Origin: Streptomyces sp. CG1
GTDB lineage: Bacteria > Actinomycetota > Actinomycetes > Streptomycetales > Streptomycetaceae
Direction of reading: 5' to 3'
NCBI RefSeq assembly: GCF_041080625.1
Contig: NZ_CP163518.1
Location: 9,355,501 to 9,419,500 of the forward strand
DNA: 64,000 nt
Numbering within the stretch: the stretch's first letter is position 1; each line of letters begins with the position of its first letter. The notes under the pieces were generated by a model. The model was not told where the DNA came from. It did no database searches and saw only the letters and a program-made list of their open reading frames with translations. This document shows positions 1-64,000 of this stretch, piece by piece. The position numbers and the translations under genes are program-made.

Positions 1-306
1 CATGCCGACGGCCGCCATCTCCTCCCGCTCGTCCGGGAACCGTTCCGGGTCCACGACCAGCCGGGACAGCCGGTTCACGAACCGACAGGGCCGGACGGCG
101 GCCAGCGCGGCGGCCCGCTCGGCCAGCGCGGCGGTGTGCGCGTCCGTGATGTGGTCGAGCTCCCGCTCCAGCGCACCGTCGTCCAGCACGATCCCCCGGC
201 GCACCTCCTGCGGAATCCCTCGCGCCGAGTGCGGCACATGCAGCAGCACGGGCGACTCGGGGGCACCGGGGAGGAGTTCGTACGAGGGGACGGGCGGGGT
301 GGGCAC
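1..306 (-). CDS. N-formylglutamate amidohydrolase family protein (partial, N-terminal part)
   Basis: Reading leftwards from a GTG at 306, 102 codons run off the window edge. Near residue 21 the protein has a segment reading SPVLLHVPHSARGIPQEV, which matches the N-terminal His-Ser motif region of the N-formylglutamate amidohydrolase (FGase) family. These are zinc enzymes that remove formate from N-formyl-glutamate or related N-acyl amino acids. A further segment, CRFVNRLSRLVVDPERF, fits the family pattern in which an Arg and an Asp-Pro-Glu-Arg-Phe stretch follow. The start has a weak GGAG about nine bases upstream. The catalytic C-terminal part is outside the window, so the assignment rests on N-terminal motifs only. 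No neighbour inside the window supports a histidine-utilisation role. Confidence 0.72.
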   Translation of the reverse strand, partial: MPTPPVPSYELLPGAPESPVLLHVPHSARGIPQEVRRGIVLDDGALERELDHITDAHTAALAERAAALAAVRPCRFVNRLSRLVVDPERFPDEREEMAAVGM

Positions 307-431
307 GGCTGCTCCAGGGGTAGGGGTCAGCGGGTGGGGGCAGGGGCAAGGTGCCACGCGGGTGCCCCGTGTGCATCGGCTGTTCAAGCAGTTCAACCGC
401 CGCTCAGGCAGCTCCACTTGCTTCGCGGACG

Positions 432-469
432 ACTCCGCCCCGGCCGGGGGACACCGGCCGGGGCGGAGT
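432..469. terminator. Strong bidirectional hairpin terminator
   Basis: A perfect 16-bp inverted repeat (432-447 paired with 454-469) encloses a 6-base loop. It lies 30 bp downstream of the icd stop codon and upstream of the leftward amidohydrolase gene, so it most likely ends the icd transcript. There is no long U-tract, which is usual for Streptomyces terminators. Confidence 0.8.
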
Positions 470-498
470 TCAATGCGACAGCGGAAGCGCCACAGGGA

Positions 499-3518
<3,020 letters not shown>

Positions 3519-3538
3519 GCATGCTTCGGACACAGGAG

Positions 3539-4624
3539 CTACTCGGTGACCCCGGAGACCATGTCCTCCCCGCTGCGCTGCTGTGGAATTATCACCGCCC
3601 CCTGCTGCAGGGACACCGTGCGGGTGGGGGCCGGGACCGAGATGCCCTCCGCGCGGTAGCGGCGGTGGAGGCGTTTGATGAACTCGTGCTTGATGCGGTA
3701 CTGGTCGCTGAACTCGCCGACGCCGAGGATCACCGTGAAGCCGATCCGGGAGTCGCCGAAGGTGTGGAAGCGGATGGCGGGCTCGTGGTCCGGGACGGCG
3801 CCCTCGACCTCCCGCATGACCTCCGTGACGACCTCGGCCGTCACGCGTTCCACGTGCTCCAGGTCGGCGTCGTAGCCCACCCCGGCCTGCACCGGGATCG
3901 TCAACCGCTGCTCGGGATGGGTGAAGTTGGTCATGTTGGCCTTGGCGAGCAGGCCGTTGGGGATGACCACCAGGTTGTTGGAGAGCTGGCGGACCGTCGT
4001 CTGGCGCCAGTTGATGTCGACGACATAGCCCTCCTCGCCACTGCTGAGCCGGATGTAGTCGCCGGGCTGGACCGTCTTGGAGGCCAGGATGTGGATGCCC
4101 GCGAAGAGGTTGGCGAGGGTGTCCTGGAGGGCGAGGGCCACGGCCAGGCCGCCGACGCCGAGGGCGGTCAGCAAGGGTGCGATGGAGATGCCGAGCGTCT
4201 GGAGGACGACCAGGAAGCCGATCGCCAGTACCAGGACGCGGGTGATGTTGACGAAGATGGTCGCCGAGCCCGCGACGCCCGAGCGGGACTGGGTGACCGT
4301 GTGGACCAGGCCGGCGATCACCCGGGCCGCGGACAGCGTCACCACGAGGATCAGCCACACCTCCAGGAACTGGTCGGTGTGGTGCTGCACGGCACGCGTC
4401 AGCGGCAGTACGGCCGCCGCCGCCGCGGCACCGCCCGCGATGGCCGCCCACGGCACGACCGAGCGCAGCGCGTCCACGATGACGTCGTCGCCGCTCCACT
4501 TCGTCCGCTTGGCGTGCTTGGCCAGCCAGCGCAGCAGGGTGCGGGACAGGAAGGCGAGCAGCAGGCCCGCCGCGAGCGAGACACCGGCGAGGACGAGGTC
4601 GTCCAGGGTCAGTGCACGGTTCAC
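3539..4624 (-). CDS. Small-conductance mechanosensitive channel (MscS family)
   Basis: The predicted 361-residue membrane protein would act as a turgor-relief channel. Hydrophobic segments lie at about residues 10-28, 58-75, 88-108 and 122-175. The last contains the glycine/alanine-rich TM3 pore helix (LLTALGVGGLAVALALQDTL) followed by LFAGIHILASKTVQPGDYI, the start of the MscS beta domain. A cytoplasmic vestibule domain (about residues 190-330) follows with the family pattern VPNG-like VVIPNGLLAKANMTNFTHP. The GTG start at 4624 has a GGAGGCG ribosome site. The short C-terminal tail after residue 330 is low in conserved features. The gene replaces the 3' part of the M1 peptidase relic. Confidence 0.93.
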   Translation of the reverse strand: MNRALTLDDLVLAGVSLAAGLLLAFLSRTLLRWLAKHAKRTKWSGDDVIVDALRSVVPWAAIAGGAAAAAAVLPLTRAVQHHTDQFLEVWLILVVTLSAARVIAGLVHTVTQSRSGVAGSATIFVNITRVLVLAIGFLVVLQTLGISIAPLLTALGVGGLAVALALQDTLANLFAGIHILASKTVQPGDYIRLSSGEEGYVVDINWRQTTVRQLSNNLVVIPNGLLAKANMTNFTHPEQRLTIPVQAGVGYDADLEHVERVTAEVVTEVMREVEGAVPDHEPAIRFHTFGDSRIGFTVILGVGEFSDQYRIKHEFIKRLHRRYRAEGISVPAPTRTVSLQQGAVIIPQQRSGEDMVSGVTE

Positions 4625-4805
4625 CGGTCGCCTCCGGGGCGTGGGCCGCTTGCTGAGTTGTGAAGTGTCGTCACGTGGTCACCTGTCGATGTGCGGGATG
4701 TGCGAACGCGCCGGCCGGGGAACTCCCGTGACCGGCGCGATCGTTCATCCTGCCGTATCCGGAAGATCAGTTCGCACCCGGACCGGCGCTCGTCGGACAG
4801 GTGGC
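4625..4805. other. Intergenic region between permease and MscS genes
   Basis: This 181-bp stretch lies between two co-oriented leftward genes and probably carries the mscS promoter. I see no long open frame and no strong hairpin. Its GC content is somewhat lower than that of the flanking genes. Confidence 0.4.
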
Positions 4806-6338
4806 TCAGACGATGCCCTCCGCGAGTTCGGCCTGGTCGCGGTCGTTGCCGTACGCGGCGGCGGTGGGGGTGCCGTACGCGCGGCGGGCGACGTACCACC
4901 AGATGCTTGCGAGGACCAGGACGACGGCGAGGGCCACGGAGGCGTAGTTCATCGAGTCGACGGTGACCGGCGACGCCTGCGGCAGGCAGAACAGCACCGT
5001 CACACAGGCCACCCAGATCACCGCGATCCAGCCGATCGGCCTGCTCCAGCGGCCCAGATGCCAGGGCCCCGGCTGGAAACGGTCGCCCGCGCGCAGCCGC
5101 AGCAGCACCGGGATGGCGTAGGCGGGGGTGATGCCGATGACGTTGATGGCGGTCACCGCGTTGTACGCCGTCGCCGAGTACAGGGACGGCAGGGCGAGGA
5201 CACCCGCCACGACGACGGCCAGCCAGACGGCGGCGACCGGGGTCTGGGTGCGGCTGCTCACCTTGCGCCACAGGTGCGAGCCGGGCAGCGCGCCGTCCCG
5301 GCTGAACGCGAACACCATCCGGCTGGCCGCGGCGACCTCGGCGTTGCCGCAGAAGAGCTGGGCGGTGATCACTACCAGGAGCAGCGCGCTCGCGCCGTCC
5401 GTGCCGAGGCCGTCGAGCAGGATCTGCGCGGGCGGCACGCCCGTGGCGGTGTTGCGCGTGGCGTCGTAGTTCTGGATGGCGAAGGTCAGTCCGGCGAGCA
5501 GGACGAAGCCGGCGATCCAGGACGCCCAGATGGACCGTACGATGCCGCGCGCCGCCGACACCGAGGCCTGCGAGGTCTCCTCGGACAGGTGGGCGGAGGC
5601 GTCGTAGCCGGAGAAGGTGTACTGCGCGAGCAGCAGGCCGATGGCCGCCACGTAGACCGGGTTGTGCCAGCCGGTCTCGTTGACGAACTTCGTGAACACG
5701 AAGGACGCCGACCGGTGGTGGGCGGGGACGATCGCGAGCGCACCGACGATCAGCGCGACGCCCGCCAGGTGCCACCACACGCTGACCGAGTTGAGCAGGC
5801 TGACCAGACGGACGCCGAACAGGTTCAGCACCGCGTGCAGCAGGAGGATGGCGCAGAAGATCAGCATGGTCTTGCCGGGCGTCGGCGTGAAGCCCCACTG
5901 CAGGTTCGCGAACGCGCCGGTGAACAGGGCCGCGCCGTAGTCGATGCCGGCGATCGCGCCGAGCAGACCGAGCAGATTCAGCCAGCCGGTGTACCAGCCC
6001 CAGCGCCGGCCGCCGAGCCGGTCGGCCATGTAGTACAGCGCGCCCGAGGTCGGATAGGCACTGGTGACCTCGGCGAGTGCGAGGCCGACGCACAGCACGA
6101 ACAGTCCGACGCCTGCCCAGCCCCACAGCATCACGGCCGGGCCGCCGGTGGTCAGGCCGAAGCCGTACAGGGTCATGCAGCCGGACAGGATCGAGATCAC
6201 CGAGAAGCTGATCGCGAAGTTGCCGAAGCCGCCCATGCGGCGGGCCAGCACGGGCCGGTAGCCGAGTTCGCGCAGCCGCCGCTCCTCGTCCTGCTGGGGC
6301 AGGCCCGGGGCGGGCGAGGGATCGGGGGTGGGGGACAT
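4806..6338 (-). CDS. APC-superfamily amino acid permease
   Basis: This 510-residue integral membrane protein belongs to the amino acid/polyamine/organocation superfamily, in the GabP/choline-transporter (ACT) branch. The N-terminal cytoplasmic tail (about 28 residues, Pro/Glu/Arg-rich) is followed by LARRMGGFGNFAISFSVISI and GFGLTTGGPAVMLWGW, which are the TM1-TM2 region typical of this branch. About twelve hydrophobic segments follow. The substrate cannot be read from sequence; amines or amino acids are expected. The ATG at 6338 has a GGAGGT ribosome site. A 72-bp gap separates it from the hypothetical gene upstream, so the two may be cotranscribed. Confidence 0.9.
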   Translation of the reverse strand: MSPTPDPSPAPGLPQQDEERRLRELGYRPVLARRMGGFGNFAISFSVISILSGCMTLYGFGLTTGGPAVMLWGWAGVGLFVLCVGLALAEVTSAYPTSGALYYMADRLGGRRWGWYTGWLNLLGLLGAIAGIDYGAALFTGAFANLQWGFTPTPGKTMLIFCAILLLHAVLNLFGVRLVSLLNSVSVWWHLAGVALIVGALAIVPAHHRSASFVFTKFVNETGWHNPVYVAAIGLLLAQYTFSGYDASAHLSEETSQASVSAARGIVRSIWASWIAGFVLLAGLTFAIQNYDATRNTATGVPPAQILLDGLGTDGASALLLVVITAQLFCGNAEVAAASRMVFAFSRDGALPGSHLWRKVSSRTQTPVAAVWLAVVVAGVLALPSLYSATAYNAVTAINVIGITPAYAIPVLLRLRAGDRFQPGPWHLGRWSRPIGWIAVIWVACVTVLFCLPQASPVTVDSMNYASVALAVVLVLASIWWYVARRAYGTPTAAAYGNDRDQAELAEGIV

Positions 6339-6410
6339 GCGGGGGACCTCCGGGTCAACGGGCTTGAGTACAGGGCGCGTTCAGGGACCTTCGGAACTCT
6401 TCAGGGGCTT

Positions 6411-7529
6411 TCAGGGGCGGGAGCCGTCCGCGGCGGCCCGGCAGCGCTCCCGGGCCTGGGTGAAGACCTCCACGGCACGGGCCCGGTCGGGCGTGCGGTA
6501 CATCCAGGGCGGGGGTGTGAAGTACGGGCCGATGGCGTCGAACACCCGCGCCGCGTCGGGGAACTGCAGCGAGCCCCACAGGGCGTGCGCCAGATGGTTG
6601 AGGTCCAGCAGGGAGCGCTCGGCGCGGTACGTCTGCTCGAACCAGGAGTGCAGGGCGCCCTCCGCCTCGCGCGCCGCGTCCTCCGCCACCCAGTGCAGGT
6701 CGAGCGCCGCGTCGTGCCCGCTGTCGCGCCGGTAGCGCTCGACGCGGACGTACAGCGGCAGCACATGCAGCGCCGAACCGGCCGGCGCCTGCCCGGCCGC
6801 CCACTGCGCATAGCCGGCGGCCTCCGCGAGCCGGCCCGAGCCGCCGCGCGCGTACAGGAACTGGAGCATCCGGTGGTGGGCCTCGCGGTTGTACGGGTCA
6901 CGCCGGCCGGTCTCGGCCAGCAGCCCCCAGGGGCCGGGCGGCAGCATCGGCTCCGGCGCGGCCTCCCGGTGCTCCTCCCAGCGCTGCTCCGGATCCAGCT
7001 GGGCGAGCGCCAGCAGGCACACCCAGGGCACCGGGTCCCGCGGGGCGATCCGGGTGGCGGACTGGGCGGCGTCCCAGGCCTCGATCCACAGCTCGTGGGT
7101 GCGCAGGTGCTTCTCCCGCTGGGCCCGCAGCGCCCGCTCCACACCGACCCGCGCGTGCATCACCGCGGCGTGGACACTGCCCGGATCCTCCGCGAGCCAC
7201 GCACGCACCACATCGGTACCGGCCGCGGCCGCCGCGAGGACCTGGGTGCGCTGGGTCCACTGCCACCCGGGCGCGGTGTCCGCGAGCAGTGCGCGCATGG
7301 CCATCCAGCGGCCGGTGCGCAGGTCCTGCAGGGCGGCGCGCAGCGCCCGGTCGGGGCCCGCGGGGTCATAGGAGGGACGGGGTCCTTCTCTGGCCATCAG
7401 CCGACGGCCCGGGGCCACGGGCGCATAGGCGGGTCGGGGTGGCGTAGCAACAGCACTCCTGTGGGCGGCGATGGTGGGGTGGCGCGCTGGTCGGCGGTCA
7501 CTATAGAGGGGCGGGTTCCGCCTTGCCAT
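6411..7529 (-). CDS. Hypothetical actinobacterial alpha-helical protein
   Basis: I do not recognise a named family. The product (about 372 residues from the ATG at 7529, or 328 from an internal ATG at 7397) is soluble and has no signal peptide. It is rich in Ala, Arg and Trp-containing helical repeats, for example LLALAQLDPEQRWEEHREA, suggesting a TPR-like or all-alpha fold. The first 45 residues are basic and low-complexity, so the internal start is possible. Neither candidate start has a good ribosome site. Codon usage and amino-acid composition support real coding, in contrast to the long antisense frame across the same DNA. It is divergent from the kinase operon. Confidence 0.7.
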   Translation of the reverse strand: MARRNPPLYSDRRPARHPTIAAHRSAVATPPRPAYAPVAPGRRLMAREGPRPSYDPAGPDRALRAALQDLRTGRWMAMRALLADTAPGWQWTQRTQVLAAAAAGTDVVRAWLAEDPGSVHAAVMHARVGVERALRAQREKHLRTHELWIEAWDAAQSATRIAPRDPVPWVCLLALAQLDPEQRWEEHREAAPEPMLPPGPWGLLAETGRRDPYNREAHHRMLQFLYARGGSGRLAEAAGYAQWAAGQAPAGSALHVLPLYVRVERYRRDSGHDAALDLHWVAEDAAREAEGALHSWFEQTYRAERSLLDLNHLAHALWGSLQFPDAARVFDAIGPYFTPPPWMYRTPDRARAVEVFTQARERCRAAADGSRP

Positions 7530-7578
7530 TGTTGCCAACTCAAGCATTTATGCAGGCAAGTTGGATATCCGGCGGTGC

Positions 7579-7608
7579 TTGACGCCGGGTGCGGCGCGGC
7601 GGCAGGCT
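7579..7608 (+). promoter_or_regulatory. Candidate vegetative promoter of the kinase/flavoprotein operon
   Basis: TTGACG (7579-7584) and CAGGCT (7603-7608) are separated by 18 bp. They match the Streptomyces HrdB-type -35 (TTGAC) and -10 (TAgVVT) patterns at 5 of 6 positions each. The expected transcription start, 6-7 bases after the -10, falls on the GTG at 7615. Confidence 0.5.
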
Positions 7609-7614
7609 GACGCG

Positions 7615-7776
7615 GTGATCTTCGGTGGCTCGGTGGTCCGTGGTGGCTCGGTGGTCCGCGGTGGCGCGGCGGTCTTCGGTGGCCGCGTGACGTCCGGTGG
7701 TGCGGCGGTCTTCGGTGACGGGGTGACGTCCGGTGGCGCGGTGACCTTCGGCGCGGAGGGGGAGAAGACGCGATGA
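7615..7776 (+). CDS. Putative leaderless small repeat peptide coupled to the kinase gene
   Basis: From a GTG at 7615, a 53-residue open frame runs to a TGA overlapping the kinase ATG (ATGA, 7773-7776). The product is built of imperfect repeats of the type GGSVVRGG / GGAAVFGG / GGRVTSGG. The DNA shows matching direct repeats such as GGTGGCTCGGTGGTCCG from 7623 to about 7755. The GTG coincides with the predicted transcription start, so translation would be leaderless and could feed ribosomes into the kinase gene. No homologue is recognised. It may be a coding leader, a structural repeat or merely low-complexity DNA. Confidence 0.35.
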   Translation: MIFGGSVVRGGSVVRGGAAVFGGRVTSGGAAVFGDGVTSGGAVTFGAEGEKTR

Positions 7777-9203
7777 CCGGTCCGGTGCTCGCCGTCGATC
7801 AGGGCACGTCCGGCACCAAGGCCCTCGTGGTGTGTCCGGAACGCGGTGTCCTGGGCTCCGGCTTCGCCGAGGTCCGCCCCCGGTATCTGCCCGGCGGACT
7901 GGTCGAGGTGGACCCGGCCGAGCTGTACGACTCCGTGGTCGCCGCCGGCCGGCAGGCGCTCGCCGCGGCCGGCACGGACGTCGTGGCGCTGGGCCTGGCC
8001 AACCAGGGCGAGACCGTCCTTGCCTGGAACCCGGCCGACGGCCGCCCGCTCACCGACGCCCTGGTGTGGCAGGACCGGCGCGCCGAGTCCGTGTGCACCG
8101 AACTCTCCGCGCACGCCGAGGAGTTGCGGCAGCTGACCGGACTGGCCCTCGACCCGTACTTCGCCGCACCCAAGATGGCCTGGATCCGCCGCCACCGCAC
8201 CCGCGAGGGCGTCGTCACCACCTCCGACGCCTGGCTGGTCCACCGCCTCACCGGCGCCTACGTCACCGATGCCGCGACCGCCGGCCGTACCCAGCTCCTG
8301 GACCTGGACCGCGCGCAGTGGGCGCCGCGGGCGCTGGAGGTGTACGGCCTGTCGGACGAACGGCTTCCGCAGGTCACCGACAACGCCCAGCACATCGGCA
8401 CGACCACGGCGTTCGGTGACAAGATCCCGCTCACCGGTCTGGCCGTCGACCAGCAGGCCGCGCTGCTCGCCCAGCGCGTCACCGCACCCGGCGCCGCCAA
8501 GTGCACCTACGGCACCGGCGCCTTCCTGCTCGCGCACACCGGCGACCGTCCCCGGCGCGGCACCTCCGGCCTGGTCAGCTGCGTGGCCTGGCGGCTCGCC
8601 GGAAGCACCGGCTACTGCCTGGACGGCCAGGTCTACACCGCCGCCTCCGCAGTCCGCTGGCTCACCGACCTCGGGATCATCTCCTGTGCCGCCGACCTCG
8701 ACCCCGTCGGTGGCGCCGTTCCCGACAGCGGCGGCGTCACCTTCGTACCCGCCCTGGCCGGACTCGCCGCCCCCTGGTGGCGCGGCGAGGTGCGCGGCTC
8801 GCTCACCGGACTCGGCCTCGACACCGCCCCCGGCCATCTGGTGCGCGCCCTGTGCGAGGGCATCGCCGCCCAGGTCGCCGAACTCGCCGACGCGGCCGCC
8901 GCCGACCTCGGCGCCCCGCTGGACGCCCTTCGCGTCGACGGCGGCCTGACCCGCTCGGCGCTGCTCATGCAGACCCAGGCCGATCTGCTGCAACGCCCCG
9001 TCGAGGTGTCCGCGCTGCCCGACGCGACCGCACTCGGCGCGGCCACCCTCGCCCGCCTCGGTGCGGATCCTGCCCTGGGCGTCGGACAGGCCCTGCCCGA
9101 CTGGAAGCCCGCCGCTGTGTACGAACCCCGCATCAGCGCCGACCAGGCCGCCGAACGCCGTGCCCGCTTCCGTACCGCCGTCGCGGCCCTGCTCGGCCGA
9201 TGA
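7773..9203 (+). CDS. FGGY-family carbohydrate kinase (glycerol kinase-like)
   Basis: The 476-residue cytosolic kinase has the N-terminal phosphate-binding signature AVDQGTSGTKALV at residues 7-19. It also has the family motif WQDRRA near residue 92, the second-domain motif GLAVDQQAALLAQR near residue 222, and a C-terminal adenosine motif VDGGLTRSALLMQTQADLL near residue 390. These define the FGGY family of glycerol and sugar kinases. Downstream GlpA-like and GlpB-like flavoproteins overlap it translationally and suggest that it phosphorylates glycerol or a related polyol. That substrate is an inference from context. The ATG overlaps the stop of a small upstream frame. Confidence 0.9.
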   Translation: MTGPVLAVDQGTSGTKALVVCPERGVLGSGFAEVRPRYLPGGLVEVDPAELYDSVVAAGRQALAAAGTDVVALGLANQGETVLAWNPADGRPLTDALVWQDRRAESVCTELSAHAEELRQLTGLALDPYFAAPKMAWIRRHRTREGVVTTSDAWLVHRLTGAYVTDAATAGRTQLLDLDRAQWAPRALEVYGLSDERLPQVTDNAQHIGTTTAFGDKIPLTGLAVDQQAALLAQRVTAPGAAKCTYGTGAFLLAHTGDRPRRGTSGLVSCVAWRLAGSTGYCLDGQVYTAASAVRWLTDLGIISCAADLDPVGGAVPDSGGVTFVPALAGLAAPWWRGEVRGSLTGLGLDTAPGHLVRALCEGIAAQVAELADAAAADLGAPLDALRVDGGLTRSALLMQTQADLLQRPVEVSALPDATALGAATLARLGADPALGVGQALPDWKPAAVYEPRISADQAAERRARFRTAVAALLGR

Positions 9204-10609
9204 CCGTCACCGTCACCGCGGCAGGCCCGCTGCCCCCACGGACGTACGACGTCGTGATCGTCGGCGCCGGCGTCGTCGGCTGTGCCCTCGCCCGCGAACT
9301 CGCCCGGCATCCCCGCCTGAGCGTCGCCCTGGTCGAGGCCCAGGACGACGTCGGCCAGGGCATCTCCAAGGCCAACACGGCGATCCTGCACACCGGTTTC
9401 GACGCGGCCCCCGGCACCCTGGAGGCCCGCCTGGTCCGCGAGGGCTACGACCGGCTCGGCGCCTACGCGGCCGAGTCCGGCATCCCCGTCGAACGCGTCG
9501 GCGCCCTGCTGGTCGCCTGGGACGAGGAGCAACTGGCCGCCCTGCCCCGGCTGACCGGGAAGGCCGAGCGCAACGGCTACCACGAGACACGCCTGCTGAA
9601 CCCCGGCGAACTGTACGCCCGCGAACCCCACCTCGGCCCCGGAGCACTCGGCGCCCTCCATGTGCCCGGCGAAAGCATCATCTGCCCCTGGACGACGACC
9701 CTGGCGTACGCCACCCAGGCGGTCCGCGCCGGAGTGCATCTGCACCTCAACACACAGGTGACTCAGGTGAGTTGGGAGACCGACGGCCACCGGCTGCTCA
9801 CCTCCCGCGGTCCCCTGCTCGCCCGCCGCCTGGTCAACGCGGCCGGACTGCACGCCGACATCGTCGACCGGCTGCTCGGCCACGAGGACTTCACCGTCAC
9901 CCCGCGCCGCGGCCAGCTCCTCGTGTACGACAAGCTCGCCCGTCCCCTCGTCCGGCACATCCTCCTGCCCGTCCCGACCGCGCTCGGCAAAGGCGTCCTC
10001 GTCGCGCCCACCGTCTACGGCAACGTCCTGCTCGGGCCCACCGCCGAGGACCTGGACGACAAGCGGGCCACCGGCTCCACCGCCGACGGCCTCGCCGGCC
10101 TCAGGGACAAGGGCCGCCGTATCCTGCCCGCCCTCCTCGACGAGGAGGTCACCGCCGTCTACGCCGGGCTGCGCGCGGCCACCGGTCAGGAGGACTACCG
10201 CATCGCCGCCCACCCCGAGCACGGGTACGTCACCGTCGGCGGCATCCGCTCCACCGGTCTGACCGCCTCGATGGCCATCGCCGCCCATGTCACCGGCCTG
10301 CTGGCCGGCACCGGACTCGACCTCGGCCCGGGGCGCGAGCCGGAGCCGGTGACCATGCCCAACCTCGGCGAGGCCTTCCCGCGCCCCTACCAGCGGCCCG
10401 AACTCATGGCCGCCGACCCCGAGTACGGCACCCTCGTCTGCCACTGCGAGCGTGTCTCCCGCGGCGAGATCCGCGACGCCCTCGCCACCACGATCCCGCC
10501 CCGCACCCTGGAGGGCCTACGCCGCCGCACCCGCGCCCGAGCGGGCCGCTGCCAGGGGTTCTACTGCGGGGCGGCGGTGCGGGAGCTGTTCGAGAGGGGG
10601 CGGGCATGA
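9200..10609 (+). CDS. FAD-dependent glycerol-3-phosphate dehydrogenase-like protein with BFD-type iron-sulfur domain
   Basis: This 469-residue flavoprotein has a Rossmann FAD motif, VIVGAGVVGCALARELAR, near residues 18-35, and a DAO-family substrate domain with ISKANTAILHTGFDAAPGT and TPRRGQLLVYDK. A C-terminal BFD-like [2Fe-2S] domain with Cys pairs in LVCHCERVSRGEI and GRCQGFYCGAAV fills residues 410-465. This is the architecture of GlpA from anaerobic glycerol-3-phosphate dehydrogenases. It overlaps the kinase stop by the ATGA arrangement at 9200-9203. Electrons would pass to the partner flavoprotein encoded next. The exact polyol phosphate is not provable from sequence. Confidence 0.88.
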   Translation: MTVTVTAAGPLPPRTYDVVIVGAGVVGCALARELARHPRLSVALVEAQDDVGQGISKANTAILHTGFDAAPGTLEARLVREGYDRLGAYAAESGIPVERVGALLVAWDEEQLAALPRLTGKAERNGYHETRLLNPGELYAREPHLGPGALGALHVPGESIICPWTTTLAYATQAVRAGVHLHLNTQVTQVSWETDGHRLLTSRGPLLARRLVNAAGLHADIVDRLLGHEDFTVTPRRGQLLVYDKLARPLVRHILLPVPTALGKGVLVAPTVYGNVLLGPTAEDLDDKRATGSTADGLAGLRDKGRRILPALLDEEVTAVYAGLRAATGQEDYRIAAHPEHGYVTVGGIRSTGLTASMAIAAHVTGLLAGTGLDLGPGREPEPVTMPNLGEAFPRPYQRPELMAADPEYGTLVCHCERVSRGEIRDALATTIPPRTLEGLRRRTRARAGRCQGFYCGAAVRELFERGRA

Positions 10610-10674
10610 CGGAACCGGGCATGACGGAACCGGGTACGACGAACCGGGTACGACGGGACCGAGATCGGACATGA
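10606..10674 (+). CDS. 22-codon bridging ORF between the two flavoprotein genes
   Basis: An ATG at 10606 overlaps the preceding stop (ATGA), and its own TGA at 10672-10674 overlaps the ATG of the next gene (ATGA). The frame therefore bridges two genes by two-step termination-reinitiation. The DNA holds a 15-bp perfect tandem repeat, ATGACGGAACCGGGY (10606-10620 and 10621-10635), and a degenerate third copy. The product is short and basic and probably has no function of its own. Confidence 0.35.
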   Translation: MTEPGMTEPGTTNRVRRDRDRT

Positions 10675-11957
10675 CGACTTCTCGTTCTGTCGATGTCCTC
10701 GTCGTCGGCGCCGGCCCCGCCGGACTCGCCGCCGCGGCGCGGCTGGCCGCCGCCGGTGCCGGGCGGGTGGAGGTGCTGGAGCGGGAGCAGCAGGCCGGCG
10801 GAGTTCCACGGCACTGCGCGCACGGCGGCTTCGGCACGTGGACACGTCCGCTGACCGGCCCGCGGTACGCCCGTCTGCTGACGGAGGCCGCCGAGCGTGC
10901 CGGGGCGGTGCTCCGGACCGGGACGACGGTTCTGGACTGGGCGGGGACGGGCCCGGATCCGGCGGGTGGGCCTGCGTGCCCGGGCCCGGCCGGCCCCGGT
11001 GCCCGTCCGGTGCTCACCGCCGTGGGCCCCGGCGGCCCGGAGACGATCGAGGCGCGAGCCGTCGTCCTGGCCACGGGTGCCCGGGAACGGCCGCGCACCG
11101 CCCGGCTGGTGCCGGGCACCCGCCCCGACGGCGTCTACACCACCGGTGAACTCCAGCAGGCGGTCCACCTGTTCGGGCAGGACATCGGGGCCCGCGCGGT
11201 CGTCGTCGGCGCCGAGGACGTCTCCTACGCGGCGGCCGCCACCGTGCGGGCGGCCGGTGCCGAGGTCGTCGCCCTGGTCACGGAACACCCGCGGGCCCAG
11301 ACCGGCCGGGCCCGCGCCCGGTCGGTCCGGCTGTGCCACGGCGTCCCCCTGCTCACGGACAGCACCGTCGCCGAACTCCTCGGCCGGGGACGCCTGTCCG
11401 GCGTGCGCGTGCGGCACCGCGACGGTCGTACGGCCGTACTGTCCTGCGACACCGTCGTGTTCACCGGCGACTTCGTCCCGGACCACGAACTCGCCCGCCG
11501 CGGCGGTCTGACCCTGGACCCCGGCACCCGGGGACCGGCCGTCGACGGCGCGCTGCACACCTCGCGGCCGGGAGTCTTCGCCGCGGGGAACGTCCTGCAC
11601 GCCGTCGAGCGCGCCGGCACGGCGGCCGGTGAGGGGGCCGGGGCGGCCGGTGCCGTCCTGGACTTCCTGGCCGGCACGCGCTGGCCGGCCCCTGGACTCC
11701 CGCTCGCCGTCGAGGCCCCACTGCGCTGGATCGCCCCGAACCGCATCACCCCGGCCGTCCCGCCCGCCCGCTACGTCCTGCGCACCAGCACCCCGCTGAC
11801 CCGCCCGGTCCTCAGGATCCACCAGAACGGCCGCCTCCTGCACAGCGAGCGCCCGAGCCTCGGCACCGTGCTGCCGAACCGCCCCCTGACCCTCACCGCC
11901 CGCTGGACGGGCGGCGTCGACCCCGAGGGCGGCGGGGTCCGTGTGAGCCTGGCCTGA
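10671..11957 (+). CDS. FAD/NAD(P)-dependent oxidoreductase, GlpB/HcnB-like partner flavoprotein
   Basis: The 428-residue protein has an N-terminal dinucleotide fold, [21 protein letters not shown] (about residues 6-26), and a second one around residue 170 (ARAVVVGAEDVSYAAAATVR). The segment between them contains ATGARERPRTARLVPGTRPD, typical of the NAD(P)/FAD reductases that partner amino-acid or glycerol-3-phosphate dehydrogenases. A motif VFAAGNVLHAVE near residue 300 completes the FAD site. The last 100 residues form a small C-terminal extension. The ATG at 10671 has no good ribosome site but is coupled to the short ORF before it. It likely forms a complex with the GlpA-like protein. Confidence 0.82.
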   Translation: MTTSRSVDVLVVGAGPAGLAAAARLAAAGAGRVEVLEREQQAGGVPRHCAHGGFGTWTRPLTGPRYARLLTEAAERAGAVLRTGTTVLDWAGTGPDPAGGPACPGPAGPGARPVLTAVGPGGPETIEARAVVLATGARERPRTARLVPGTRPDGVYTTGELQQAVHLFGQDIGARAVVVGAEDVSYAAAATVRAAGAEVVALVTEHPRAQTGRARARSVRLCHGVPLLTDSTVAELLGRGRLSGVRVRHRDGRTAVLSCDTVVFTGDFVPDHELARRGGLTLDPGTRGPAVDGALHTSRPGVFAAGNVLHAVERAGTAAGEGAGAAGAVLDFLAGTRWPAPGLPLAVEAPLRWIAPNRITPAVPPARYVLRTSTPLTRPVLRIHQNGRLLHSERPSLGTVLPNRPLTLTARWTGGVDPEGGGVRVSLA

Positions 11958-12131
11958 GCGGGCCGACCGCCATGGGGCCGAGCGGATCCGATGCGCGATG
12001 CGGGACACGGCACGGAGCGGCGCGATACGGGTGACCCGTTCGAGCAACCGCTGAGCCCTGCACAGCCGACCGACGGAACTGTCGTACCGGGGCGGTGGCT
12101 TGCGGCCATGGCGGACGTCTACGGACTCTGG
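11958..12131. other. Convergent intergenic region with short palindrome
   Basis: The 174-bp gap lies between the rightward oxidoreductase and the leftward crotonase gene. It contains a 6-bp palindrome with one-base centre, ACGGGT-G-ACCCGT (12027-12039). That palindrome could be a weak terminator stem or a fortuitous match. Nothing else is recognisable. Confidence 0.3.
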
Positions 12132-12896
12132 TCACAGGTCCGTGAAGGACCCGTGCCGGCCGGCGCCGGAGGCGAAGCGGGCGGCGCCGTCCGTGCTCCG
12201 CGTCAACACGCCCATGCCGTGGTGGAGTTCACCGAGCAGGGCCGTCTCCTCGTGCAGTCCCTGCTGGTCGAGGACCGACGCGCGGTCGCTGCGCAGGCAG
12301 GCCTGCGGGAAGCGGGCGAGGTCCGCCGCCAGTGCCTCGGCCTCCGTGCGGGCGTGTCCCGTCGGGACCACGCGGTTGGCGAGTCCCATGTCGTACGCCT
12401 CGCTGGCCGGGACCGGCCGGCCGGTGAGGATCATGTCCATGGCGCGGCTGGTGCCGATCAGCCGGGGCAGCCGTACCGTGCCGCCGTCGATCAGCGGCAC
12501 GCCCCAGCGGCGGCAGAACACCCCGAACACGGCGTCCTCCTCCGCGACCCGCAGATCGCACCACAGGGCCAGCTCGAGGCCGCCCGCCACCGCGTGCCCG
12601 GCGACGGCTGCGATCACCGGCTTCGACAGCCGCATCCGCGTCGGCCCCATCGGCCCGTCGCCGTCCTCGGCCACCCGGTTGCCGCGTTCCGTACCGATCG
12701 CCTTCAGGTCGGCCCCCGCGCAGAACGTCCCGCCCTCGCCCCACAGCACCGCCACCCGGGCCGCGCCGTCGGCCTCGAACTCCCGGAACGCGGCTGCGAG
12801 TTCGGCCGCCGTCGGCCCGTCCACCGCGTTGCGGGCCTCGGGGCGGGAGAGAACGACGGTGGTGACGTACTCCTTGCGCTCCACGCGAACCGGCAT
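12132..12896 (-). CDS. Crotonase/enoyl-CoA hydratase family protein
   Basis: The 254-residue protein carries the crotonase oxyanion-hole segments GTFCAGADLKAIG (near residue 56) and GHAVAGGLELALWCDLRVA (near 100-118), so it should bind acyl-CoA thioesters. The position usually occupied by the second catalytic Glu in classic hydratases reads FGVFCRRWGVPLIDGGT here, with Cys in place of that Glu. True hydration is therefore doubtful; isomerase, hydrolase or racemase activity is possible. The ATG at 12896 has a perfect AAGGAGG ribosome site, so a 14-residue upstream extension is rejected. The flippase-like gene upstream is co-oriented at 48 bp distance. Confidence 0.9.
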   Translation of the reverse strand: MPVRVERKEYVTTVVLSRPEARNAVDGPTAAELAAAFREFEADGAARVAVLWGEGGTFCAGADLKAIGTERGNRVAEDGDGPMGPTRMRLSKPVIAAVAGHAVAGGLELALWCDLRVAEEDAVFGVFCRRWGVPLIDGGTVRLPRLIGTSRAMDMILTGRPVPASEAYDMGLANRVVPTGHARTEAEALAADLARFPQACLRSDRASVLDQQGLHEETALLGELHHGMGVLTRSTDGAARFASGAGRHGSFTDL

Positions 12897-12944
12897 GGGC
12901 CCTCCTTGTTGCGGCCTTCTTCTGGTGCGGAAGGCCACTCTGCC

Positions 12945-13994
12945 TCAGATGACCTTGAACCGGACCAGCGCCCCCAGCGTCAACGCGCCCGGCACCAGCG
13001 GCACCCAGACCGTGATGATGCGGTAGGCCAGCACCACCGCCGTGGCGACCGCGGCCGGGCTGCCCACCGCGATCAGGGCCACGATCAGCGCCGCCTCGAC
13101 CGAACCCAGGCCACCCGGCGTGGGCACCAGCGCCACCGCGACGGTCGCCGCGAGGTAGGCGAGCGCCATGTGCGTCACCGGCACCGGCAGCCGCAGCGCC
13201 TGGCCGACCGCGGCGAGACCGGCCGCCTGCAGCGCGGGGAAGGCCAGCGAGCCGCCCCACAGGGCCAGGGCGCGGGCCGGCCGGGTGTGCACCGACCGCG
13301 CCTCGGCGAGGGCGTCCCGCACGAACGCGACCACGCGCCGGCGCAGCGGCCGTACCAGCGCCACCACGGCCGCCGCCACCGCCAGCAGACCGGCTGCGCC
13401 CAGCAGCAGCGGGAGCGCCGAGCCGTCCGGCAGCAGGGGGCCGAGCCGCAGCGCGTCCGGGAAGGCGAGCAGCAGCCCGGCCAGCAGACCGAGCCGGCCC
13501 ACTGACTCGGCCAGCAGATACAGGGCGAGCGCCGCCGAGGAGCGGGCCAGCGGCACCCCGCACACGGTCATGAAGCGGAGGTTCACCGCACCCGCACCGA
13601 GCCCGGTGGGCAGCAGATGGTTGGCCGAGCCCGCCGCGAACTGGGTGGCCAGCAGCCGCGCCTTCGGCAGCGGCTGCATCACCGCGCCCTGGCGGGTGAC
13701 CGCGGCGGCCACCCAGGTCAGACAGGTGGCGCCGGCCGCCGCGAGCAGCCACGGCCAGGAGGCGGTGCGCAGCTGGCCGAAGCCCTCGGCGAGCAGGGCG
13801 CGGTTGCGCACGGCGACCACGGCGACGAGCACGAGCGGCACCAGGCACAGCACCTGACGGACGGGGACGCGACGGGGGAGTCGGCCCCGGGGCCATGGGG
13901 GAAGCTGGACGGCAGTCACATTCGCAGAGGTTTTCCGCGCCACCCCAACGGCGGATGGCCGATGCGGGGACGGCGGCTTACAGGCTGTGGTCAT
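12945..13994 (-). CDS. Lysylphosphatidylglycerol synthase transmembrane-domain (UPF0104) protein
   Basis: This polytopic membrane protein of 349 residues has about seven or eight hydrophobic helices. It shows the family signature near the C-terminus, AVALVPTPGGLGSVEAALIV, and the earlier NHLLPTGLGAGAVNLRF. The domain is the flippase half of MprF-type proteins. Here it stands alone, without the aminoacyl-transferase half, as is common for actinobacterial membrane proteins of unknown substrate. The ATG at 13994 is preceded by GAAAGG. The frame stays open far upstream but that part is antisense to the ABC exporter gene. The region between it and the exporter holds a SoxR-type promoter for the exporter. 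Confidence 0.85.
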   Translation of the reverse strand: MTTACKPPSPHRPSAVGVARKTSANVTAVQLPPWPRGRLPRRVPVRQVLCLVPLVLVAVVAVRNRALLAEGFGQLRTASWPWLLAAAGATCLTWVAAAVTRQGAVMQPLPKARLLATQFAAGSANHLLPTGLGAGAVNLRFMTVCGVPLARSSAALALYLLAESVGRLGLLAGLLLAFPDALRLGPLLPDGSALPLLLGAAGLLAVAAAVVALVRPLRRRVVAFVRDALAEARSVHTRPARALALWGGSLAFPALQAAGLAAVGQALRLPVPVTHMALAYLAATVAVALVPTPGGLGSVEAALIVALIAVGSPAAVATAVVLAYRIITVWVPLVPGALTLGALVRFKVI

Positions 13995-14082
13995 CGAGGC
14001 CTTTCGGGGCTTTTGCCAGGGCGATGCCGGTGCCGGGGTCGTCGGTGCGGCGGGCATCGGCGCGGGTGAAAAGAGCCGGACA

Positions 14083-14113
14083 TTGACCTCAACGAAGCTT
14101 GAGGTTCTACGTT
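14083..14113 (+). promoter_or_regulatory. SoxR/MerR-type promoter with 19-bp spacer
   Basis: TTGACC (14083-14088) and TACGTT (14108-14113) are separated by 19 bp, the over-long spacer that defines promoters activated by MerR-family regulators. The spacer carries the inverted repeat ACCTCAA-N6-TTGAGGT (14086-14105), which matches the SoxR box core CCTCAA/TTGAGG. The expected start site is at about 14120, next to the ATG at 14121, giving an essentially leaderless mRNA. SoxR regulons of Streptomyces are known to include an ABC transporter. Confidence 0.85.
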
Positions 14114-14120
14114 CTCTCCC

Positions 14121-16016
14121 ATGAGTATGGAGACCACCGCATGGACGCAGCTGCACAGCGTCATGAACGCACAGTCCGAGCGCCGTCCGTTCGCCCGCGG
14201 CACGCTGCGCCGTATCGCCGCCTTCGCCCGCCCGCACCGCGCGGGCATCGTCCGCTTCGTGCTGCTCGGGGTGGTGACCGCACTGCTCGCCGTGGCCACC
14301 CCCGTGCTCGCCGGCCGGGTCGTCGACGCGATCGTGGCGGGGCACGACTCCGGCCGGGTCGTCCGGCTCTCCCTGCTCATCGCGCTCGTCGCGCTCGCCG
14401 AGGCGGGGCTCGGCATCCTCGGGCGGCGGCTGTCGTCGACGCTCGGGGAGGGACTCATCCTCGACCTCAGAACGGCTGTGTTCGATCATGTGCAGCGCAT
14501 GCCCGTCGCGTTCTTCACACGGACTCGTACGGGAGCGCTGGTCAGCCGTCTCAACAACGACGTGATCGGTGCCCAGCGGGCGTTCGCCAACACCCTGTCC
14601 GGCGTGGTGAGCAACCTGGTCACCCTGCTGCTCACCCTCGCCGTGATGCTCACGCTGTCCTGGCAGATCACCCTGCTCGCGCTGGTCCTGCTGCCGGTGT
14701 TCGTGCTGCCCGCCCGCCGTATGGGCACCCGGATGGCCGGCATGCAGCGGGAGGCGGCGGCGCTGAACGCCGCCATGGGCACCCGGATGACCGAGCGCTT
14801 CTCGGCCCCCGGCGCCACCCTGGTCAAGCTGTTCGGCCGTCCCGAGGAGGAGTCCGCGGAGTTCGCGGCCCGCGCCGCCCGCGTCCGCGACATCGGGGTG
14901 CGCACGGCGACCGCGCAGTCGGTGTTCATCACCTCCCTCACCCTGGTCTCCGCCCTCGCCCTGGCCCTCGTCTACGGCCTCGGCGGCTGGTTCGCGCTGC
15001 ACCACACCCTGCAGGCGGGCTCGGTCGTCTCGCTCTCGCTGCTGCTGACGCGCATGTACGCCCCGCTCACCGCGCTCGCCGGGGCCCGGGTCGAGGTGAT
15101 GAGCGCCCTCGTCAGCTTCGAGCGGGTCTTCGAGGTGCTGGACCTCAAGCCGCTCATCGAGGACAAGCCGGACGCCCGCACGGTCCCCGAGGGCCCGGTG
15201 GCCGTCGAGTTCGACGACGTCCGCTTCTCCTACCCGTCCGCCGACCAGGTCTCCCTCGCCTCCCTGGAGGAGGTCGCCGCCCTCGACACCCGCGGCGGCT
15301 CCGAGGTCCTGCACGGCATCTCCTTCCGCGCCGAACCCGGCCAGACCGTGGCCCTCGTCGGCTCCTCGGGCGCCGGCAAGTCCACCATCGCCCAGCTGCT
15401 GCCGCGCCTGTACGACGTCGACGCGGGCGCCGTCCGCATCGGCGGCGTCGACGTGCGCGACCTGACCGCCGGCTCGCTGCGCGGCACCCTCGGCATGGTC
15501 ACCCAGGACGGCCACCTCTTCCACGACACCGTCCGCGCGAACCTGCTGCTGGCCCGCCCCGGCGCCACGGACGACGAGTTGTGGGACGCCCTCGGCCGGG
15601 CCCGGCTCGCCGAGGTCGTACGGTCCCTGCCCGACGGCCTGGACACGGTCGTCGGCGAGCGCGGCTACCGGCTCTCGGGCGGCGAACGCCAGCGGATGAC
15701 CATCGCCCGGCTGCTGCTGGCCCGCCAGCGCGTGGTCATCCTCGACGAGGCCACCGCCCACCTGGACAACACCTCCGAGGCGGCCGTCCAGGAGGCGCTC
15801 ACCGAGGCCCTGGAGGGGCGCACGGCCGTGGTGATCGCCCACCGGCTGTCCACGGTCCGGGCCGCCGACCAGATCCTGGTCGTCGAGTCCGGCCGGATCG
15901 TGGAACGCGGCACGCATGCCTCGCTCTTGGCGGCCGAGGGGAGGTACGCGGAGCTGCACCGGACCCAGTTCGCCCGCGAGACCACGGCGACGGAGGGGGA
16001 GACGGCGACGGTCTGA
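14121..16016 (+). CDS. ABC exporter (fused membrane and ATPase domains), probable SoxR target
   Basis: The 631-residue half-transporter has six membrane helices in residues 45-320 and a C-terminal ATPase. Walker A GSSGAGKS is near residue 411-418, the signature LSGGERQR near 516, Walker B VVILDEATAHLD near 538, and the H-loop AHRLST near 573. The organisation is that of homodimeric MsbA/multidrug-type exporters. The promoter upstream is of the SoxR type, so expression should respond to redox-active compounds such as endogenous pigments or quinones. The exporter would then remove those compounds. Two ATGs (14121, 14127) are possible; the first sits on the predicted transcription start. Confidence 0.93.
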   Translation: MSMETTAWTQLHSVMNAQSERRPFARGTLRRIAAFARPHRAGIVRFVLLGVVTALLAVATPVLAGRVVDAIVAGHDSGRVVRLSLLIALVALAEAGLGILGRRLSSTLGEGLILDLRTAVFDHVQRMPVAFFTRTRTGALVSRLNNDVIGAQRAFANTLSGVVSNLVTLLLTLAVMLTLSWQITLLALVLLPVFVLPARRMGTRMAGMQREAAALNAAMGTRMTERFSAPGATLVKLFGRPEEESAEFAARAARVRDIGVRTATAQSVFITSLTLVSALALALVYGLGGWFALHHTLQAGSVVSLSLLLTRMYAPLTALAGARVEVMSALVSFERVFEVLDLKPLIEDKPDARTVPEGPVAVEFDDVRFSYPSADQVSLASLEEVAALDTRGGSEVLHGISFRAEPGQTVALVGSSGAGKSTIAQLLPRLYDVDAGAVRIGGVDVRDLTAGSLRGTLGMVTQDGHLFHDTVRANLLLARPGATDDELWDALGRARLAEVVRSLPDGLDTVVGERGYRLSGGERQRMTIARLLLARQRVVILDEATAHLDNTSEAAVQEALTEALEGRTAVVIAHRLSTVRAADQILVVESGRIVERGTHASLLAAEGRYAELHRTQFARETTATEGETATV

Positions 16017-16074
16017 GCCGACGCCCGCGGGGAGCCGGCGGCGCCTTCACTGCTCGCCTTTACTGCTTGACCTC

Positions 16075-16103
16075 TTGACTCCACTGGTCCGGACCTTTAG
16101 CTT
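16075..16103 (+). promoter_or_regulatory. Chitinase-type promoter overlapped by a DasR (dre) operator
   Basis: TTGACT (16075-16080) and TAGCTT (16098-16103) are separated by exactly 17 bp. The spacer holds ACTGGTCCGGACCTTT (16083-16098), which closely matches the DasR-responsive element consensus ACTGGTCTAGACCACT and the TGGTCYAGACCT repeats of Streptomyces chitinase promoters. GlcNAc-derived signals would relieve DasR repression here. The leader to the start codon at 16191 is about 80 bases. Confidence 0.82.
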
Positions 16104-16190
16104 CACGCCTTAAACAAAGCCTGCGGATACCCCAACGCCCACTCTGTTCACCGGTGTTGGCCCGCCCCCCACGCGAAAGGCCACCCGCGC

Positions 16191-17549
16191 ATGGCCAAAC
16201 CCCTCCCCGCGGCAGTCTCCCTCGGCGTCCTCGCGCTGTCGGCCGGACTGCTCACCGCTGCCCCCGCCCAGGCCGCCACCGGGACCATCACCGGGCTCGC
16301 CGGCAAGTGTCTCGACGTCGCCGGAGCCGACTCCGCCGACGGCACACCCGTCCAGCTCTACGACTGCAACGGCACGAACGCCCAGCAGTGGACGGTCGGC
16401 TCCGACGGCACGATCCGCGCCCTCGGCAAGTGCCTGGACGTGACCGGCGATTCCACCGCCGACGGCGCCAGGGCGCAGCTGTGGTCCTGCACCGGCGGCG
16501 CCAACCAGAAGTGGACCGTCACCGCCGCCCACGACATCGTCAACCCCCAGGCCGACAAGTGCCTGGACGTCACCGACAACAACTCCGCCAACACAACCCG
16601 CATCCAGATCTGGAGCTGCACCGGCGGTGCCAACCAGAAGTGGAACGCGCCCTCGGCGGACAGCGGCACCACCCCGTCCGCGCCGATGGCCGTCGCGCCG
16701 TACCTGTACAACGGCTGGGGCAGCCCGCCGGACCCCACCACCATCACCCAGGCCACGGGCGTGAAGTGGTTCACCCTCGCCTTCGTGCTCAGCAACGGCT
16801 ATTGCAACCCCCAGTGGGACGGCAGCCGCCCGCTGTCCGGCGGGGTCGACCAGCAGACCGTCGACGCCGTGCGGGCGAACGGCGGTGACGTCATCCCGTC
16901 CTTCGGCGGCTACAGCGGCAACAAGCTGGAGAGCTCCTGCTCCAGCGCGGGCGAACTCGCCGCCGCCTACCAGAAGGTGATCAACGCCTACGGCCTGAAG
17001 GCGATCGACATCGACATCGAGGCCGACGCCTACAGCAACGCCACCGTGCAGCAACGGACCGTGGACGCGCTGAAGACGGTGAAGGCGAACAACCCCGGCC
17101 TGAAGGTGTACGTCACCATCGGCACCGGGCAGTCCGGCCCCGACACGAGCCTCGTCAACCGGGCCGCCGCCTCCGGACTGACCGTGGACGCCTGGGCCAT
17201 CATGCCGTTCGACTTCGGCGGCGCCGGACAGAACATGGGCAACCTCACCACACAGGCCGCCGAGGGCCTGAAGAACGCACTGAAGTCCGCGTACGGCTAC
17301 AGCGACGACCAGGCCTACCGGGACATGGGCATCTCGTCGATGAACGGGATCACCGACCAGAACGAGACGGTCACGGTGAACGACTTCCGCACCGTCCTCG
17401 CCTACGCCCAGCAGCACCACCTGGCCCGGCTCACCTTCTGGTCCGCCAACCGCGACCGCCCGTGCACCGGCGGCCCCGCCGACAGCTGCTCCGGCGTCGC
17501 CCAGTCCGACTGGGACTACACCCGCGTCTTCGCCGGCTACACCGGCTGA
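16191..17549 (+). CDS. Secreted GH18 chitinase-like protein with ricin-B (CBM13) lectin domain
   Basis: The 452-residue exported protein has a 29-residue signal peptide ending in APAQAA. A ricin-B trefoil follows (about residues 30-155) with three QxW-type repeats (AQQWTV, NQKWTV, NQKWNA) and CLDV repeats. The C-terminal domain (about 165-450) is a family-18 TIM barrel with DIDIE near residue 268, matching the DxxDxDxE catalytic motif, and the earlier FGGYSG segment. It should bind and cut chitin or a related GlcNAc polymer outside the cell. A DasR-type operator in the promoter supports this. The next gene follows after 25 bp and is probably cotranscribed. Confidence 0.9.
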   Translation: MAKPLPAAVSLGVLALSAGLLTAAPAQAATGTITGLAGKCLDVAGADSADGTPVQLYDCNGTNAQQWTVGSDGTIRALGKCLDVTGDSTADGARAQLWSCTGGANQKWTVTAAHDIVNPQADKCLDVTDNNSANTTRIQIWSCTGGANQKWNAPSADSGTTPSAPMAVAPYLYNGWGSPPDPTTITQATGVKWFTLAFVLSNGYCNPQWDGSRPLSGGVDQQTVDAVRANGGDVIPSFGGYSGNKLESSCSSAGELAAAYQKVINAYGLKAIDIDIEADAYSNATVQQRTVDALKTVKANNPGLKVYVTIGTGQSGPDTSLVNRAAASGLTVDAWAIMPFDFGGAGQNMGNLTTQAAEGLKNALKSAYGYSDDQAYRDMGISSMNGITDQNETVTVNDFRTVLAYAQQHHLARLTFWSANRDRPCTGGPADSCSGVAQSDWDYTRVFAGYTG

Positions 17550-17574
17550 ACCCCGGCCCGCAAAGGAGAACCCC

Positions 17575-19779
17575 GTGCCCCGCCTTTCCCGCCGCCGCAG
17601 ATCCGCGGTGGTCGCCCTGGTCGGCGCTGCGGCCGCCTGTGTGCTGACCGCCGCGCCGACGCCCCTGCTCAGGGCCGCGCCCGCACACGCCGCCACCGCC
17701 CTGCCCAGCGGCTATGCGACCGTCATCAACGCCGCGAGCGGCCGGTGCCTGGACGCCAAGGCCGCGGCCACCGCCAACGGCACCGTCGTCCAGCAGTACG
17801 CGTGCAACGGCACCACGGCCCAGCAGTGGAACTTCACCGACGCCGGCAACGGCTACGTCCACATCGACAACCGCAACAACACCAGCCAGGTCGTGGACGT
17901 CACCGACGTGTCCGCCGCCGACAACGCGCCGATCCAGCTGTGGAGTTACGGCGGCGGCGCCAACCAGCAGTGGCAGGCCGTGGACGACGGCGGCGGCGCC
18001 TTCCACTTCGTCAACAGGAACAGCGGCAAGTGCCTGGACGATCCGGGCGCCTCGCTCGCCGACAGCACGCAGTTCGTGCAGTACACCTGCAACGGCACCG
18101 CCGCCCAGCGCTTCCAGGTGGTCCCCGTGACCCAGTCCGCGAGCGACCCCGACCTCGGCCCGAACGTCGTCGTCTTCGACCCGTCGATGTCGTCCTCGGC
18201 CATCCAGAGCAAGCTGGACACCATCTTCAAGCAGCAGGAGACCAACCAGTTCGGCGCCCAGCGTTACGCCGTCCTGTTCAAGCCCGGCGCCTACAGCGCG
18301 GACGTCAACGTCGGCTTCTACACCCAGGTGCTCGGCCTCGGCCTGAGCCCGGACGCGGTCTCGGTCAACGGCGCCGTGCACGCGGAGGCCGACTGGTTCC
18401 AGGGCAACGCCACGCAGAATTTCTGGCGTGGCGCCGAGAATCTGTCGGTCAACCCCGCGAACGGCAGCGACCGCTGGGCGGTCTCGCAGGCGGCGCCGTA
18501 CCGCCGGATGCATCTGCGGGGCAACCTCGCCCTGGACGACGGCGGCTGGTCCTCCGGCGGCTACCTCGCCGACAGCAAGGTCGACGGGCAGGTCAACTCC
18601 GGCACCCAGCAGCAGTGGCTGACCCGCAACTCCCAGCTCGGCAGCTGGACCGGGTCCAACTGGAACATGGTGTTCGTCGGCAGCCAGGGCGTGCCGGACA
18701 CCAGCTTCCCCAACCCGCCGTACACCACCGTCGCGCAGAGCCCGGTCATCCGTGAGAAGCCGTTCCTTTACGTCGACGGTTCCGGGAACTACCAGGTGTT
18801 CGTGCCCTCGGTGCGCTCCGGCTCGACGGCCACCAGCTGGGCGGGCGGCAGCCCGCAGGGCAGTTCCCTGCCGCTGAGCCAGTTCTATGTGGTCAAGCCC
18901 GGCGCCACCGCCGCCCAGATCGACGCGGCCCTCGCGGCCGGGCAGAACCTGCTCGTCACGCCCGGTGTCTACCACCTCGACCAGACCCTGAAGGTGACCC
19001 GCCCCGACACGGTCGTCCTCGGCCTCGGACTCGCCACCTTCGTCCCGGACAACGGCATCACCGCGATGTCCGTAGGCGACGTCGACGGCGTCAAGATCGC
19101 GGGCCTGCTCTTCGACGCCGGCACCACCAGCTCGAAGTCCCTGCTCGAGGTCGGGCCGGCCGGCTCCACCGCCTCCCACGCGGCCGACCCGACCTCCCTG
19201 CACGACGTCTACTTCCGCGTCGGCGGCGCGGGCGTCGGCAAGGCGGCCACCGGCCTCGTCGTCAACAGCGACAACGTCATCGGCGACCACATGTGGATCT
19301 GGCGCGCCGACCACGGCAGCGGAGTCGGCTGGACCAGCAACACCGCCGACACCGGGCTCACGGTCAACGGCAACGACGTCACCATGTACGGCCTGTTCGT
19401 TGAACACTTCCAGAAGTACCAGGTGATCTGGAACGGCAACGGCGGCCGCACCTACTTCTTCCAGAACGAGATGCCGTACGACCCGCCGAACCAGTCCGCC
19501 TGGATGAACGGCTCCACGAAGGGCTACGCCGCCTACAAGGTCGCCGACTCGGTCACCAGCCACCAGGCATACGGCCTCGGCAGCTACTGCTACTTCAACG
19601 CCGACCCGAGCGTCAGCGCCGACCGGGCGATCGAGGCGCCGAACAGCCCGAACGTCACCTTCACCGACATGGTCACCGTCTCCCTCGGCGGCACCGGCAC
19701 CATCAGTCACGTCATCAACGGCACCGGAGGCCCGTCGAACTCCTCGGCCAACGTGGCGGACCTGGTCCGCTACCCGTGA
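17575..19779 (+). CDS. Secreted ricin-B lectin / predicted parallel beta-helix protein
   Basis: The 734-residue protein has a twin-arginine-rich start (RLSRRRRS) and a long signal region ending near AHAA at residue 40. A ricin-B trefoil (about 45-180) is followed by a roughly 550-residue domain rich in Gly, Asn and Asp turns, such as NFWRGAENLSVNP and RMHLRGNLALDDGGWSSGGY, which suggest a right-handed beta-helix. Homologues in Streptomyces carry misleading names such as coagulation factor 5/8 or adenylyl cyclase. I cannot assign the catalytic activity; a polysaccharide-active enzyme is likely. The GTG start has an AAAGGAG ribosome site. It lies directly behind the dre-controlled chitinase gene, so it probably shares DasR regulation. 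Confidence 0.85.
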   Translation: MPRLSRRRRSAVVALVGAAAACVLTAAPTPLLRAAPAHAATALPSGYATVINAASGRCLDAKAAATANGTVVQQYACNGTTAQQWNFTDAGNGYVHIDNRNNTSQVVDVTDVSAADNAPIQLWSYGGGANQQWQAVDDGGGAFHFVNRNSGKCLDDPGASLADSTQFVQYTCNGTAAQRFQVVPVTQSASDPDLGPNVVVFDPSMSSSAIQSKLDTIFKQQETNQFGAQRYAVLFKPGAYSADVNVGFYTQVLGLGLSPDAVSVNGAVHAEADWFQGNATQNFWRGAENLSVNPANGSDRWAVSQAAPYRRMHLRGNLALDDGGWSSGGYLADSKVDGQVNSGTQQQWLTRNSQLGSWTGSNWNMVFVGSQGVPDTSFPNPPYTTVAQSPVIREKPFLYVDGSGNYQVFVPSVRSGSTATSWAGGSPQGSSLPLSQFYVVKPGATAAQIDAALAAGQNLLVTPGVYHLDQTLKVTRPDTVVLGLGLATFVPDNGITAMSVGDVDGVKIAGLLFDAGTTSSKSLLEVGPAGSTASHAADPTSLHDVYFRVGGAGVGKAATGLVVNSDNVIGDHMWIWRADHGSGVGWTSNTADTGLTVNGNDVTMYGLFVEHFQKYQVIWNGNGGRTYFFQNEMPYDPPNQSAWMNGSTKGYAAYKVADSVTSHQAYGLGSYCYFNADPSVSADRAIEAPNSPNVTFTDMVTVSLGGTGTISHVINGTGGPSNSSANVADLVRYP

Positions 19780-19855
19780 GTGAGGGCCGGTCCGCGTCAC
19801 CTGTATGGCCCCTCTCGATGTCATCCCCCGGCTGCCGCCGCTGCACAATCAGCCC

Positions 19856-20017
19856 ATGGAGCCGCACACCGGCACGGCCCACCGGGACAAGGACCGGCTC
19901 ACCGTGTGCACCTCCGGCCAGGGCGGTACGACCGTGCGGTCCCTCCTCGCCGGGCGCTCCGGACTGCCCGGAGCCCGGATCATCCCGGCCGGGGCCGGTC
20001 TGCCGGCCGGGGGGTGA
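19856..20017 (+). CDS. Small hypothetical ORF overlapping the GH65 start
   Basis: A 53-codon frame beginning at ATG 19856 ends in a TGA that overlaps the GTG of the GH65 gene (GTGA at 20014-20017). The product (MEPHTGTAHRDKDRLT start, glycine/alanine-rich end) has no recognised motif, and there is no clear ribosome site. It may be a coupling leader or a degraded fragment of a gene lost upstream. The rest of the 234-bp gap between 19780 and 20013 shows nothing else. Confidence 0.3.
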   Translation: MEPHTGTAHRDKDRLTVCTSGQGGTTVRSLLAGRSGLPGARIIPAGAGLPAGG

Positions 20018-22392
20018 CCGGAGTGGGGCCGACCTGGGAGTACGACGGCTACCGGCCCGAGGAGGAGCGCCTGCGGGAGTCGCTGTGCACCCTGGGCAAC
20101 GGCTACTTCGCCACGCGCGGGGCGCTGCCCGAGTGCACCGCGGACGACGTCCACTACCCGGGCACCTACGCGGCAGGCTGCTACGACCGGCTCACCTCCG
20201 AGGTCGCCGGACGCCGGGTCGAGAACGAGGACATGGTCAATCTCCCCAACTGGCTGCCGCTGCGGTTCCGCATCGCGGGCGGCGCCTGGCTCACCCCGGA
20301 CACCGCCCCCGTCACCGAGCACCACCAGATCCTCCACCTCGACCCCGGCCTGCTGGAGCGCCGTACCGGCTACGGCCTGCCCGACGGCGGCACCCTCCAC
20401 GTGCGCCAGCTGCGCCTCGTCCACATGGCCGACCCCCATCTCGCCGCACTGCGCACGGAGTTCACCGTCGAGGGCGACGACGTCGAGCTGGAGGTCGAGG
20501 CCGCGCTCGACGGACGGGTCACCAACGCCGGCGTGGACCGCTACCGGGACCTGGACGGCCGGCACCTCACCCAGGTGCAGACCGGCACCACCGCCGCACC
20601 CGGCACGGTCTGGCTGCGCTGCCACACCCGTACCTCCCGCATCGAATGCGGCCTCGCCGCCCGGCTGACGGCCGACGCGCCGGTGGCGGCGGTGTACGAG
20701 CCGGAGCGGGCCGTCCAGCACATCAGAGTGCGTCTGACGCCCGGCCGTACCGTCACCGTCGACAAGACCGTCGCGCTGTACACCTCGCACGACCCCGCCA
20801 TCGGCGACCCGCTGGACGCGGCCCTCGACCACGTCGGCGCCGCCCCCGATTTCGACGCGCTGCAGGAGGCACACGCCACGGCGTGGGAGCAGCTGTGGCG
20901 GCGCACCGCGCTGGAGGTCCCCGGCGAGGCGGGCAGCATCCTGCGCCTGCACCTGTTCCACGTGCTGCAGACCCTCTCGCCGCACACGGCCGACCTCGAC
21001 GTCGGCGTCCCCGCGCGCGGGCTGCACGGCGAGTCCTACCGCGGCCATGTCTTCTGGGACGAACTCTTCGTCCTGCCCTACCTCAACCTGCACCTCCCCG
21101 AGGTCTCCCGCGCCCTGCTCCACTACCGCCACCGCCGCCTGGACGCGGCCTGCCAGGCGGCCCGTGAACTCGGCCGGCGCGGGGCGCTCTACCCGTGGCA
21201 GAGCGGCAGCGACGGCCGCGAGGAGACCCAGCAGCTCCATCTCAACCCCCGCTCCGGCCGCTGGCTGACAGACAACACCCGGCTCCAGCACCACGTCGGC
21301 TCGGCGGTGGCCTACAACATCTGGCAGTACTGCGAGGCGACCGGCGACACCGACTTCCTGCACGGCGAGGGCGCCGAGATGCTGCTGCACATCGCCCGCT
21401 TCTGGGCGGACTCGGCCCACTACGACGCCCACCTCGGCCGGCACCGCATCCGGGGCGTGGTCGGCCCCGACGAGTACCACGACGCCTACCCCGGCGCCGA
21501 AGGACCGGGCCTGGACGACAACGCGTACACCAACGTCACCGCCGCCTGGGTGCTCGCCCGCGCCCTGGAACTGCTCAGCGCCCTGCCCGAGCCGCGCCGC
21601 CAGGAACTCATCGAGAGCGCCGGACTGGAGGAGGACGAGCCCGCCCGCTGGGAAGCGGTCTCCCGCACCCTCCATGTGCCCTTCCACGACGGGGTGATCA
21701 GCCAGTTCGAGGGCTACGGCGACCTCGCCGAACTGGACTGGCACGGCTACCGCACGCGGTACGGCGACATCCGGCGCCTGGACCGGATCCTGGAGGCGGA
21801 GGGCGACACCGTCAACCGGTACAAGGCTTCCAAACAGGCCGACGTCCTGATGCTCGGCTACCTCTTCTCGGCGTCCGAACTCCGTTCCCTCTTCCACCGG
21901 CTGGGCTACCGCCTCGACGAGCAGATCTGGAGCGCGACCGTCGACCACTACCTGCACCGCACCAGCCACGGCTCCACCCTCAGCGGCCTGGTGCACGGCT
22001 GGGTCCTGGCCCGCGCCCGCCGAGCCGACGCCTGGGCCTTCGTCCAGGAGGCGCTGCGCGGCGACATCGCCGACCTGCAGGGCGGCACCACCGGCGAGGG
22101 CATCCACCTCGGCGCGATGGCCGGCACCCTCGACCTCGTCCAGCGCGGACTGACCGGCCTGGAGACCCGCGGCGGCGCCCTCTGCCTCGACCCCGTCCCG
22201 CTCCCCGAACTCTCCTCCTACGGATTCTCCATCCGCTACCACGGCCACTGGGGCGTCCACCTGCGTCTGCGCAGCAGCCTCCTGGAAATCGCCGTCCCCT
22301 CCTCCGACCGCGGCCTCATCGACGTCTGCCTGCGCGACCGCGTGGTTCCGGTGGGCCCAGGCGAAACAGCCCGTCTTGCGGTGCCCGAGTGA
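20014..22392 (+). CDS. Glycoside hydrolase family 65 disaccharide phosphorylase
   Basis: The 792-residue cytosolic enzyme shows the GH65 layout. An N-terminal beta-sandwich begins WEYDGYRPEEERLRESLCTLGNGYF; an (alpha/alpha)6 barrel starts near residue 290; a C-terminal beta domain follows. The catalytic-acid region reads RIRGVVGPDEYHD, with the conserved Glu near residue 488. The phosphate-binding signature HGSTLSGLVHGW lies near residue 650. Members phosphorolyse maltose, trehalose, kojibiose or similar sugars to beta-glucose-1-phosphate. The exact substrate is not evident. The GTG at 20014 matches the usual N-terminus. No phosphoglucomutase gene accompanies it here. Confidence 0.92.
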   Translation: MTGVGPTWEYDGYRPEEERLRESLCTLGNGYFATRGALPECTADDVHYPGTYAAGCYDRLTSEVAGRRVENEDMVNLPNWLPLRFRIAGGAWLTPDTAPVTEHHQILHLDPGLLERRTGYGLPDGGTLHVRQLRLVHMADPHLAALRTEFTVEGDDVELEVEAALDGRVTNAGVDRYRDLDGRHLTQVQTGTTAAPGTVWLRCHTRTSRIECGLAARLTADAPVAAVYEPERAVQHIRVRLTPGRTVTVDKTVALYTSHDPAIGDPLDAALDHVGAAPDFDALQEAHATAWEQLWRRTALEVPGEAGSILRLHLFHVLQTLSPHTADLDVGVPARGLHGESYRGHVFWDELFVLPYLNLHLPEVSRALLHYRHRRLDAACQAARELGRRGALYPWQSGSDGREETQQLHLNPRSGRWLTDNTRLQHHVGSAVAYNIWQYCEATGDTDFLHGEGAEMLLHIARFWADSAHYDAHLGRHRIRGVVGPDEYHDAYPGAEGPGLDDNAYTNVTAAWVLARALELLSALPEPRRQELIESAGLEEDEPARWEAVSRTLHVPFHDGVISQFEGYGDLAELDWHGYRTRYGDIRRLDRILEAEGDTVNRYKASKQADVLMLGYLFSASELRSLFHRLGYRLDEQIWSATVDHYLHRTSHGSTLSGLVHGWVLARARRADAWAFVQEALRGDIADLQGGTTGEGIHLGAMAGTLDLVQRGLTGLETRGGALCLDPVPLPELSSYGFSIRYHGHWGVHLRLRSSLLEIAVPSSDRGLIDVCLRDRVVPVGPGETARLAVPE

Positions 22393-22398
22393 GTCCGC

Positions 22399-23445
22399 TC
22401 AGCTCTCCGCCACCCGGTATCGATGCACGGGTGGCAGCCCTGGCAGCACCCCCGGCCACACCGTGTCCAGCACGTGCGCACTCGGCGTGAACAACGGCCG
22501 CCCGAGCAGCGGCAGGTCGTCGACCTCGTGCCACTCCCAGCGGTGGATCAACCGCGGTTCGGTGACGACCGGTTCACCGGTGAAGGCGGTGACCCGGACG
22601 GCGGCTGTCACCCGGGGGATGCCGTGCACACAGTTCATCAGGATCGCCCGCACCTGTGCCGCTGCCGGGTCGGCCTTCAGGGACGTCTCCTCCTCGAGCT
22701 CACGTACGGCCGCCGCGGCGAAGTCCTCGTCCGCGTCGTTCTTGCCGCCGGGCAACTCCCAGACCCCCCGCACCGACCAGCCCAGCAGCACCCTCCCCGC
22801 CGCCTCCGTGACGACGACACCGGCGCCGGTGAGGGCGTGCGGGGAGGGGCGGCCCTCGCCGGCGTACGCGGGGCGAGCGGCGGGGGAGGGGTCGCGCAGG
22901 ACGAGCAGCGCCAGACCGTCGGCGTCGTACCGCTCGTACGACCCCCAGCCCGCGCGCAGCATGGCGATCTCCTCCTCGTCCAGGGCTACACCGCGCCGGT
23001 CCTCCGGTACGGCGTCCGCCGTCGGCGTGATCACGCACAGCGCCCCGCCGGGACGCAGCCGCTCGCGCAGCCGGTTCAGCACCCGGGTGCGGTCGTGAAC
23101 GAAGGCCCAGCCGAGACGCATCGTGATCAAGTCATAGGCGGGATGGGGGAGTTCACCGAGATCGTCCCGCTCGATGTCCAGGCGCCGGTACGTCACGCCG
23201 GTCACGTCGGCGCGCCCGGCCTCCGTGAGCGCGACGGCGGACCAGTCGACGGCGTCCACCCGGTAGCCGGACCCGGCCAGACGGCGCGCCAGTTCGCCGA
23301 GCCCGCAGCCGACGTCCAGAGCGAGCCCGCCCGCGGGCGCCGGGACGTGCTGCGCCAGCAGCCGCCGCTCGGCGTCGCCCAGCGGACGGAACCGCCCGCC
23401 GCCCGCGTAGTGCGCGTCCCACGCCTCGGGCTTCGAATCTGCCAC
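22399..23445 (-). CDS. Bifunctional SAM-dependent methyltransferase / NUDIX hydrolase fusion
   Basis: The 348-residue protein begins with a class I methyltransferase domain. LDVGCGLGELARRL (motif I, near residue 47) and a later PGGALCVITP segment mark it. The C-terminal NUDIX domain (about residues 195-340) contains GKNDADEDFAAAAVRELEEE, matching GX5EX7REUXEE except that the usual Gly after EE is Ser. Such fusions occur in Streptomyces; the substrates are unknown. A nucleoside-diphosphate-linked methyl acceptor is one possibility. The GTG at 23445 has a GAGGAGG ribosome site. It converges with the GH65 gene with a 6-bp gap. Confidence 0.88.
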   Translation of the reverse strand: MADSKPEAWDAHYAGGGRFRPLGDAERRLLAQHVPAPAGGLALDVGCGLGELARRLAGSGYRVDAVDWSAVALTEAGRADVTGVTYRRLDIERDDLGELPHPAYDLITMRLGWAFVHDRTRVLNRLRERLRPGGALCVITPTADAVPEDRRGVALDEEEIAMLRAGWGSYERYDADGLALLVLRDPSPAARPAYAGEGRPSPHALTGAGVVVTEAAGRVLLGWSVRGVWELPGGKNDADEDFAAAAVRELEEETSLKADPAAAQVRAILMNCVHGIPRVTAAVRVTAFTGEPVVTEPRLIHRWEWHEVDDLPLLGRPLFTPSAHVLDTVWPGVLPGLPPVHRYRVAES

Positions 23446-23533
23446 CGGTCCTCCTCGGGCTGGTCGTCTTCCGTGGACGCCGGAATCCTGACCCCGCGGC
23501 GGCCGTCCTACACGGCCGGCGGGCCGGTGGGTT

Positions 23534-23551
23534 CTCCATCCGTGGATGGAG
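23534..23551. repeat. Perfect palindrome in divergent promoter region
   Basis: CTCCATCC-GT-GGATGGAG is an 8-bp perfect inverted repeat in the 176-bp region between the leftward methyltransferase-NUDIX gene and the rightward isoprenylcysteine methyltransferase-like gene. Its position suggests an operator for one or both promoters. Confidence 0.45.
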
Positions 23552-23621
23552 GCGGCCGGGGCTCTCTCCATCGACCCGTGGGTGGTGGTGATCCACTGAC
23601 CTTGCGGCGCAGCATTGAGGC

Positions 23622-24266
23622 ATGGGCACTCTTCACTCGGCACTCGTGCTGATCACCGTCGTCTGCGTGGTGGTCTTCGTCGCGGCCTGGATCGCAGGCG
23701 CTGTCTACTTCGGCGTGAAGAGCCACAGAGGTGTGCGCGGCTGGAGGCGCGGACTGCGGCGCACGCTGCCGCGCCGGCTGATGCTGACCGCGGGCGTCGC
23801 CGTCATCTACACCCTGATCGGGCGCACCGGCGGCTTCTGGCGTCACCTGCAGTACTGGCAGCCCGAGCTGGCGGTCCTGGGCGTGCTGCTCGCGATGGCC
23901 TCGACCGCCCTGCTGCTGTGGGCCCGCTGGGTGCTGGGCACGATGTGGGCCAGCATCCCGACGGTCCAGGAACACCATGAGCTGCGCACCGACGGGCCCT
24001 ACCGGCTGGTCCGCCACCCCATCTACTCCGGCCTGCTCGGCCTGGTCATCGGCGCCATGCCGGCCTTCGGCTTCGGCGTCTGGATCGCGTACCTCGTGGT
24101 CGCCGTGCCCTGGCTGCTGCGGCGGGTCCGGATCGAGGACGCCCTGATGGCGGGGCAGTTCGGCCCCGCCTACGACGCCTACCGCGCCGGCGTCCCGGCA
24201 CTGATCCCCCGAATACGCCCCGCCGCCCGTTCCGGCCCCCGCCATGCCGGGAGCGAGCAGCGATAG
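23622..24266 (+). CDS. Isoprenylcysteine carboxyl methyltransferase (ICMT) family membrane protein
   Basis: The 214-residue membrane protein has four or five hydrophobic helices. The family signature follows near residues 125-140, GPYRLVRHPIYSGLLGLVIG, with the RHPxY motif that binds S-adenosylmethionine, and a terminal AYDAYRAGVPALIP. Bacterial ICMT-like proteins have no known isoprenylated protein substrate, so the role is uncertain. The ATG at 23622 has no convincing ribosome site. Confidence 0.88.
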   Translation: MGTLHSALVLITVVCVVVFVAAWIAGAVYFGVKSHRGVRGWRRGLRRTLPRRLMLTAGVAVIYTLIGRTGGFWRHLQYWQPELAVLGVLLAMASTALLLWARWVLGTMWASIPTVQEHHELRTDGPYRLVRHPIYSGLLGLVIGAMPAFGFGVWIAYLVVAVPWLLRRVRIEDALMAGQFGPAYDAYRAGVPALIPRIRPAARSGPRHAGSEQR

Positions 24267-24277
24267 CCCGCCGCCTG

Positions 24278-24940
24278 CTACGGCAGCGTTCTGATCTCCA
24301 GCAGGATGTGCTCCAGCGTTTCGGTCCCCTCCAGGAAGGCCCGCCGGTCCAGCACCTTCAGCACGCGTCCGTGTGCGGTGGCGAGGTCCGTCAGCCGGTC
24401 GAGGTCGCCGCGGTCGCTGAACTGCAGCAGGGCCGCACCGCCGTCGGTCACCCGCAGGGGCGCCTCGACCAGATAGCGCTGATGGGCCCGGTAGCCGGGA
24501 TCGACGTACGCCCCCTCGTGGTCGGTGCGGTAGTGGTACCCGTCGGGGGCCAGTACGAAGTTGGAGTGCCAGTAGACACAGTCGAAGCGGTCGCCCGGGT
24601 CCAGGGCCGCGAACAGGTCGCTGTGCACGGCGGTCAGCCGGTCCTCGACGTGGTGCCGTACGGCGTTGCGGCGGGTGTTCTCCACCGCGTGCGTGTTGAT
24701 GTCCGTGGCCACCACCCGGCCGGCGCCCCGGAGCGCCGCCAGCACCGCGATGATCCCGGTCCCCGAACCGACCTCGAGGAACGATCCGCCCGCCGGCAGC
24801 AGGGAGGGTCCCCCGCCGGTCAGTCCCAGGACCTCCATCGCCGTCTCGGTCGTCGCCGAGTAGGGCGGAGCGAAGACGTCGCCGAGCAGGTCCCACTCGT
24901 GGCCCGCCATGGTGAAGCGCGGCGCGACGAGCGATGACAT
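24278..24940 (-). CDS. Class I SAM-dependent methyltransferase
   Basis: The 220-residue protein has motif I FLEVGSGTGIIAVLAAL near residue 55, an acidic motif II VVATDIN, and CVYWHSNFVLAP, resembling the NPPY-type acceptor motif of PrmA/HemK-like enzymes with an altered sequence. The segment RFTMAGHEWDLLGDVFAP at the N-terminus matches the family start, so the ATG at 24940 is preferred over the one at 24910. It ends 12 bp from the convergent ICMT-like gene. The acceptor is unknown. Confidence 0.82.
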   Translation of the reverse strand: MSSLVAPRFTMAGHEWDLLGDVFAPPYSATTETAMEVLGLTGGGPSLLPAGGSFLEVGSGTGIIAVLAALRGAGRVVATDINTHAVENTRRNAVRHHVEDRLTAVHSDLFAALDPGDRFDCVYWHSNFVLAPDGYHYRTDHEGAYVDPGYRAHQRYLVEAPLRVTDGGAALLQFSDRGDLDRLTDLATAHGRVLKVLDRRAFLEGTETLEHILLEIRTLP

Positions 24941-25613
24941 CCTGGGCACCGCGGCGATGCTGGTGTGCGGGCGCGCCCTGCGGCTGATCCGGGGGGATCT
25001 GCGGCGTGTGCTGACCGCCCTGCCCGCGCGGGCCGTGCCCGGCCGCAGGGCGTGGGCCGTCGACGGGCACCGGTCGGTCGCCGAGGCGGACGGGCACCTC
25101 GCCCGGCTGCTGGACGACGGGCTGCCCGCCGTGCTCCGGGGCGCGGGCACCGCACTGACCACGGTTTTCGCCGAGGAGACCGGCCTGGCGGCCACCGGTC
25201 CGGCCGGGGCCGCGGCATCCGCCCCGGTCATCGAGGTCGGGCAGACGCTGGCTCGCACCGTCCGGGCCCTGGACGAGCTGGTCACCGGAGTCCAGACGGT
25301 GCCCGCAGGCGCACCCGTACAGCCCGGACCCGGGGAATCCCCGTATGCCGTGGCCGAGTTCCATGAGCGGTCCCGGGGGCCGGTCGAGCTGATCCGCGGC
25401 GCCGCGTTCCAAGTCCCTGCGTTCTGCGCCCTCCTGGACCTGTACCGGCCCGCGCCCCCGGAACACCCGCCGACGGCCCGCCACGCGGTGTGGCAGCCCC
25501 TCCGGGAGACGGTCAGGCTGACCGGCGGTGCCGCCCACACGGCCGCGCGCCTCACCGAGGACCTCGATACGACACTCCGGTCCGCATCCAGGATGCGGCT
25601 CTCACCCTTCTGA
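24909..25613 (+). CDS. Hypothetical protein overlapping the divergent methyltransferase start
   Basis: A 234-codon frame whose composition (Ala, Leu, Val, Asp, Glu rich) looks like real coding, unlike the Ser/Arg-rich antisense frame. No family is recognised. A stretch of about residues 20-110 is helical, and SPYAVAEFHERSRGPVELIRG is the best-defined later segment. The ATG at 24909 would overlap the divergent methyltransferase gene by 32 bp; an ATG at 24957 avoids this. No ribosome site is convincing for either. A hairpin at 25652-25667 follows the stop. Confidence 0.45.
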   Translation: MVKRGATSDDILGTAAMLVCGRALRLIRGDLRRVLTALPARAVPGRRAWAVDGHRSVAEADGHLARLLDDGLPAVLRGAGTALTTVFAEETGLAATGPAGAAASAPVIEVGQTLARTVRALDELVTGVQTVPAGAPVQPGPGESPYAVAEFHERSRGPVELIRGAAFQVPAFCALLDLYRPAPPEHPPTARHAVWQPLRETVRLTGGAAHTAARLTEDLDTTLRSASRMRLSPF

Positions 25614-25651
25614 CGATCCGCTCCTGCCCACGGCCCGGTCGTCACACTCCC

Positions 25652-25667
25652 GCCCGCCCCGGCGGGC
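25652..25667. terminator. GC hairpin after hypothetical gene
   Basis: GCCCGCC-CC-GGCGGGC forms a 7-bp perfect stem with a two-base loop 39 bp downstream of the stop at 25613. It is a candidate terminator insulating the biosynthetic cluster that follows. Confidence 0.45.
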
Positions 25668-26087
25668 CGTCATTCCGAATATGGACTTCCGGAAACAACG
25701 ATCTCCGGTTGAACATCGAAATGGCCGAATCAATTCGCCGACTCGAGGACCATTCCGAAATAGGTCAATTCCCGCCAGTGGCTTGATGGCTGCCCCTATC
25801 AACCCCTATCTTCCGTCAGGCCGACCGGAGTTCGCCCAGGTCTCGCCCCTGTTCCCGAATCCCGTGTGGCGTGCATTACGTCGTGCGGGAGTGTCTCCGA
25901 GGCATACTCAGGGAAGAGCAAGCACCGTGGTCCGAATGTGCCCACGTAGTATGCTGAACGAGCCATGAGGCGTAGACGTATTCGGGCGCGCCTTTTCTGA
26001 AGATCACCCCATGGTGGCGCGCGCCCGCACCGGCACTCCACAGGCCCATGGCGCCGGATACAGTCCGTCGAACAGGATTGAATCAGA
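25668..26087 (+). promoter_or_regulatory. Low-GC upstream region of the chlorothreonine-type cluster
   Basis: This 420-bp region is clearly lower in GC than its surroundings and contains no convincing gene. It should hold the cluster promoter. One -10-like hexamer, TAGTAT, is present near 25950, but without a good -35 at 16-19 bp, consistent with an activator-dependent promoter. No pathway regulator gene is adjacent. Confidence 0.4.
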
Positions 26088-27899
26088 GTGGAATCAGGGG
26101 AACGCACACTCACCGAGCTGTTCGAAGATGTCGTCGCACGCTTCCCGGACCGGGTGGCGGTGACGGCCGAAGACCGGGAACTCACCTATCGGGAACTCGA
26201 TCACCGGGCGGCAGCGGTCGCCCGGCGGCTGCGGGAGGCGGGTGCGGGGACCGGCTCCCCGGTCGCCCTGCTCGTCCCGCGCACCAGCAGACTGGTGGTC
26301 GGTCTGCTCGGCATCCTCAAGTCCGGTGCCGCCTACGTCCCTGTGGACCCCGGCTATCCGCGGGAGCGAATCGCCTGGACCCTCAAGGACAGCGGCGCCA
26401 CCCACCTCGTCACCACTTCCGAACTCGCCGGGCCACTGGGCGACTTGGGTGTCGACGTCGTCGTCCTCGACGAGTCGGCCGCCGCGTCGGAGCCGCCGGT
26501 CAAGGCCGGCCCGGGCGATCTGGCCTATGTGATCTACACGTCCGGGTCGACCGGCGTGCCCAAGGGCGTCGAGGTGGAACACCGCCATGTGGCCCGGCTG
26601 TTCGACGTCACCCGGGACTGGTACGGCTTCGACGAGCACGACGTCTGGTCGCTGTTCCACTCCGTGGCCTTCGACTTCTCCGTGTGGGAGCTCTGGGGCG
26701 CGTTGCTGTTCGGCGGGCGGCTCGTGGTCGTGTCGCAGGAGTCCGCCCGGTCCCCGGAGTCCTTCCACGCACTGCTGCGGGAGCAGCGGGTGACGGTCCT
26801 CAACCAGACGCCGTCGGCGTTCGTGCGGCTGGCCGCCGTGGACGAGGCGGCCCGGCATCCGCTGACCGCCCTGCGCGTCGTGGTGTTCGGCGGGGAGCGG
26901 CTGGAACCCGCCGCTCTGCGTGGCTGGTTCGACCGCCACGGTGGCGAACGGCCGCGTCTGGTCAACATGTACGGCATCACCGAGGCGACCGTGCATGCCT
27001 CGTACCGGCCGGTCACCGCGGACGACATCGCCGCATCCGGTGTCAGTCCGATCGGTGTGCCGCTGCCGGACCTCGGCTTCCATGTGATGGACGAGCACGG
27101 CCGCCCGGTGGCCGACGGTGCCACCGGCGAGCTGTATCTGTCCGGGGCGGGGCTGGCCCGCGGCTATCTGGGCCGCCCGGAGCTGAACAAGGAACGGTTC
27201 GTCGAAGTCCCCGGCCCGGACGGCACGGTGCTGCGCTGCTACCGCACCGGCGACCGCGTGAGGGCACTGGCCGACGGCGGCTACGGCTATCTCGGCCGCG
27301 CCGACGACCAGATGAAGATCCGCGGCTACCGGATCGAGCCCGGCGAGATCGAGGCCGTCCTCGTGGAGCACGCGGAGGTGTCGGCGGCCGTGGCGGTCGC
27401 CCATGACTACGGCGCCGGGGATCTGCGCATCGTCGCCCATGTCGCCTCCGGCACCCCCGCGGACGTCCTCGCGCCCCGGCTCGGCGAGCGGGCCGCGGCC
27501 GTCCTGCCGCCGCACATGCGCCCTTCGGCGTACATCGTCCTGCCCGAACTGCCGCTCACGCTCAACGGCAAGGTCGACAAGGCCCGGCTGTCCGAGCCGA
27601 CCGCCGAGGCGGCACTCGCACCGGTCGCCGTCGCCCCGGACACGGCCTGTGAACTCACCGGCAGCGAGCGGCGGATCGCTCTGATCTGGCAGTCCGTCCT
27701 GGAGCTGCCCGAGGTCGGCCGGGACACCGACTTCTTCGACCTCGGCGGTACCTCACTCTCCCTGCTGCGCATGTTCGGCCAGGTCAACGAGGAGTTCGGC
27801 ACGGACCTGGACATCACGGTGCTGATCGAGGGGGCGACGGTCGAGGCCCTGGCCCGCCATGTCGACGCGGCGCTGTCCGGCACGGCCCCGACGGCCTGA
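26088..27899 (+). CDS. NRPS adenylation-thiolation didomain, threonine-activating (SyrB1-like)
   Basis: The 603-residue enzyme is a free-standing A-T didomain with no condensation domain. Core A3 reads YTSGSTGVPKG (near residue 149) and A5 NMYGITEATVH. A7/A8 read YRTGDRVRALADGGYGYLGR and RGYRIEPGEIE, and A10 is LPLTLNGKVDKARL. Reading the specificity pocket gives DFWNVGMVHK, the canonical code for threonine. The carrier domain has DFFDLGGTSLSLLRM with the phosphopantetheine Ser near residue 553. It would load L-Thr onto its own carrier for the halogenase encoded next. The GTG at 26088 has a modest AGGA ribosome site. Confidence 0.95.
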   Translation: MESGERTLTELFEDVVARFPDRVAVTAEDRELTYRELDHRAAAVARRLREAGAGTGSPVALLVPRTSRLVVGLLGILKSGAAYVPVDPGYPRERIAWTLKDSGATHLVTTSELAGPLGDLGVDVVVLDESAAASEPPVKAGPGDLAYVIYTSGSTGVPKGVEVEHRHVARLFDVTRDWYGFDEHDVWSLFHSVAFDFSVWELWGALLFGGRLVVVSQESARSPESFHALLREQRVTVLNQTPSAFVRLAAVDEAARHPLTALRVVVFGGERLEPAALRGWFDRHGGERPRLVNMYGITEATVHASYRPVTADDIAASGVSPIGVPLPDLGFHVMDEHGRPVADGATGELYLSGAGLARGYLGRPELNKERFVEVPGPDGTVLRCYRTGDRVRALADGGYGYLGRADDQMKIRGYRIEPGEIEAVLVEHAEVSAAVAVAHDYGAGDLRIVAHVASGTPADVLAPRLGERAAAVLPPHMRPSAYIVLPELPLTLNGKVDKARLSEPTAEAALAPVAVAPDTACELTGSERRIALIWQSVLELPEVGRDTDFFDLGGTSLSLLRMFGQVNEEFGTDLDITVLIEGATVEALARHVDAALSGTAPTA

Positions 27900-27947
27900 G
27901 GCGCGGGCGCACCGGCCTGCCGTACCACTTCCACCACGAAGGGACGC

Positions 27948-28901
27948 ATGAGCGCAATGCCCGATTTCACGCTGAGCCCCGAGGACCTCGCCGCCTTCCA
28001 CCGCAACGGCTACGCGGGTCCGTTCACGCTGTACGAGCCGGACGAGATCAAGAAGACCTGGGGTCGTACCCGGCTGGAGCTGCTGGATCGCAGCGCGGCG
28101 GCCTACAGCGACGACGCGGCGGTGTCCGCGGCGACGAACATCTCCAACTACGACCGTCATCTCGACCACGCCTTCCTGGCCGAGCACATCACACGCCCGG
28201 AGATCGTGCACCGCGTCGCCTCGGTGCTCGGCCCCGATGTGCTGTGCTGGCGCACGGAGTTCTTCCCGAAGCACCCGGGCGACGAGGGGACCGACTGGCA
28301 CCAGGCGGACACCTTCGCCAACGCGTCGGGCACCCCGCAGATCCAGTGGCCGGGCGGCTCGGACTTCGGCGGGACGATCACGGTGTGGTGCGCGTTCACC
28401 GAGGCGAGCGCCGAGATGGGCTGTCTGCAGTTCATCCCGGGCACCCATCGCACGATGTTCTACGACGAGACGAAGCGGATGCACTACTCGCCGGACCAGA
28501 ACACGAGCGTGGAGAAGGACGGCGTGCGCCGCGGATTCTTCGGCTACGACTACCGCGAGCTGCAGATCGACCCGGGCTGGAAGCCGGACGAGTCCCAGGC
28601 CGTCTCGATGGAGATGCGGGCGGGCCAGTTCATCATGTTCTGGTCCACCCTGATGCACGCCTCGCATCCGCACCAGGGCCTCACCCGGGACATGCGGATG
28701 GGGTTCGCCGCTCGCTACGTGCCCACGTCCGTGGAGATCTACCCCGGCACCGACGAGATCGAGGAGTACGGCGGCCGGGTCAGCCTGGACCGGTACGGCG
28801 CGGTCCTGGTCAGCGGCGCCGACAAGTACGGCCACAACCGCATGGCCACCCGCACCACCCGCGACCATCCCTTCGTGACCCAGTCGCCGGCGGGGGACTG
28901 A
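27948..28901 (+). CDS. Fe(II)/2-oxoglutarate-dependent chlorinase of aminoacyl-carrier threonine (SyrB2 type)
   Basis: The 317-residue protein matches SyrB2 nearly end to end. Shared stretches include [59 protein letters not shown] and FWSTLMHAS. The iron-binding facial triad reads WHQAD, His-x-Ala instead of His-x-Asp, near residues 118-120. This Ala leaves room for chloride and distinguishes halogenases from hydroxylases. The distal His is in LMHASHPH and the 2-oxoglutarate Arg in RMGFAARY. It should chlorinate C4 of Thr tethered to the A-T didomain. The ATG at 27948 follows GAAGGGA. It overlaps the next gene (TGATG). Confidence 0.95.
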
Positions 28902-30091
28902 TGCCGGCGCCGTCCGCGGCGGGCGGCAGGCCCGGTGACGGCTCGCCGGCCGCGCTCGCCCACGCCCTGGTGGACACCGCGTCGATCACCCGCGCCGTAC
29001 CGGACCGCATGCGGGTGGCGCCCGCCGAACCGCTCCCCGCCGGGACCCTGCGCGCGGCCCAGGAGGTGCTCGACCAGGTGACCCTCGCCCTCGGCCTGCC
29101 CGAAGTCGAGGTGGTGGGCGGGCCGGACGGGCTGACCGCGGTGGAACTCGCGGTCAGCCGGCGGCTGGCGCTGCGCGCACCCGGTGCCGTCGCCGACGGG
29201 GAGCCGGAGCAGGCGGCGCGGTCGGCGCTCGCCGCCTTTCCCGGGCCGGCCGTGCTGGTGCCCGCGCGGGACGGTACGCCGCTCAGGTGCTGGGTCGCCG
29301 GCCCCGAGGACGCGCCGGCCGTCGCCGTCGTCAGCGCCTGCGGCATGCCCGTGGGGCTGGTGGCGCGCTGGCTGGGTGCCCTGGCCGCGGAGTACCGGGT
29401 CGTGACCTGGGAGAGCCGTGGCCTGTTCGCCGCAGCCGACGGAGGGGGCCTCGGCGACCTGGCCGACCACACGCTGGACGCCCAGAGCGAGGACGTGCTG
29501 GCCGTCCTCGACGGGTTCCGTATCACCGAGGCCCATGCGCTGGGTCTGTGCGGGGGAGCGGTCGTCGCGCTCGCGGCGGCCGCCCGCTCGGACCGGATCA
29601 CCTCCCTGAGCCTGTGGCACGGCGACTACGAACTCGGCGGCGAGGCACCCAAGACGGCTCACCAGCGGGATGTGGAGTCCCTGCTGACCATGGTCTCCCG
29701 GGGGCCCGCCCAGGCGGCCGCCATGCACCGGCTGATGAGCCGGCCCAGCACACTGGAGGCCCTGCGCCCGGACATCGCCCATTACCTCATCCACCCCTAC
29801 GCCACACCCGAACTCCTCCACCGTTACGGGCTGTTGAACGGGGCGATCATGTCGGCCGACTGCCGTGGGCTGCTCGACGCCCCGCAACCGGCCCTGGTCG
29901 TCACCAGCGACCGCGACACCACGGCCCACCCCGCCGGCTCGAAGTTCGTCGCCGCGCGCCTGCCACGGGCCGAACTGCGCACGATGCCCGACGGCGACCA
30001 CCTCACCGCCTTCGGCGGAGGCGATGAACTGGTCACGCTCGCCCGGGAGTTCCTGCACTCCGTGACGGTCCCCGAACGGAAGGGCACATGA
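28901..30091 (+). CDS. SyrC-like alpha/beta-hydrolase-fold aminoacyltransferase
   Basis: The 396-residue protein has an N-terminal extension of about 125 residues and a C-terminal alpha/beta-hydrolase domain. Its nucleophile elbow reads GLCGG, with Cys at residue 217 where most hydrolases have Ser. SyrC, which moves chlorothreonine from SyrB1 to the SyrE synthetase, also uses a Cys nucleophile in this fold. An Asp in VVTSDRD and the His in MPDGDHLTAFGG complete a triad. Its position right after the halogenase gene with a TGATG overlap supports transfer of 4-chlorothreonine to another carrier, most simply the FkbM-fused carrier encoded next. Confidence 0.85.
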   Translation: MPAPSAAGGRPGDGSPAALAHALVDTASITRAVPDRMRVAPAEPLPAGTLRAAQEVLDQVTLALGLPEVEVVGGPDGLTAVELAVSRRLALRAPGAVADGEPEQAARSALAAFPGPAVLVPARDGTPLRCWVAGPEDAPAVAVVSACGMPVGLVARWLGALAAEYRVVTWESRGLFAAADGGGLGDLADHTLDAQSEDVLAVLDGFRITEAHALGLCGGAVVALAAAARSDRITSLSLWHGDYELGGEAPKTAHQRDVESLLTMVSRGPAQAAAMHRLMSRPSTLEALRPDIAHYLIHPYATPELLHRYGLLNGAIMSADCRGLLDAPQPALVVTSDRDTTAHPAGSKFVAARLPRAELRTMPDGDHLTAFGGGDELVTLAREFLHSVTVPERKGT

Positions 30092-31491
30092 ACGAGATCG
30101 CCGACAGCGCCCGGCACAAGCAGCTGGCCGAGATGCTCAGGGAACACCCCGCGGTGGCCGACGCGCTGGTCACCGGCGACCGCGAGGGCGACGGGCACGC
30201 CCGGATCGTGCCCGACCCCGTCGCGGCCGCCGTGCTGCACCGTTCCGTCGCCCTGGAGGCGGCCGGCCGGCTCGGCGCCGCCCTCGGCTGGCACGAGCCC
30301 GCGGGACAGCTACGGGTGGCCGGACTCAACCGCAGCGAGACGGAGTTCCTCCACCGCGAGATCTTCGCCGACAACGCCTACTTCCGGCACGGCATCACCC
30401 TGCCCGCCGGCGCCGTCGTGCTGGACGTCGGGGCGAACATCGGCATGTTCACGCTCTGCGCGGCCCGGCGCAGTCCGGGCGCCCGGATCATCGCCGTCGA
30501 GCCGGTCGCCGAGCTGGCCGACGCGGTCGCCGTCAACGCGGAGCTGCACCAGGTGGACGCCACGGTCCTGCGCACCGCGCTGGGCCGCGCCGAAGGCCTG
30601 GCGGGGTTCACCTTCTACCCCCACAACAGCGTCATGTCGGGCCGGTTCGCCGACACCGCCGAGGACCTGGAGGTGCTCAAGGGCTATCTGCTCACCGGGG
30701 AGAACGCCCAGCAGGGCGAGCACCTGGACCGCCTCGCGGCCGGCCGGATGACCACGCAGACCCGCCAGGTGCCGGTGACCACGCTCACCGCCGTCGTCCA
30801 CGAGCACGGCCTCGCCCGCATCGACCTGCTGAAGATCGACGTGGAGAAGGCCGAGGCCGAGGTCCTGGACGGCATCGACGACGAGCTGTGGCCGCGCATC
30901 GACCGGATCGTGATGGAGGTCCACGACGTCGACGGACGCCTCGCCGCCGTCCTCGCCGAACTGCGGGGCCGCGGCTTCGACGTCACCCACGAACAGGACG
31001 CCCGGCTCGTCCTGACCCCCTGTCACACCATCTACGCCCGGCGCCCCCGGGCCGACACCACACCCACCACCCTCACCACACCCGTCGGGGGCCTGACCCT
31101 GCGCCGGCTGGAGGAGGAACTGCGCGACCTGGTCGCCCGGCGCCTGCCCTCGGTGCCGGGACCCGGCCGCTACACCCTCACCGCCGATCTCACCACCCAC
31201 ACCGACGACCACGGGCCGGCACGGGAGCGCGGCGTCCCCGCCTCCCCGCGGGTCGCCGTGCTCGCCCGGATCTGGGCGGAGCTGTTCGGCCCGGAGGCGG
31301 TACGGCCCGACGCGGACTTCTTCGACCTCGGCGGCGACTCCCTGACCGCCGTACGCCTGATGGCGACCCTGGAGCGCGAACTCGGTGAGGACGCCCTCAC
31401 CCCCGATCTGATCTTCACCGACAGCACCTTCGGCGCGCTCGCCGCCGCCGTCGAGGCGAGCGGGGACCCCGAAAGGACAGCGCGTACATGA
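30088..31491 (+). CDS. FkbM-family methyltransferase fused to a C-terminal peptidyl carrier domain
   Basis: The 467-residue protein has three parts. A short N-terminal segment (about 1-70) resembles the tail of an adenylation domain. An FkbM SAM-methyltransferase domain follows (about 95-330) with VVLDVGANIGMFTLCAAR as motif I and LLKIDVEKAEAEVLDG as the family signature. A carrier domain (about 385-460) holds DFFDLGGDSLTAVRL, with the phosphopantetheine Ser at residue 418. The carrier could accept the chlorothreonyl unit from the SyrC-like protein and present it for O-methylation in cis. This fusion is not part of the syringomycin pathway. It overlaps both neighbours by ATGA. Confidence 0.88.
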   Translation: MNEIADSARHKQLAEMLREHPAVADALVTGDREGDGHARIVPDPVAAAVLHRSVALEAAGRLGAALGWHEPAGQLRVAGLNRSETEFLHREIFADNAYFRHGITLPAGAVVLDVGANIGMFTLCAARRSPGARIIAVEPVAELADAVAVNAELHQVDATVLRTALGRAEGLAGFTFYPHNSVMSGRFADTAEDLEVLKGYLLTGENAQQGEHLDRLAAGRMTTQTRQVPVTTLTAVVHEHGLARIDLLKIDVEKAEAEVLDGIDDELWPRIDRIVMEVHDVDGRLAAVLAELRGRGFDVTHEQDARLVLTPCHTIYARRPRADTTPTTLTTPVGGLTLRRLEEELRDLVARRLPSVPGPGRYTLTADLTTHTDDHGPARERGVPASPRVAVLARIWAELFGPEAVRPDADFFDLGGDSLTAVRLMATLERELGEDALTPDLIFTDSTFGALAAAVEASGDPERTART

Positions 31492-32738
31492 GCTCCACGC
31501 ACCACCTGCTGCGACGGGCGGCGCCCCCGTCGGCCGTCGCGGCGGGACTGATCGCCGTCGTGGTGGGCATCACCAGCTCGGCGGCGATCGTCTTCACCGC
31601 CGCCCGGGCCGCGGGCGCCACCCAGGCCCAGCTCACCTCCTGGATGCTGGCGCTGGGCGTCGGCATGGGCGTGACCTGCATCGGGCTGTCGCTGCGCTAC
31701 CGGGCGCCGGTGGTGACCGCGTGGTCGACGCCGGGCGCGGCCCTGATGGCGACCAGCCTGCACGGAGCGACCATGGCGCAGGCCGTGGGCGCCTTCCTGC
31801 TCTCCGCGGCCCTCATCACCGTATGCGGGGTGACGGGCTGGTTCGAGCGCGGCATGGACCGCATCCCCGTACCCCTGGCGGCCGGGCTGCTCGCCGGAGT
31901 CCTCCTGGAGTTCGGAACCCGGCTGTTCAGCAGCATGCACGGCAATTTCGCGGTGGTCTTCCCGATGTTCGTGGTCTACCTGCTGTCCCGCCGCTGGCTG
32001 CCCCGTTACGCCGTCATCGCGGCGCTGGTCACCGGAGTCGTCGCCGCGGCGGCCGAAGGCTCGCTGCGACTGGGCGGGGTGCGGTTCCAGGTCGCCTCAC
32101 CCGTCTTCACCGCCCCGGACTTCTCCTGGCGGGTGCTGATCAGCGTGGGCCTGCCCCTGTTCGTGGTCACCATGGCCTCGCAGAACCTGCCCGGCGTGGC
32201 GGTGCTCCGCAACGACGGTTACCACGTCCCGGTGTCACCGCTCATCAGCTGGACCGGCGGTGTCAATCTGCTGCTCGCGCCCCTCGGTCTGTTCGGCCTC
32301 AACCTCGCCGCCATCACCGCCGCCATCTGCACCGGCCGCGAGGCCCACGAGAACCCCCGCCGGCGCTACACGGCAGCGGTCTGGGCCGGCATCTTCTACC
32401 TCTGCGTCGGCATCTTCGGCGGAGCCGTCGGCTCCCTGCTCACCACCCTGCCCCCGGCCTTGGTCACGGGCATCGCCGGGCTGGGTCTGCTGGGCACCAT
32501 CGGCGCCTCGCTCAGCAGCGCGCTGTCCGACGAGCGATGGCGCGAGGCGGCCGTCGTCACCTTCCTCACCACCGCCTCCGGCGTGACCCTGCTCGGCATC
32601 GGCTCCGCCTTCTGGGGCCTGCTCGCCGGCCTGTGCACCGCCTTCGTGACCCACACCCGCCACCGCCCCGCCCCACCGACCCCGCCCACCCCGGCCCGCA
32701 CCGAGCCCCAACAGCCGCCCGACAGGAGCCGGATATGA
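31488..32738 (+). CDS. BenE-family (benzoate/H+ symporter-like) membrane transporter
   Basis: The 416-residue protein has about eleven or twelve hydrophobic helices and matches the BenE family, with segments such as AGLIAVVVGITSSAAIVFTA, WSTPGAALMAT and FVVTMASQNLPGVAVLRNDGY. BenE proteins are proton-coupled symporters of the nucleobase-transporter fold. Inside this cluster it could export the amino-acid product or import a precursor. The Pro/Thr-rich C-terminal tail (last 30 residues) is cytoplasmic. It overlaps the genes on both sides by ATGA. Confidence 0.88.
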   Translation: MSSTHHLLRRAAPPSAVAAGLIAVVVGITSSAAIVFTAARAAGATQAQLTSWMLALGVGMGVTCIGLSLRYRAPVVTAWSTPGAALMATSLHGATMAQAVGAFLLSAALITVCGVTGWFERGMDRIPVPLAAGLLAGVLLEFGTRLFSSMHGNFAVVFPMFVVYLLSRRWLPRYAVIAALVTGVVAAAAEGSLRLGGVRFQVASPVFTAPDFSWRVLISVGLPLFVVTMASQNLPGVAVLRNDGYHVPVSPLISWTGGVNLLLAPLGLFGLNLAAITAAICTGREAHENPRRRYTAAVWAGIFYLCVGIFGGAVGSLLTTLPPALVTGIAGLGLLGTIGASLSSALSDERWREAAVVTFLTTASGVTLLGIGSAFWGLLAGLCTAFVTHTRHRPAPPTPPTPARTEPQQPPDRSRI

Positions 32739-33526
32739 CAGGGACGGCCGGGACCCGCGTCGCGGAGTCCGGACGCTGGTTCCACCGTCCGCTGCCCAGG
32801 CCCGAAGCCCGCCTGAGACTGGTCTGCGCCCCCTACGCCGGAGCCGGGGCGGGCGTGTTCCGGCCGTGGGCCGAGCGGCTCCCCGCCGACACCGAGCTGG
32901 TCGCCGTACGGCTGCCAGGGCGCGAGAACCGGCTGCGGGAGCGGGTCCCGCCCAACTGGCTGTCACTGGCCCGGGACTTCGCCGCCGCGCTGGAAGAGCA
33001 CGTCGCCTCTCCCTACCTGCTGTTCGGGCACAGCATGGGCGCGATGCTGGTCTACGAGACCGTCGTACGGCCCCTCGCCCGGCCGCCCGAACGGGCCCTG
33101 CTGTCCGGCTGCCGGGCACCGCATGTGCCGCGCGCCCTGCCCGCCATCCACGACCTGCCGCCGGAGGGGTTCCGCGCGGAACTCGGCAGACTCGCCGGCA
33201 CACCCGCCAGTGTCCTCGCCGACCCCCGTCTGATGGCCATGCTCGACCCGATGCTCCGCGCGGACATCCGGCTCGCCGAGACCTGGTCCCGCCCGGCACC
33301 GGATCCGCTGCCTGTGCCGGTCACCGCGTTCTGGGGCGAGGACGACGACGTCGCCCCACCCGACGCGGTGGCCGCCTGGCAGACCCTCGCGCCGCACGGA
33401 TTCCGTGCCCACCCCCTCGCCGGCGGCCACTTCTTCCTGCACGAACGGGCTCGGGACCTGCTCGGGCTGCTCGACGACGAGATCACGCTGTGCCTGGCGG
33501 AGCGACGAAGGAGCGACGGATCGTGA
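32735..33526 (+). CDS. Type II thioesterase
   Basis: The 263-residue alpha/beta hydrolase has LVCAPYAGAGAGVFRPWAE at the N-terminus, the nucleophile motif FGHSMGA (Ser at residue 100), an Asp in WGEDDDVAPP, and the His in LAGGHFFLHE. These are the standard features of type II (GrsT/RifR-like) thioesterases. They remove stalled or wrong acyl groups from carrier domains. It may instead release the finished product, since the cluster has no other thioesterase and no terminal NRPS module. It overlaps its neighbours by ATGA and GTGA. Confidence 0.92.
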   Translation: MTGTAGTRVAESGRWFHRPLPRPEARLRLVCAPYAGAGAGVFRPWAERLPADTELVAVRLPGRENRLRERVPPNWLSLARDFAAALEEHVASPYLLFGHSMGAMLVYETVVRPLARPPERALLSGCRAPHVPRALPAIHDLPPEGFRAELGRLAGTPASVLADPRLMAMLDPMLRADIRLAETWSRPAPDPLPVPVTAFWGEDDDVAPPDAVAAWQTLAPHGFRAHPLAGGHFFLHERARDLLGLLDDEITLCLAERRRSDGS

Positions 33527-34713
33527 GGTCACCCTATTTCGACGACGGCCACGCCGCCTTCCGCGAGGAGGTGCGCGCCTTCCTGGCCGCCGAGGTGATG
33601 CCGTACGCCGCCCGCTGGGAGGAACAGGACACCGTCCCCGCCCCGGTGTGGAAACTCCTCGGCGAACACGGCTACTTGGGCCTGCTGTACCCGCGTGCCG
33701 TCGGCGGCGGCGAACGCGACCTGTTCACCTCCGTCGTCTTCCTGGAGGAACTCGGCCGCACCGGGTTCGGCGGGCTGCGGGCGGCGGTCTCCGTCCATGC
33801 CTACATGGCCACGCACTACCTCTCCTGGGTCGGCGGGCCCGACCTGTGTCGCGAGTACCTCGCGCCTGCCGTGCGGGGCGAGCGGGTGGCCGCCCTCGCG
33901 ATCACCGAACCGGGCGCCGGAGCCGACCTGTCGGGTCTGGCCACCACGGCCGTCCGGGACGGCGACCACTTCGTCGTCGAGGGCACCAAGTCGATGGTCA
34001 GCAACGCCATGACCGCCGACTTCCTCGTCACCGCGGTGCGTACGGCCCCCGGCGGGGCCGGACCCCGCGGCGCGACCGGGCTGTCCCTGCTGGTGATCGA
34101 CACCTCGCTGCCCGGCGTCACTCGCACCCCGCAGCGCACCCTCGGCTGGCGCTCCGCCGGCACCGCCACCGTCACCTTCGACGCGGTGCGGGTTCCCGCC
34201 GGCCGGCTCATCGGCCGGCTCGACAACGGCTTCTACTACCTCATGCGCGGACTGCAGCTGGAACGACTGGTCGCCGCCACCCTGGCCCTCGGCGGCATGG
34301 ACCGCTCCCTGGACGAACTGCGCGCCTTCCTGCGCGCACGCGAGGTCGCCGGCGAGGAACTCGCCCACAAGCAGGCGCTCGTGCACCGCGTCGCCGACCT
34401 GGCGACCGAACTGGCGGCCGCACGGCAGCTCGTGCACCACACCGCGTGGCTGTACGAGCAGGGCGAACTGCCCGCCGTGGAGTGCTCGATGGCCAAACTG
34501 CACACCACCGAGCTGGCCTGCCGGCTCGCCGACACCGCACTGCAGCTGCAGGGTTCGCACGGCTACCTGGAGACCTCCTGCGCGGCCCGCGCCCAGCGGG
34601 ACGCCCGCGCCGCCACCATCGCCGCGGGGCCCAGCGAGGTGATGCGCGACCTCATCGGCCGGGCGGTGCTCAACCGCCCCGCCGACCGGAGCCCGTCCGC
34701 GAGGGGGAACTGA
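33523..34713 (+). CDS. Acyl-CoA dehydrogenase family flavoprotein
   Basis: The 396-residue protein has all three acyl-CoA dehydrogenase domains. AITEPGAGADLSGLATTAV is the FAD-binding signature near residue 125, and QLQGSHGYLE lies in the C-terminal domain. GPSEVMRDLIGRA contains the Glu that often serves as catalytic base. In an NRPS-type cluster such enzymes usually desaturate a carrier-bound acyl or aminoacyl group. Here it could introduce a double bond into the tethered chlorothreonine derivative. That is inference from context. The GTG at 33523 overlaps the thioesterase stop and has a GAAGGAG ribosome site. Confidence 0.9.
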   Translation: MRSPYFDDGHAAFREEVRAFLAAEVMPYAARWEEQDTVPAPVWKLLGEHGYLGLLYPRAVGGGERDLFTSVVFLEELGRTGFGGLRAAVSVHAYMATHYLSWVGGPDLCREYLAPAVRGERVAALAITEPGAGADLSGLATTAVRDGDHFVVEGTKSMVSNAMTADFLVTAVRTAPGGAGPRGATGLSLLVIDTSLPGVTRTPQRTLGWRSAGTATVTFDAVRVPAGRLIGRLDNGFYYLMRGLQLERLVAATLALGGMDRSLDELRAFLRAREVAGEELAHKQALVHRVADLATELAAARQLVHHTAWLYEQGELPAVECSMAKLHTTELACRLADTALQLQGSHGYLETSCAARAQRDARAATIAAGPSEVMRDLIGRAVLNRPADRSPSARGN

Positions 34714-36044
34714 TGGGCAATCAGACGGTGTACTTCTTCCTGGCGTTGGCCCTCGTGCTGGGGGTGGCGCGGCTGTGCGCCGCGGGCTCCCGCCGGCTGG
34801 GGCAGCCGGCCGTGGTCGGCGAGATCGTCGCCGGTGTGCTGCTCGGCTCGACCCTGCTTTCCTCGACCTGGAGCTGGCGGGACGCCGTCCCCTACGACGA
34901 GGTCCAGCCGCTCCTCGGGGCGCTGGCCAACGTCGGCCTGGCCCTGTTCATGTTCGTCATCGGCTACGAGATGGACCCGGCCTTCCTGCGCGGCAGCGGC
35001 CGTACCGCCCTGTGCGTGGCGACCGGGTCGGTGCTGCTGCCCCTGGTCGGCGGCTGCCTCGCGGCGCTGCCGTTCGCGGCGGACCACGCGCCCTCGGGCG
35101 CGCCGGGATTCGTGCTGTTCATCGGCGTCGCCCTGTCCGTCACCGCCTTCCCGGTCCTCGCGCGGATCCTCGCCGACCAACGGCTCAACCACACCTCCGT
35201 CGGCCGGATCGCCATGGCCGCCGCGGGCGTGAACGACCTGGTCGCCTGGGCCTGTCTCGCCGTCGTCGCCGCGCTGTTCACCAGCGCCCAGTCCTGGCAC
35301 ATGGCGTTCGTGCCCGTCTATCTGGCGCTGCTGATCCGGGTGGTGCGCCCGCTCGCCGCCCGGCTGCTGCGCGGGCGCGGGGCGGGGGCGCCGGACCCGG
35401 CGGCGGCCGTGGTCGTGGTGGCCGCCGGGCTCATGGCCTCCTGCGCGGCCACGGAATGGCTCGGCATCCACTTCGTCTTCGGGGCGTTCGCCTTCGGCGC
35501 GGTCATGCCCCGTGAGGGCGCCGGGGAGCGGCTGCGGGTCTCCGTGATGGACGGACTGGAGAAGTCGGCCACCCAGATCCTGCTCCCCGTCTACTTCGTG
35601 GTCGCGGGCACCCGTGTCGATCTCACCACGTTCCGCGCGGCACACCTCGGCGAGCTGGCGGTGATGCTGGCGGTCGCGGTCGTGACGAAGATGGCCGGTG
35701 CCGGCCTCGGTGCCGCCGCGGCCGGACTGCCCCGCCGGGAGGTGCGGACCGTCGCCGTGCTGATGAACACCCGGGGCCTCACCGAGATCGTCATCCTCAC
35801 CGTGGGACTCCAACTGCACTTCATCGACCAGGCGTTCTACTCGATCCTGGTGGTGATGGCTGTGCTGACCACCGTCATGACCGGACCGCTGCTCCTCGCC
35901 CGCCGCGCCACGGGGGAGGACGATGTGCCCGTGGAGCGCGGGGCGGACCGCGTTCCAGGGCCCGCGTTCGACGGCCGGGAGCAGACCCGCCCCCAGCATC
36001 AGCGGGAGGAGTCCCGCCCCGCGCATCAGGAAGAGCGGTCCTGA
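34713..36044 (+). CDS. Cation:proton antiporter (CPA2/KefB-like)
   Basis: The 443-residue membrane protein has about twelve or thirteen helices with CPA2 landmarks: GQPAVVGEIVAGVLLGSTLL, LFMFVIGYEMDP, ALSVTAFPVLARIL and NTRGLTEIVILTVG. The last 45 residues are hydrophilic and charged. It starts inside the stop of the dehydrogenase gene (TGATG), so it belongs to the same operon. It may confer resistance, drive export or balance chloride/proton flux in producing cells; none of these is shown by sequence alone. Confidence 0.9.
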   Translation: MGNQTVYFFLALALVLGVARLCAAGSRRLGQPAVVGEIVAGVLLGSTLLSSTWSWRDAVPYDEVQPLLGALANVGLALFMFVIGYEMDPAFLRGSGRTALCVATGSVLLPLVGGCLAALPFAADHAPSGAPGFVLFIGVALSVTAFPVLARILADQRLNHTSVGRIAMAAAGVNDLVAWACLAVVAALFTSAQSWHMAFVPVYLALLIRVVRPLAARLLRGRGAGAPDPAAAVVVVAAGLMASCAATEWLGIHFVFGAFAFGAVMPREGAGERLRVSVMDGLEKSATQILLPVYFVVAGTRVDLTTFRAAHLGELAVMLAVAVVTKMAGAGLGAAAAGLPRREVRTVAVLMNTRGLTEIVILTVGLQLHFIDQAFYSILVVMAVLTTVMTGPLLLARRATGEDDVPVERGADRVPGPAFDGREQTRPQHQREESRPAHQEERS

Positions 36045-36053
36045 CCCCCCGAC

Positions 36054-37751
36054 TCAGGCGGGCTGTACGGACTCGTCCCACACACTGGTGCGCAGCAGCC
36101 CCGCGCGGTGCAGCCGCTGCTCCAGCTCCAGTACCTCCTGCGCCGCCTGCCGCGGACACGGAGCCGCCACCCCGATCAGGCCCCAGCGCCCGGCCACCGA
36201 CGTGATCGCCCGCGCCAACCCCTCGTGCCCGGACCGCTCGACACTGTCCTCCAGCCGCTTCAGATCCGTCTCCGCCGTCGGCCGCACCACCTTCGTCGCC
36301 GCGTACACCCCCTGCCGCCTGCCGAGCGCCTCCCGCGCCTCGGTGAGGAACGCCCGGACGTACTCGGCGCCGTTCGAGGAGAGATTCAGATCCTGCATGG
36401 CGACCACCGGCCGCCGGCCGAAACGTCCACCCAGAAGAGCGATGGCGAAGTCCACACCGCCCTTGACGAACCCCAGATCGCGCCCCGCCCCCTGGAACGC
36501 ACCGTGCAGCCCCGCCATACCCTCCTGTACGGCACGGAACTGAGCCGGCGTGATGTCGAACCGGGCGCAGGTCTCCTCGTCCACGTACACGCTGCCCTCC
36601 CAGACGCTGCCCCGGGTGATCTGCACCGTTCCGCCCTCGGCGGGCTGTCCGGCCACCACATGGGCGGAGGGTGCCAGGATGAACTCGTAGCCGGGGACGC
36701 GGTGGCGCAGATAGTGGGTGTGCGCCTCCAGGACGTAGTCCTCGTCGGTCTCCATGGCCTGGCGGGCCAGCGCGTCGAGTACCGCGTCGTCGGCCAGCGG
36801 CACCGCCATGCGGATCCTGCTGCCGGTGAGCGCCTCGGCGGGTTTGAAGCAGCCGAGTTCCAGCCCGTACCGCTCGCGCAGCAGCCGGGCCGCCGTGTGC
36901 ACCCGGTGGCGCAGCAGCGCCTCGTCGGCACCGGCCCGGGAGACCGAGTAGCCGGGCAGCCGAGGAAGCAGCACACCGAACTCCCGGTGGAACGCGGTCA
37001 CTTCGGCCTCCGCCGCCAAGGTGGTCTCCGGGGCGCAGTCCGCCCGCGGCGCGGGGACGCCCACCGCGTCCTCGACCGTCGGGTACAGCGTCGTCTTCCG
37101 GTTCCAGCGCTCGGCGACCTCCGGCCCGTTGGCGTCCACCCGCAGCTGCTCCAGGCCCGCCGCGCGCTTCAGCCAGAGCAGCAGCACGCGCGCCTCGGTG
37201 TCGATCGCGAACAGCCGCACCACCGTCTCGGGTGCCGCGCTCAGCTGCCGGACCAGGCGTTCCAGCGGTGCGGCCGGCCGGTCCGGAAGCGAGTCGACCG
37301 CCATCGCCAGCAGGGCGTGCGTCAGGTAGTAGTAGCGCAGCTCGGGGACCTCCACGGGAACCGCCTCGGACGCCGCCACCGCCTGCCGCCACGGCTCGCC
37401 CCGGCCCACGACCAGGTCGCCCGGCGCGGCCAGATACACCGCCCGTGCCTCGTTGTACGCCGAGAAGTCGTCCGGCGAGTGGCCGAGGGCCAGCTGGGCC
37501 ACATCGGCGTCGAAGCAGCCCTTCAGCGTGGACGCTGTGCCGAGGACGATGGCCGGCACCTGCCCGCGCGGTGCCCCGAACGGCAGCAGCTCCTTGCCGG
37601 CAGCCTCCTTCGCCCCGGCCAGATCCGTCCCGAGCAGACGCCGTGAGACCTGCTCCAGATCCTCGGCCGAGAGCAGATCGGGTCCGGTGACGAACCCTTC
37701 CCACGCCAGGGTCCTGCCACGGTGAACGACGGTCTGTTCCTGCTTCTGCAT
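36054..37751 (-). CDS. ATP-grasp-like ligase (predicted), convergent with the cluster
   Basis: The 565-residue protein is not a close match to any enzyme I can name. Its second half has ATP-grasp features. A Lys-containing nucleotide-binding strand reads ELGCFKPAEALTGSRI, and an adenine/phosphate region follows with YEFILAPSAHVVAGQ and ITRGSVWEGSVY. FVKGGVDFAIALLGG then leads to VVAMQDLNLSSNGAE, a metal-binding D-x-N motif. The first 250 residues would be a pre-ATP-grasp domain, as in PGM1-type peptide ligases. Ending 9 bp from the antiporter gene, it is plausibly part of the cluster and could join the chlorinated amino acid to a partner. The function is inferred. Confidence 0.6.
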   Translation of the reverse strand: MQKQEQTVVHRGRTLAWEGFVTGPDLLSAEDLEQVSRRLLGTDLAGAKEAAGKELLPFGAPRGQVPAIVLGTASTLKGCFDADVAQLALGHSPDDFSAYNEARAVYLAAPGDLVVGRGEPWRQAVAASEAVPVEVPELRYYYLTHALLAMAVDSLPDRPAAPLERLVRQLSAAPETVVRLFAIDTEARVLLLWLKRAAGLEQLRVDANGPEVAERWNRKTTLYPTVEDAVGVPAPRADCAPETTLAAEAEVTAFHREFGVLLPRLPGYSVSRAGADEALLRHRVHTAARLLRERYGLELGCFKPAEALTGSRIRMAVPLADDAVLDALARQAMETDEDYVLEAHTHYLRHRVPGYEFILAPSAHVVAGQPAEGGTVQITRGSVWEGSVYVDEETCARFDITPAQFRAVQEGMAGLHGAFQGAGRDLGFVKGGVDFAIALLGGRFGRRPVVAMQDLNLSSNGAEYVRAFLTEAREALGRRQGVYAATKVVRPTAETDLKRLEDSVERSGHEGLARAITSVAGRWGLIGVAAPCPRQAAQEVLELEQRLHRAGLLRTSVWDESVQPA

Positions 37752-37929
37752 TCACGGCTCCCGGATTCAGTGCGGAAAGCGACAGATCGATCACATTCTG
37801 TATGCCCCGCGGGGCTACCGGACCGCTCACAGGTCACGACAGCCTCACTCACAGCATGAGCCCGAGGGCACCTTCCGGCCGCGGCGCAGGTGATGGGATG
37901 ATGATCGACGACATAGATCGACGACATAA
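37752..37929. other. Divergent promoter region
   Basis: This 178-bp gap separates the leftward ATP-grasp-like gene from the cobalamin riboswitch and should contain both promoters. A short direct repeat, ATCGACGACAT (37903-37913 and 37918-37928), sits just before the riboswitch. No gene is evident. Confidence 0.4.
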
Positions 37930-38077
37930 GGCGACGGCGGTCCGAGGAAGCCGGTGTGAATCCGGCGCGGTCCCGCCACTGTGACCGGTGAGCGAGTTCC
38001 GGCAGGCCACCGCCCCGTCCGGGGCGGGAAGGCGGGGCGAGCGGCGACCCGGGAGCCAGGAGACTCACGCGGTCGCC
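37930..38077 (+). promoter_or_regulatory. Adenosylcobalamin riboswitch (first copy)
   Basis: The RNA shows the conserved cobalamin aptamer elements in order: GAGGAAGCCGGTGTGAATCC, then GGTCCCGCCACTGT, then the B12-box-like GAGCCAGGAGACTC. Closing stem P1 pairs GGCGAC (37930-37935) with GTCGCC (38072-38077). It lies 50 bp upstream of the ferredoxin-like gene and should lower its expression when adenosylcobalamin is abundant. Confidence 0.93.
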
Positions 38078-38126
38078 TCCTCGACGGACACCGGGGCGGA
38101 TCTCCCCGGGGGGAGAGTGGTGCGGC

Positions 38127-38513
38127 GTGCCCGAGAGGCCGGCGGGAAGGGCAACAGGCGGTGCGGCGCCATGCCGGGTCGTGGTGTGCCGGGACTGCTG
38201 CTGCGGCAGTCCCAAGGTGACCGGGGTCGACCACGCGGCGCAGACCGCGCGGCTGGGGGCGGAGATGCCGGTCCGTGTCTCCGACTGCCTCGATGTGTGC
38301 GATCAGGCCAACGTCATCGTCGTACAGCCCTCGGCCGCGGGCCGGGCCGCCGGTGCGCGGCCGGTCTGGCTCGGGCTCGTCAACGACGCGGACGCGACCG
38401 AGGACATCGTCACCTGGGTGCGCGCCGGCGGTCCGGGCGTGGCCCCGCAGCCGGACATCCTCGACCTGTACACCTTCACACCGCCCCGGCGCCGCGCGCA
38501 CCCCACTGCGTGA
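38127..38513 (+). CDS. (2Fe-2S) ferredoxin-like protein, cobalamin-regulated
   Basis: The 128-residue soluble protein has a Cys cluster typical of thioredoxin-fold [2Fe-2S] ferredoxins: CRVVVCRDCCCGS near residue 16-28 and SDCLDVCDQANV near residue 52-63. In actinobacteria such genes commonly sit with cbtA/cbtB and cobalamin biosynthesis genes. The upstream cobalamin riboswitch supports a role in cobalt or corrinoid metabolism. The GTG at 38127 has a GGGGGGAG ribosome site about ten bases upstream. The last 20 residues are Arg/Pro-rich and unlikely to be structured. Confidence 0.8.
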   Translation: MPERPAGRATGGAAPCRVVVCRDCCCGSPKVTGVDHAAQTARLGAEMPVRVSDCLDVCDQANVIVVQPSAAGRAAGARPVWLGLVNDADATEDIVTWVRAGGPGVAPQPDILDLYTFTPPRRRAHPTA

Positions 38514-38706
38514 AACGAGCATGGCGTCACCGCCGGCACGGTCCGGTCCCGACCGGTGCGCATCCACGACCCCGGCGGACTCAGCCGTCGGCGTCGCCCA
38601 CCCGGCATCCCCGCCGTCACCACTTGACGGTCCGCCCGCCCTTCGCGTTCTCGCGCCGCCCCCGCACGCCCGCGCACACCAACCGCGTCCGCGGGTGCCC
38701 GACCAC
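38514..38706. other. Non-coding gap with no recognised element
   Basis: About 190 bp between the ferredoxin-like gene and the acyl-CoA dehydrogenase tail. No frame shows coherent protein similarity and no strong hairpin is visible. It probably contains the degraded body of the dehydrogenase gene. Confidence 0.3.
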
Positions 38707-38837
38707 GGCGGCTACGGCCACCTGAGTACGGCATCGAGAAGATCGTCCGCGACCTGCGGGTCCATCAGATCCTGGAAGGAACCGACGAGATCATGCGTGT
38801 CATCATGGCCCGCGGGCTGACGGAGGCGTTCGGATGA
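38707..38837 (+). pseudogene. Acyl-CoA dehydrogenase C-terminal remnant
   Basis: From 38724 one frame reads EYGIEKIVRDLRVHQILEGT and then DEIMRVIMARGLTEAFG before a TGA. This is the conserved C-terminus of short-chain acyl-CoA dehydrogenases, including the catalytic-Glu motif. Just upstream, GGYGHL (the usual preceding motif) is in a different frame, so a small deletion lies between them. Nothing of the other 330 residues remains recognisable. Its stop overlaps the ATG of the hydrolase gene, which preserves the original operon junction. Confidence 0.8.
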
Positions 38838-39910
38838 CCGGCACCGAAGAGCCCGTCCTGTTCCACACCATCGGCCGGGCCGCCCACATCACCCTCAACC
38901 GGCCCCGGGCCCTCAACGCCCTCACTCACGCCATGGTCCGCCGTATCGGCGCGGCGCTGACCGCCTGGGAGCACGACCCGGCCGTCGAGACCGTGGTCAT
39001 CACCGGCGCCGGAGAGCGCGGACTGTGCGCGGGCGGCGACATCCGCGCCATCCACGACGACGCCCGGGACGGCGACGGCACCGCCTCGGCCGCGTTCTGG
39101 CGCGACGAGTACCACCTCAACGCCCGTATCGCCCGCTACCCCAAGCCGTACGTCGCGCTCATGGACGGCATCGTGATGGGCGGCGGGGTCGGTGTCTCGG
39201 CGCACGGCAGCGTCCGGATCGTCACCGAACGGTCGCGGGTCGCCATGCCGGAGACCGGCATCGGGTTCGTGCCCGACGTCGGCGGCACCCGTCTGCTCGC
39301 CCTCGCCCCGGGCGAACTGGGCACCCACCTCGCGCTGACGGGCGCGCAGATCGGCGCCGGCGACGCCCTGCTGTGCGGCCTGGCCGACCACTACGTACCG
39401 TCCGCCGCGCTCCGCTCCTTCGCCGAGGACCTCGCCGGGATGCCCGTACCCGACGTCCTTGCCCGGCACGTACAGCCGTCGCCACAAGGGGAGTTGGCAG
39501 CAAATCGTGAGTGGATCGACAGTTGCTACGCCGCCGACACGGCCGAGGAGATCGTCCAACGGCTGTTCGCCCACGGCGGCTCGGAGGCGAAGGAGGCCGC
39601 CGAGACCCTGCTCGCCAAGTCGCCCACCGCCCTCAAGGTCACCCTGGCCGCCGTGCGCCGCGCCCGGCGCCTCGGCCCACTGGAACGGGTCCTCGACCAG
39701 GAGTACCGAGTCTCCTGCGCCGCCTTGAGCACAACAGACCTGGTGGAGGGCATCCGCGCCCAGCTCATCGACAAGGACCGTGATCCACACTGGTCGCCCG
39801 CGACCCTCAGCGAGGTCTCCGACGCCGACGTGGCCCGCTTCTTCGCCCCGCTCGGCGACCGCGAACTGGGGCTCGCCGGGACCGACAGCGCCCAGGAGGT
39901 CCCCTGGTGA
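38834..39910 (+). CDS. 3-hydroxyisobutyryl-CoA hydrolase-like (enoyl-CoA hydratase/isomerase family)
   Basis: The 358-residue protein is longer than simple hydratases and matches the HIBYL-CoA hydrolase family of valine catabolism. It has oxyanion motifs GLCAGGDIRAIHDDARDG (near residue 60) and IVMGGGVGVSAHGS (near 115), then MPETGIGFVPDVGGTRLLA with the conserved Glu and Asp. It appears intact, but both flanking pathway genes are truncated. The start overlaps the dehydrogenase remnant stop, and the end overlaps the dehydrogenase-head start (GTGA). Expression may now depend on readthrough from the cobalamin riboswitch transcript. Confidence 0.9.
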   Translation: MTGTEEPVLFHTIGRAAHITLNRPRALNALTHAMVRRIGAALTAWEHDPAVETVVITGAGERGLCAGGDIRAIHDDARDGDGTASAAFWRDEYHLNARIARYPKPYVALMDGIVMGGGVGVSAHGSVRIVTERSRVAMPETGIGFVPDVGGTRLLALAPGELGTHLALTGAQIGAGDALLCGLADHYVPSAALRSFAEDLAGMPVPDVLARHVQPSPQGELAANREWIDSCYAADTAEEIVQRLFAHGGSEAKEAAETLLAKSPTALKVTLAAVRRARRLGPLERVLDQEYRVSCAALSTTDLVEGIRAQLIDKDRDPHWSPATLSEVSDADVARFFAPLGDRELGLAGTDSAQEVPW

Positions 39911-39996
39911 GCGGAACCGTCGCGTTCATCGGACTCGGGAACATGGGCGCCCCCATGGCCGCCGACCTGCTCGGGTCCGGCCACCGGATGCGCGGT
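39907..39996 (+). pseudogene. 3-hydroxyisobutyrate dehydrogenase N-terminal remnant
   Basis: A GTG overlapping the previous stop opens a frame reading SGTVAFIGLGNMGAPMAADL and then LGSGHR. That is the NAD-binding start of beta-hydroxyacid dehydrogenases such as MmsB. Homology ends after about 30 residues, and the frame continues into Arg-rich nonsense. The rest of the gene is missing. Confidence 0.78.
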
Positions 39997-40039
39997 CACG
40001 CCCTCGTCCGGCGCTCCTCGACAGCGCTGCGCAGACGCG

Positions 40040-40323
40040 GGGACCAGCCGTCGCCAAGGCAAAGGCAAAGGCAAAGGCCAAGGCCAAGGAACTGTGCCTG
40101 ACCGGACGCACCGGACGCGGCCGAGACCGTCGCCGGTATGCCGCTGCAGGTGGTGGCGGCGGTGATGGCGAAGGACTCGGTCGGGCGGGCCTTCGGGACC
40201 ACCCTCGCGGAAGGCGTCCGCTTCGAACGGCTCCTGTTCCACGCGATGTTCGAGACCGCCGACCAGAAGGGGGGCATGGCCGTCTTCGTCGACAGACGAC
40301 CATCGGGATTCCGCCACCGCTGA
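40040..40323 (+). pseudogene. Enoyl-CoA hydratase C-terminal remnant with expanded AK repeat
   Basis: One frame reads VAKAKAKAKAKAKELCLTGRT (40051-40113), recalling the KAMDLCLTGR region of enoyl-CoA hydratases but with an expanded Ala-Lys repeat. After a deletion and frame change, 40138-40323 reads AKDSVGRAFGTTLAEGVRFE, then RLLFHAMFETADQKGG, and ends at FRHR. This is the standard hydratase C-terminus. The catalytic half is absent. Confidence 0.75.
40053..40090 (+). repeat. Hexanucleotide tandem repeat (GGCAAA/GGCCAA)
   Basis: Six consecutive hexamers of the type CAAGGC/AAAGGC form a short tandem array inside the enoyl-CoA hydratase remnant, coding for alternating Ala-Lys. It looks like a slippage expansion of an original two-codon motif and marks loss of selection on this sequence. 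Confidence 0.7.
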
Positions 40324-40429
40324 CCCACCGGCCCCCTGCCGCCCCGCCCGGCGCGAGAGGAAGATCACGTCGGGCGGAGGCGGTCTTGGTCATGCACGCG
40401 CCACGCGGTACCGTCGGTCCGACATCGAT

Positions 40430-40521
40430 GACGGCGACACGGAAGCCGGTGGGAATCCGGCACGGTCGCGCCACTGTATGAGGGACCCCCAGGGGGCTCG
40501 CGAGTCAGACCCGTGGCCGTC
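40430..40521 (+). promoter_or_regulatory. Adenosylcobalamin riboswitch (second copy)
   Basis: The aptamer core reads GGAAGCCGGTGGGAATCCGG, then CGGTCGCGCCACTGTATG, then the B12-box-like GAGTCAGACCCG. Stem P1 pairs GACGGC (40430-40435) with GCCGTC (40516-40521). It precedes cbtB by 50 bp. It is more compact than the first copy, lacking the long peripheral hairpin. Confidence 0.93.
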
Positions 40522-40571
40522 GTCCTGTGTACCACCGAGATGGGACGCGAACTCCCAGAGGAGGTCCTGCC

Positions 40572-40793
40572 ATGGCGCAGACCGTCGCCCAGCCGACAGC
40601 CACCACCCCCGTCGTTCCCGCCAAGCTGCCGCTGAAGGCGATTGCTCCCTGGGCGGTCTTCTTCGGCATCCTCATGATGATCCTGCTCTACTTCGTCGGC
40701 GCCGAGCAGGGCGCCACCTCCGTGTTCAACGGCACGGACGTCCACGAGTGGGTGCACGACGCCCGCCACCTGCTCGGTTTCCCCTGCCACTGA
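40572..40793 (+). CDS. cbtB: CbtB cobalt transporter subunit
   Basis: The 73-residue protein has one membrane helix (about residues 26-44, PWAVFFGILMMILLYFVGAE). It ends with HEWVHDARHLLGFPCH, the His-rich C-terminus that characterises CbtB and is thought to bind cobalt. A cobalamin riboswitch lies immediately upstream, as is known for cbtAB operons. The ATG follows a GAGGAGG ribosome site. It is 21 bp from cbtA. Confidence 0.94.
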   Translation: MAQTVAQPTATTPVVPAKLPLKAIAPWAVFFGILMMILLYFVGAEQGATSVFNGTDVHEWVHDARHLLGFPCH

Positions 40794-40814
40794 CGCGAGG
40801 GACTCCGCACGCCC

Positions 40815-41567
40815 ATGAACTCCGCAACCGTACGGAACCTTCTCGTGCGGGGCATGCTCACCGGCCTCGCGGCCGGTGTGCTCGCCCTGATCGTGGCGTA
40901 CCTCCTCGGTGAGCCGAACGTCGACAAGGCGATCAGTTACGAGGACGCCCACTCCCACGGGCACGAGATGGAGGTCGTCTCCCGCTCCCTGCAGTCCACC
41001 GCCGGCCTCGCCACCGGCGTCCTCGTCTACGGCGTCGCCTTCGGCGGCATCGCCGCACTCGCCTTCTGCTTCGCCCTCGGCCGCGTGGGCCGCTTCAGCC
41101 CGCGCGCCACGGCACTGCTGCTGTCGGGCTGCGCCCTGCTGGCCGTGTACGTCGTGCCGTTCCTGAAGTACCCGGCCAATCCGCCGTCGGTCGGCAACCC
41201 CGACACCATCGGCAAGCGGACCACCCTGTACTTCCTGATGATGGTGCTCAGCGTCCTCCTGGCGATCGCCGCCACCATCCTGGGCAAGCGGCTCGCGCCG
41301 GGCTTGGGCACCTGGTGGGCGTCGGTGGTCGCGGTGGCCGCGTTCGCCGTCGTGATCGGCCTGGCCTACCAGTTCCTGCCCGTCGTCAACGAGGTGCCCA
41401 AGGACTTCCCGGCGACCCTGCTGTGGCGGTTCCGGCTCTCGGCACTGGCCATCCAGACCGTCCTGTGGGGCGGATTCGGGCTCCTCTTCGGCGAGTTGGC
41501 CGAGCGGGTGCTGAACCCCAAGCCGGCCACGGCCCCGAACAGCCGGGCGGTTCCGGCCGCGCACTGA
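40815..41567 (+). CDS. cbtA: CbtA cobalt transporter subunit
   Basis: The 250-residue membrane protein has about five or six helices. The family-specific loop ISYEDAHSHGHEMEVVSRSLQ (about residues 40-60) contains His residues that could bind the metal. GVAFGGIAALAFCFALGR and FLKYPANPPSVG also match CbtA. With CbtB it forms the predicted cobalt uptake system controlled by adenosylcobalamin. A near-perfect hairpin at 41584-41616 ends the transcript. Confidence 0.94.
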   Translation: MNSATVRNLLVRGMLTGLAAGVLALIVAYLLGEPNVDKAISYEDAHSHGHEMEVVSRSLQSTAGLATGVLVYGVAFGGIAALAFCFALGRVGRFSPRATALLLSGCALLAVYVVPFLKYPANPPSVGNPDTIGKRTTLYFLMMVLSVLLAIAATILGKRLAPGLGTWWASVVAVAAFAVVIGLAYQFLPVVNEVPKDFPATLLWRFRLSALAIQTVLWGGFGLLFGELAERVLNPKPATAPNSRAVPAAH

Positions 41568-41583
41568 TTCCTTTCCGGACAGC

Positions 41584-41616
41584 AGAGGGCCCTTCGGAAC
41601 CTTCCGAGGGCCCTCT
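41584..41616 (+). terminator. Terminator of the cbtBA operon
   Basis: AGAGGGCCCTTCGGAA pairs with TTCCGAGGGCCCTCT, an inverted repeat of about 15 bp with one bulged base and a short loop. It starts 17 bp after the cbtA stop codon. Confidence 0.85.
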
Positions 41617-41785
41617 GGCGTTCTCCGGACACCACTGCGCACGGCATCACACGCAGGGCACCGGCGACATGCCCTCAGGACGAAGCCGTGGGGACGCCAC
41701 CGAGCCGGCCTGCATGCGCTGCGCGGTGACGGCACTGCCGCGCCGTCAGCGCGATCCAGCAGCCTGAACCGCCGACCGCCGACCC
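41617..41785. other. Gap after cbtA with no recognised element
   Basis: About 170 bp between the cbtBA terminator and the end of the leftward ABC exporter gene. No gene or structured element is evident. Confidence 0.3.
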
Positions 41786-43600
41786 TCAGGCCGCCTCGTG
41801 ACCGGGCCTCATCGTGGTTGTCGAGGACTGGCCCGGGGTCGTGATGACTGCCGTGCCGTCGGACAGGTACAGGACGAGGTCGGCCTGGGCCGTCAGGCGC
41901 AGGTCGTGGGTGATGAGGAAGGTCGTGCGACCGGCGGTGAGGTGGCGCAGCGGCGCCATGATGCGGGCCGTGGAGTCGTCGTCGAGCCCGGCCGTGGGCT
42001 CGTCGAGGATCAGCACGGGTGCGGTGCGGAGCATGGCCCGCGCCAGGGCGATCCTGCGGCGCTGGCCGCCGGAGAGGTTGTTGCCCCGTTTGCCGACCGG
42101 GCTGTCGTAGCCGTCGGGGAGCGTGCCGACGAATCCGTGGGCGTCGGCCGCGACGGCGGCGGCGAGGACCTCCGCCTCAGTGGCGTCGGGACGGCCGTAG
42201 GTGATGTTGTCGCGGACCGTGCCGTCGAAGAGCATGCTGTCCTGCGGGAGCAGGGTGATGTGCCGGCGCACCTCGTCCACGGGGAGTTCGGCGATGTCCC
42301 GGCCGTCGAGCAGGATGCGGCCCCGGGACGGTTCGTGGAACCGCAGCAGCAGCTTGCCGAGGGTGGATTTGCCGGTGCCGCTGGGTCCGGTGACCGCGAC
42401 GAGGAGGCCGGGGGCGATGTCCAGACGCACCCGGTTCAGCACAGGATCGCCGCTGCCGGGGTAGGAGAAGCCGACGTCCTCGAAGGTGACGGCGCCACGC
42501 ACCGGCTCGGCCAGCGGCGGGACGTCCGGCCGCGGAGCCGTCTCCTGGACCGTGCCGGTGCGCAGCACCTCGATGAGGCGTTCGCAGGCGGCGGTCGCGG
42601 AGGAGGCACTGACGACGAGTTCGCCGAGTTCCTGGAGCTTGGGGTGGAGATAGCCGAGGAAGGCGGCGAAGGAGAGCAGGCCACCGACGCTGAGGCGGTG
42701 TTCGGAGATCTGCCAGGCCCCGGCGCCGATCACGGCCAGCACGCTGAGGGTCTCGACCAGTTCACCCATCGGTCCGTACACCGAGGACAACCGGATCTGC
42801 CGCAGTCCGGCGCGCATCCAACTGCGTCCTTCGCGATGCACCTTGCTGCTCTCGGCCTGCTGCCGGCCGTAGGCCTGCACCAGGGGCATGTTGGCCAGGC
42901 TCTCCTCCAGCAGGCCGGCCAGTCGGCCGTTGCTGTCGCGTTCGGCGCGGGTGGCGGAGCGCATGAGGGTGCCGAACCACCGGGCGCCGAACCAGATCAA
43001 CGGGGCGGCGGCCAGTGTGATCAGGGCCAGTTGCCAACTGGTCCAGAGGGCCGCCACGGCGAACACCACCGCCCCGACCGCGGAGGTGATCAGTTCGACG
43101 GGCGCGGAGGCCACCAGCGACTCGACGGTCTCGATGTCGCCGGTCAGCCGGGCGACCAGGTCGCCGGTGCCGAAGCGGTCCAGGGCGTCCGGGGGCACCT
43201 GCTGCAGATGCTGGAAGACACGGTCGCGCAGGCCGAGCAGAAAGTGTTCGCTGGTCCAGCCGGCGAGACAGCCGCCCGCCGCGGAGGCGACCGCACCGGC
43301 CGCGGCAAGCCCCAGCCAGAGGGTGGCCGGTCCCCAGAAGGCGCTGAGGCGGCCGGGGGCGAGCACATCGTCGGTGAGGACGCCGACGATCCCGATCGCG
43401 CCCGCATCGCACCCGGCGGAGATCACCAGCAGCGCGGCGGACACCAGCACGACCGCGCGGTTGACGCTGACCAGCGGCCAGAACGTACGGAACGCGGCCA
43501 GCGGCGAGATACGCGCGTGGCGCATCCTGGACGAGGCGCCGGCCGCGGCTTCCGCCCCGGATCCGGCCACGGACATGGTGAGGGGTGCTGCGGTGTGCAT
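41786..43600 (-). CDS. ABC exporter (membrane-ATPase half-transporter)
   Basis: The 604-residue protein has six membrane helices between about residues 45 and 320. The ATPase has Walker A GPSGTGKS near residue 397, signature LSGGQRRR near 497, Walker B VLILDEPTAGLDD near 518 and H-loop ITHD near 547. There is no N-terminal C39 peptidase domain. It differs clearly from the SoxR-type exporter at 14.1 kb. The ATG at 43600 has an AGGAAG ribosome site. A 39-residue Lys/His-rich peptide gene lies 118 bp upstream on the same strand behind a strong hairpin, suggesting a cargo or partner. Confidence 0.92.
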   Translation of the reverse strand: MHTAAPLTMSVAGSGAEAAAGASSRMRHARISPLAAFRTFWPLVSVNRAVVLVSAALLVISAGCDAGAIGIVGVLTDDVLAPGRLSAFWGPATLWLGLAAAGAVASAAGGCLAGWTSEHFLLGLRDRVFQHLQQVPPDALDRFGTGDLVARLTGDIETVESLVASAPVELITSAVGAVVFAVAALWTSWQLALITLAAAPLIWFGARWFGTLMRSATRAERDSNGRLAGLLEESLANMPLVQAYGRQQAESSKVHREGRSWMRAGLRQIRLSSVYGPMGELVETLSVLAVIGAGAWQISEHRLSVGGLLSFAAFLGYLHPKLQELGELVVSASSATAACERLIEVLRTGTVQETAPRPDVPPLAEPVRGAVTFEDVGFSYPGSGDPVLNRVRLDIAPGLLVAVTGPSGTGKSTLGKLLLRFHEPSRGRILLDGRDIAELPVDEVRRHITLLPQDSMLFDGTVRDNITYGRPDATEAEVLAAAVAADAHGFVGTLPDGYDSPVGKRGNNLSGGQRRRIALARAMLRTAPVLILDEPTAGLDDDSTARIMAPLRHLTAGRTTFLITHDLRLTAQADLVLYLSDGTAVITTPGQSSTTTMRPGHEAA

Positions 43601-43639
43601 GGCCGGCGCTTCCTGGGCACTGCCCGATCCGACGGCGTG

Positions 43640-43680
43640 CCGGGGTCCGTCGCGCGCCAGTGCTGCGCGACGGACCCCGG
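43640..43680 (-). terminator. Strong hairpin between peptide gene and ABC exporter gene
   Basis: A perfect 16-bp stem (43640-43655 with 43665-43680) encloses a 9-base loop. It lies 38 bp downstream of the small peptide stop and 40 bp upstream of the exporter start. It would end most peptide transcripts and allow partial readthrough into the exporter, as seen in peptide-exporter operons. Confidence 0.8.
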
Positions 43681-43718
43681 CACGGTCTGCCTGTGTGGTC
43701 GTGTTCCGCGACGCCGAA

Positions 43719-43838
43719 CTACTTGGCGGCAGCCTTCTTGTGCTTGCGGTGGTGCTTCTTGTGGTGCTTGGCCTTGGCGGCGCCGCCGCATTCCTTCTTC
43801 TTGGCCTTCTTGGCCAGCGTGATCTTGGCGAAGGACAT
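43719..43838 (-). CDS. 39-residue Lys/His-rich peptide with internal Cys-Gly-Gly
   Basis: An ATG at 43838 with a strong AGGAAGGAG ribosome site opens a 39-codon frame. The first 18 residues (MSFAKITLAKKAKKKECG) are a short amphipathic/basic region. After the CGG near residue 17-19, a core of Ala, Lys and His follows, including KHHKKHHRKHKK. The net charge is very high, with one Cys and seven or so His. It could be a double-glycine-type exported peptide, a His-rich metal-binding peptide (cobalt genes lie 2 kb away) or a small nucleic-acid-binding protein. No family is recognised. Confidence 0.6.
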   Translation of the reverse strand: MSFAKITLAKKAKKKECGGAAKAKHHKKHHRKHKKAAAK

Positions 43839-43931
43839 GACCCTACTCCTTCCTGAGGGGACGTCAGCCGAGGCTGATCGCCGTTGATTTCGTCTTGTGT
43901 TGCACCCGTGAGTACGGGGGCGGCCGATGCC

Positions 43932-44132
43932 TCATTCAAGAAGGGAGGTGAACGTTGACCTATATTCCCTTACCCAATCCACGTACGGGATCGCGAGGGC
44001 CTTGCTCTCGGTCCGTTCCCCTGTGTCGTCCAAGTCCTTTGTGTTGTCCAAGGCGCGGATCATCGCGCGACCGGTGATCGTGTGCGCCTCCTCGCCCGTT
44101 CGCAGCAGCGCCCAGTACTGCGACCGTGCCAT
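43932..44132 (-). CDS. Hypothetical 66-residue protein
   Basis: A small frame in a lower-GC patch encodes MARSQYWALLRTGEEAHTIT at the start and ends in YVDWVREYRSTFTSLLE. Amino-acid composition is balanced (Thr, Asp, Tyr, Trp present), unlike shadow frames in this genome. There is no good ribosome site and no recognised family. It lies upstream of the Lys/His-rich peptide gene on the same strand with 93 bp between them. Confidence 0.4.
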   Translation of the reverse strand: MARSQYWALLRTGEEAHTITGRAMIRALDNTKDLDDTGERTESKALAIPYVDWVREYRSTFTSLLE

Positions 44133-45081
<949 letters not shown>

Positions 45082-45105
45082 GGCGTTTCTTACAGATCAC
45101 CGGAT

Positions 45106-45135
45106 GGGCGGTGGCGGTGGATTCCGCCATCGCCC
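45106..45135 (+). terminator. Terminator after transglycosylase gene
   Basis: GGGCGGTGGCGG pairs with CCGCCATCGCCC (one G-U pair) across a six-base loop, 25 bp after the stop at 45081. It may also serve the convergent phosphatase-like gene. Confidence 0.75.
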
Positions 45136-45262
45136 GTGCCCATGCGCCCACCAGCACGCTGCCGGGGCTCGGCAAAAAGGCGGCCCCGACAGCGAGTGCA
45201 CCCGCCTTCGACCGCGATGCCCAGGCTGCGAGGCGGCCCGAGATCCGACTCCCAGTCCTCTC

Positions 45263-45862
45263 CTAGTCCTCCTCCGGCGCATAGTCTTCCTCCGGCGCAC
45301 CCAGCGGGCGCCCCAGTCGCAGGTTCCACCGCCCTGCCCGGCCACTGAGTTCGGTCACGGTCAGCGGTGGCACATCGAGGCGCCAGAAGACCGAGGCGGG
45401 CAGGCCCAGGGCGTCGACGACGGCCGCCCTTATCACCTCCGGCTCGACCACGGCGACGGTACGGCCGTCCGTGTCCTGGGCGGTGTCCAGCCAGCGACCG
45501 ATCCGCTCGCACACGTCCCGCACCGACTCCCCGCCGTGCTCCGCCCAGCCGGGATCGGTGAGCCAGTGGCCCACCGCCTCCGGCTCCGCGGCTCCCACCT
45601 CCTGCAGGGCGCGGCCCCGCCAGCGGCCCACGTCGAGACCCGCCAACTCCGGTACCGGTACGGCGTCGAGGCCCAGTGCCGCGGCCGTCTCCCGGCAGCG
45701 CACACCGGGAGAAGCGACCACCCGGGCAGACGAGGGCAGCGACCGGGTCGCCGTACGAGCACGGGCCGCGCCGAGGTCCTCGATGGAGTCGTCGTCGTAG
45801 AAGCGGGCCTGTCGCAGTGACGGGCTCATGGCGGGCGAGACGAGGGTCACGCGGCTGGTCAC
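45263..45862 (-). CDS. Histidine-phosphatase (phosphoglycerate mutase) fold protein lacking the RHG motif
   Basis: The 199-residue protein has the later elements of the family, including VASPGVRCRETAAALG near residue 60, LDVGRWRGRALQEV near 88, and VRDVCERIGRWLD. The N-terminal catalytic Arg-His-Gly is absent; the first strand reads VTLVSPAMSPSLRQARF instead. Phosphatase chemistry by the usual phospho-His route is therefore unlikely. Related proteins occur near cobalt transport genes in actinobacteria, and cbtBA are 4 kb away. The GTG at 45862 has an AGGAG ribosome site. Confidence 0.78.
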   Translation of the reverse strand: MTSRVTLVSPAMSPSLRQARFYDDDSIEDLGAARARTATRSLPSSARVVASPGVRCRETAAALGLDAVPVPELAGLDVGRWRGRALQEVGAAEPEAVGHWLTDPGWAEHGGESVRDVCERIGRWLDTAQDTDGRTVAVVEPEVIRAAVVDALGLPASVFWRLDVPPLTVTELSGRAGRWNLRLGRPLGAPEEDYAPEED

Positions 45863-45894
45863 GCGGGTGCTCCTGTTTGTCCGTGTCAGCGGTG

Positions 45895-46385
45895 TCATGG
45901 CGTGCGGGAGTCGACCGGATGCGGCACATACGTACGCCGGTCCGGGTCGATGGCCAGTCGTCCGCCGGCTGGGGGCCGGGCCCGCTGGACGCAGTAGCGG
46001 CGCTCGCAGATCCGGCAGTTCAGACCGATGGGGGTCGCGGGCCCGAGGGTCGTCCAGGGCGATTCTCTCGGCGTGCACGAGCCGGTGCGCGTGCCGTAGC
46101 TCGCCCCTGAGCGCGACGGCGAACTCGGCGCGCGGTGCGTGGTGCCCGAAACCGATGCGGGTTCCCGGCCTCGGGGAAGAACTCCGTGTCTGTACCGAAG
46201 ACTTGGGCGATCCGCAGCAGCACGGGTGTCGTCACCCGGCACCGGCTCTGTTCGAGCTGGTTGGCGTAGCTGGTGGAGATGCCGAGGGCGCGGGTGATGC
46301 CGGCCTGGTTCATGCCGTGCTCGCGACGCAGCCGGCGCAGCTTGGCGTGGGCGTAGGCCTTTCGGTCGGCCGGTCGCCGGGCCAT
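45895..46385 (-). pseudogene. Truncated XRE-IrrE transcriptional regulator (RamB/ScfR family)
   Basis: From an ATG at 46385 the frame gives an intact helix-turn-helix, KLRRLRREHGMNQAGITRAL and GISTSYANQLEQ, ending near 46170 at FGTDTEFF. The roughly 300-residue IrrE-like middle is missing. A second frame then gives FAVALRGELRHAHRLVHAER (about 46140-46050), and a third gives ATPIGLNCRICERRYCVQRA and YVPHPVD before the stop. These match the C-terminus of the homologue at 47.0-48.4 kb. One deletion and one frameshift have inactivated it. Confidence 0.82.
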
Positions 46386-46443
46386 ACGCACCTCATCGCC
46401 TCGCCTGCCTCGATCGCCTCGGTTGCGAACATAGCATCCGCAG

Positions 46444-46461
46444 AATTTGCAGTTTTCGCAG
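46444..46461. promoter_or_regulatory. Tandem operator-like repeats near the truncated regulator
   Basis: AATTTGCAG followed directly by TTTTCGCAG makes a 9-bp direct repeat about 60 bp upstream of the truncated regulator start, with a further TTCGCAA half-site on the opposite strand near 46425. The TTTGCNAA theme resembles RamB boxes described in Corynebacterium and recurs before the second regulator. Confidence 0.5.
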
Positions 46462-46490
46462 ATCCGCAGCTGGGCGATGGAGGGATTCCG

Positions 46491-46631
46491 CAAAAGGGAG
46501 TCCTCGCGGACGCTGCCGGAGAGCCGGATCACGTCCTCGGCGCCGTAGGTGCGCTCGATGCCCTGCCACCGGGGGTCGGTGGCCCAGCGCCGCGCCAGTT
46601 CCTCGGCCGCCCGCGTCCTCGCCTCTGCCAT
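46491..46631 (-). pseudogene. Isocitrate lyase (aceA) N-terminal remnant
   Basis: An ATG at 46631 with upstream GAGGAGA opens a frame reading MAEARTRAAEELARRWATDP, then RWQGIERTYGAEDVIRLSGS, then VREDSLL. This is the conserved N-terminus of actinobacterial isocitrate lyase. Similarity ends abruptly after 47 codons, at about 46491. The remnant is divergent from the regulator at 47010, the arrangement expected for aceA and its RamB-type regulator. Confidence 0.75.
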
Positions 46632-47009
46632 GCCTTTCACGTCTCCTCGGCCTGTGCTTGCTGCCAATCTCCCTGTCCCTGCGGGCAGGAGTGGCACTGT
46701 GTGTCGAATGACTGGGGTGCGGCCCGCCGTCACGCGTGCGGGCGGGGCTGAGCAAGGCTGCCGGGTCACGACCCCACCGGCGCCGGGATCTCCGACGTCA
46801 GGGCATGAATCGAGCCCCGGTTCCGGGCGGTGGTCGCCGGTGTCCGGCGGGCCGCACTTGAACTCTGGCATCCGGCACTGAGTGCCAACAACCGTGGACG
46901 CCTGCCAACTTCTGTGAATCTTGGGGCCGTCGTTTGCCAAGTTTGCGAAGCGTGCGCGGGCGGCCCTGTCGCGTACGCTGAGCGGACACCGGAGACGGGG
47001 GACGACCGG
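46632..47009. promoter_or_regulatory. Divergent aceA-remnant/regulator intergenic region
   Basis: This 378-bp region lies between the aceA remnant (leftward) and the second regulator (rightward). A -10-like TACGCT (46974-46979) lies 31 bp before the regulator GTG, and tandem TTTGC repeats at 46932-46949 lie upstream of it. No gene is evident. Confidence 0.45.
46932..46949. promoter_or_regulatory. Tandem TTTGC operator upstream of XRE-IrrE regulator
   Basis: GTTTGCCAA and GTTTGCGAA are adjacent 9-bp direct repeats (8 of 9 identical), 61 bp upstream of the regulator start. Their similarity to the repeats at 46444-46461 suggests a shared autoregulatory binding site. Confidence 0.55.
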
Positions 47010-48414
47010 GTGAGCAAGACGTACGCGGGGGCGCGTCTGCGGCGGCTGCGCGAGGAACGGCGCCTGACCCAGGCCGGGTTGGCGCGTGTGCTCGGCATCT
47101 CGCCGAGCTATCTGAACCAGATGGAGCACGACTCCCGGCCGCTCGCCGTCCCCGTACTGCTGCGCCTGACCGAGGCGTTCGGCGTCGACCCGGGGTTCTT
47201 CTCCGAGCGCGACACGACCCGTCTGGTGGCGGACCTCCGGGGGGGCGCTGGCCGGGGAACTCGCCGAGGCCCGGGTCTCCGCCGCCGATCTGACGGAACT
47301 CGCCGCCCGGATGCCCGACGTGGCCCGGGTCCTGCTCGACCTCGGCCGGCGCAACCAACGGCTCGCCGAGCACCTCGGAGACGGCCGCGGCGCGGACCCG
47401 GAGCAGCCGCGCTCACCGCACGAGGAGGTCCGGGACTTCTACTACCGCCGGCAGAACTACCTCCACGACATCGACCTCGCGGCGGAGGAACTCGCTCTGG
47501 AGATCGGCATCCGGCCCGGCGAGGTGACACGGGCCCTGGCCGCCCGCCTCGCCGACCGACACGGCGTCCGGCTGACCGGTGAGACCGGCGACTACCTGCA
47601 CCACTACGACGAACCGACCCGCACGCTCCACCTCTCCACGTGTCTGCGCCCCGGACAGCGCGCGTTCCGCGTGTCGATCCAGCTCGCCCTGCTCGAACGC
47701 GCCGGCGAACTCGACGGCCAGGCCGCCGAGGACTTCGAGCCCGGCTCGCCCGCCCACCGCCTGGCCCGCATCGGCATCGCCAACTACTTCGCGGCCGCCC
47801 TGATCCTGCCGTACGGTGCTTTCCACGCGGCTGCCGAAGAAGTGCGTTATGACATCGAGCGCCTCATCGACCGTTACGGCCTCGGCTACGAGACCGTCTG
47901 CCACCGGCTGAGCACCCTCCAGCGCCCGCGGCTGCGGGGCGTGCCCTTCTCCTTCGTCCGCGTCGACCGGGCGGGCAACATGTCCGAGCGTCAGTCGGCG
48001 ACCGGCTTCCACTTCTCCCGGGCCGGCGGCACCTGCCCCCTCTGGAACATCTACGAGGCATTCGCCGCCCCCGGCCGTATCCACGTCCAGATCGCCGAAA
48101 CGCCCGACGGACAGCGGTACTTGTGGACGGCGCGGGCGGTCACCCGGCACCGCGGGGGCTGGGGCGAACCGGGCAAGACCTTCGCCATCGGCCTCGGCTG
48201 CGAGATCCGCCACGCCCACCGCCTCGTCTACTCCGACGGCCTCGACCTCACCACCGCCTCCGCCGCCACCCCCATCGGCATGGGCTGCCGTGTCTGCGAA
48301 CGCCTCGACTGCCCGCAACGCGCCGCCCCGCCCCTCGGCCACCCGCTCCGCAACGACCAGAACACCGGCACCTTCGTGCCGTATCCCGTGTCCGATGTGA
48401 CGGCCGGATTCTGA
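47010..48414 (+). pseudogene. XRE-IrrE (RamB/ScfR-type) regulator with a single-base frameshift
   Basis: The GTG at 47010 starts a helix-turn-helix domain, [20 protein letters not shown] and [20 protein letters not shown], in one frame up to LVADLRG. The rest, [20 protein letters not shown] through an IrrE-like region and the C-terminus PIGMGCRVCERLDCPQRA, continues in the +1 frame to a stop at 48414. The switch falls in a run of seven G at 47239-47245. Removing one G restores a continuous frame of 467 codons with normal family features. It is either a recent mutation, a sequencing error or an on/off homopolymer switch. If functional, it would control acyl-CoA/glyoxylate metabolism. Confidence 0.85.
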
Positions 48415-48552
48415 CCGCTGCCCGCCGGGTGCGACGGCTCCTTCGGGAATGACCCGACGGTGGGTGGGAAGAGTGCCGTACGGCGCACCGCGGGGGAGTG
48501 GTCGGCCGGGCCGGGGGACGTCGGGCGCGGCGGGTGGGGGGAGGAGCCGGAT

Positions 48553-50022
48553 ATGGGCGGGCAGCCCTTGTATCTCGAACCGGCGCTGGGACGGCGGCTG
48601 CGCTCCGTCCTGGAGTCGCCCGCGTGGTTGCACATGCTCACGGACGCCCTCGGGTCTCCGCTGCATGTCGTCATTCCCGATCAGGTCGTGGAAAACATCG
48701 ATGGTTTTCGGTCGACCTACGGCAGACATCATCTGTCCGGGCAGGTGTTCTTCGCCCACAAGGCCAACCGGTCCAGCGCCGTGCTGCGGCGGCTGGCCGC
48801 GACCGACGCGGGCGTCGACGTCGCGTCGCTGGGTGAGCTGCAGCGCGCGCTGGGCTCCGGCTTCGCACCCGACCGGATCATGGCCACGGGACCGAAGAAT
48901 CCGGAATTCCTGTGGCTGGCCGCCCGCAGCGCGGTCACCGTCGGCGTCGACGCCCCCAAGGAGCTGGAGCAACTCGCGGCGCTGGTGCGCACGTACAAGC
49001 TGCCGCGCGTCCGTGTCCTGCTGCGGCTGTCGGGGTTCGAGACCGCCGGCGTACGGGTGTTGAGCCGCCGCAGCCGTTTCGGCACGCCCGTGCGGGAGCT
49101 GGCCGCACTGCTGGACATGACCGAGCGGTACGGCGACGCGGTCGGCCTGACCGGGGTGGCGTACCACCTGGACACCACGAGCATCACCGAGAAGGTGACC
49201 GCGCTCGAAGGCTGTCTGCTGGCGCTGGAGGAGTGCCGGAGCCGGGGCCTGCGTCCGCGGGCGGTGGACGTCGGCGGCGGGTTCGGTGTCAACTACCTTG
49301 CCGACGGCGGGCAGTGGGAGCGGTACACGACCGAGCTCACCGGCGCGGTCCTGGGTACCCGACCGCCCCTGACCTGGGGCGGGCACGGCTACGGCCTGCG
49401 CAACGAGGGCGGCACGCTGCGCGGAACGCTCGGCCTCTACCCCGCGCACCGGACGGCGGCGGGGCCCGGCTACCTCGACGAGCTGCTCACCCACCCGGCC
49501 CCTTCCTTCGGCGGCCGCCCCCTGGCCGAACTCCTGCTGGAGCACCTGTACGACCTGTACGCCGAACCCGGTCGGGCCCTGCTCGACCAGTGCGGGACGA
49601 CCCTGGCGAAGGTACTGGAGGTGCGCACCCCGCAGGACGGCGGGCCGCTGCTGGTCCGGCTGGCGGCGAAGGCCGACGACGTGGCGCTGGAGGAACACGG
49701 GGTGCTCATGGACCCGATCGTCGTCCCCCGGAACGCCGCACCCTCCGTCACCCGTGCCCAACCGGTCGCGGTCCAGCTCTTCGGCAGTCTGTGCCTGGAG
49801 ACCGACCTGATCACGCGCCGGACGGTCTACCTGCCCGGCCGCCCCGAGCCGGGCGACCTGCTGGCCTTCCCCAACACCGCGGGCTACTGCATGGACTTCC
49901 ACGCCACTCGCGCCCAGGACCAGTCCGTCGCGCGCAAGGTCGCCGTCTGGCAGGAGAGCGGCTCGTGGCGGTGGTGCCTGGACGACGAGTACTGGCCGAT
50001 TTCCGTGGGGGGAGCCCAGTGA
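48553..50022 (+). CDS. Fold-type III PLP-dependent decarboxylase/racemase-like enzyme (Y4yA/SbnH-like)
   Basis: The 489-residue enzyme has the alanine-racemase/ornithine-decarboxylase TIM barrel. The PLP Lys is in GQVFFAHKANRSS near residue 75. A conserved HLDTTSITEK is near residue 200, and the phosphate-binding VDVGGGFGVNY near residue 240. The C-terminal domain has ILEPGR-like LYAEPGRALLDQCG and a CMDF-containing NTAGYCMDFHA near the end. This family decarboxylates diaminopimelate, ornithine or adducts such as the SbnH substrate. Context with SbnA-like and SbnB-like genes suggests an amino-acid-adduct substrate. The ATG at 48553 follows GGGAGGAG; the frame upstream is not conserved. Confidence 0.85.
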   Translation: MGGQPLYLEPALGRRLRSVLESPAWLHMLTDALGSPLHVVIPDQVVENIDGFRSTYGRHHLSGQVFFAHKANRSSAVLRRLAATDAGVDVASLGELQRALGSGFAPDRIMATGPKNPEFLWLAARSAVTVGVDAPKELEQLAALVRTYKLPRVRVLLRLSGFETAGVRVLSRRSRFGTPVRELAALLDMTERYGDAVGLTGVAYHLDTTSITEKVTALEGCLLALEECRSRGLRPRAVDVGGGFGVNYLADGGQWERYTTELTGAVLGTRPPLTWGGHGYGLRNEGGTLRGTLGLYPAHRTAAGPGYLDELLTHPAPSFGGRPLAELLLEHLYDLYAEPGRALLDQCGTTLAKVLEVRTPQDGGPLLVRLAAKADDVALEEHGVLMDPIVVPRNAAPSVTRAQPVAVQLFGSLCLETDLITRRTVYLPGRPEPGDLLAFPNTAGYCMDFHATRAQDQSVARKVAVWQESGSWRWCLDDEYWPISVGGAQ

Positions 50023-51341
50023 GGTACGACAGCATCACCGAAGCCATCGGCAACACACCGCTGGTGCGCATCGACCCGGATGTGCACGGTCTGTCGCACA
50101 TCGACCTGTACGCCAAGCTGGAACTGCTCAACCCGTTCGGGTCGGTGAAGGACCGTGCGGCCTGGAACATGGCACGCCCGCTTCTGGCCGCCGCGGCCGA
50201 GCGCGGCAGCCAGGTCGTCGAGCTGTCCAGCGGCAACACCGCCAAGGCCCTGGCCGTCCTCGCGGGCATGCACGGACTGACCTTCAAGAGCGTCACCAAC
50301 CGGATGCGGGTCCCGGAGATCAAGGACCTGCTGCTGTTGCTGGGCGCGGAGATCGAGGAGCTGCCGGGCCAGAGCGAGTGTCTCGACCCGACCGCCACCG
50401 ACGATCCGCTGACCCTCTTCCACCGCACCCTGTCCGAGCCCGGCACCGCCTATCTGCACACCGACCAGTACTTCAACCCGCGCAACACCGAGGCCCATCT
50501 CACCGGCACCGGCCCCGAGATCGTCAAGGACCTGGGCGGGCGGGCCCCGGACTGGTTCATCGCCTGTGTGGGGACGGCCGGTTCCTCGACGGGCGTCGCC
50601 CGGGTGCTGCGCGAACACGATCCCTCCGTACGGGTCGTCGGACTGGTGGCGGCCAAGTCCGACTTCGTCCCCGGCATCCGCACCATCGACGAGGCACACG
50701 AGGTGGGCCTGTTCGATCCCGGCACCTACGACTCGATCGAGACGGTCGGCTCCGACGAGGCGATCGAGGGCATGCTGACCCTCAACCGCCGGTGCGGCAT
50801 CCTGGCGGGGCCCACCGGAGGAGCCGCCTACTCCGGCGCCATCCGCCAACTACAGCCAATGGATGGAGAACTGACGGAACGCCAGTCCGTGGTCTTCATC
50901 GTCTGCGACCGCGTCGAAAGCTACCTGGGCTATGTGCGGGAACGGCGCCCCGATCTCTTCGGCCGCCCCCGCCGCGCGAACTCCCCCGCCGACCTGTCCG
51001 ACGCCGAGATCCGCCAGGCCCCGTGCGCCGATGTCACACAGGCGCGGGCATGGCTCGACAGCGGCCGGCCGCCCCTGGTCGTCGACCTGCGCAGCTCCTT
51101 CGCCTACGCCGCCCTGCACATCGACGGCTCGGTCAACATCGTCGACGAGCTGTTCGAGGAACTCCTCCGTGGCGGACTGCCGTTCAGCCGCAGCCGTCCC
51201 GTGCTGCTGGTCTGCCCGGTCGGCGAGAAGTCCGCGCGGTACGCGGCCCTGCTGACCCGCATGGGACATCCCGACGTGCGCAGTCTGACCGGCGGCATCA
51301 TCGCCTGGCGCGACGCGGGCGCACCCCTGGTGCGGGACTGA
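50019..51341 (+). CDS. Cysteine synthase-like PLP enzyme fused to a rhodanese domain (SbnA-like)
   Basis: The 440-residue protein has a fold-type II PLP domain (about 1-320): AIGNTPLVRI, then NPFGSVKDRAAWNM with the PLP Lys near residue 44, then ELSSGNTAKALAVLAG for the cofactor phosphate. GTAGSSTGVARVLRE and GILAGPTGGAAYSGA follow. A C-terminal rhodanese-like domain (about 335-440) has VVDLRSSFAYAALHIDGSVN and the active-site-loop LLVCPVGEKSARYA, where the Cys is present. The sulfurtransferase fusion suggests that it handles a persulfide or thiol, or makes a beta-substituted alanine. It overlaps the previous gene by GTGA. Confidence 0.85.
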   Translation: MRYDSITEAIGNTPLVRIDPDVHGLSHIDLYAKLELLNPFGSVKDRAAWNMARPLLAAAAERGSQVVELSSGNTAKALAVLAGMHGLTFKSVTNRMRVPEIKDLLLLLGAEIEELPGQSECLDPTATDDPLTLFHRTLSEPGTAYLHTDQYFNPRNTEAHLTGTGPEIVKDLGGRAPDWFIACVGTAGSSTGVARVLREHDPSVRVVGLVAAKSDFVPGIRTIDEAHEVGLFDPGTYDSIETVGSDEAIEGMLTLNRRCGILAGPTGGAAYSGAIRQLQPMDGELTERQSVVFIVCDRVESYLGYVRERRPDLFGRPRRANSPADLSDAEIRQAPCADVTQARAWLDSGRPPLVVDLRSSFAYAALHIDGSVNIVDELFEELLRGGLPFSRSRPVLLVCPVGEKSARYAALLTRMGHPDVRSLTGGIIAWRDAGAPLVRD

Positions 51342-51366
51342 CCCCCGACACGAAGCGGCGACGACC

Positions 51367-52584
51367 ATGACGGCATCCAGGACCCGCGCCCAGTCGGCCG
51401 CGGTCATAGGGGAGTTGAGGGAGTGGCAGCGCGCCCTGCGCGACCAGTTCCCCATCCTCACCGGGCACCCCCAGCTCTCGTACCTGGACAGCGCGGCCAC
51501 CGCCCAGAAACCCCAGGCCGTACTCGACGCGATCCAGACCTACCTCACCACGACCAACGCCAACGCCGGGCGGGGCACCTATCCCTGGGCCAACACGACC
51601 ACGGCCCTGGTCGAGCAGACCCGGGACCGGGTCAAGGGGTTCCTCGACGACCCGGCCCCGGAGCGGTCCGCCGTGCACTTCACCAGCGGCGCCACCGAGG
51701 GACTGCGCACCATCGCCCGCGACTGGCTCCCCCAACTCCTCGCCGACGGCGACGAGATCGTGGTCCCGCTCGCCGACCACCAGGCCAACATCTCGCCCTG
51801 GCTGGAGGCGCGGCAACAGCTGGCCCGCCAGGGGGTGCACGTCCGGGTCCTGCCGATGCCGTACCAGCGGGCATCGGGCGACTACGACCACACGGCGCTG
51901 GCGGACCTCGCCGGGCCGCGCACCAGGTTCGTCGCCGCGACCCACGTCCACCATGTCTACGGCGGCGACATGAACCTCCACCGCATCCGCCGGGCGGTCG
52001 GCCCCCACGCCGTCATCTGCCTGGACGCCGCCCAGAGCGTCGGCCACCTGCCCGTGTCCGCGGCCCAACTAGACGTCGATTTCCTCGTCTTCTCCGGTCA
52101 CAAGGCCATGGCCCTGCCCGGCTCCGGGGCCGTCTGGGCACGCCAGGCACGCGGACCGGCGTTCACGCCCGGCGGATGGCCGGGCACCCCCAACACCGTC
52201 GGCATCGCGTCCCTGGCCGCGGCGCTGGACTGGCTGGAGGCCGCCGGGACCGACCGGATCGAGCAGTGGACGGTCGCCCTGGCGGCCCGCCTCACCGACG
52301 GACTGCGCCACCTGGACGCCTACGAGATCCTCGGCTGCCGGACCAGCCTGGCCGCCGGCTCACCCGTACAGCAGCGCCAGGGCATCGTCACCTTCCGGCA
52401 CCGTGACATCGACTCGGGCGACCTGGGCTTCATCCTCTTCAGCCACGGTTTCATGGTGCGCTCCGACAGCCACTGCCAGGGCGAGGCGGGGGAGCGGGAC
52501 GGCTCGGTGCGGGTCAGCCTGCACGTCTACACCAGCGTGGAGGAGGTCGACCGGCTGCTGTCCGTGCTTACCTCGCTCGGGTGA
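51367..52584 (+). CDS. Class V aminotransferase / cysteine desulfurase-like (NifS/SufS family)
   Basis: The 405-residue PLP enzyme shows YLDSAATAQKPQAVLDAI near residue 39, HFTSGATEGLRTIARD near 100, and VICLDAAQSVGHLPV near 222. The PLP Lys sits in DFLVFSGHKAMALPGSG near 245. These match SufS-type desulfurases. The region expected to hold the active-site Cys reads RSDSHCQGE near the C-terminus, so a Cys is available. Next to a rhodanese fusion it may pass sulfur to that domain. It could also be a lyase of another beta-substituted amino acid. It follows 25 bp after the previous gene. Confidence 0.88.
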   Translation: MTASRTRAQSAAVIGELREWQRALRDQFPILTGHPQLSYLDSAATAQKPQAVLDAIQTYLTTTNANAGRGTYPWANTTTALVEQTRDRVKGFLDDPAPERSAVHFTSGATEGLRTIARDWLPQLLADGDEIVVPLADHQANISPWLEARQQLARQGVHVRVLPMPYQRASGDYDHTALADLAGPRTRFVAATHVHHVYGGDMNLHRIRRAVGPHAVICLDAAQSVGHLPVSAAQLDVDFLVFSGHKAMALPGSGAVWARQARGPAFTPGGWPGTPNTVGIASLAAALDWLEAAGTDRIEQWTVALAARLTDGLRHLDAYEILGCRTSLAAGSPVQQRQGIVTFRHRDIDSGDLGFILFSHGFMVRSDSHCQGEAGERDGSVRVSLHVYTSVEEVDRLLSVLTSLG

Positions 52585-52679
52585 CAGGGCACCAGATCCC
52601 GTAATGGGAACCGTTTCCACCAGTAGGGTCCCGACTCGGAAGCAGCGGTGGATGCGAGACAGTGAGGTGGCACGACCCG

Positions 52680-53444
52680 ATGGGGCTGAGCCTGGCCACG
52701 GCCGAGCGATGGGTGGAGCGCTGGGAGCGCCAGCAGCAGCGGTACGCCGTCGATCGCGAGGAGCGCTTCACGGTGATGGCGGACGTCGTGGAGCACATCA
52801 CGGCGAGCGCGGCCGGCCGGCCTCTCGTCGTCGACCTCGGCTGCGGTCCCGGCTCGCTCGCGGCCCGGCTCGCCCGGCGGCTGCCGGACGCCGACATCGT
52901 GGCCGTGGACCGGGACCCGCTGCTGCTCGAACTCGCCCGCACCCACCACCCGGACGCGGCCCGCTATGTCGACGCGGTGATCGGTGAAGAGGGCTGGACG
53001 GAGTCGCTGGGTCTCGGCCGCCCGCTGGACGCGGCCGTGTCGACGACGGCACTGCACTATCTGACCCCGGACGGCCTGCGCCGCACCTACCGGCAGCTCG
53101 CCGGCTTGCTGCGACCCGGCGGTGTCCTCGTCAACGGCGACCACCTGCCCCAGGACGAAGCCGGTCTCGCCGGCATCTCCGCGCACGTCGGACGCCGCCG
53201 AGCCGAGCGGCAGCGGGTCTTCGCCCACGAGGACTGGTCCTCCTGGTGGACGGCCGTCGCCGAGGACCCCGAGCTGGCCGACCTGCTCACCGCCCGCCGC
53301 ACCCGACCGCCCGCCACGCGCACCGACGGCACCGCCCGTCTGTCCCTCCTCGCCCATCTCGAGCTGCTGCGGCAGGCGGGGTTCGGCAGTGCCGGTGCCG
53401 TCTGGCAGTACGGCGACAGCTATGTGGTCGTCGGGATCCGCTGA
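52680..53444 (+). CDS. Class I SAM-dependent methyltransferase
   Basis: The 254-residue protein has VVDLGCGPGSLAARLARRLP as motif I near residue 48, DADIVAVDRDP as motif II, and LLRPGGVLVNGDH as the post-II segment. The first 30 residues are a Trp/Arg/Glu-rich helix typical of small-molecule methyltransferases. A GTG at 52662 would add six residues; the ATG at 52680 with GAGGTGG upstream is preferred. It sits inside the PLP gene set and may methylate its product. Confidence 0.85.
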   Translation: MGLSLATAERWVERWERQQQRYAVDREERFTVMADVVEHITASAAGRPLVVDLGCGPGSLAARLARRLPDADIVAVDRDPLLLELARTHHPDAARYVDAVIGEEGWTESLGLGRPLDAAVSTTALHYLTPDGLRRTYRQLAGLLRPGGVLVNGDHLPQDEAGLAGISAHVGRRRAERQRVFAHEDWSSWWTAVAEDPELADLLTARRTRPPATRTDGTARLSLLAHLELLRQAGFGSAGAVWQYGDSYVVVGIR

Positions 53445-53534
53445 TCTTCCGTGTAATACCCTGTCCATGTGTTGACGGGTTACGCGTGCGACCTGCTCGA
53501 CCGCGGACGACGAGATCACGACGGACGGAGTTCC

Positions 53535-54455
53535 ATGCAGACCATCAGTCTCGGCGAGCGCGAGGTCCGTGCGGCCGTGTCGATGCGCGAAGCCATCGAC
53601 GCGGTGCGCCGTGGCTTCGAAGGGCTGGCGGGCGGGGAGTTCGAGATGCCCACGCGTACCGCGCTGCGGGACGGCCGGTTCCTCGTGATGTCCGCCCACC
53701 ATCGGCCGACCCGGTCCGCCATGGTCAAGACCCTGAGCGTGAACTTCGACCGTGCGCCCGCGATCACCGGCACCGTCGTATGGAGCACCCTGGACCGGCT
53801 CGACCATCTGATCGCGGACGCCGGCGCCGTCACCACGTTGCGCACCGGCGCGGCGGTCGGGGTCGCCACCGACCTCCTCGCCGCGCCCGACGCCGACCGG
53901 CTCACCCTGATCGGCACCGGTGGCCAGGCCCCCGACCAGGTCCGCGCCGTGCACACCGTCCGCCCGCTGCGCCGCCTCACCGTCGTCGGCACCACCGAGG
54001 AACGCGCCCGGTCCCTGGCGGACACCCTCCGAGCCGAGCTGGACGGCACCGAGATCCGCATAGCGACCGACCCGGCCTCGGCCGTCGGCGACGCCCACAT
54101 CGTGTGCTGCGCCACCCCCGCGACCAGCCCGCTCTTCCCCGCATCCGCCCTGCCCGCCCAGGTGCACGTCAACGCCATCGGCGCCTTCCGCCCCACCATG
54201 CGCGAACTGCCGGACGAACTGCTGGCCGACAGCACCGTGATCATCGACGAACTCGGCGCCGTTCTGGAGGAGTCCGGCGAGATCATCCATGCCCTCCGGG
54301 CCGGCGCCCTCACCCAGGACGACCTCACCGAACTGGGCACCGCCCTCACCTCGGCCCCCGCCGGCCACGGCAAGCGCACGGTGTTCAAGAGCGTGGGCGT
54401 CGCCATGCAGGACTGGGCCATCGCGCGGCTGCTGGCCGGCAAGTTCCTCGGCTGA
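53535..54455 (+). CDS. Ornithine cyclodeaminase/mu-crystallin family protein (SbnB-like)
   Basis: The 306-residue protein has the family substrate segment MPTRTALRDGRFLVMSAHH. A Rossmann fold follows (RLTLIGTGGQAPDQVRAVHT near residue 120), then IVCCATPATSPLF, and HVNAIGAFRPTMRELPDELL with the catalytic Asp region. Members reduce or deaminate amino acids with NAD; SbnB uses NAD to release 2,3-diaminopropionate from an adduct made by SbnA. The nearby cysteine-synthase-like gene makes that pairing attractive, but simple ornithine or imine chemistry is equally possible. The ATG follows GACGGAG. Confidence 0.87.
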   Translation: MQTISLGEREVRAAVSMREAIDAVRRGFEGLAGGEFEMPTRTALRDGRFLVMSAHHRPTRSAMVKTLSVNFDRAPAITGTVVWSTLDRLDHLIADAGAVTTLRTGAAVGVATDLLAAPDADRLTLIGTGGQAPDQVRAVHTVRPLRRLTVVGTTEERARSLADTLRAELDGTEIRIATDPASAVGDAHIVCCATPATSPLFPASALPAQVHVNAIGAFRPTMRELPDELLADSTVIIDELGAVLEESGEIIHALRAGALTQDDLTELGTALTSAPAGHGKRTVFKSVGVAMQDWAIARLLAGKFLG

Positions 54456-54471
54456 CCGCACGACGCCCGGT

Positions 54472-55101
54472 TCAGGGCACCTCCGGGCCGCGGTACTCGC
54501 TCATCGCGTCGATGAGCCAGTGGGCCAGATAGCCGGCGAACGAGGAGCGCGGGAAGAGACGGTAGGCCGGCCGGTCGTGGACCTGCCAGAGCAGCACGGG
54601 GACCGGTCCCACCGTGGTCGACACGGCCCGGCCGGGCCCGAAGGCGCGCGGATGCAGGTCCAGCGGGCAGCCCTTCTCCAGCACCTGCCGGGCGGCCGGG
54701 CCGCTCAGCTCCAGCGTGGTGCGGTTCGCCGAGACGTCCACGGCCGAGCCCGGGTCTCCCGCGAGCGCCTGCCACAACTCGGCGGTCACAGCGCTCCCTT
54801 CGGCCTGGGAGAGCACGAGCCATTCGTCGGGGCCGAGCCAGACGACCGTGTGGGGGCCGGATGCGGTGGTGTGGCTGCACTGCCGCGGGAGCGGCGCCCC
54901 CAGGGTCTTCTCGATGCGGTCGGCCGCCTCGGAAGCGGGGTCGACGCGCAGGTTCACCATGGTGATGAACGGCCACTCGGTCAGCGTGACGCCGCGAGCG
55001 CCGGTGACGGCGGCGGCGCGCATCCGCTCCTCCAGATGCGCCAGAGGGCTGGTGCGCAGGGCCACCAGGCCCCCGCCCGTGTCGATCGTCGGCTCAGCCA
55101 T
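54472..55101 (-). CDS. soxG: Sarcosine oxidase gamma subunit
   Basis: The 209-residue protein matches the small GcvT-fold gamma subunit of heterotetrameric sarcosine oxidase. It has [30 protein letters not shown] and [28 protein letters not shown] segments. It is the last gene of the operon and overlaps soxA by 8 bp. The complex oxidises sarcosine to glycine, H2O2 and, with tetrahydrofolate, methylene-THF. Confidence 0.93.
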
Positions 55102-57973
55102 CGCGCTTGGTCCCTTCGGGGTCGTAGAGGACGAAGTCGGTCACCTCGACGGGCACCAGAGCGTCGCCCACCGGGGCGAGCAGGGTCTCGCCGGTCCTTG
55201 CCCGCCCGTCGGCGACGAGAGCGAGGGCGAACGGGCGGCCGAGGGCAGGGCTGTGGTAGCTGGAGGTGACATGGCCCAGCATCGGCACCGGCCCGGCCTC
55301 GGGAGTCATCGGCACGTCCGGCGCGACGAGTTGGGTGCCCTCGGGCAACCGGGTCGTGCGGTCGGCCGGAAGCAGGCCGACCAGCTGCTTGCGGTCCGTG
55401 CGGGAGGTGTCGGCGCGGGAGAAGGACCGCTTGCCGATGAAGTCCTTCTGCTTCGAGACCACCCACGACATGCCCGCGTCGTGCGGCGTGACGGTGCCGT
55501 CGGTGTCCTGGCCGACGATGATGTAGCCCTTCTCGGCCCGCAGGACGTGCATGGTCTCGGTGCCGTACGGCGTGATGTCGTACGGCCGGCCGATCGCGTA
55601 CACCTCCTCCCAGACCGCCAGGCCGTACCACGCCGAGACGTTGATCTCGTAGGCGAGTTCGCCGGAGAAGGAGATCCGGCAGATACGGGCCGGGATGCCG
55701 GAGGCCAGGGTGGTCTCGCGGAAGGCCATGAAGGGGAACGCGTCGTTCGACAGGTCGACTTCAGGGGCGAGATGGGCGACGACCTCGCGCGACTGCGGGC
55801 CGACCACGGCGATCGTCGCCCACTGCTCGGTCACCGAGGTGCAGTGGACGTCGAGTTCGGGCCACTCGGTCTGCAGCCACTCCTCCAGCCAGTCCAGGAC
55901 ATTGGCGGCGCCACCGGTCGTGGTGGTCATGAAGTAGCGGTTGTCGTCCAGGCGCAGCGTCACACCGTCGTCGAAGATCATGCCGTCGGGCTTGCACATC
56001 ACGCCGTAGCGGGCCGTACCGGGCTTCAGCTTCTTGAAGGCGTTGGTGTAGATCCGGTTGAGGAACTCGCCCGCGTCCGCGCCCCAGATCTCGATCTTGC
56101 CGAGGGTGGAGGCGTCCATGAACGCGACCCCCTCACGCGCGGCACGGCACTCGCGGGCCACGGCCGCGTCCATGTCCTCACCGGGCCGGGGGTAGTACCA
56201 GGGGCGCTTCCACCGCCCGACGTCCTCGAACGCCGCACCCTGAGCAACATGCCAGCTGTGGAGGGAGGTTGTGCGCTCCGGATCGAACAGGTCGCCGCGC
56301 TCCCGCCCGGCCAGAGCGGCGAAGGCCACCGGTGTGTACGGCGCACGGTAGGCCGTGGTGCCGATCTCTCCCAGGGAACCGCCGAGTGCCTCGGCGATGA
56401 CACCGATCGCGTTGACACCGGACGTCTTGCCCTGGTCGTTCGCCGTGCCGAGCGAGGTGTAGCGCTTGACGTGCTCGACACCGCGCATGCCGGCGCCGGT
56501 GGACCGCCGGACGTCGGCGACCGTGACATCGCGCTGCAGGTCGACGAAGTGGGTGTCCCAGCTGCCGGAGTCCCCGTCAGGGCCGGGTACCAGCCACAGT
56601 GCACGCACCGAGCCGGGCCCGGACCGCGCATCACCGGGCGACGGCACCGGCACCGGGAACCCGGCGTCCGTGGCGGCCCGCGCACCGGCCCGCGCCCCTT
56701 CGGCCAGACAGCCGTCGAGCTCGTACGTCCCTCGGGCCGCACCGACGACCTGCTGGTCCCGTACCGTGCCGTCGGGAACGAAGGCGACCAGGTCCTCGTC
56801 CCAGCGCAGCCGGCCCTGGCGCTGGCTGTGCAGGTGCACCACCGGGCTCCATCCGCCCGAGACCGCGAGCAGGTCGCAGACGAACGACTGCGGATCACCG
56901 GTGAGCCGACCGCTGTCGTCAAGAGCCTGGACGGTGACACCGGTGATCCGGCTGCCGCCCGTGGTGTCGACCACCGCACTGCCCGTCAGCACCCGCACCC
57001 CGGTCGCCACGGCGGCCTCGGCAGCCCGGTGGGACAGCTCGGGGCGCGCGTCCACGACGGCGGCGATGTCGATCCCCGCGGCGTGCAGATCGGCGACCGT
57101 GTCGTAGGCGCTGTCGTTGGTGGTGCTCACCACGGCCCGTGAACCCGCCGCCACTCCATACCGGTTGAGGTACGAGCGCACGGCCCCGGCGAGCATCACC
57201 CCGGGCCGGTCGTTGCCGGCGAAGACCAGCGGGCGCTCGTGCGCGCCGGTCGCCAGGACCACCTGGCGGGCCCGGATGTGCCACAGCCGCTGGCGGGAGA
57301 CGCCCTCGGGAGCGGCAGCTCCCAGGTGATCGGTGCGCCGCTGAAGGGCCAGCAGGTAGTTGTCGTCGTACGACCCGAACGCCGTGGTGCGCTGCAGGAC
57401 GACGACCTCGGGGGCGGCGTCGAGTGCCGTGCGCACGTCGGCGACCCACTGGAGGGCGGTCTGCGAGGCGACCCTCTCGGTGCGGCCGGAGAGCAGTGAA
57501 CCGCCGGGTTCGGGCTGGTCGTCGACGACGATCACCCGCGCGCCGGAGCCGGCGGCAGCGGTGGCGGCCGCGAGCCCGGCGGGTCCGGCGCCGACGACCA
57601 GTACGTCGGTGTGGACGTACTTCTTGTCGTAGACGGCAGGGTCGGGACTCGGGTCGAGCCGGCCCATCCCGGACAGGGTGGTGGCGGACAGGCCGTCGTA
57701 CAGCTCCACGGTCGTCGCCGCAAGCATGCCCTCCGAGCACGGGCCCTCGAGCTGCACCAGGGCGTTCGGCTCCTCGACGCCCGCGGAGACGATGCCGCGC
57801 GGGCGGCCGCGGTAGAGCGACGGGGCGGCCTCGACGAGGCCGTTCGCCAGCATCGCCGAGGCGACGGTGTCGCCGGGGTGGCCGGTCAGCTCCCGCCCGT
57901 CGACGGTGAACCGCAGCACGGTGCCGCGGTCGACACGGCCACCCTGCCGGCGCCGGAAGTGCTGGTCGGTCAT
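55094..57973 (-). CDS. soxA: Sarcosine oxidase alpha subunit
   Basis: The 959-residue protein has the three expected regions. First is an N-terminal ferredoxin-like domain (about 15-105, [20 protein letters not shown]). Next is an NAD/FAD-binding region (about 120-440, [20 protein letters not shown] and [14 protein letters not shown]). A C-terminal GcvT-type folate-binding domain follows (about 580-955). This is the usual length and order for heterotetrameric sarcosine oxidase. The name refers to sarcosine oxidase, not sulfur oxidation. It overlaps soxD by ATGA (57970-57973). Confidence 0.96.
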
Positions 57974-58251
57974 CGGTTCCCTCCGGGGCGGGGCTCGTCG
58001 AGCCGGTACGAGGCGAGCACCTCATAGGTCACGGTGTCCCGCAGGACGTTGAACCAGCGGCGGCAGCCGGTGCTGTGCACCCACCGCTCGGCCAAGGGGC
58101 CCTTGGGGTTGTCGCGGTAGAAGACGTACTCGGCCCACTGCGCGTCGGAGAGTTCCGCGGGGTTCTCGGGGTAGGGGACGTGGGCCTGTCCCCCGTAGTG
58201 GTACTCGGTCTCGTCGCGAGGACCGCACCACGGGCAGGTGATCAGAAGCAC
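57970..58251 (-). CDS. soxD: Sarcosine oxidase delta subunit
   Basis: The 93-residue protein begins [20 protein letters not shown], with the CxxC and His of the delta-subunit zinc site. [16 protein letters not shown] contains the remaining Cys and the conserved GCRRWF motif. Length and position between soxB and soxA are diagnostic. Confidence 0.95.
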
Positions 58252-58261
58252 CGGGTCCTCC

Positions 58262-59482
58262 TCAGTGGGCCACGGCTGCCGCGCCGTGCTCGTCGATCAG
58301 CGCGCCCGTCGTGAAACGGTCGAGCGCGAAGGGGGCGTTCAGCGGATGCGGCTCGCCCGTGGCGATGGTGTGTGCGAAGGTCCAACCGGCGGCCGGGGTC
58401 GCCTTGAAACCGCCCGTGCCCCAGCCACAGTTGACGTAGAGGTTCTCGACGGGGGTGCTGCCGACGATGGGGGAGGCGTCCGGGGTGACATCGACGATGC
58501 CGCCCCAGGTGCGCAGCACATGGGCACGCGCGAAGACCGGGAACAGCTCCACGGCGGCGGCCATCTGCTGCTCGATCACATGGAAGGAGCCGCGCTGCCC
58601 GTAGCCGTTGTAGGCGTCGACGCCCGCGCCCATCACCAGTTCGCCCTTGTGCGCCTGGGAGACGTAGACGTGTACGTGGTTCGACATCACCACGGTGGGG
58701 TGCACCGGCTCGTGCAGTTCGGAGACCAGCGCCTGGAGGGGGTGGGACTGCACGGGCAGCCGGAAGCCGGCCAGCCGTGCCAGCACGCTGCTGTGCCCGG
58801 CGGCCGCGAGTCCGACCCGGCCGGCGAGGATGCGGCCGCGGCTGGTCTCGACGCCCACGACCCGGTCGCCGTCCTTGAGGAAACCGGTGACCTCGCAGCC
58901 CTGGATCAGGTCCACACCCAGCTCGTCGGCGCGGCGGGCCAGCGCCCAGGCGACATGGTCGTGCTTGGCGATACCGGCCCGCGGCTGGAAGGTGCCGCCG
59001 AGGACCGGATACCGGGTGCGGGGCGAGACGTTGAGGATGGGGCATACCTCGGCGACCTCGTCCGGCTCCAGCCACTCGGCGTCGACTCCGTTGAGCCGGT
59101 TGGCGTTGACACGGCGCACGCCCTCGCGGACGTCCTGCAGGGTGTGCGCGAGGTTGAGCACGCCGCGCTGGCTGAACAGGAAGTCGTAGTCCAGCTCCTC
59201 CGGGAGGCCTTCCCACAGCTTGAGGGCGTGCTCGTAGATCGCCGCGCTCTCGTCCCACAGGTAGTTGGAGCGGATGATCGTGGTGTTGCGGGCCATGTTG
59301 CCGCCGGCCAGCCAGCCCCTCTCCAGGACTGCGACGTCGGTGATGCCGTGGTTCTTGGCGAGGTAGTAGGCGGTGGCCAGCCCGTGGCCTCCAGCGCCGA
59401 CGATGACGACGTCGTACGAGGAGCGCGGCTCGGGAGTGCGCCAGAGGAAGTCCGGGTGCTCCGGCAGCGGCTCGGGGGTCAT
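58262..59482 (-). CDS. soxB: Sarcosine oxidase beta subunit
   Basis: The 406-residue flavoprotein has a DAO-type FAD domain starting [20 protein letters not shown] near residue 22. [19 protein letters not shown] is the characteristic segment near the covalent FMN site of the beta subunit. The C-terminus has [19 protein letters not shown]. It carries the sarcosine-oxidising active site. The ATG at 59482 overlaps the glyA stop by ATGA, which rules out the much longer upstream frame. Confidence 0.95.
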
Positions 59483-60780
59483 GCCGCGGCTCCGTTCAGG
59501 TGAGGGTAGAGAGGGAAGGCGGCGGCGAGCTTCTCGACCCGGTCGCGCAGTTCGCCGTCGGCCTGTTCGCCCTTCAGGGCTTCGGCCACGATGTCGGCGA
59601 CCTCGCGGAACTCCGTCGCGCCGAAGCCCCTGGTGGCCAGGGCCGGGGTGCCGATCCGCAGCCCCGAGGAGACCATCGGCGGGCGCGGGTCGAACGGCAC
59701 CGCGTTGCGGTTGACGGTGATGCCGATGAGGTGCAGCCGGTCCTCGGCCTGTTGCCCGTCCAGTGCGGAGTCGCGCAGGTCGACGAGGACCAGGTGGACC
59801 TCGGTGCCGCCGGTCAGCACCGTGATCCCGGCCTCGGCCACGTCGTCGGCCAGCAGCCGGCCGGCGAGGATGCGGGCGCCGTCCAGGGTGCGTTGCTGGC
59901 GCTCCCTGAACTCCTCGCTCGCCGCCACCTTGAAGGCCACCGCCTTCGCCGCGATGACATGCTCCAGCGGGCCGCCCTGCTGCCCCGGGAAGACCGCGGA
60001 GTTGATCTTCTTGGCCAGGCCGGCGCGGCTGAGGATCACACCGCCGCGCGGGCCGCCGAGGGTCTTGTGCGTGGTGGTCGTGACGACGTCGGCGTACGGC
60101 ACCGGGCTCGGGTGGAGGCCCGCGGCCACCAGGCCGGCGAAGTGCGCCATGTCCACCATCAGGTACGCGCCCACCTCGTCGGCGATCCGGCGGAACGCGG
60201 CGAAGTCGAGCTGCCGGGGGTAGGCCGACCAGCCGGCGACGATCATCCTCGGCCGGTGGGCGAGGGCGAGCTGCTCGACCTCGTCCATGTCGATGCGCAG
60301 GTCGGACTGGCGCACGTGGTACGGCACGACGTCGTACAGCTTGCCGGAGTAGTTGAGGCGCATGCCGTGGGTGAGCTGCCCGCCGTGCGCCAGGTCGAGG
60401 CCGAGGATCGTGTCGCCGGGCTGGAGCAGCGCGAACATCGCGGCCGCGTTGGCCTGGGCGCCCGAGTGCGGCTGTACGTTCGCGGCCTCGGCGCCGAACA
60501 GGTCCTTCACCCGTGCGATGGCCAACTGCTCGATGACGTCGACGTGTTCGCAGCCGCCGTAGTAGCGGCGTCCCGGGTAGCCCTCGGCGTACTTGTTCGT
60601 CAGTACCGAGCCCTGGGCGTCCAGGACGGCGGCCGGGGCGAAGTTCTCCGAGGCGATCATCTCGAGCGTCGACCGCTGACGGTCGAGCTCGGCGTCCACC
60701 GCGGCGGCGACCTCCGGATCGAGCTCGCTCAGCGGGCGGGAGAGGGAGGAGGTGACCGTGGTCGACGGGGTGGTTGCCAT
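59479..60780 (-). CDS. glyA: Serine hydroxymethyltransferase
   Basis: The 433-residue PLP enzyme has [20 protein letters not shown] near residue 42, [15 protein letters not shown] near 63, and [18 protein letters not shown] near 205. The PLP Lys is in [16 protein letters not shown] near residue 230. Leading the sox operon, it would combine the glycine and methylene-THF produced by sarcosine oxidase into serine. This is probably a catabolic paralogue, separate from a housekeeping glyA elsewhere. The whole operon is divergent from a GntR regulator. Confidence 0.95.
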
Positions 60781-60813
60781 CTGTACACCATCCTGGGAGA
60801 CGACTAATAGCCA

Positions 60814-60827
60814 ACTGATATATCAGT
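60814..60827. promoter_or_regulatory. Palindromic GntR operator candidate between glyA-sox and gntR
   Basis: ACTGATATATCAGT is a perfect 14-bp palindrome in the 103-bp divergent region between glyA and the GntR gene. A -10-like TAAGGT for the rightward gene lies at 60836-60841. FCD-type GntR proteins typically bind AT-centred palindromes of this kind at divergent promoters. Confidence 0.72.
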
Positions 60828-60883
60828 CTGTGCGGTAAGGTATGGGAGCTCACCGCACAGGTCAAGAGGGCCCAGGGGGCTTC

Positions 60884-61549
60884 ATGCAGCAGATGGCGAC
60901 CGAGCCCAGGGGCGAGGAGCTGTCCCTCGCCGAGCGCGCCTACCGCGCCCTCCGTGACCGCCTCGTCATGCTCGAGATCCGCCCGGGCGCGCCGATCAAC
61001 GAGGACCAGCTGGCCCAGTCCCTCGGCGTGGGCCGGACGCCGGTGCGCGAGGCCCTCAAGCGGCTCCAGTACGAGCGCCTGATCACGACCTACCCCCGGC
61101 GCGGCACCTTCGCCACCGAAGTGAACATCACCGACCTGGCCCATATCTCCGAGGTGCGCCAGGAGCTGGAGCCCCTGGCCGCCGCCCAGGCCGCGCGGCG
61201 CGCCACGGCGACGGACCGGGCGGCCCTGACGGCCCTGCACCACGAGCTGGAGAGCGCGGATTCCCGCCGGCGCGACGCCGCCGAGCTGCTGCACCTGGAC
61301 CTTCAGGTACACCGCGCCATCTACGCCGCCACGCACAACCCGTATCTGGACGACACCCTCGTCCGCTACGACAACCTGGCCACCCGCATCTGGTGCCTGT
61401 TCATCGACCGGCTCTCCGACATGGCCGGCCATGTAGGCGAACACGGACCGCTGATCGAGGCGATCGTCGCCGGTGATCCCGACACGGCGGCACGGCTCGC
61501 CCGCAGCCACGTCGAGGGCTTCGAGCGCGCCGTTCGCGACGCCGTCTGA
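60884..61549 (+). CDS. GntR-family (FCD) transcriptional regulator of the sarcosine operon
   Basis: The 221-residue protein has a winged helix-turn-helix (about residues 12-80) containing [20 protein letters not shown] and [16 protein letters not shown], and an FCD ligand domain (about 90-215). Metal-binding residues are in [19 protein letters not shown]. It should sense sarcosine, glycine or a related metabolite and repress glyA-sox through the palindrome upstream. The ATG at 60884 has an AGGGGG site; an ATG at 60842 lies on the predicted -10 and is less likely. Confidence 0.88.
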
Positions 61550-61591
61550 GACGACGCCGTGCGACGGTAAGACACACAACTCGCTTCCCGT

Positions 61592-62309
61592 TCACACGAG
61601 TTCGCGGCGACGTCGGCGATTTGGCGCGTCACTGCACCGGGCCCCGCGAGTCCCCCGGCGCAGCCGCGGCCTGCCCGCCAAGGTGGTCCACAGATACAGC
61701 TCGGCGTCGTCCTGGGGGAGCTGGGCGATCATGTAGCGGACGCAGCGCTCGATCTTCACCCGCCACAGCCGCGCCGCCTCGTTCCCGTCGGCGTTGCCCA
61801 ACGCGTCGTACACGGCGGTGTCCTCGTTGGTGATGGTGTCGCAGGCCTGGCTGTAGTTCATGTCCAGCACCGTCACGAACATGCGCAGACGGGCCGTGAG
61901 ACGTTCGAAGGTGCGCGCGGCCTGCGGCAGGTCCGCGATCCGGGCGAGGGCGTCCTGGAACCGCAGGTCGACTTCGCGTATGCGTACATGATCGTGGTCC
62001 CGCGCGGCGGCGCGCACCTCCGCCAGGGCCGCCGAGGCCGGAGCGAGGTACTCGCGCCCGAACATGGCGATCCGGCGCATGAGCAGCGCGCCGAGGCTGG
62101 CGCGCAGGCACGTCCTTCGCCGTGACCGCGGGGATCGCGGTCGCGCCGCCCGGCAGCAGGTCGAGCATGCCCTCTTCGGCCAGTTCGTGCAGGCCCGCGC
62201 GCACCGTCCGGCGCGACACGCCCAGGCGGGCCGCGAGCGGTGCCTCCCGGACGCGGTCGCCGGGCCGATGGCCACCGGCGAGGACCGCCTCGCGCAGCAG
62301 GCCCACCAC
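61592..62309 (-). pseudogene. Frameshifted GntR (FCD) regulator
   Basis: One frame from about 62309 gives a GntR helix-turn-helix, LREAVLAGGHRPGDRVREAP, LAARLGVSRRTVRAGLHEL and EGMLDLLPGGATAI, up to about 62115. The ligand domain continues in another frame from about 62105: SLGALLMRRIAMFGREYLAP, VDLRFQDALARIADLPQAA and AARLWRVKIERCVRYMIAQL. One frameshift thus splits the gene. It lies between the intact GntR gene and an aldehyde dehydrogenase and may have regulated the latter. Confidence 0.75.
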
Positions 62310-62419
62310 CGGGTCGGTGGTGAGGGGGCTCCGGGTGAGACATCGGGCGCTGTCGTCTGCGCCGCACTGCGCGGGGCGAGCCGGTCCGGTGCGCGCGCCT
62401 CCCGGAGATTCGAGTCATT

Positions 62420-62977
62420 GTCAGACCCGCAGATGGCCGGGCTGGCGTACGACGGGCGCGGAGCGGCGACGCGGGTGAGGGGGGCCGCGGCGGGCGTCCA
62501 AGTGGTGGACCAGGTCAGCAGCGTGTCGCGCAGGCGGGGCAGATCGGAGGCCGCCTCACGAGGAGGCCGGGCGTCGGAGGCGAGGAAGCGGTGCGCCTCG
62601 TCGGTCCATGCCTCCGGACCGGGGGCGTGGTGCCAGCGCGGCAGCGGACGCGCCGACCCGTCCGCCGGCCCCGGGGCGGCGCGGTCTTCCACCGGTACGC
62701 CGTGGGCCAGCAAGTGCACGGTCGCCCCGGCCCCCGCCGCCGACCTCGCCTGCTCCACGAAGGCACGCAGGGCGGCGTGGTCCGTCCCCGGCGCGTCCTC
62801 CGTGCCGCGCCGGCCCCGCAGTGCCGCGAAGGCGCAGGCCACGGCCAGTACGTGAGCCGCGTCCTGGTCCTGGCCGAACAGCCGGCCCACGGCGGCCGCC
62901 GCGGGGACCCGCACGGACCCACCGCCTCCCGCCGGGGCCGTCACGGCGAGCACGCACACCGGTGGGGCGATGCGCAC
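62420..62977 (-). other. Possible hypothetical coding region upstream of the frameshifted GntR gene
   Basis: From an ATG at 62977 a leftward frame encodes a plausible globular sequence, with VGRLFGQDQDAAHVLAVACA and ALRAFVEQARSAAGAGATVH. It has no stop of its own and runs on into the GntR ligand-domain frame. No family is recognised. Its start overlaps the proposed start of the divergent aldehyde dehydrogenase, so one of the two starts is wrong. Confidence 0.3.
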
Positions 62978-64000
62978 CGCCCCTGATCACCGAGGCCGAC
63001 CTCCTTGCGGCCCGGCACTTCATCGACGGGACCTTCGTCGAGGCGTCGGCTGGGGGCGTCATCGGCGTGGTCGACCCCTGTACGGGGAACGTCATCGCCC
63101 GGATTCCCGAGGGGACTTCGCAGGACATCGACCGGGCCGCCGCCGTCAGGGCCAAGGCCCAGTGGGCGAGGCTGGTCCTCAAGGAGCGCTCCGAACTGCT
63201 GCATGCCCTCGCCGACCGGCTCGCCGAACACACCGAGCCGCTGAGCAGGCTGGAATCGGCGAACACCGGCAAGCCGCTCGCGGTGTCCCGGGACGACGTC
63301 GCCATGACCATCGACACCTTCCGCTTCATGGCCGGAGCGGTGCGCGCGACCACCTCCCTGGCCGTCGGCGACTACGCCGAGAACCACCTGTCGCTCCTCC
63401 TGCGGGAACCGCTCGGCGTGATCGGCGTGGTCACCCCCTGGAACTACCCCCTGCTCATGGCGGCCTGGAAGATCGCACCCATCCTCGCCGCCGGCAACAC
63501 CCTGGTCCTCAAGCCGTCCGAGCAGACTCCGCTCACCACCCTGAAGCTCGCCGAACTCGTCGCCGATCTCCTGCCACCCGGCGTGATGAACGTGGTGAAC
63601 GACTACGGCGCGGTCACCGGTGCCCGGCTCGCCGAGCACCCGGACGTGAACATGATCGCCCTGACCGGTTCGGTCGCCGGCGGCGGAGCCGTCGCCCGGG
63701 CCGCCGCCGACAGCCTCAAGCGCGTACACCTCGAACTCGGCGGCAAGGAACCGGTGGTGATCCTCCCGGACGCCGATCTCGCGGCCGCCGCGTCGGCACT
63801 CCGCGTGGCCGGTTTCTGGAACTCGGGGCAGGAGTGCGGGGCCGCCTGCCGCGTGCTCGTCCATGAATCCGTCGCCGGGGAGTTCATCGAGCAACTCGTC
63901 AGCGAGGTCAGGGCGTTGGTCGTCGGTGAGCCCGCCGCCGGAGAGGACGTGGAGGTCGGCCCCATGGTCTCCAAGGCTCACGTCGACCGGGTCATCGGGT
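62962..64000 (+). CDS. Aldehyde dehydrogenase, betaine-aldehyde type (partial, runs off the window)
   Basis: About 346 residues are visible. The sequence FIDGTFVEASAGGVIGVVDP opens the fold. VTPWNYPLLMAAWKIAPIL holds the catalytic Asn, LTGSVAGGGAVARAAA the coenzyme loop, and LELGGKEPVVILPDADL the general-base Glu. GFWNSGQECGAACRVLVHE contains the nucleophilic Cys. These are the full set of ALDH residues, closest to betaine-aldehyde or gamma-aminobutyraldehyde dehydrogenases. Next to the sarcosine operon, a role in choline/betaine breakdown is sensible. The start is uncertain: the GTG at 62962 has no ribosome site. Confidence 0.88.
   Translation, partial: MGRCAPPLITEADLLAARHFIDGTFVEASAGGVIGVVDPCTGNVIARIPEGTSQDIDRAAAVRAKAQWARLVLKERSELLHALADRLAEHTEPLSRLESANTGKPLAVSRDDVAMTIDTFRFMAGAVRATTSLAVGDYAENHLSLLLREPLGVIGVVTPWNYPLLMAAWKIAPILAAGNTLVLKPSEQTPLTTLKLAELVADLLPPGVMNVVNDYGAVTGARLAEHPDVNMIALTGSVAGGGAVARAAADSLKRVHLELGGKEPVVILPDADLAAAASALRVAGFWNSGQECGAACRVLVHESVAGEFIEQLVSEVRALVVGEPAAGEDVEVGPMVSKAHVDRVIG

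Follow-up and report, generated by a model that had tools for sequence, protein, structure and literature searches.

The nine-gene cluster analyzed here, in a 64-kb window of the Streptomyces sp. CG1 genome (the whole stretch of 64,000 nucleotides considered), appears to encode a cryptic-chlorination route on free-standing carriers, in which carrier-bound threonine would be chlorinated, capped by methylation, closed to a ring and released as an amino acid. We assign this reading a probability of about one half. The compact gene set, which lacks an assembly line and recurs from actinomycetes to a myxobacterium, would thus combine the known formation of chlorothreonine with the likewise known building of cyclopropanes by way of cryptic chlorine.

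Organization of the gene cluster

All nine genes of the preliminary description were found at their positions, as a forward-strand run (26088–36044) and a convergent gene (Table 1), and profile searches with Pfam and NCBIfam assigned a family to eight of the nine. At every chosen start from the halogenase gene to the CPA2 antiporter gene, the start codon overlaps the preceding stop codon by 1 or 4 bases; this part of the run is therefore arranged as in one operon. A scan for promoters and terminators found nothing. The cluster had also been described as lacking a nonribosomal peptide synthetase (NRPS) assembly line and any condensation (C) domain, and the profile search agreed: PF00668 matched at 27 places in the whole genome and at none within the window. 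The nearest match, which is below the cut-off, lies ~147 kb beyond the window, and the next is ~1 Mb away.

Table 1. Genes of the cluster and their positions in the window
Product	Position	Strand	Family or motif evidence	Proposed role
A-T didomain (SyrB1-like)	26088..27899	+	TIGR01733, 433 bits; code DFWNVGMVHK	Predicted L-Thr loading; carrier 1
SyrB2-like Fe/alpha-ketoglutarate halogenase	27948..28901	+	HxA facial motif; TIGR01762, 466 bits (cut-off 226)	
SyrC/CmaE-like acyltransferase, Cys217/His367	28901..30091	+	alpha/beta-hydrolase	Proposed transfer between carriers (1 to 2)
FkbM methyltransferase with carrier 2 (FkbM-T)	30088..31491	+	FkbM and PP-binding, flanked by AMP-binding_C subdomain remnants	
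BenE-family membrane protein	31488..32738	+	Pfam/NCBIfam	Proposed transport; optional part
Type II thioesterase (TE)	32735..33526	+	Pfam	Proposed release or editing
Acyl-CoA-dehydrogenase-like flavoprotein (ACAD), KtzA-type clade	33523..34713	+	Acyl-CoA dehydrogenase family (Pfam/NCBIfam)	Proposed alpha,gamma-dehydrochlorinase
CPA2 cation:proton antiporter	34713..36044	+	Na_H_Exchanger/CPA2 (Pfam/NCBIfam)	Optional part
Conserved protein (565 aa) outside named families	36054..37751	-		Candidate ligase; convergent to run

Chlorination module

The first three genes had been said to follow the logic of SyrB1, SyrB2 and SyrC, which is borne out by a Thr code, a match to SyrB2 and the Cys and His of the transferase. 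The adenylation (A) code DFW[NS][VI]GMVHK was read in all 21 related loci that carry the FkbM gene (hereafter FkbM loci; L015 was read in two pieces), and the halogenase-adjacent A-T didomain reads DFWSVGMVHK in 21/21 Pseudomonas loci. Among solved structures, the best relative of the halogenase is SyrB2 (PDB 2fct, 494 bits); the two align at HQA and at the distal His, and H118, A120, H237 and H240 are kept in 25/25 aligned sequences. Like enzymes of the SyrB2 type, it has HxA without a carboxylate, a distal His and a family-model score above the cut-off, and it is the sole halogenase of this type in the genome (second match, E = 3.9e-4). Its predicted substrate is Thr bound to the carrier. 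The transferase scores 22.0 against the Pfam alpha/beta-hydrolase model, below the cut-off of 25.8. The Cys nucleophile and the His that characterize SyrC and CmaE are each kept in 22/22 aligned sequences, the Asp chosen by motif is poorly kept (D in 4/22), and tblastn matched the protein at 31–36% to transferases adjoining Pseudomonas halogenases.

As in the syringomycin cluster, a Thr-type A-T didomain, a carrier-dependent halogenase and a Cys transferase occur in the same order. In contrast, the cluster here has no C domain in the window, its second carrier is fused to FkbM, and genes for BenE, TE, ACAD and CPA2 follow. The two carriers expected from the preliminary description, that of the A-T didomain and that joined to FkbM, are both in the cluster.

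The FkbM-carrier protein is a remnant of an adenylation module

The fourth gene had been described as an FkbM methyltransferase fused to a carrier. Both domains are present, and the carrier Ser is kept in 20/21 aligned sequences; a plain FkbM-PCP fusion is, however, ruled out by remnants of the AMP-binding_C subdomain and by end-to-end alignment with A-FkbM-A_C-T modules inside NRPS frames. Profile matches in homologues place the N half of AMP-binding_C at 15–51 (P0090) and the C half at 315–364 (P0143), and in the protein itself (P0004) the match covers only 15–35 and is below the cut-off (E = 0.0016). The methyltransferase is inserted within AMP-binding_C and the carrier comes after it, which is the layout of A domains interrupted at a8/a9 by a side-chain methyltransferase. 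KtzH, a protein of this kind, is described as O-methylating Ser (PMC11355689). Unlike KtzH-type proteins, which share this arrangement, P0004 has no AMP-binding core in the Pfam search and, when aligned with full modules, has lost the A8 and A10 (NGK) motifs, so that scaffold remnants, FkbM and the carrier are what is left. Because of these losses, it is, judged by these alignments, a truncated and decayed interrupted adenylation module and not a functioning member of the class.

The A codes of the full A-FkbM-A_C-T modules (8 loci, of 16 matches) were Ser-like in five, Thr-like in two and unreadable in one. Since its NRPS relatives thus pair FkbM with Ser or Thr A domains, FkbM-T should O-methylate carrier-bound (chloro)threonine, and the O-methylation suggested earlier is supported as a prediction. 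The two Thr-like modules are near copies of each other.

The flavoprotein groups with a KtzA-position enzyme

We placed the ACAD in a tree of 96 sequences, in which 'halogenase-linked' denotes the best ACAD per locus and an unlinked L223 sequence is present twice. One clade with support 1.0 takes in 34/34 best ACADs per sampled halogenase/ACAD locus. Outside it fall 25 next-best Streptomyces ACADs, which lie at no detected halogenase place, although some of their genomes may lie outside the halogenase search sample. Weaker ACADs from halogenase-derived regions (the second copies of L128 and L129, L131 and L223) are also outside the clade; one earlier ACAD tree was without the 47% copies of L128/L129. 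In three of the genomes that contribute the 25 outside ACADs a halogenase does occur, on a different contig or ~4 Mb off.

The clade includes the ACAD of the kutzneride-type cluster L203, called KtzA-position by gene order and content rather than by comparison with authentic KtzA; the ACAD studied here is 48.9% identical to it over 374 columns. Membership of the ACAD in the RedW group of prolyl-carrier dehydrogenases was rejected, as it groups with the KtzA-position enzyme, apart from RedW. Clade-ACAD loci without FkbM have an Ile-like A code in 12/13 cases (L028 unreadable), and the kutzneride-type region, as far as it could be read (4,640 bases of L222 are N), showed no FkbM methyltransferase. 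The catalytic base, Glu247, is kept in 33/33 clade members of a tree that left out 9 short fragments, four of them edges of FkbM loci (L103–L106), and the duplicate loci L001, L117, L119, L147, L169, L219 and L221. The Glu of 'GYLE', also considered as the base, is not conserved.

KtzD is described as chlorinating Ile cryptically for a cyclopropyl ring (PMC12615548), and the title of a reference cited there names a cyclopropane-forming flavoprotein. The kutzneride KtzA–KtzD set, as well as that of coronatine, resembles the cluster here in combining an A domain, a carrier, a halogenase and an ACAD; for coronatine the likeness is one of gene types, the cyclase comparison covering the L203 enzyme. 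It differs in that the code here is of Thr rather than Ile type, and that two carriers with a transferase and an O-methyltransferase are present with no NRPS adjoining.

KtzA-type chemistry uses up chlorine in the making of cyclopropanes. Given the grouping of the ACAD with the KtzA-position enzyme, closure of a cyclopropane at the expense of the chlorine is probable, and the desaturated, chlorine-bearing end product proposed earlier is not the likeliest outcome. True alpha,beta-dehydrogenation by the ACAD is possible since Glu247 is intact, and its family annotation (Pfam/NCBIfam), the TE and an additional conserved gene, possibly for a ligase, would also suit a chlorinated, O-methylated dehydro-amino acid or dipeptide. 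We regard such a product as rather unlikely, given the tree position of the ACAD apart from the RedW group and the instability of a free 2-enamine acid.

Recurrence of the gene set

The A-T/halogenase/transferase/FkbM core was found in 21 of 80 halogenase loci, from Streptomyces to Sorangium, and Streptomyces sp. IMTB 2501 (L003) has all nine genes at 95–97% identity. A one-off or chance cluster is thereby ruled out; gene sets of this kind form a recurring family. Alignment A1 comprised 61 of the 66 homologues found, and alignment A2 comprised 72 of 120 listed (153 found). The preliminary description knew of no described pathway with this gene set, and in the open-licence literature we found no described cluster of this make-up (weak evidence of absence).

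The ACAD gene accompanies FkbM-T and the module in 19/21 FkbM loci, across the same taxonomic range. It was not found in L012, which ends at a contig edge, or in the 15.6 kb examined of L040, and it stands apart from the run in L033 and L047, on the other strand in the latter. FkbM-T and ACAD, being kept in this way, are therefore not leftovers, and this makes it highly improbable that the complete chlorinating module yields free 4-chlorothreonine as the product, with the remaining genes acting in transport or protection or merely left behind.

Other members are less constant. TE was present in 14/21 FkbM loci and none was seen in 7/21 (Ser kept in 13/13 aligned), BenE and the convergent gene each occurred in 6/21, and the CPA2 antiporter, which recurs more widely near SyrB2-like halogenases, in 4/21. 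The 565-aa product of the convergent gene has no Pfam match even at E = 1, no NCBIfam match at E = 0.001 and only chance-level matches in the PDB. The signs for its previous label, 'ATP-grasp-like', are weak: the UniRef name of one homologue (P0012) and non-significant profile alignments (hhalign with BesA-like ATP-grasp, P = 0.11 and 0.08, which does not improve on the 0.058 of an ACAD control).

With four C-domain queries, no C domain was found in 17/21 FkbM loci, some of which are cut by contig ends. C domains lie near 4/21, and the core unit can therefore also feed an NRPS. In syringomycin, SyrC passes its unit in trans to an NRPS, and the transferase here might likewise hand the unit to an NRPS from another part of the genome, where other C domains exist, instead of the unit being released. 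Some of the four loci with C domains contain NRPS parts, and LrgY is described as handing chlorothreonine to LrgI in largimycin (PMC9396626). We nevertheless consider this transfer improbable in view of the 17 loci, the TE in the same run and the second carrier already inside the cluster.

Proposed pathway and product

In the favored cryptic-chlorination route, the A-T didomain would load L-threonine on carrier 1, the halogenase would chlorinate its C4, and the transferase would move 4-chlorothreonine to the second carrier. There, FkbM would methylate the beta-hydroxyl and thereby keep the chlorohydrin from closing to an epoxide. The KtzA-type flavoprotein would then remove the alpha proton, and displacement of the gamma-chloride by the carbanion would close an alpha,gamma-ring to give the 1-amino-2-methoxycyclopropane-1-carboxyl thioester; we thus propose a non-redox alpha,gamma-dehydrochlorination for the ACAD. 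TE would free 1-amino-2-methoxycyclopropane-1-carboxylate, BenE and CPA2 would handle transport, and the convergent gene product may couple the released amino acid to another. A small free product or dipeptide, as anticipated in the preliminary description, is possible.

More tentatively, the set may represent a new pathway family, in which temporary chlorination and methyl capping convert Thr to 1-amino-2-methoxycyclopropane-1-carboxylic acid. This donor-acceptor cyclopropane amino acid could be a masked electrophile against PLP enzymes and would leave the cell either as such or within a dipeptide. The term 'methoxycyclopropane' was not found among the open-licence literature matches listed, which is weak evidence. 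If the proposal is correct, a new amino acid warhead is to be expected, O-methylation serves as a protecting group steering ring closure, and the cluster shows that decay of an interrupted A domain can yield a carrier that methylates. With so few genes, the set lends itself to direct reconstitution.

By its description, the largimycin system LrgS/LrgH/LrgY is alike in its stand-alone loading, chlorination and transfer of Thr, and there too the chlorine is cryptic (PMC9396626). However, largimycin chlorothreonine has a free hydroxyl, for which closure to an epoxide and entry into an NRPS/PKS are proposed (PMC9396626), whereas here FkbM should cap the oxygen.

Gene organization

The preliminary description listed nine genes, all of which proved to be real and are given in the table below; the genome carrying them comprises 11.1 Mb on two contigs. 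From Hal onward, every chosen start overlaps the preceding stop by 1 or 4 bases, and the genes from Hal to CPA2 therefore resemble a coupled operon. Family names were found for eight of the nine products, the exception being that of the convergent gene. A separate run at 47311–54455 of the window (ScfRs regulator, PLP decarboxylase, PALP-rhodanese, class V aminotransferase and ornithine cyclodeaminase-like protein) may represent another small amino-acid pathway.

Genes of the cluster, in window coordinates
Gene	Product	Coordinates	Strand
A-T	adenylation-carrier didomain	26088–27899	+
Hal	SyrB2-like halogenase	27948–28901	+
SyrC-like	Cys transferase	28901–30091	+
FkbM-T	FkbM methyltransferase and carrier	30088–31491	+
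BenE	BenE permease	31488–32738	+
TE	type II thioesterase	32735–33526	+
ACAD	acyl-CoA-dehydrogenase-like flavoprotein	33523–34713	+
CPA2	cation:proton antiporter	34713–36044	+
Convergent gene		36054–37751	–

Loading, chlorination and transfer

The A-T code is DFWNVGMVHK, which we take to specify threonine; the halogenase-adjacent A-T at the syringomycin-type position carries DFWSVGMVHK in 21 of 21 Pseudomonas loci. SyrB2 aligned with Hal over residues 6–309 (494 bits), and H118, A120, H237 and H240 were kept in all 25 aligned sequences. Hal is the sole SyrB2-type halogenase in the 11.1-Mb genome. Cys217 and His367 of the SyrC-like transferase were retained in 22/22 aligned sequences.

Distribution of the gene set

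Scanning one genome per species yielded 232 halogenase relatives, and the best 80 of these were used as loci (L-numbers denote such loci or regions from other genomes). FkbM-T was present in 21 of the 80, accompanied in all 21 by A-T, Hal and SyrC. The other genes were ACAD (19/21), TE (14/21), BenE (6/21), CPA2 (4/21), the convergent gene (6/21), a BesA-like ATP-grasp gene (3/21) and a C domain (4/21), several loci ending at contig edges. Hosts were Streptomyces, Actinomadura, Actinokineospora, a Pseudonocardiales MAG, Streptosporangium and two Sorangium cellulosum strains. Among 392 Streptomyces genomes, 41 had a halogenase match at 1e-40 and seven, counting CG1, a free-standing FkbM-T (E < 1e-150). 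A literature search of open-licence papers found no described cluster with this gene set.

C-domain genes adjoin the set in L010, L013, L014 and L033, and the unit is therefore probably built into peptides in some strains. In L033 and L047 the ACAD is separate from the gene run. In the myxobacterium S. cellulosum (L017 and L023), the core occurs with BenE, a cupin and a cysteine-synthase-like gene, a pattern that suggests inter-phylum transfer. A carbamoyltransferase gene (Pfam match in L040, homologues in L033 and L047) lies upstream of A-T in three loci whose FkbM version is more distant, which suggests a related product bearing a carbamoyl group.

Of 60 fetched regions (L118–L157 and L202–L221; 1.15 Mb in total), which are not independent of one another, 25 had a CPA2 homologue (>300 aligned residues) no more than 8 kb from the halogenase. 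About 0.8 would be expected from the eight PF00999 places in the CG1 genome, and one was present among 50 other loci (187 kb) taken as a small control. The association of such halogenases with CPA2 looks real.

Origin and predicted substrate of FkbM-T

According to a review, KtzH contains a methyltransferase inserted at a8/a9 that O-methylates serine (PMC11355689). Among homologues of FkbM-T, the segment N-terminal to FkbM matches AMP-binding_C positions 4–42 in protein P0090, and the C-terminal segment matches positions 23–70 in P0143; the window protein (P0004) has only a weak match at 15–35 (E 0.0016, below the cut-off). Motifs A8 and A10 are retained in aligned NRPS-frame copies reaching that region, and both are lost in P0004. 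Judged from these alignments, FkbM-T is what remains of an interrupted adenylation domain. D113, G115, N117, G119 and E138, which presumably form the SAM site, are invariant in a 73-sequence alignment.

With P0004 as the query, the 392 genomes yielded another 16 matches (1e-50 to 1e-75), whose open frames span 347–5,555 residues. Eight were fetched, and the A code upstream of FkbM was readable in seven (frames of 1,235–5,555 residues; L111 was unreadable). Five read DVWHxSLVD, which we take as serine, and two, the near copies L113 and L114, read DFWNVGMVH, which we take as threonine. Because of these codes and the serine O-methylation by KtzH, FkbM-T should act on the β-hydroxyl of carrier-bound Thr or chloro-Thr.

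The ACAD belongs to a probable KtzA-type clade

A tree of 96 ACADs placed the best-matching ACAD from every halogenase/ACAD locus (34/34) in one clade (support 1.0). Outside it lay the RedW group, sampled ACADs of the CG1 genome and the 25 Streptomyces ACADs that ranked next; further trees agreed. The weaker ACADs of L128, L129, L131 and L223 also lay outside, so that halogenase proximity alone does not define the clade. Across 184 Streptomyces genomes, the top five ACAD matches (48–100% identity) were all at halogenase places, and those from 41% down belonged to a common family that is not halogenase-linked. Glu247 was kept in 33/33 clade ACADs.

Thirteen loci have a halogenase and a clade ACAD without FkbM. 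Twelve carry codes that we read as Ile-like: DAFFLGVTFK in L079, L125, L127, L128, L129, L151, L205, L207, L208, L209 and L210, and DAFFLGMTFK in L203; in L028 the A-T is cut off and its code unreadable. The ACADs of L079 and L125 nest within the Thr-type group with modest support (0.64–0.93 across four trees). Hal, T, A and ACAD share one strand in L203; an NRPS and a TE follow on the opposite strand, and two tryptophan halogenases lie no more than 40 kb away. This arrangement is presumably the kutzneride plan, and a search of the readable parts of this kutzneride-type region revealed no FkbM domain. For the cyclopropyl ring, a review describes cryptic chlorination of thioester-bound Ile by KtzD; it also refers to a cyclopropane-forming flavoprotein (PMC12615548).

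Proposed mechanism

For largimycin, one paper proposes that chlorinated Thr with a free hydroxyl gives an epoxide with loss of chlorine (PMC9396626), whereas in the CG1 cluster the oxygen would carry the FkbM methyl. Such a methyl would block the epoxide route, and the α-carbon would remain as the nucleophile attacking the C–Cl bond. Capped chloro-Thr and a KtzA-type ACAD would then yield 1-amino-2-methoxycyclopropane-1-carboxylate; we infer ring closure, chlorine loss and release alike.

The second carrier would explain why a transferase is needed. None of the 12 Ile-type loci showed a transferase, and all of them but L128 showed a small free carrier. A minimal version in L028 (Pseudonocardiales MAG; 2–3618) consists of A-T, which runs off the contig start, Hal, TE and ACAD, without FkbM-T or transferase.

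Candidate ligases

The convergent protein gave no family match, and its profile comparison with BesA-like ligases was not significant (P 0.08–0.11; controls, ACAD 0.058 and FkbM 0.25). Among the 21 FkbM loci, the convergent gene (six loci) and the BesA-like ligase (three loci) never occur together, which, in these small numbers, would fit replacement of one ligase by another.

The L020 ligase matched PF24923 above the cut-off; against the BesA model NF042917 it scored 170 bits (E 8.9e-50), far below the cut-off of 750, and it was rejected as BesA proper and termed BesA-like. Together with its homologues near halogenase/ACAD sets in L016, L018 and L079, it hints that the amino acid product is ligated to another amino acid in those strains.
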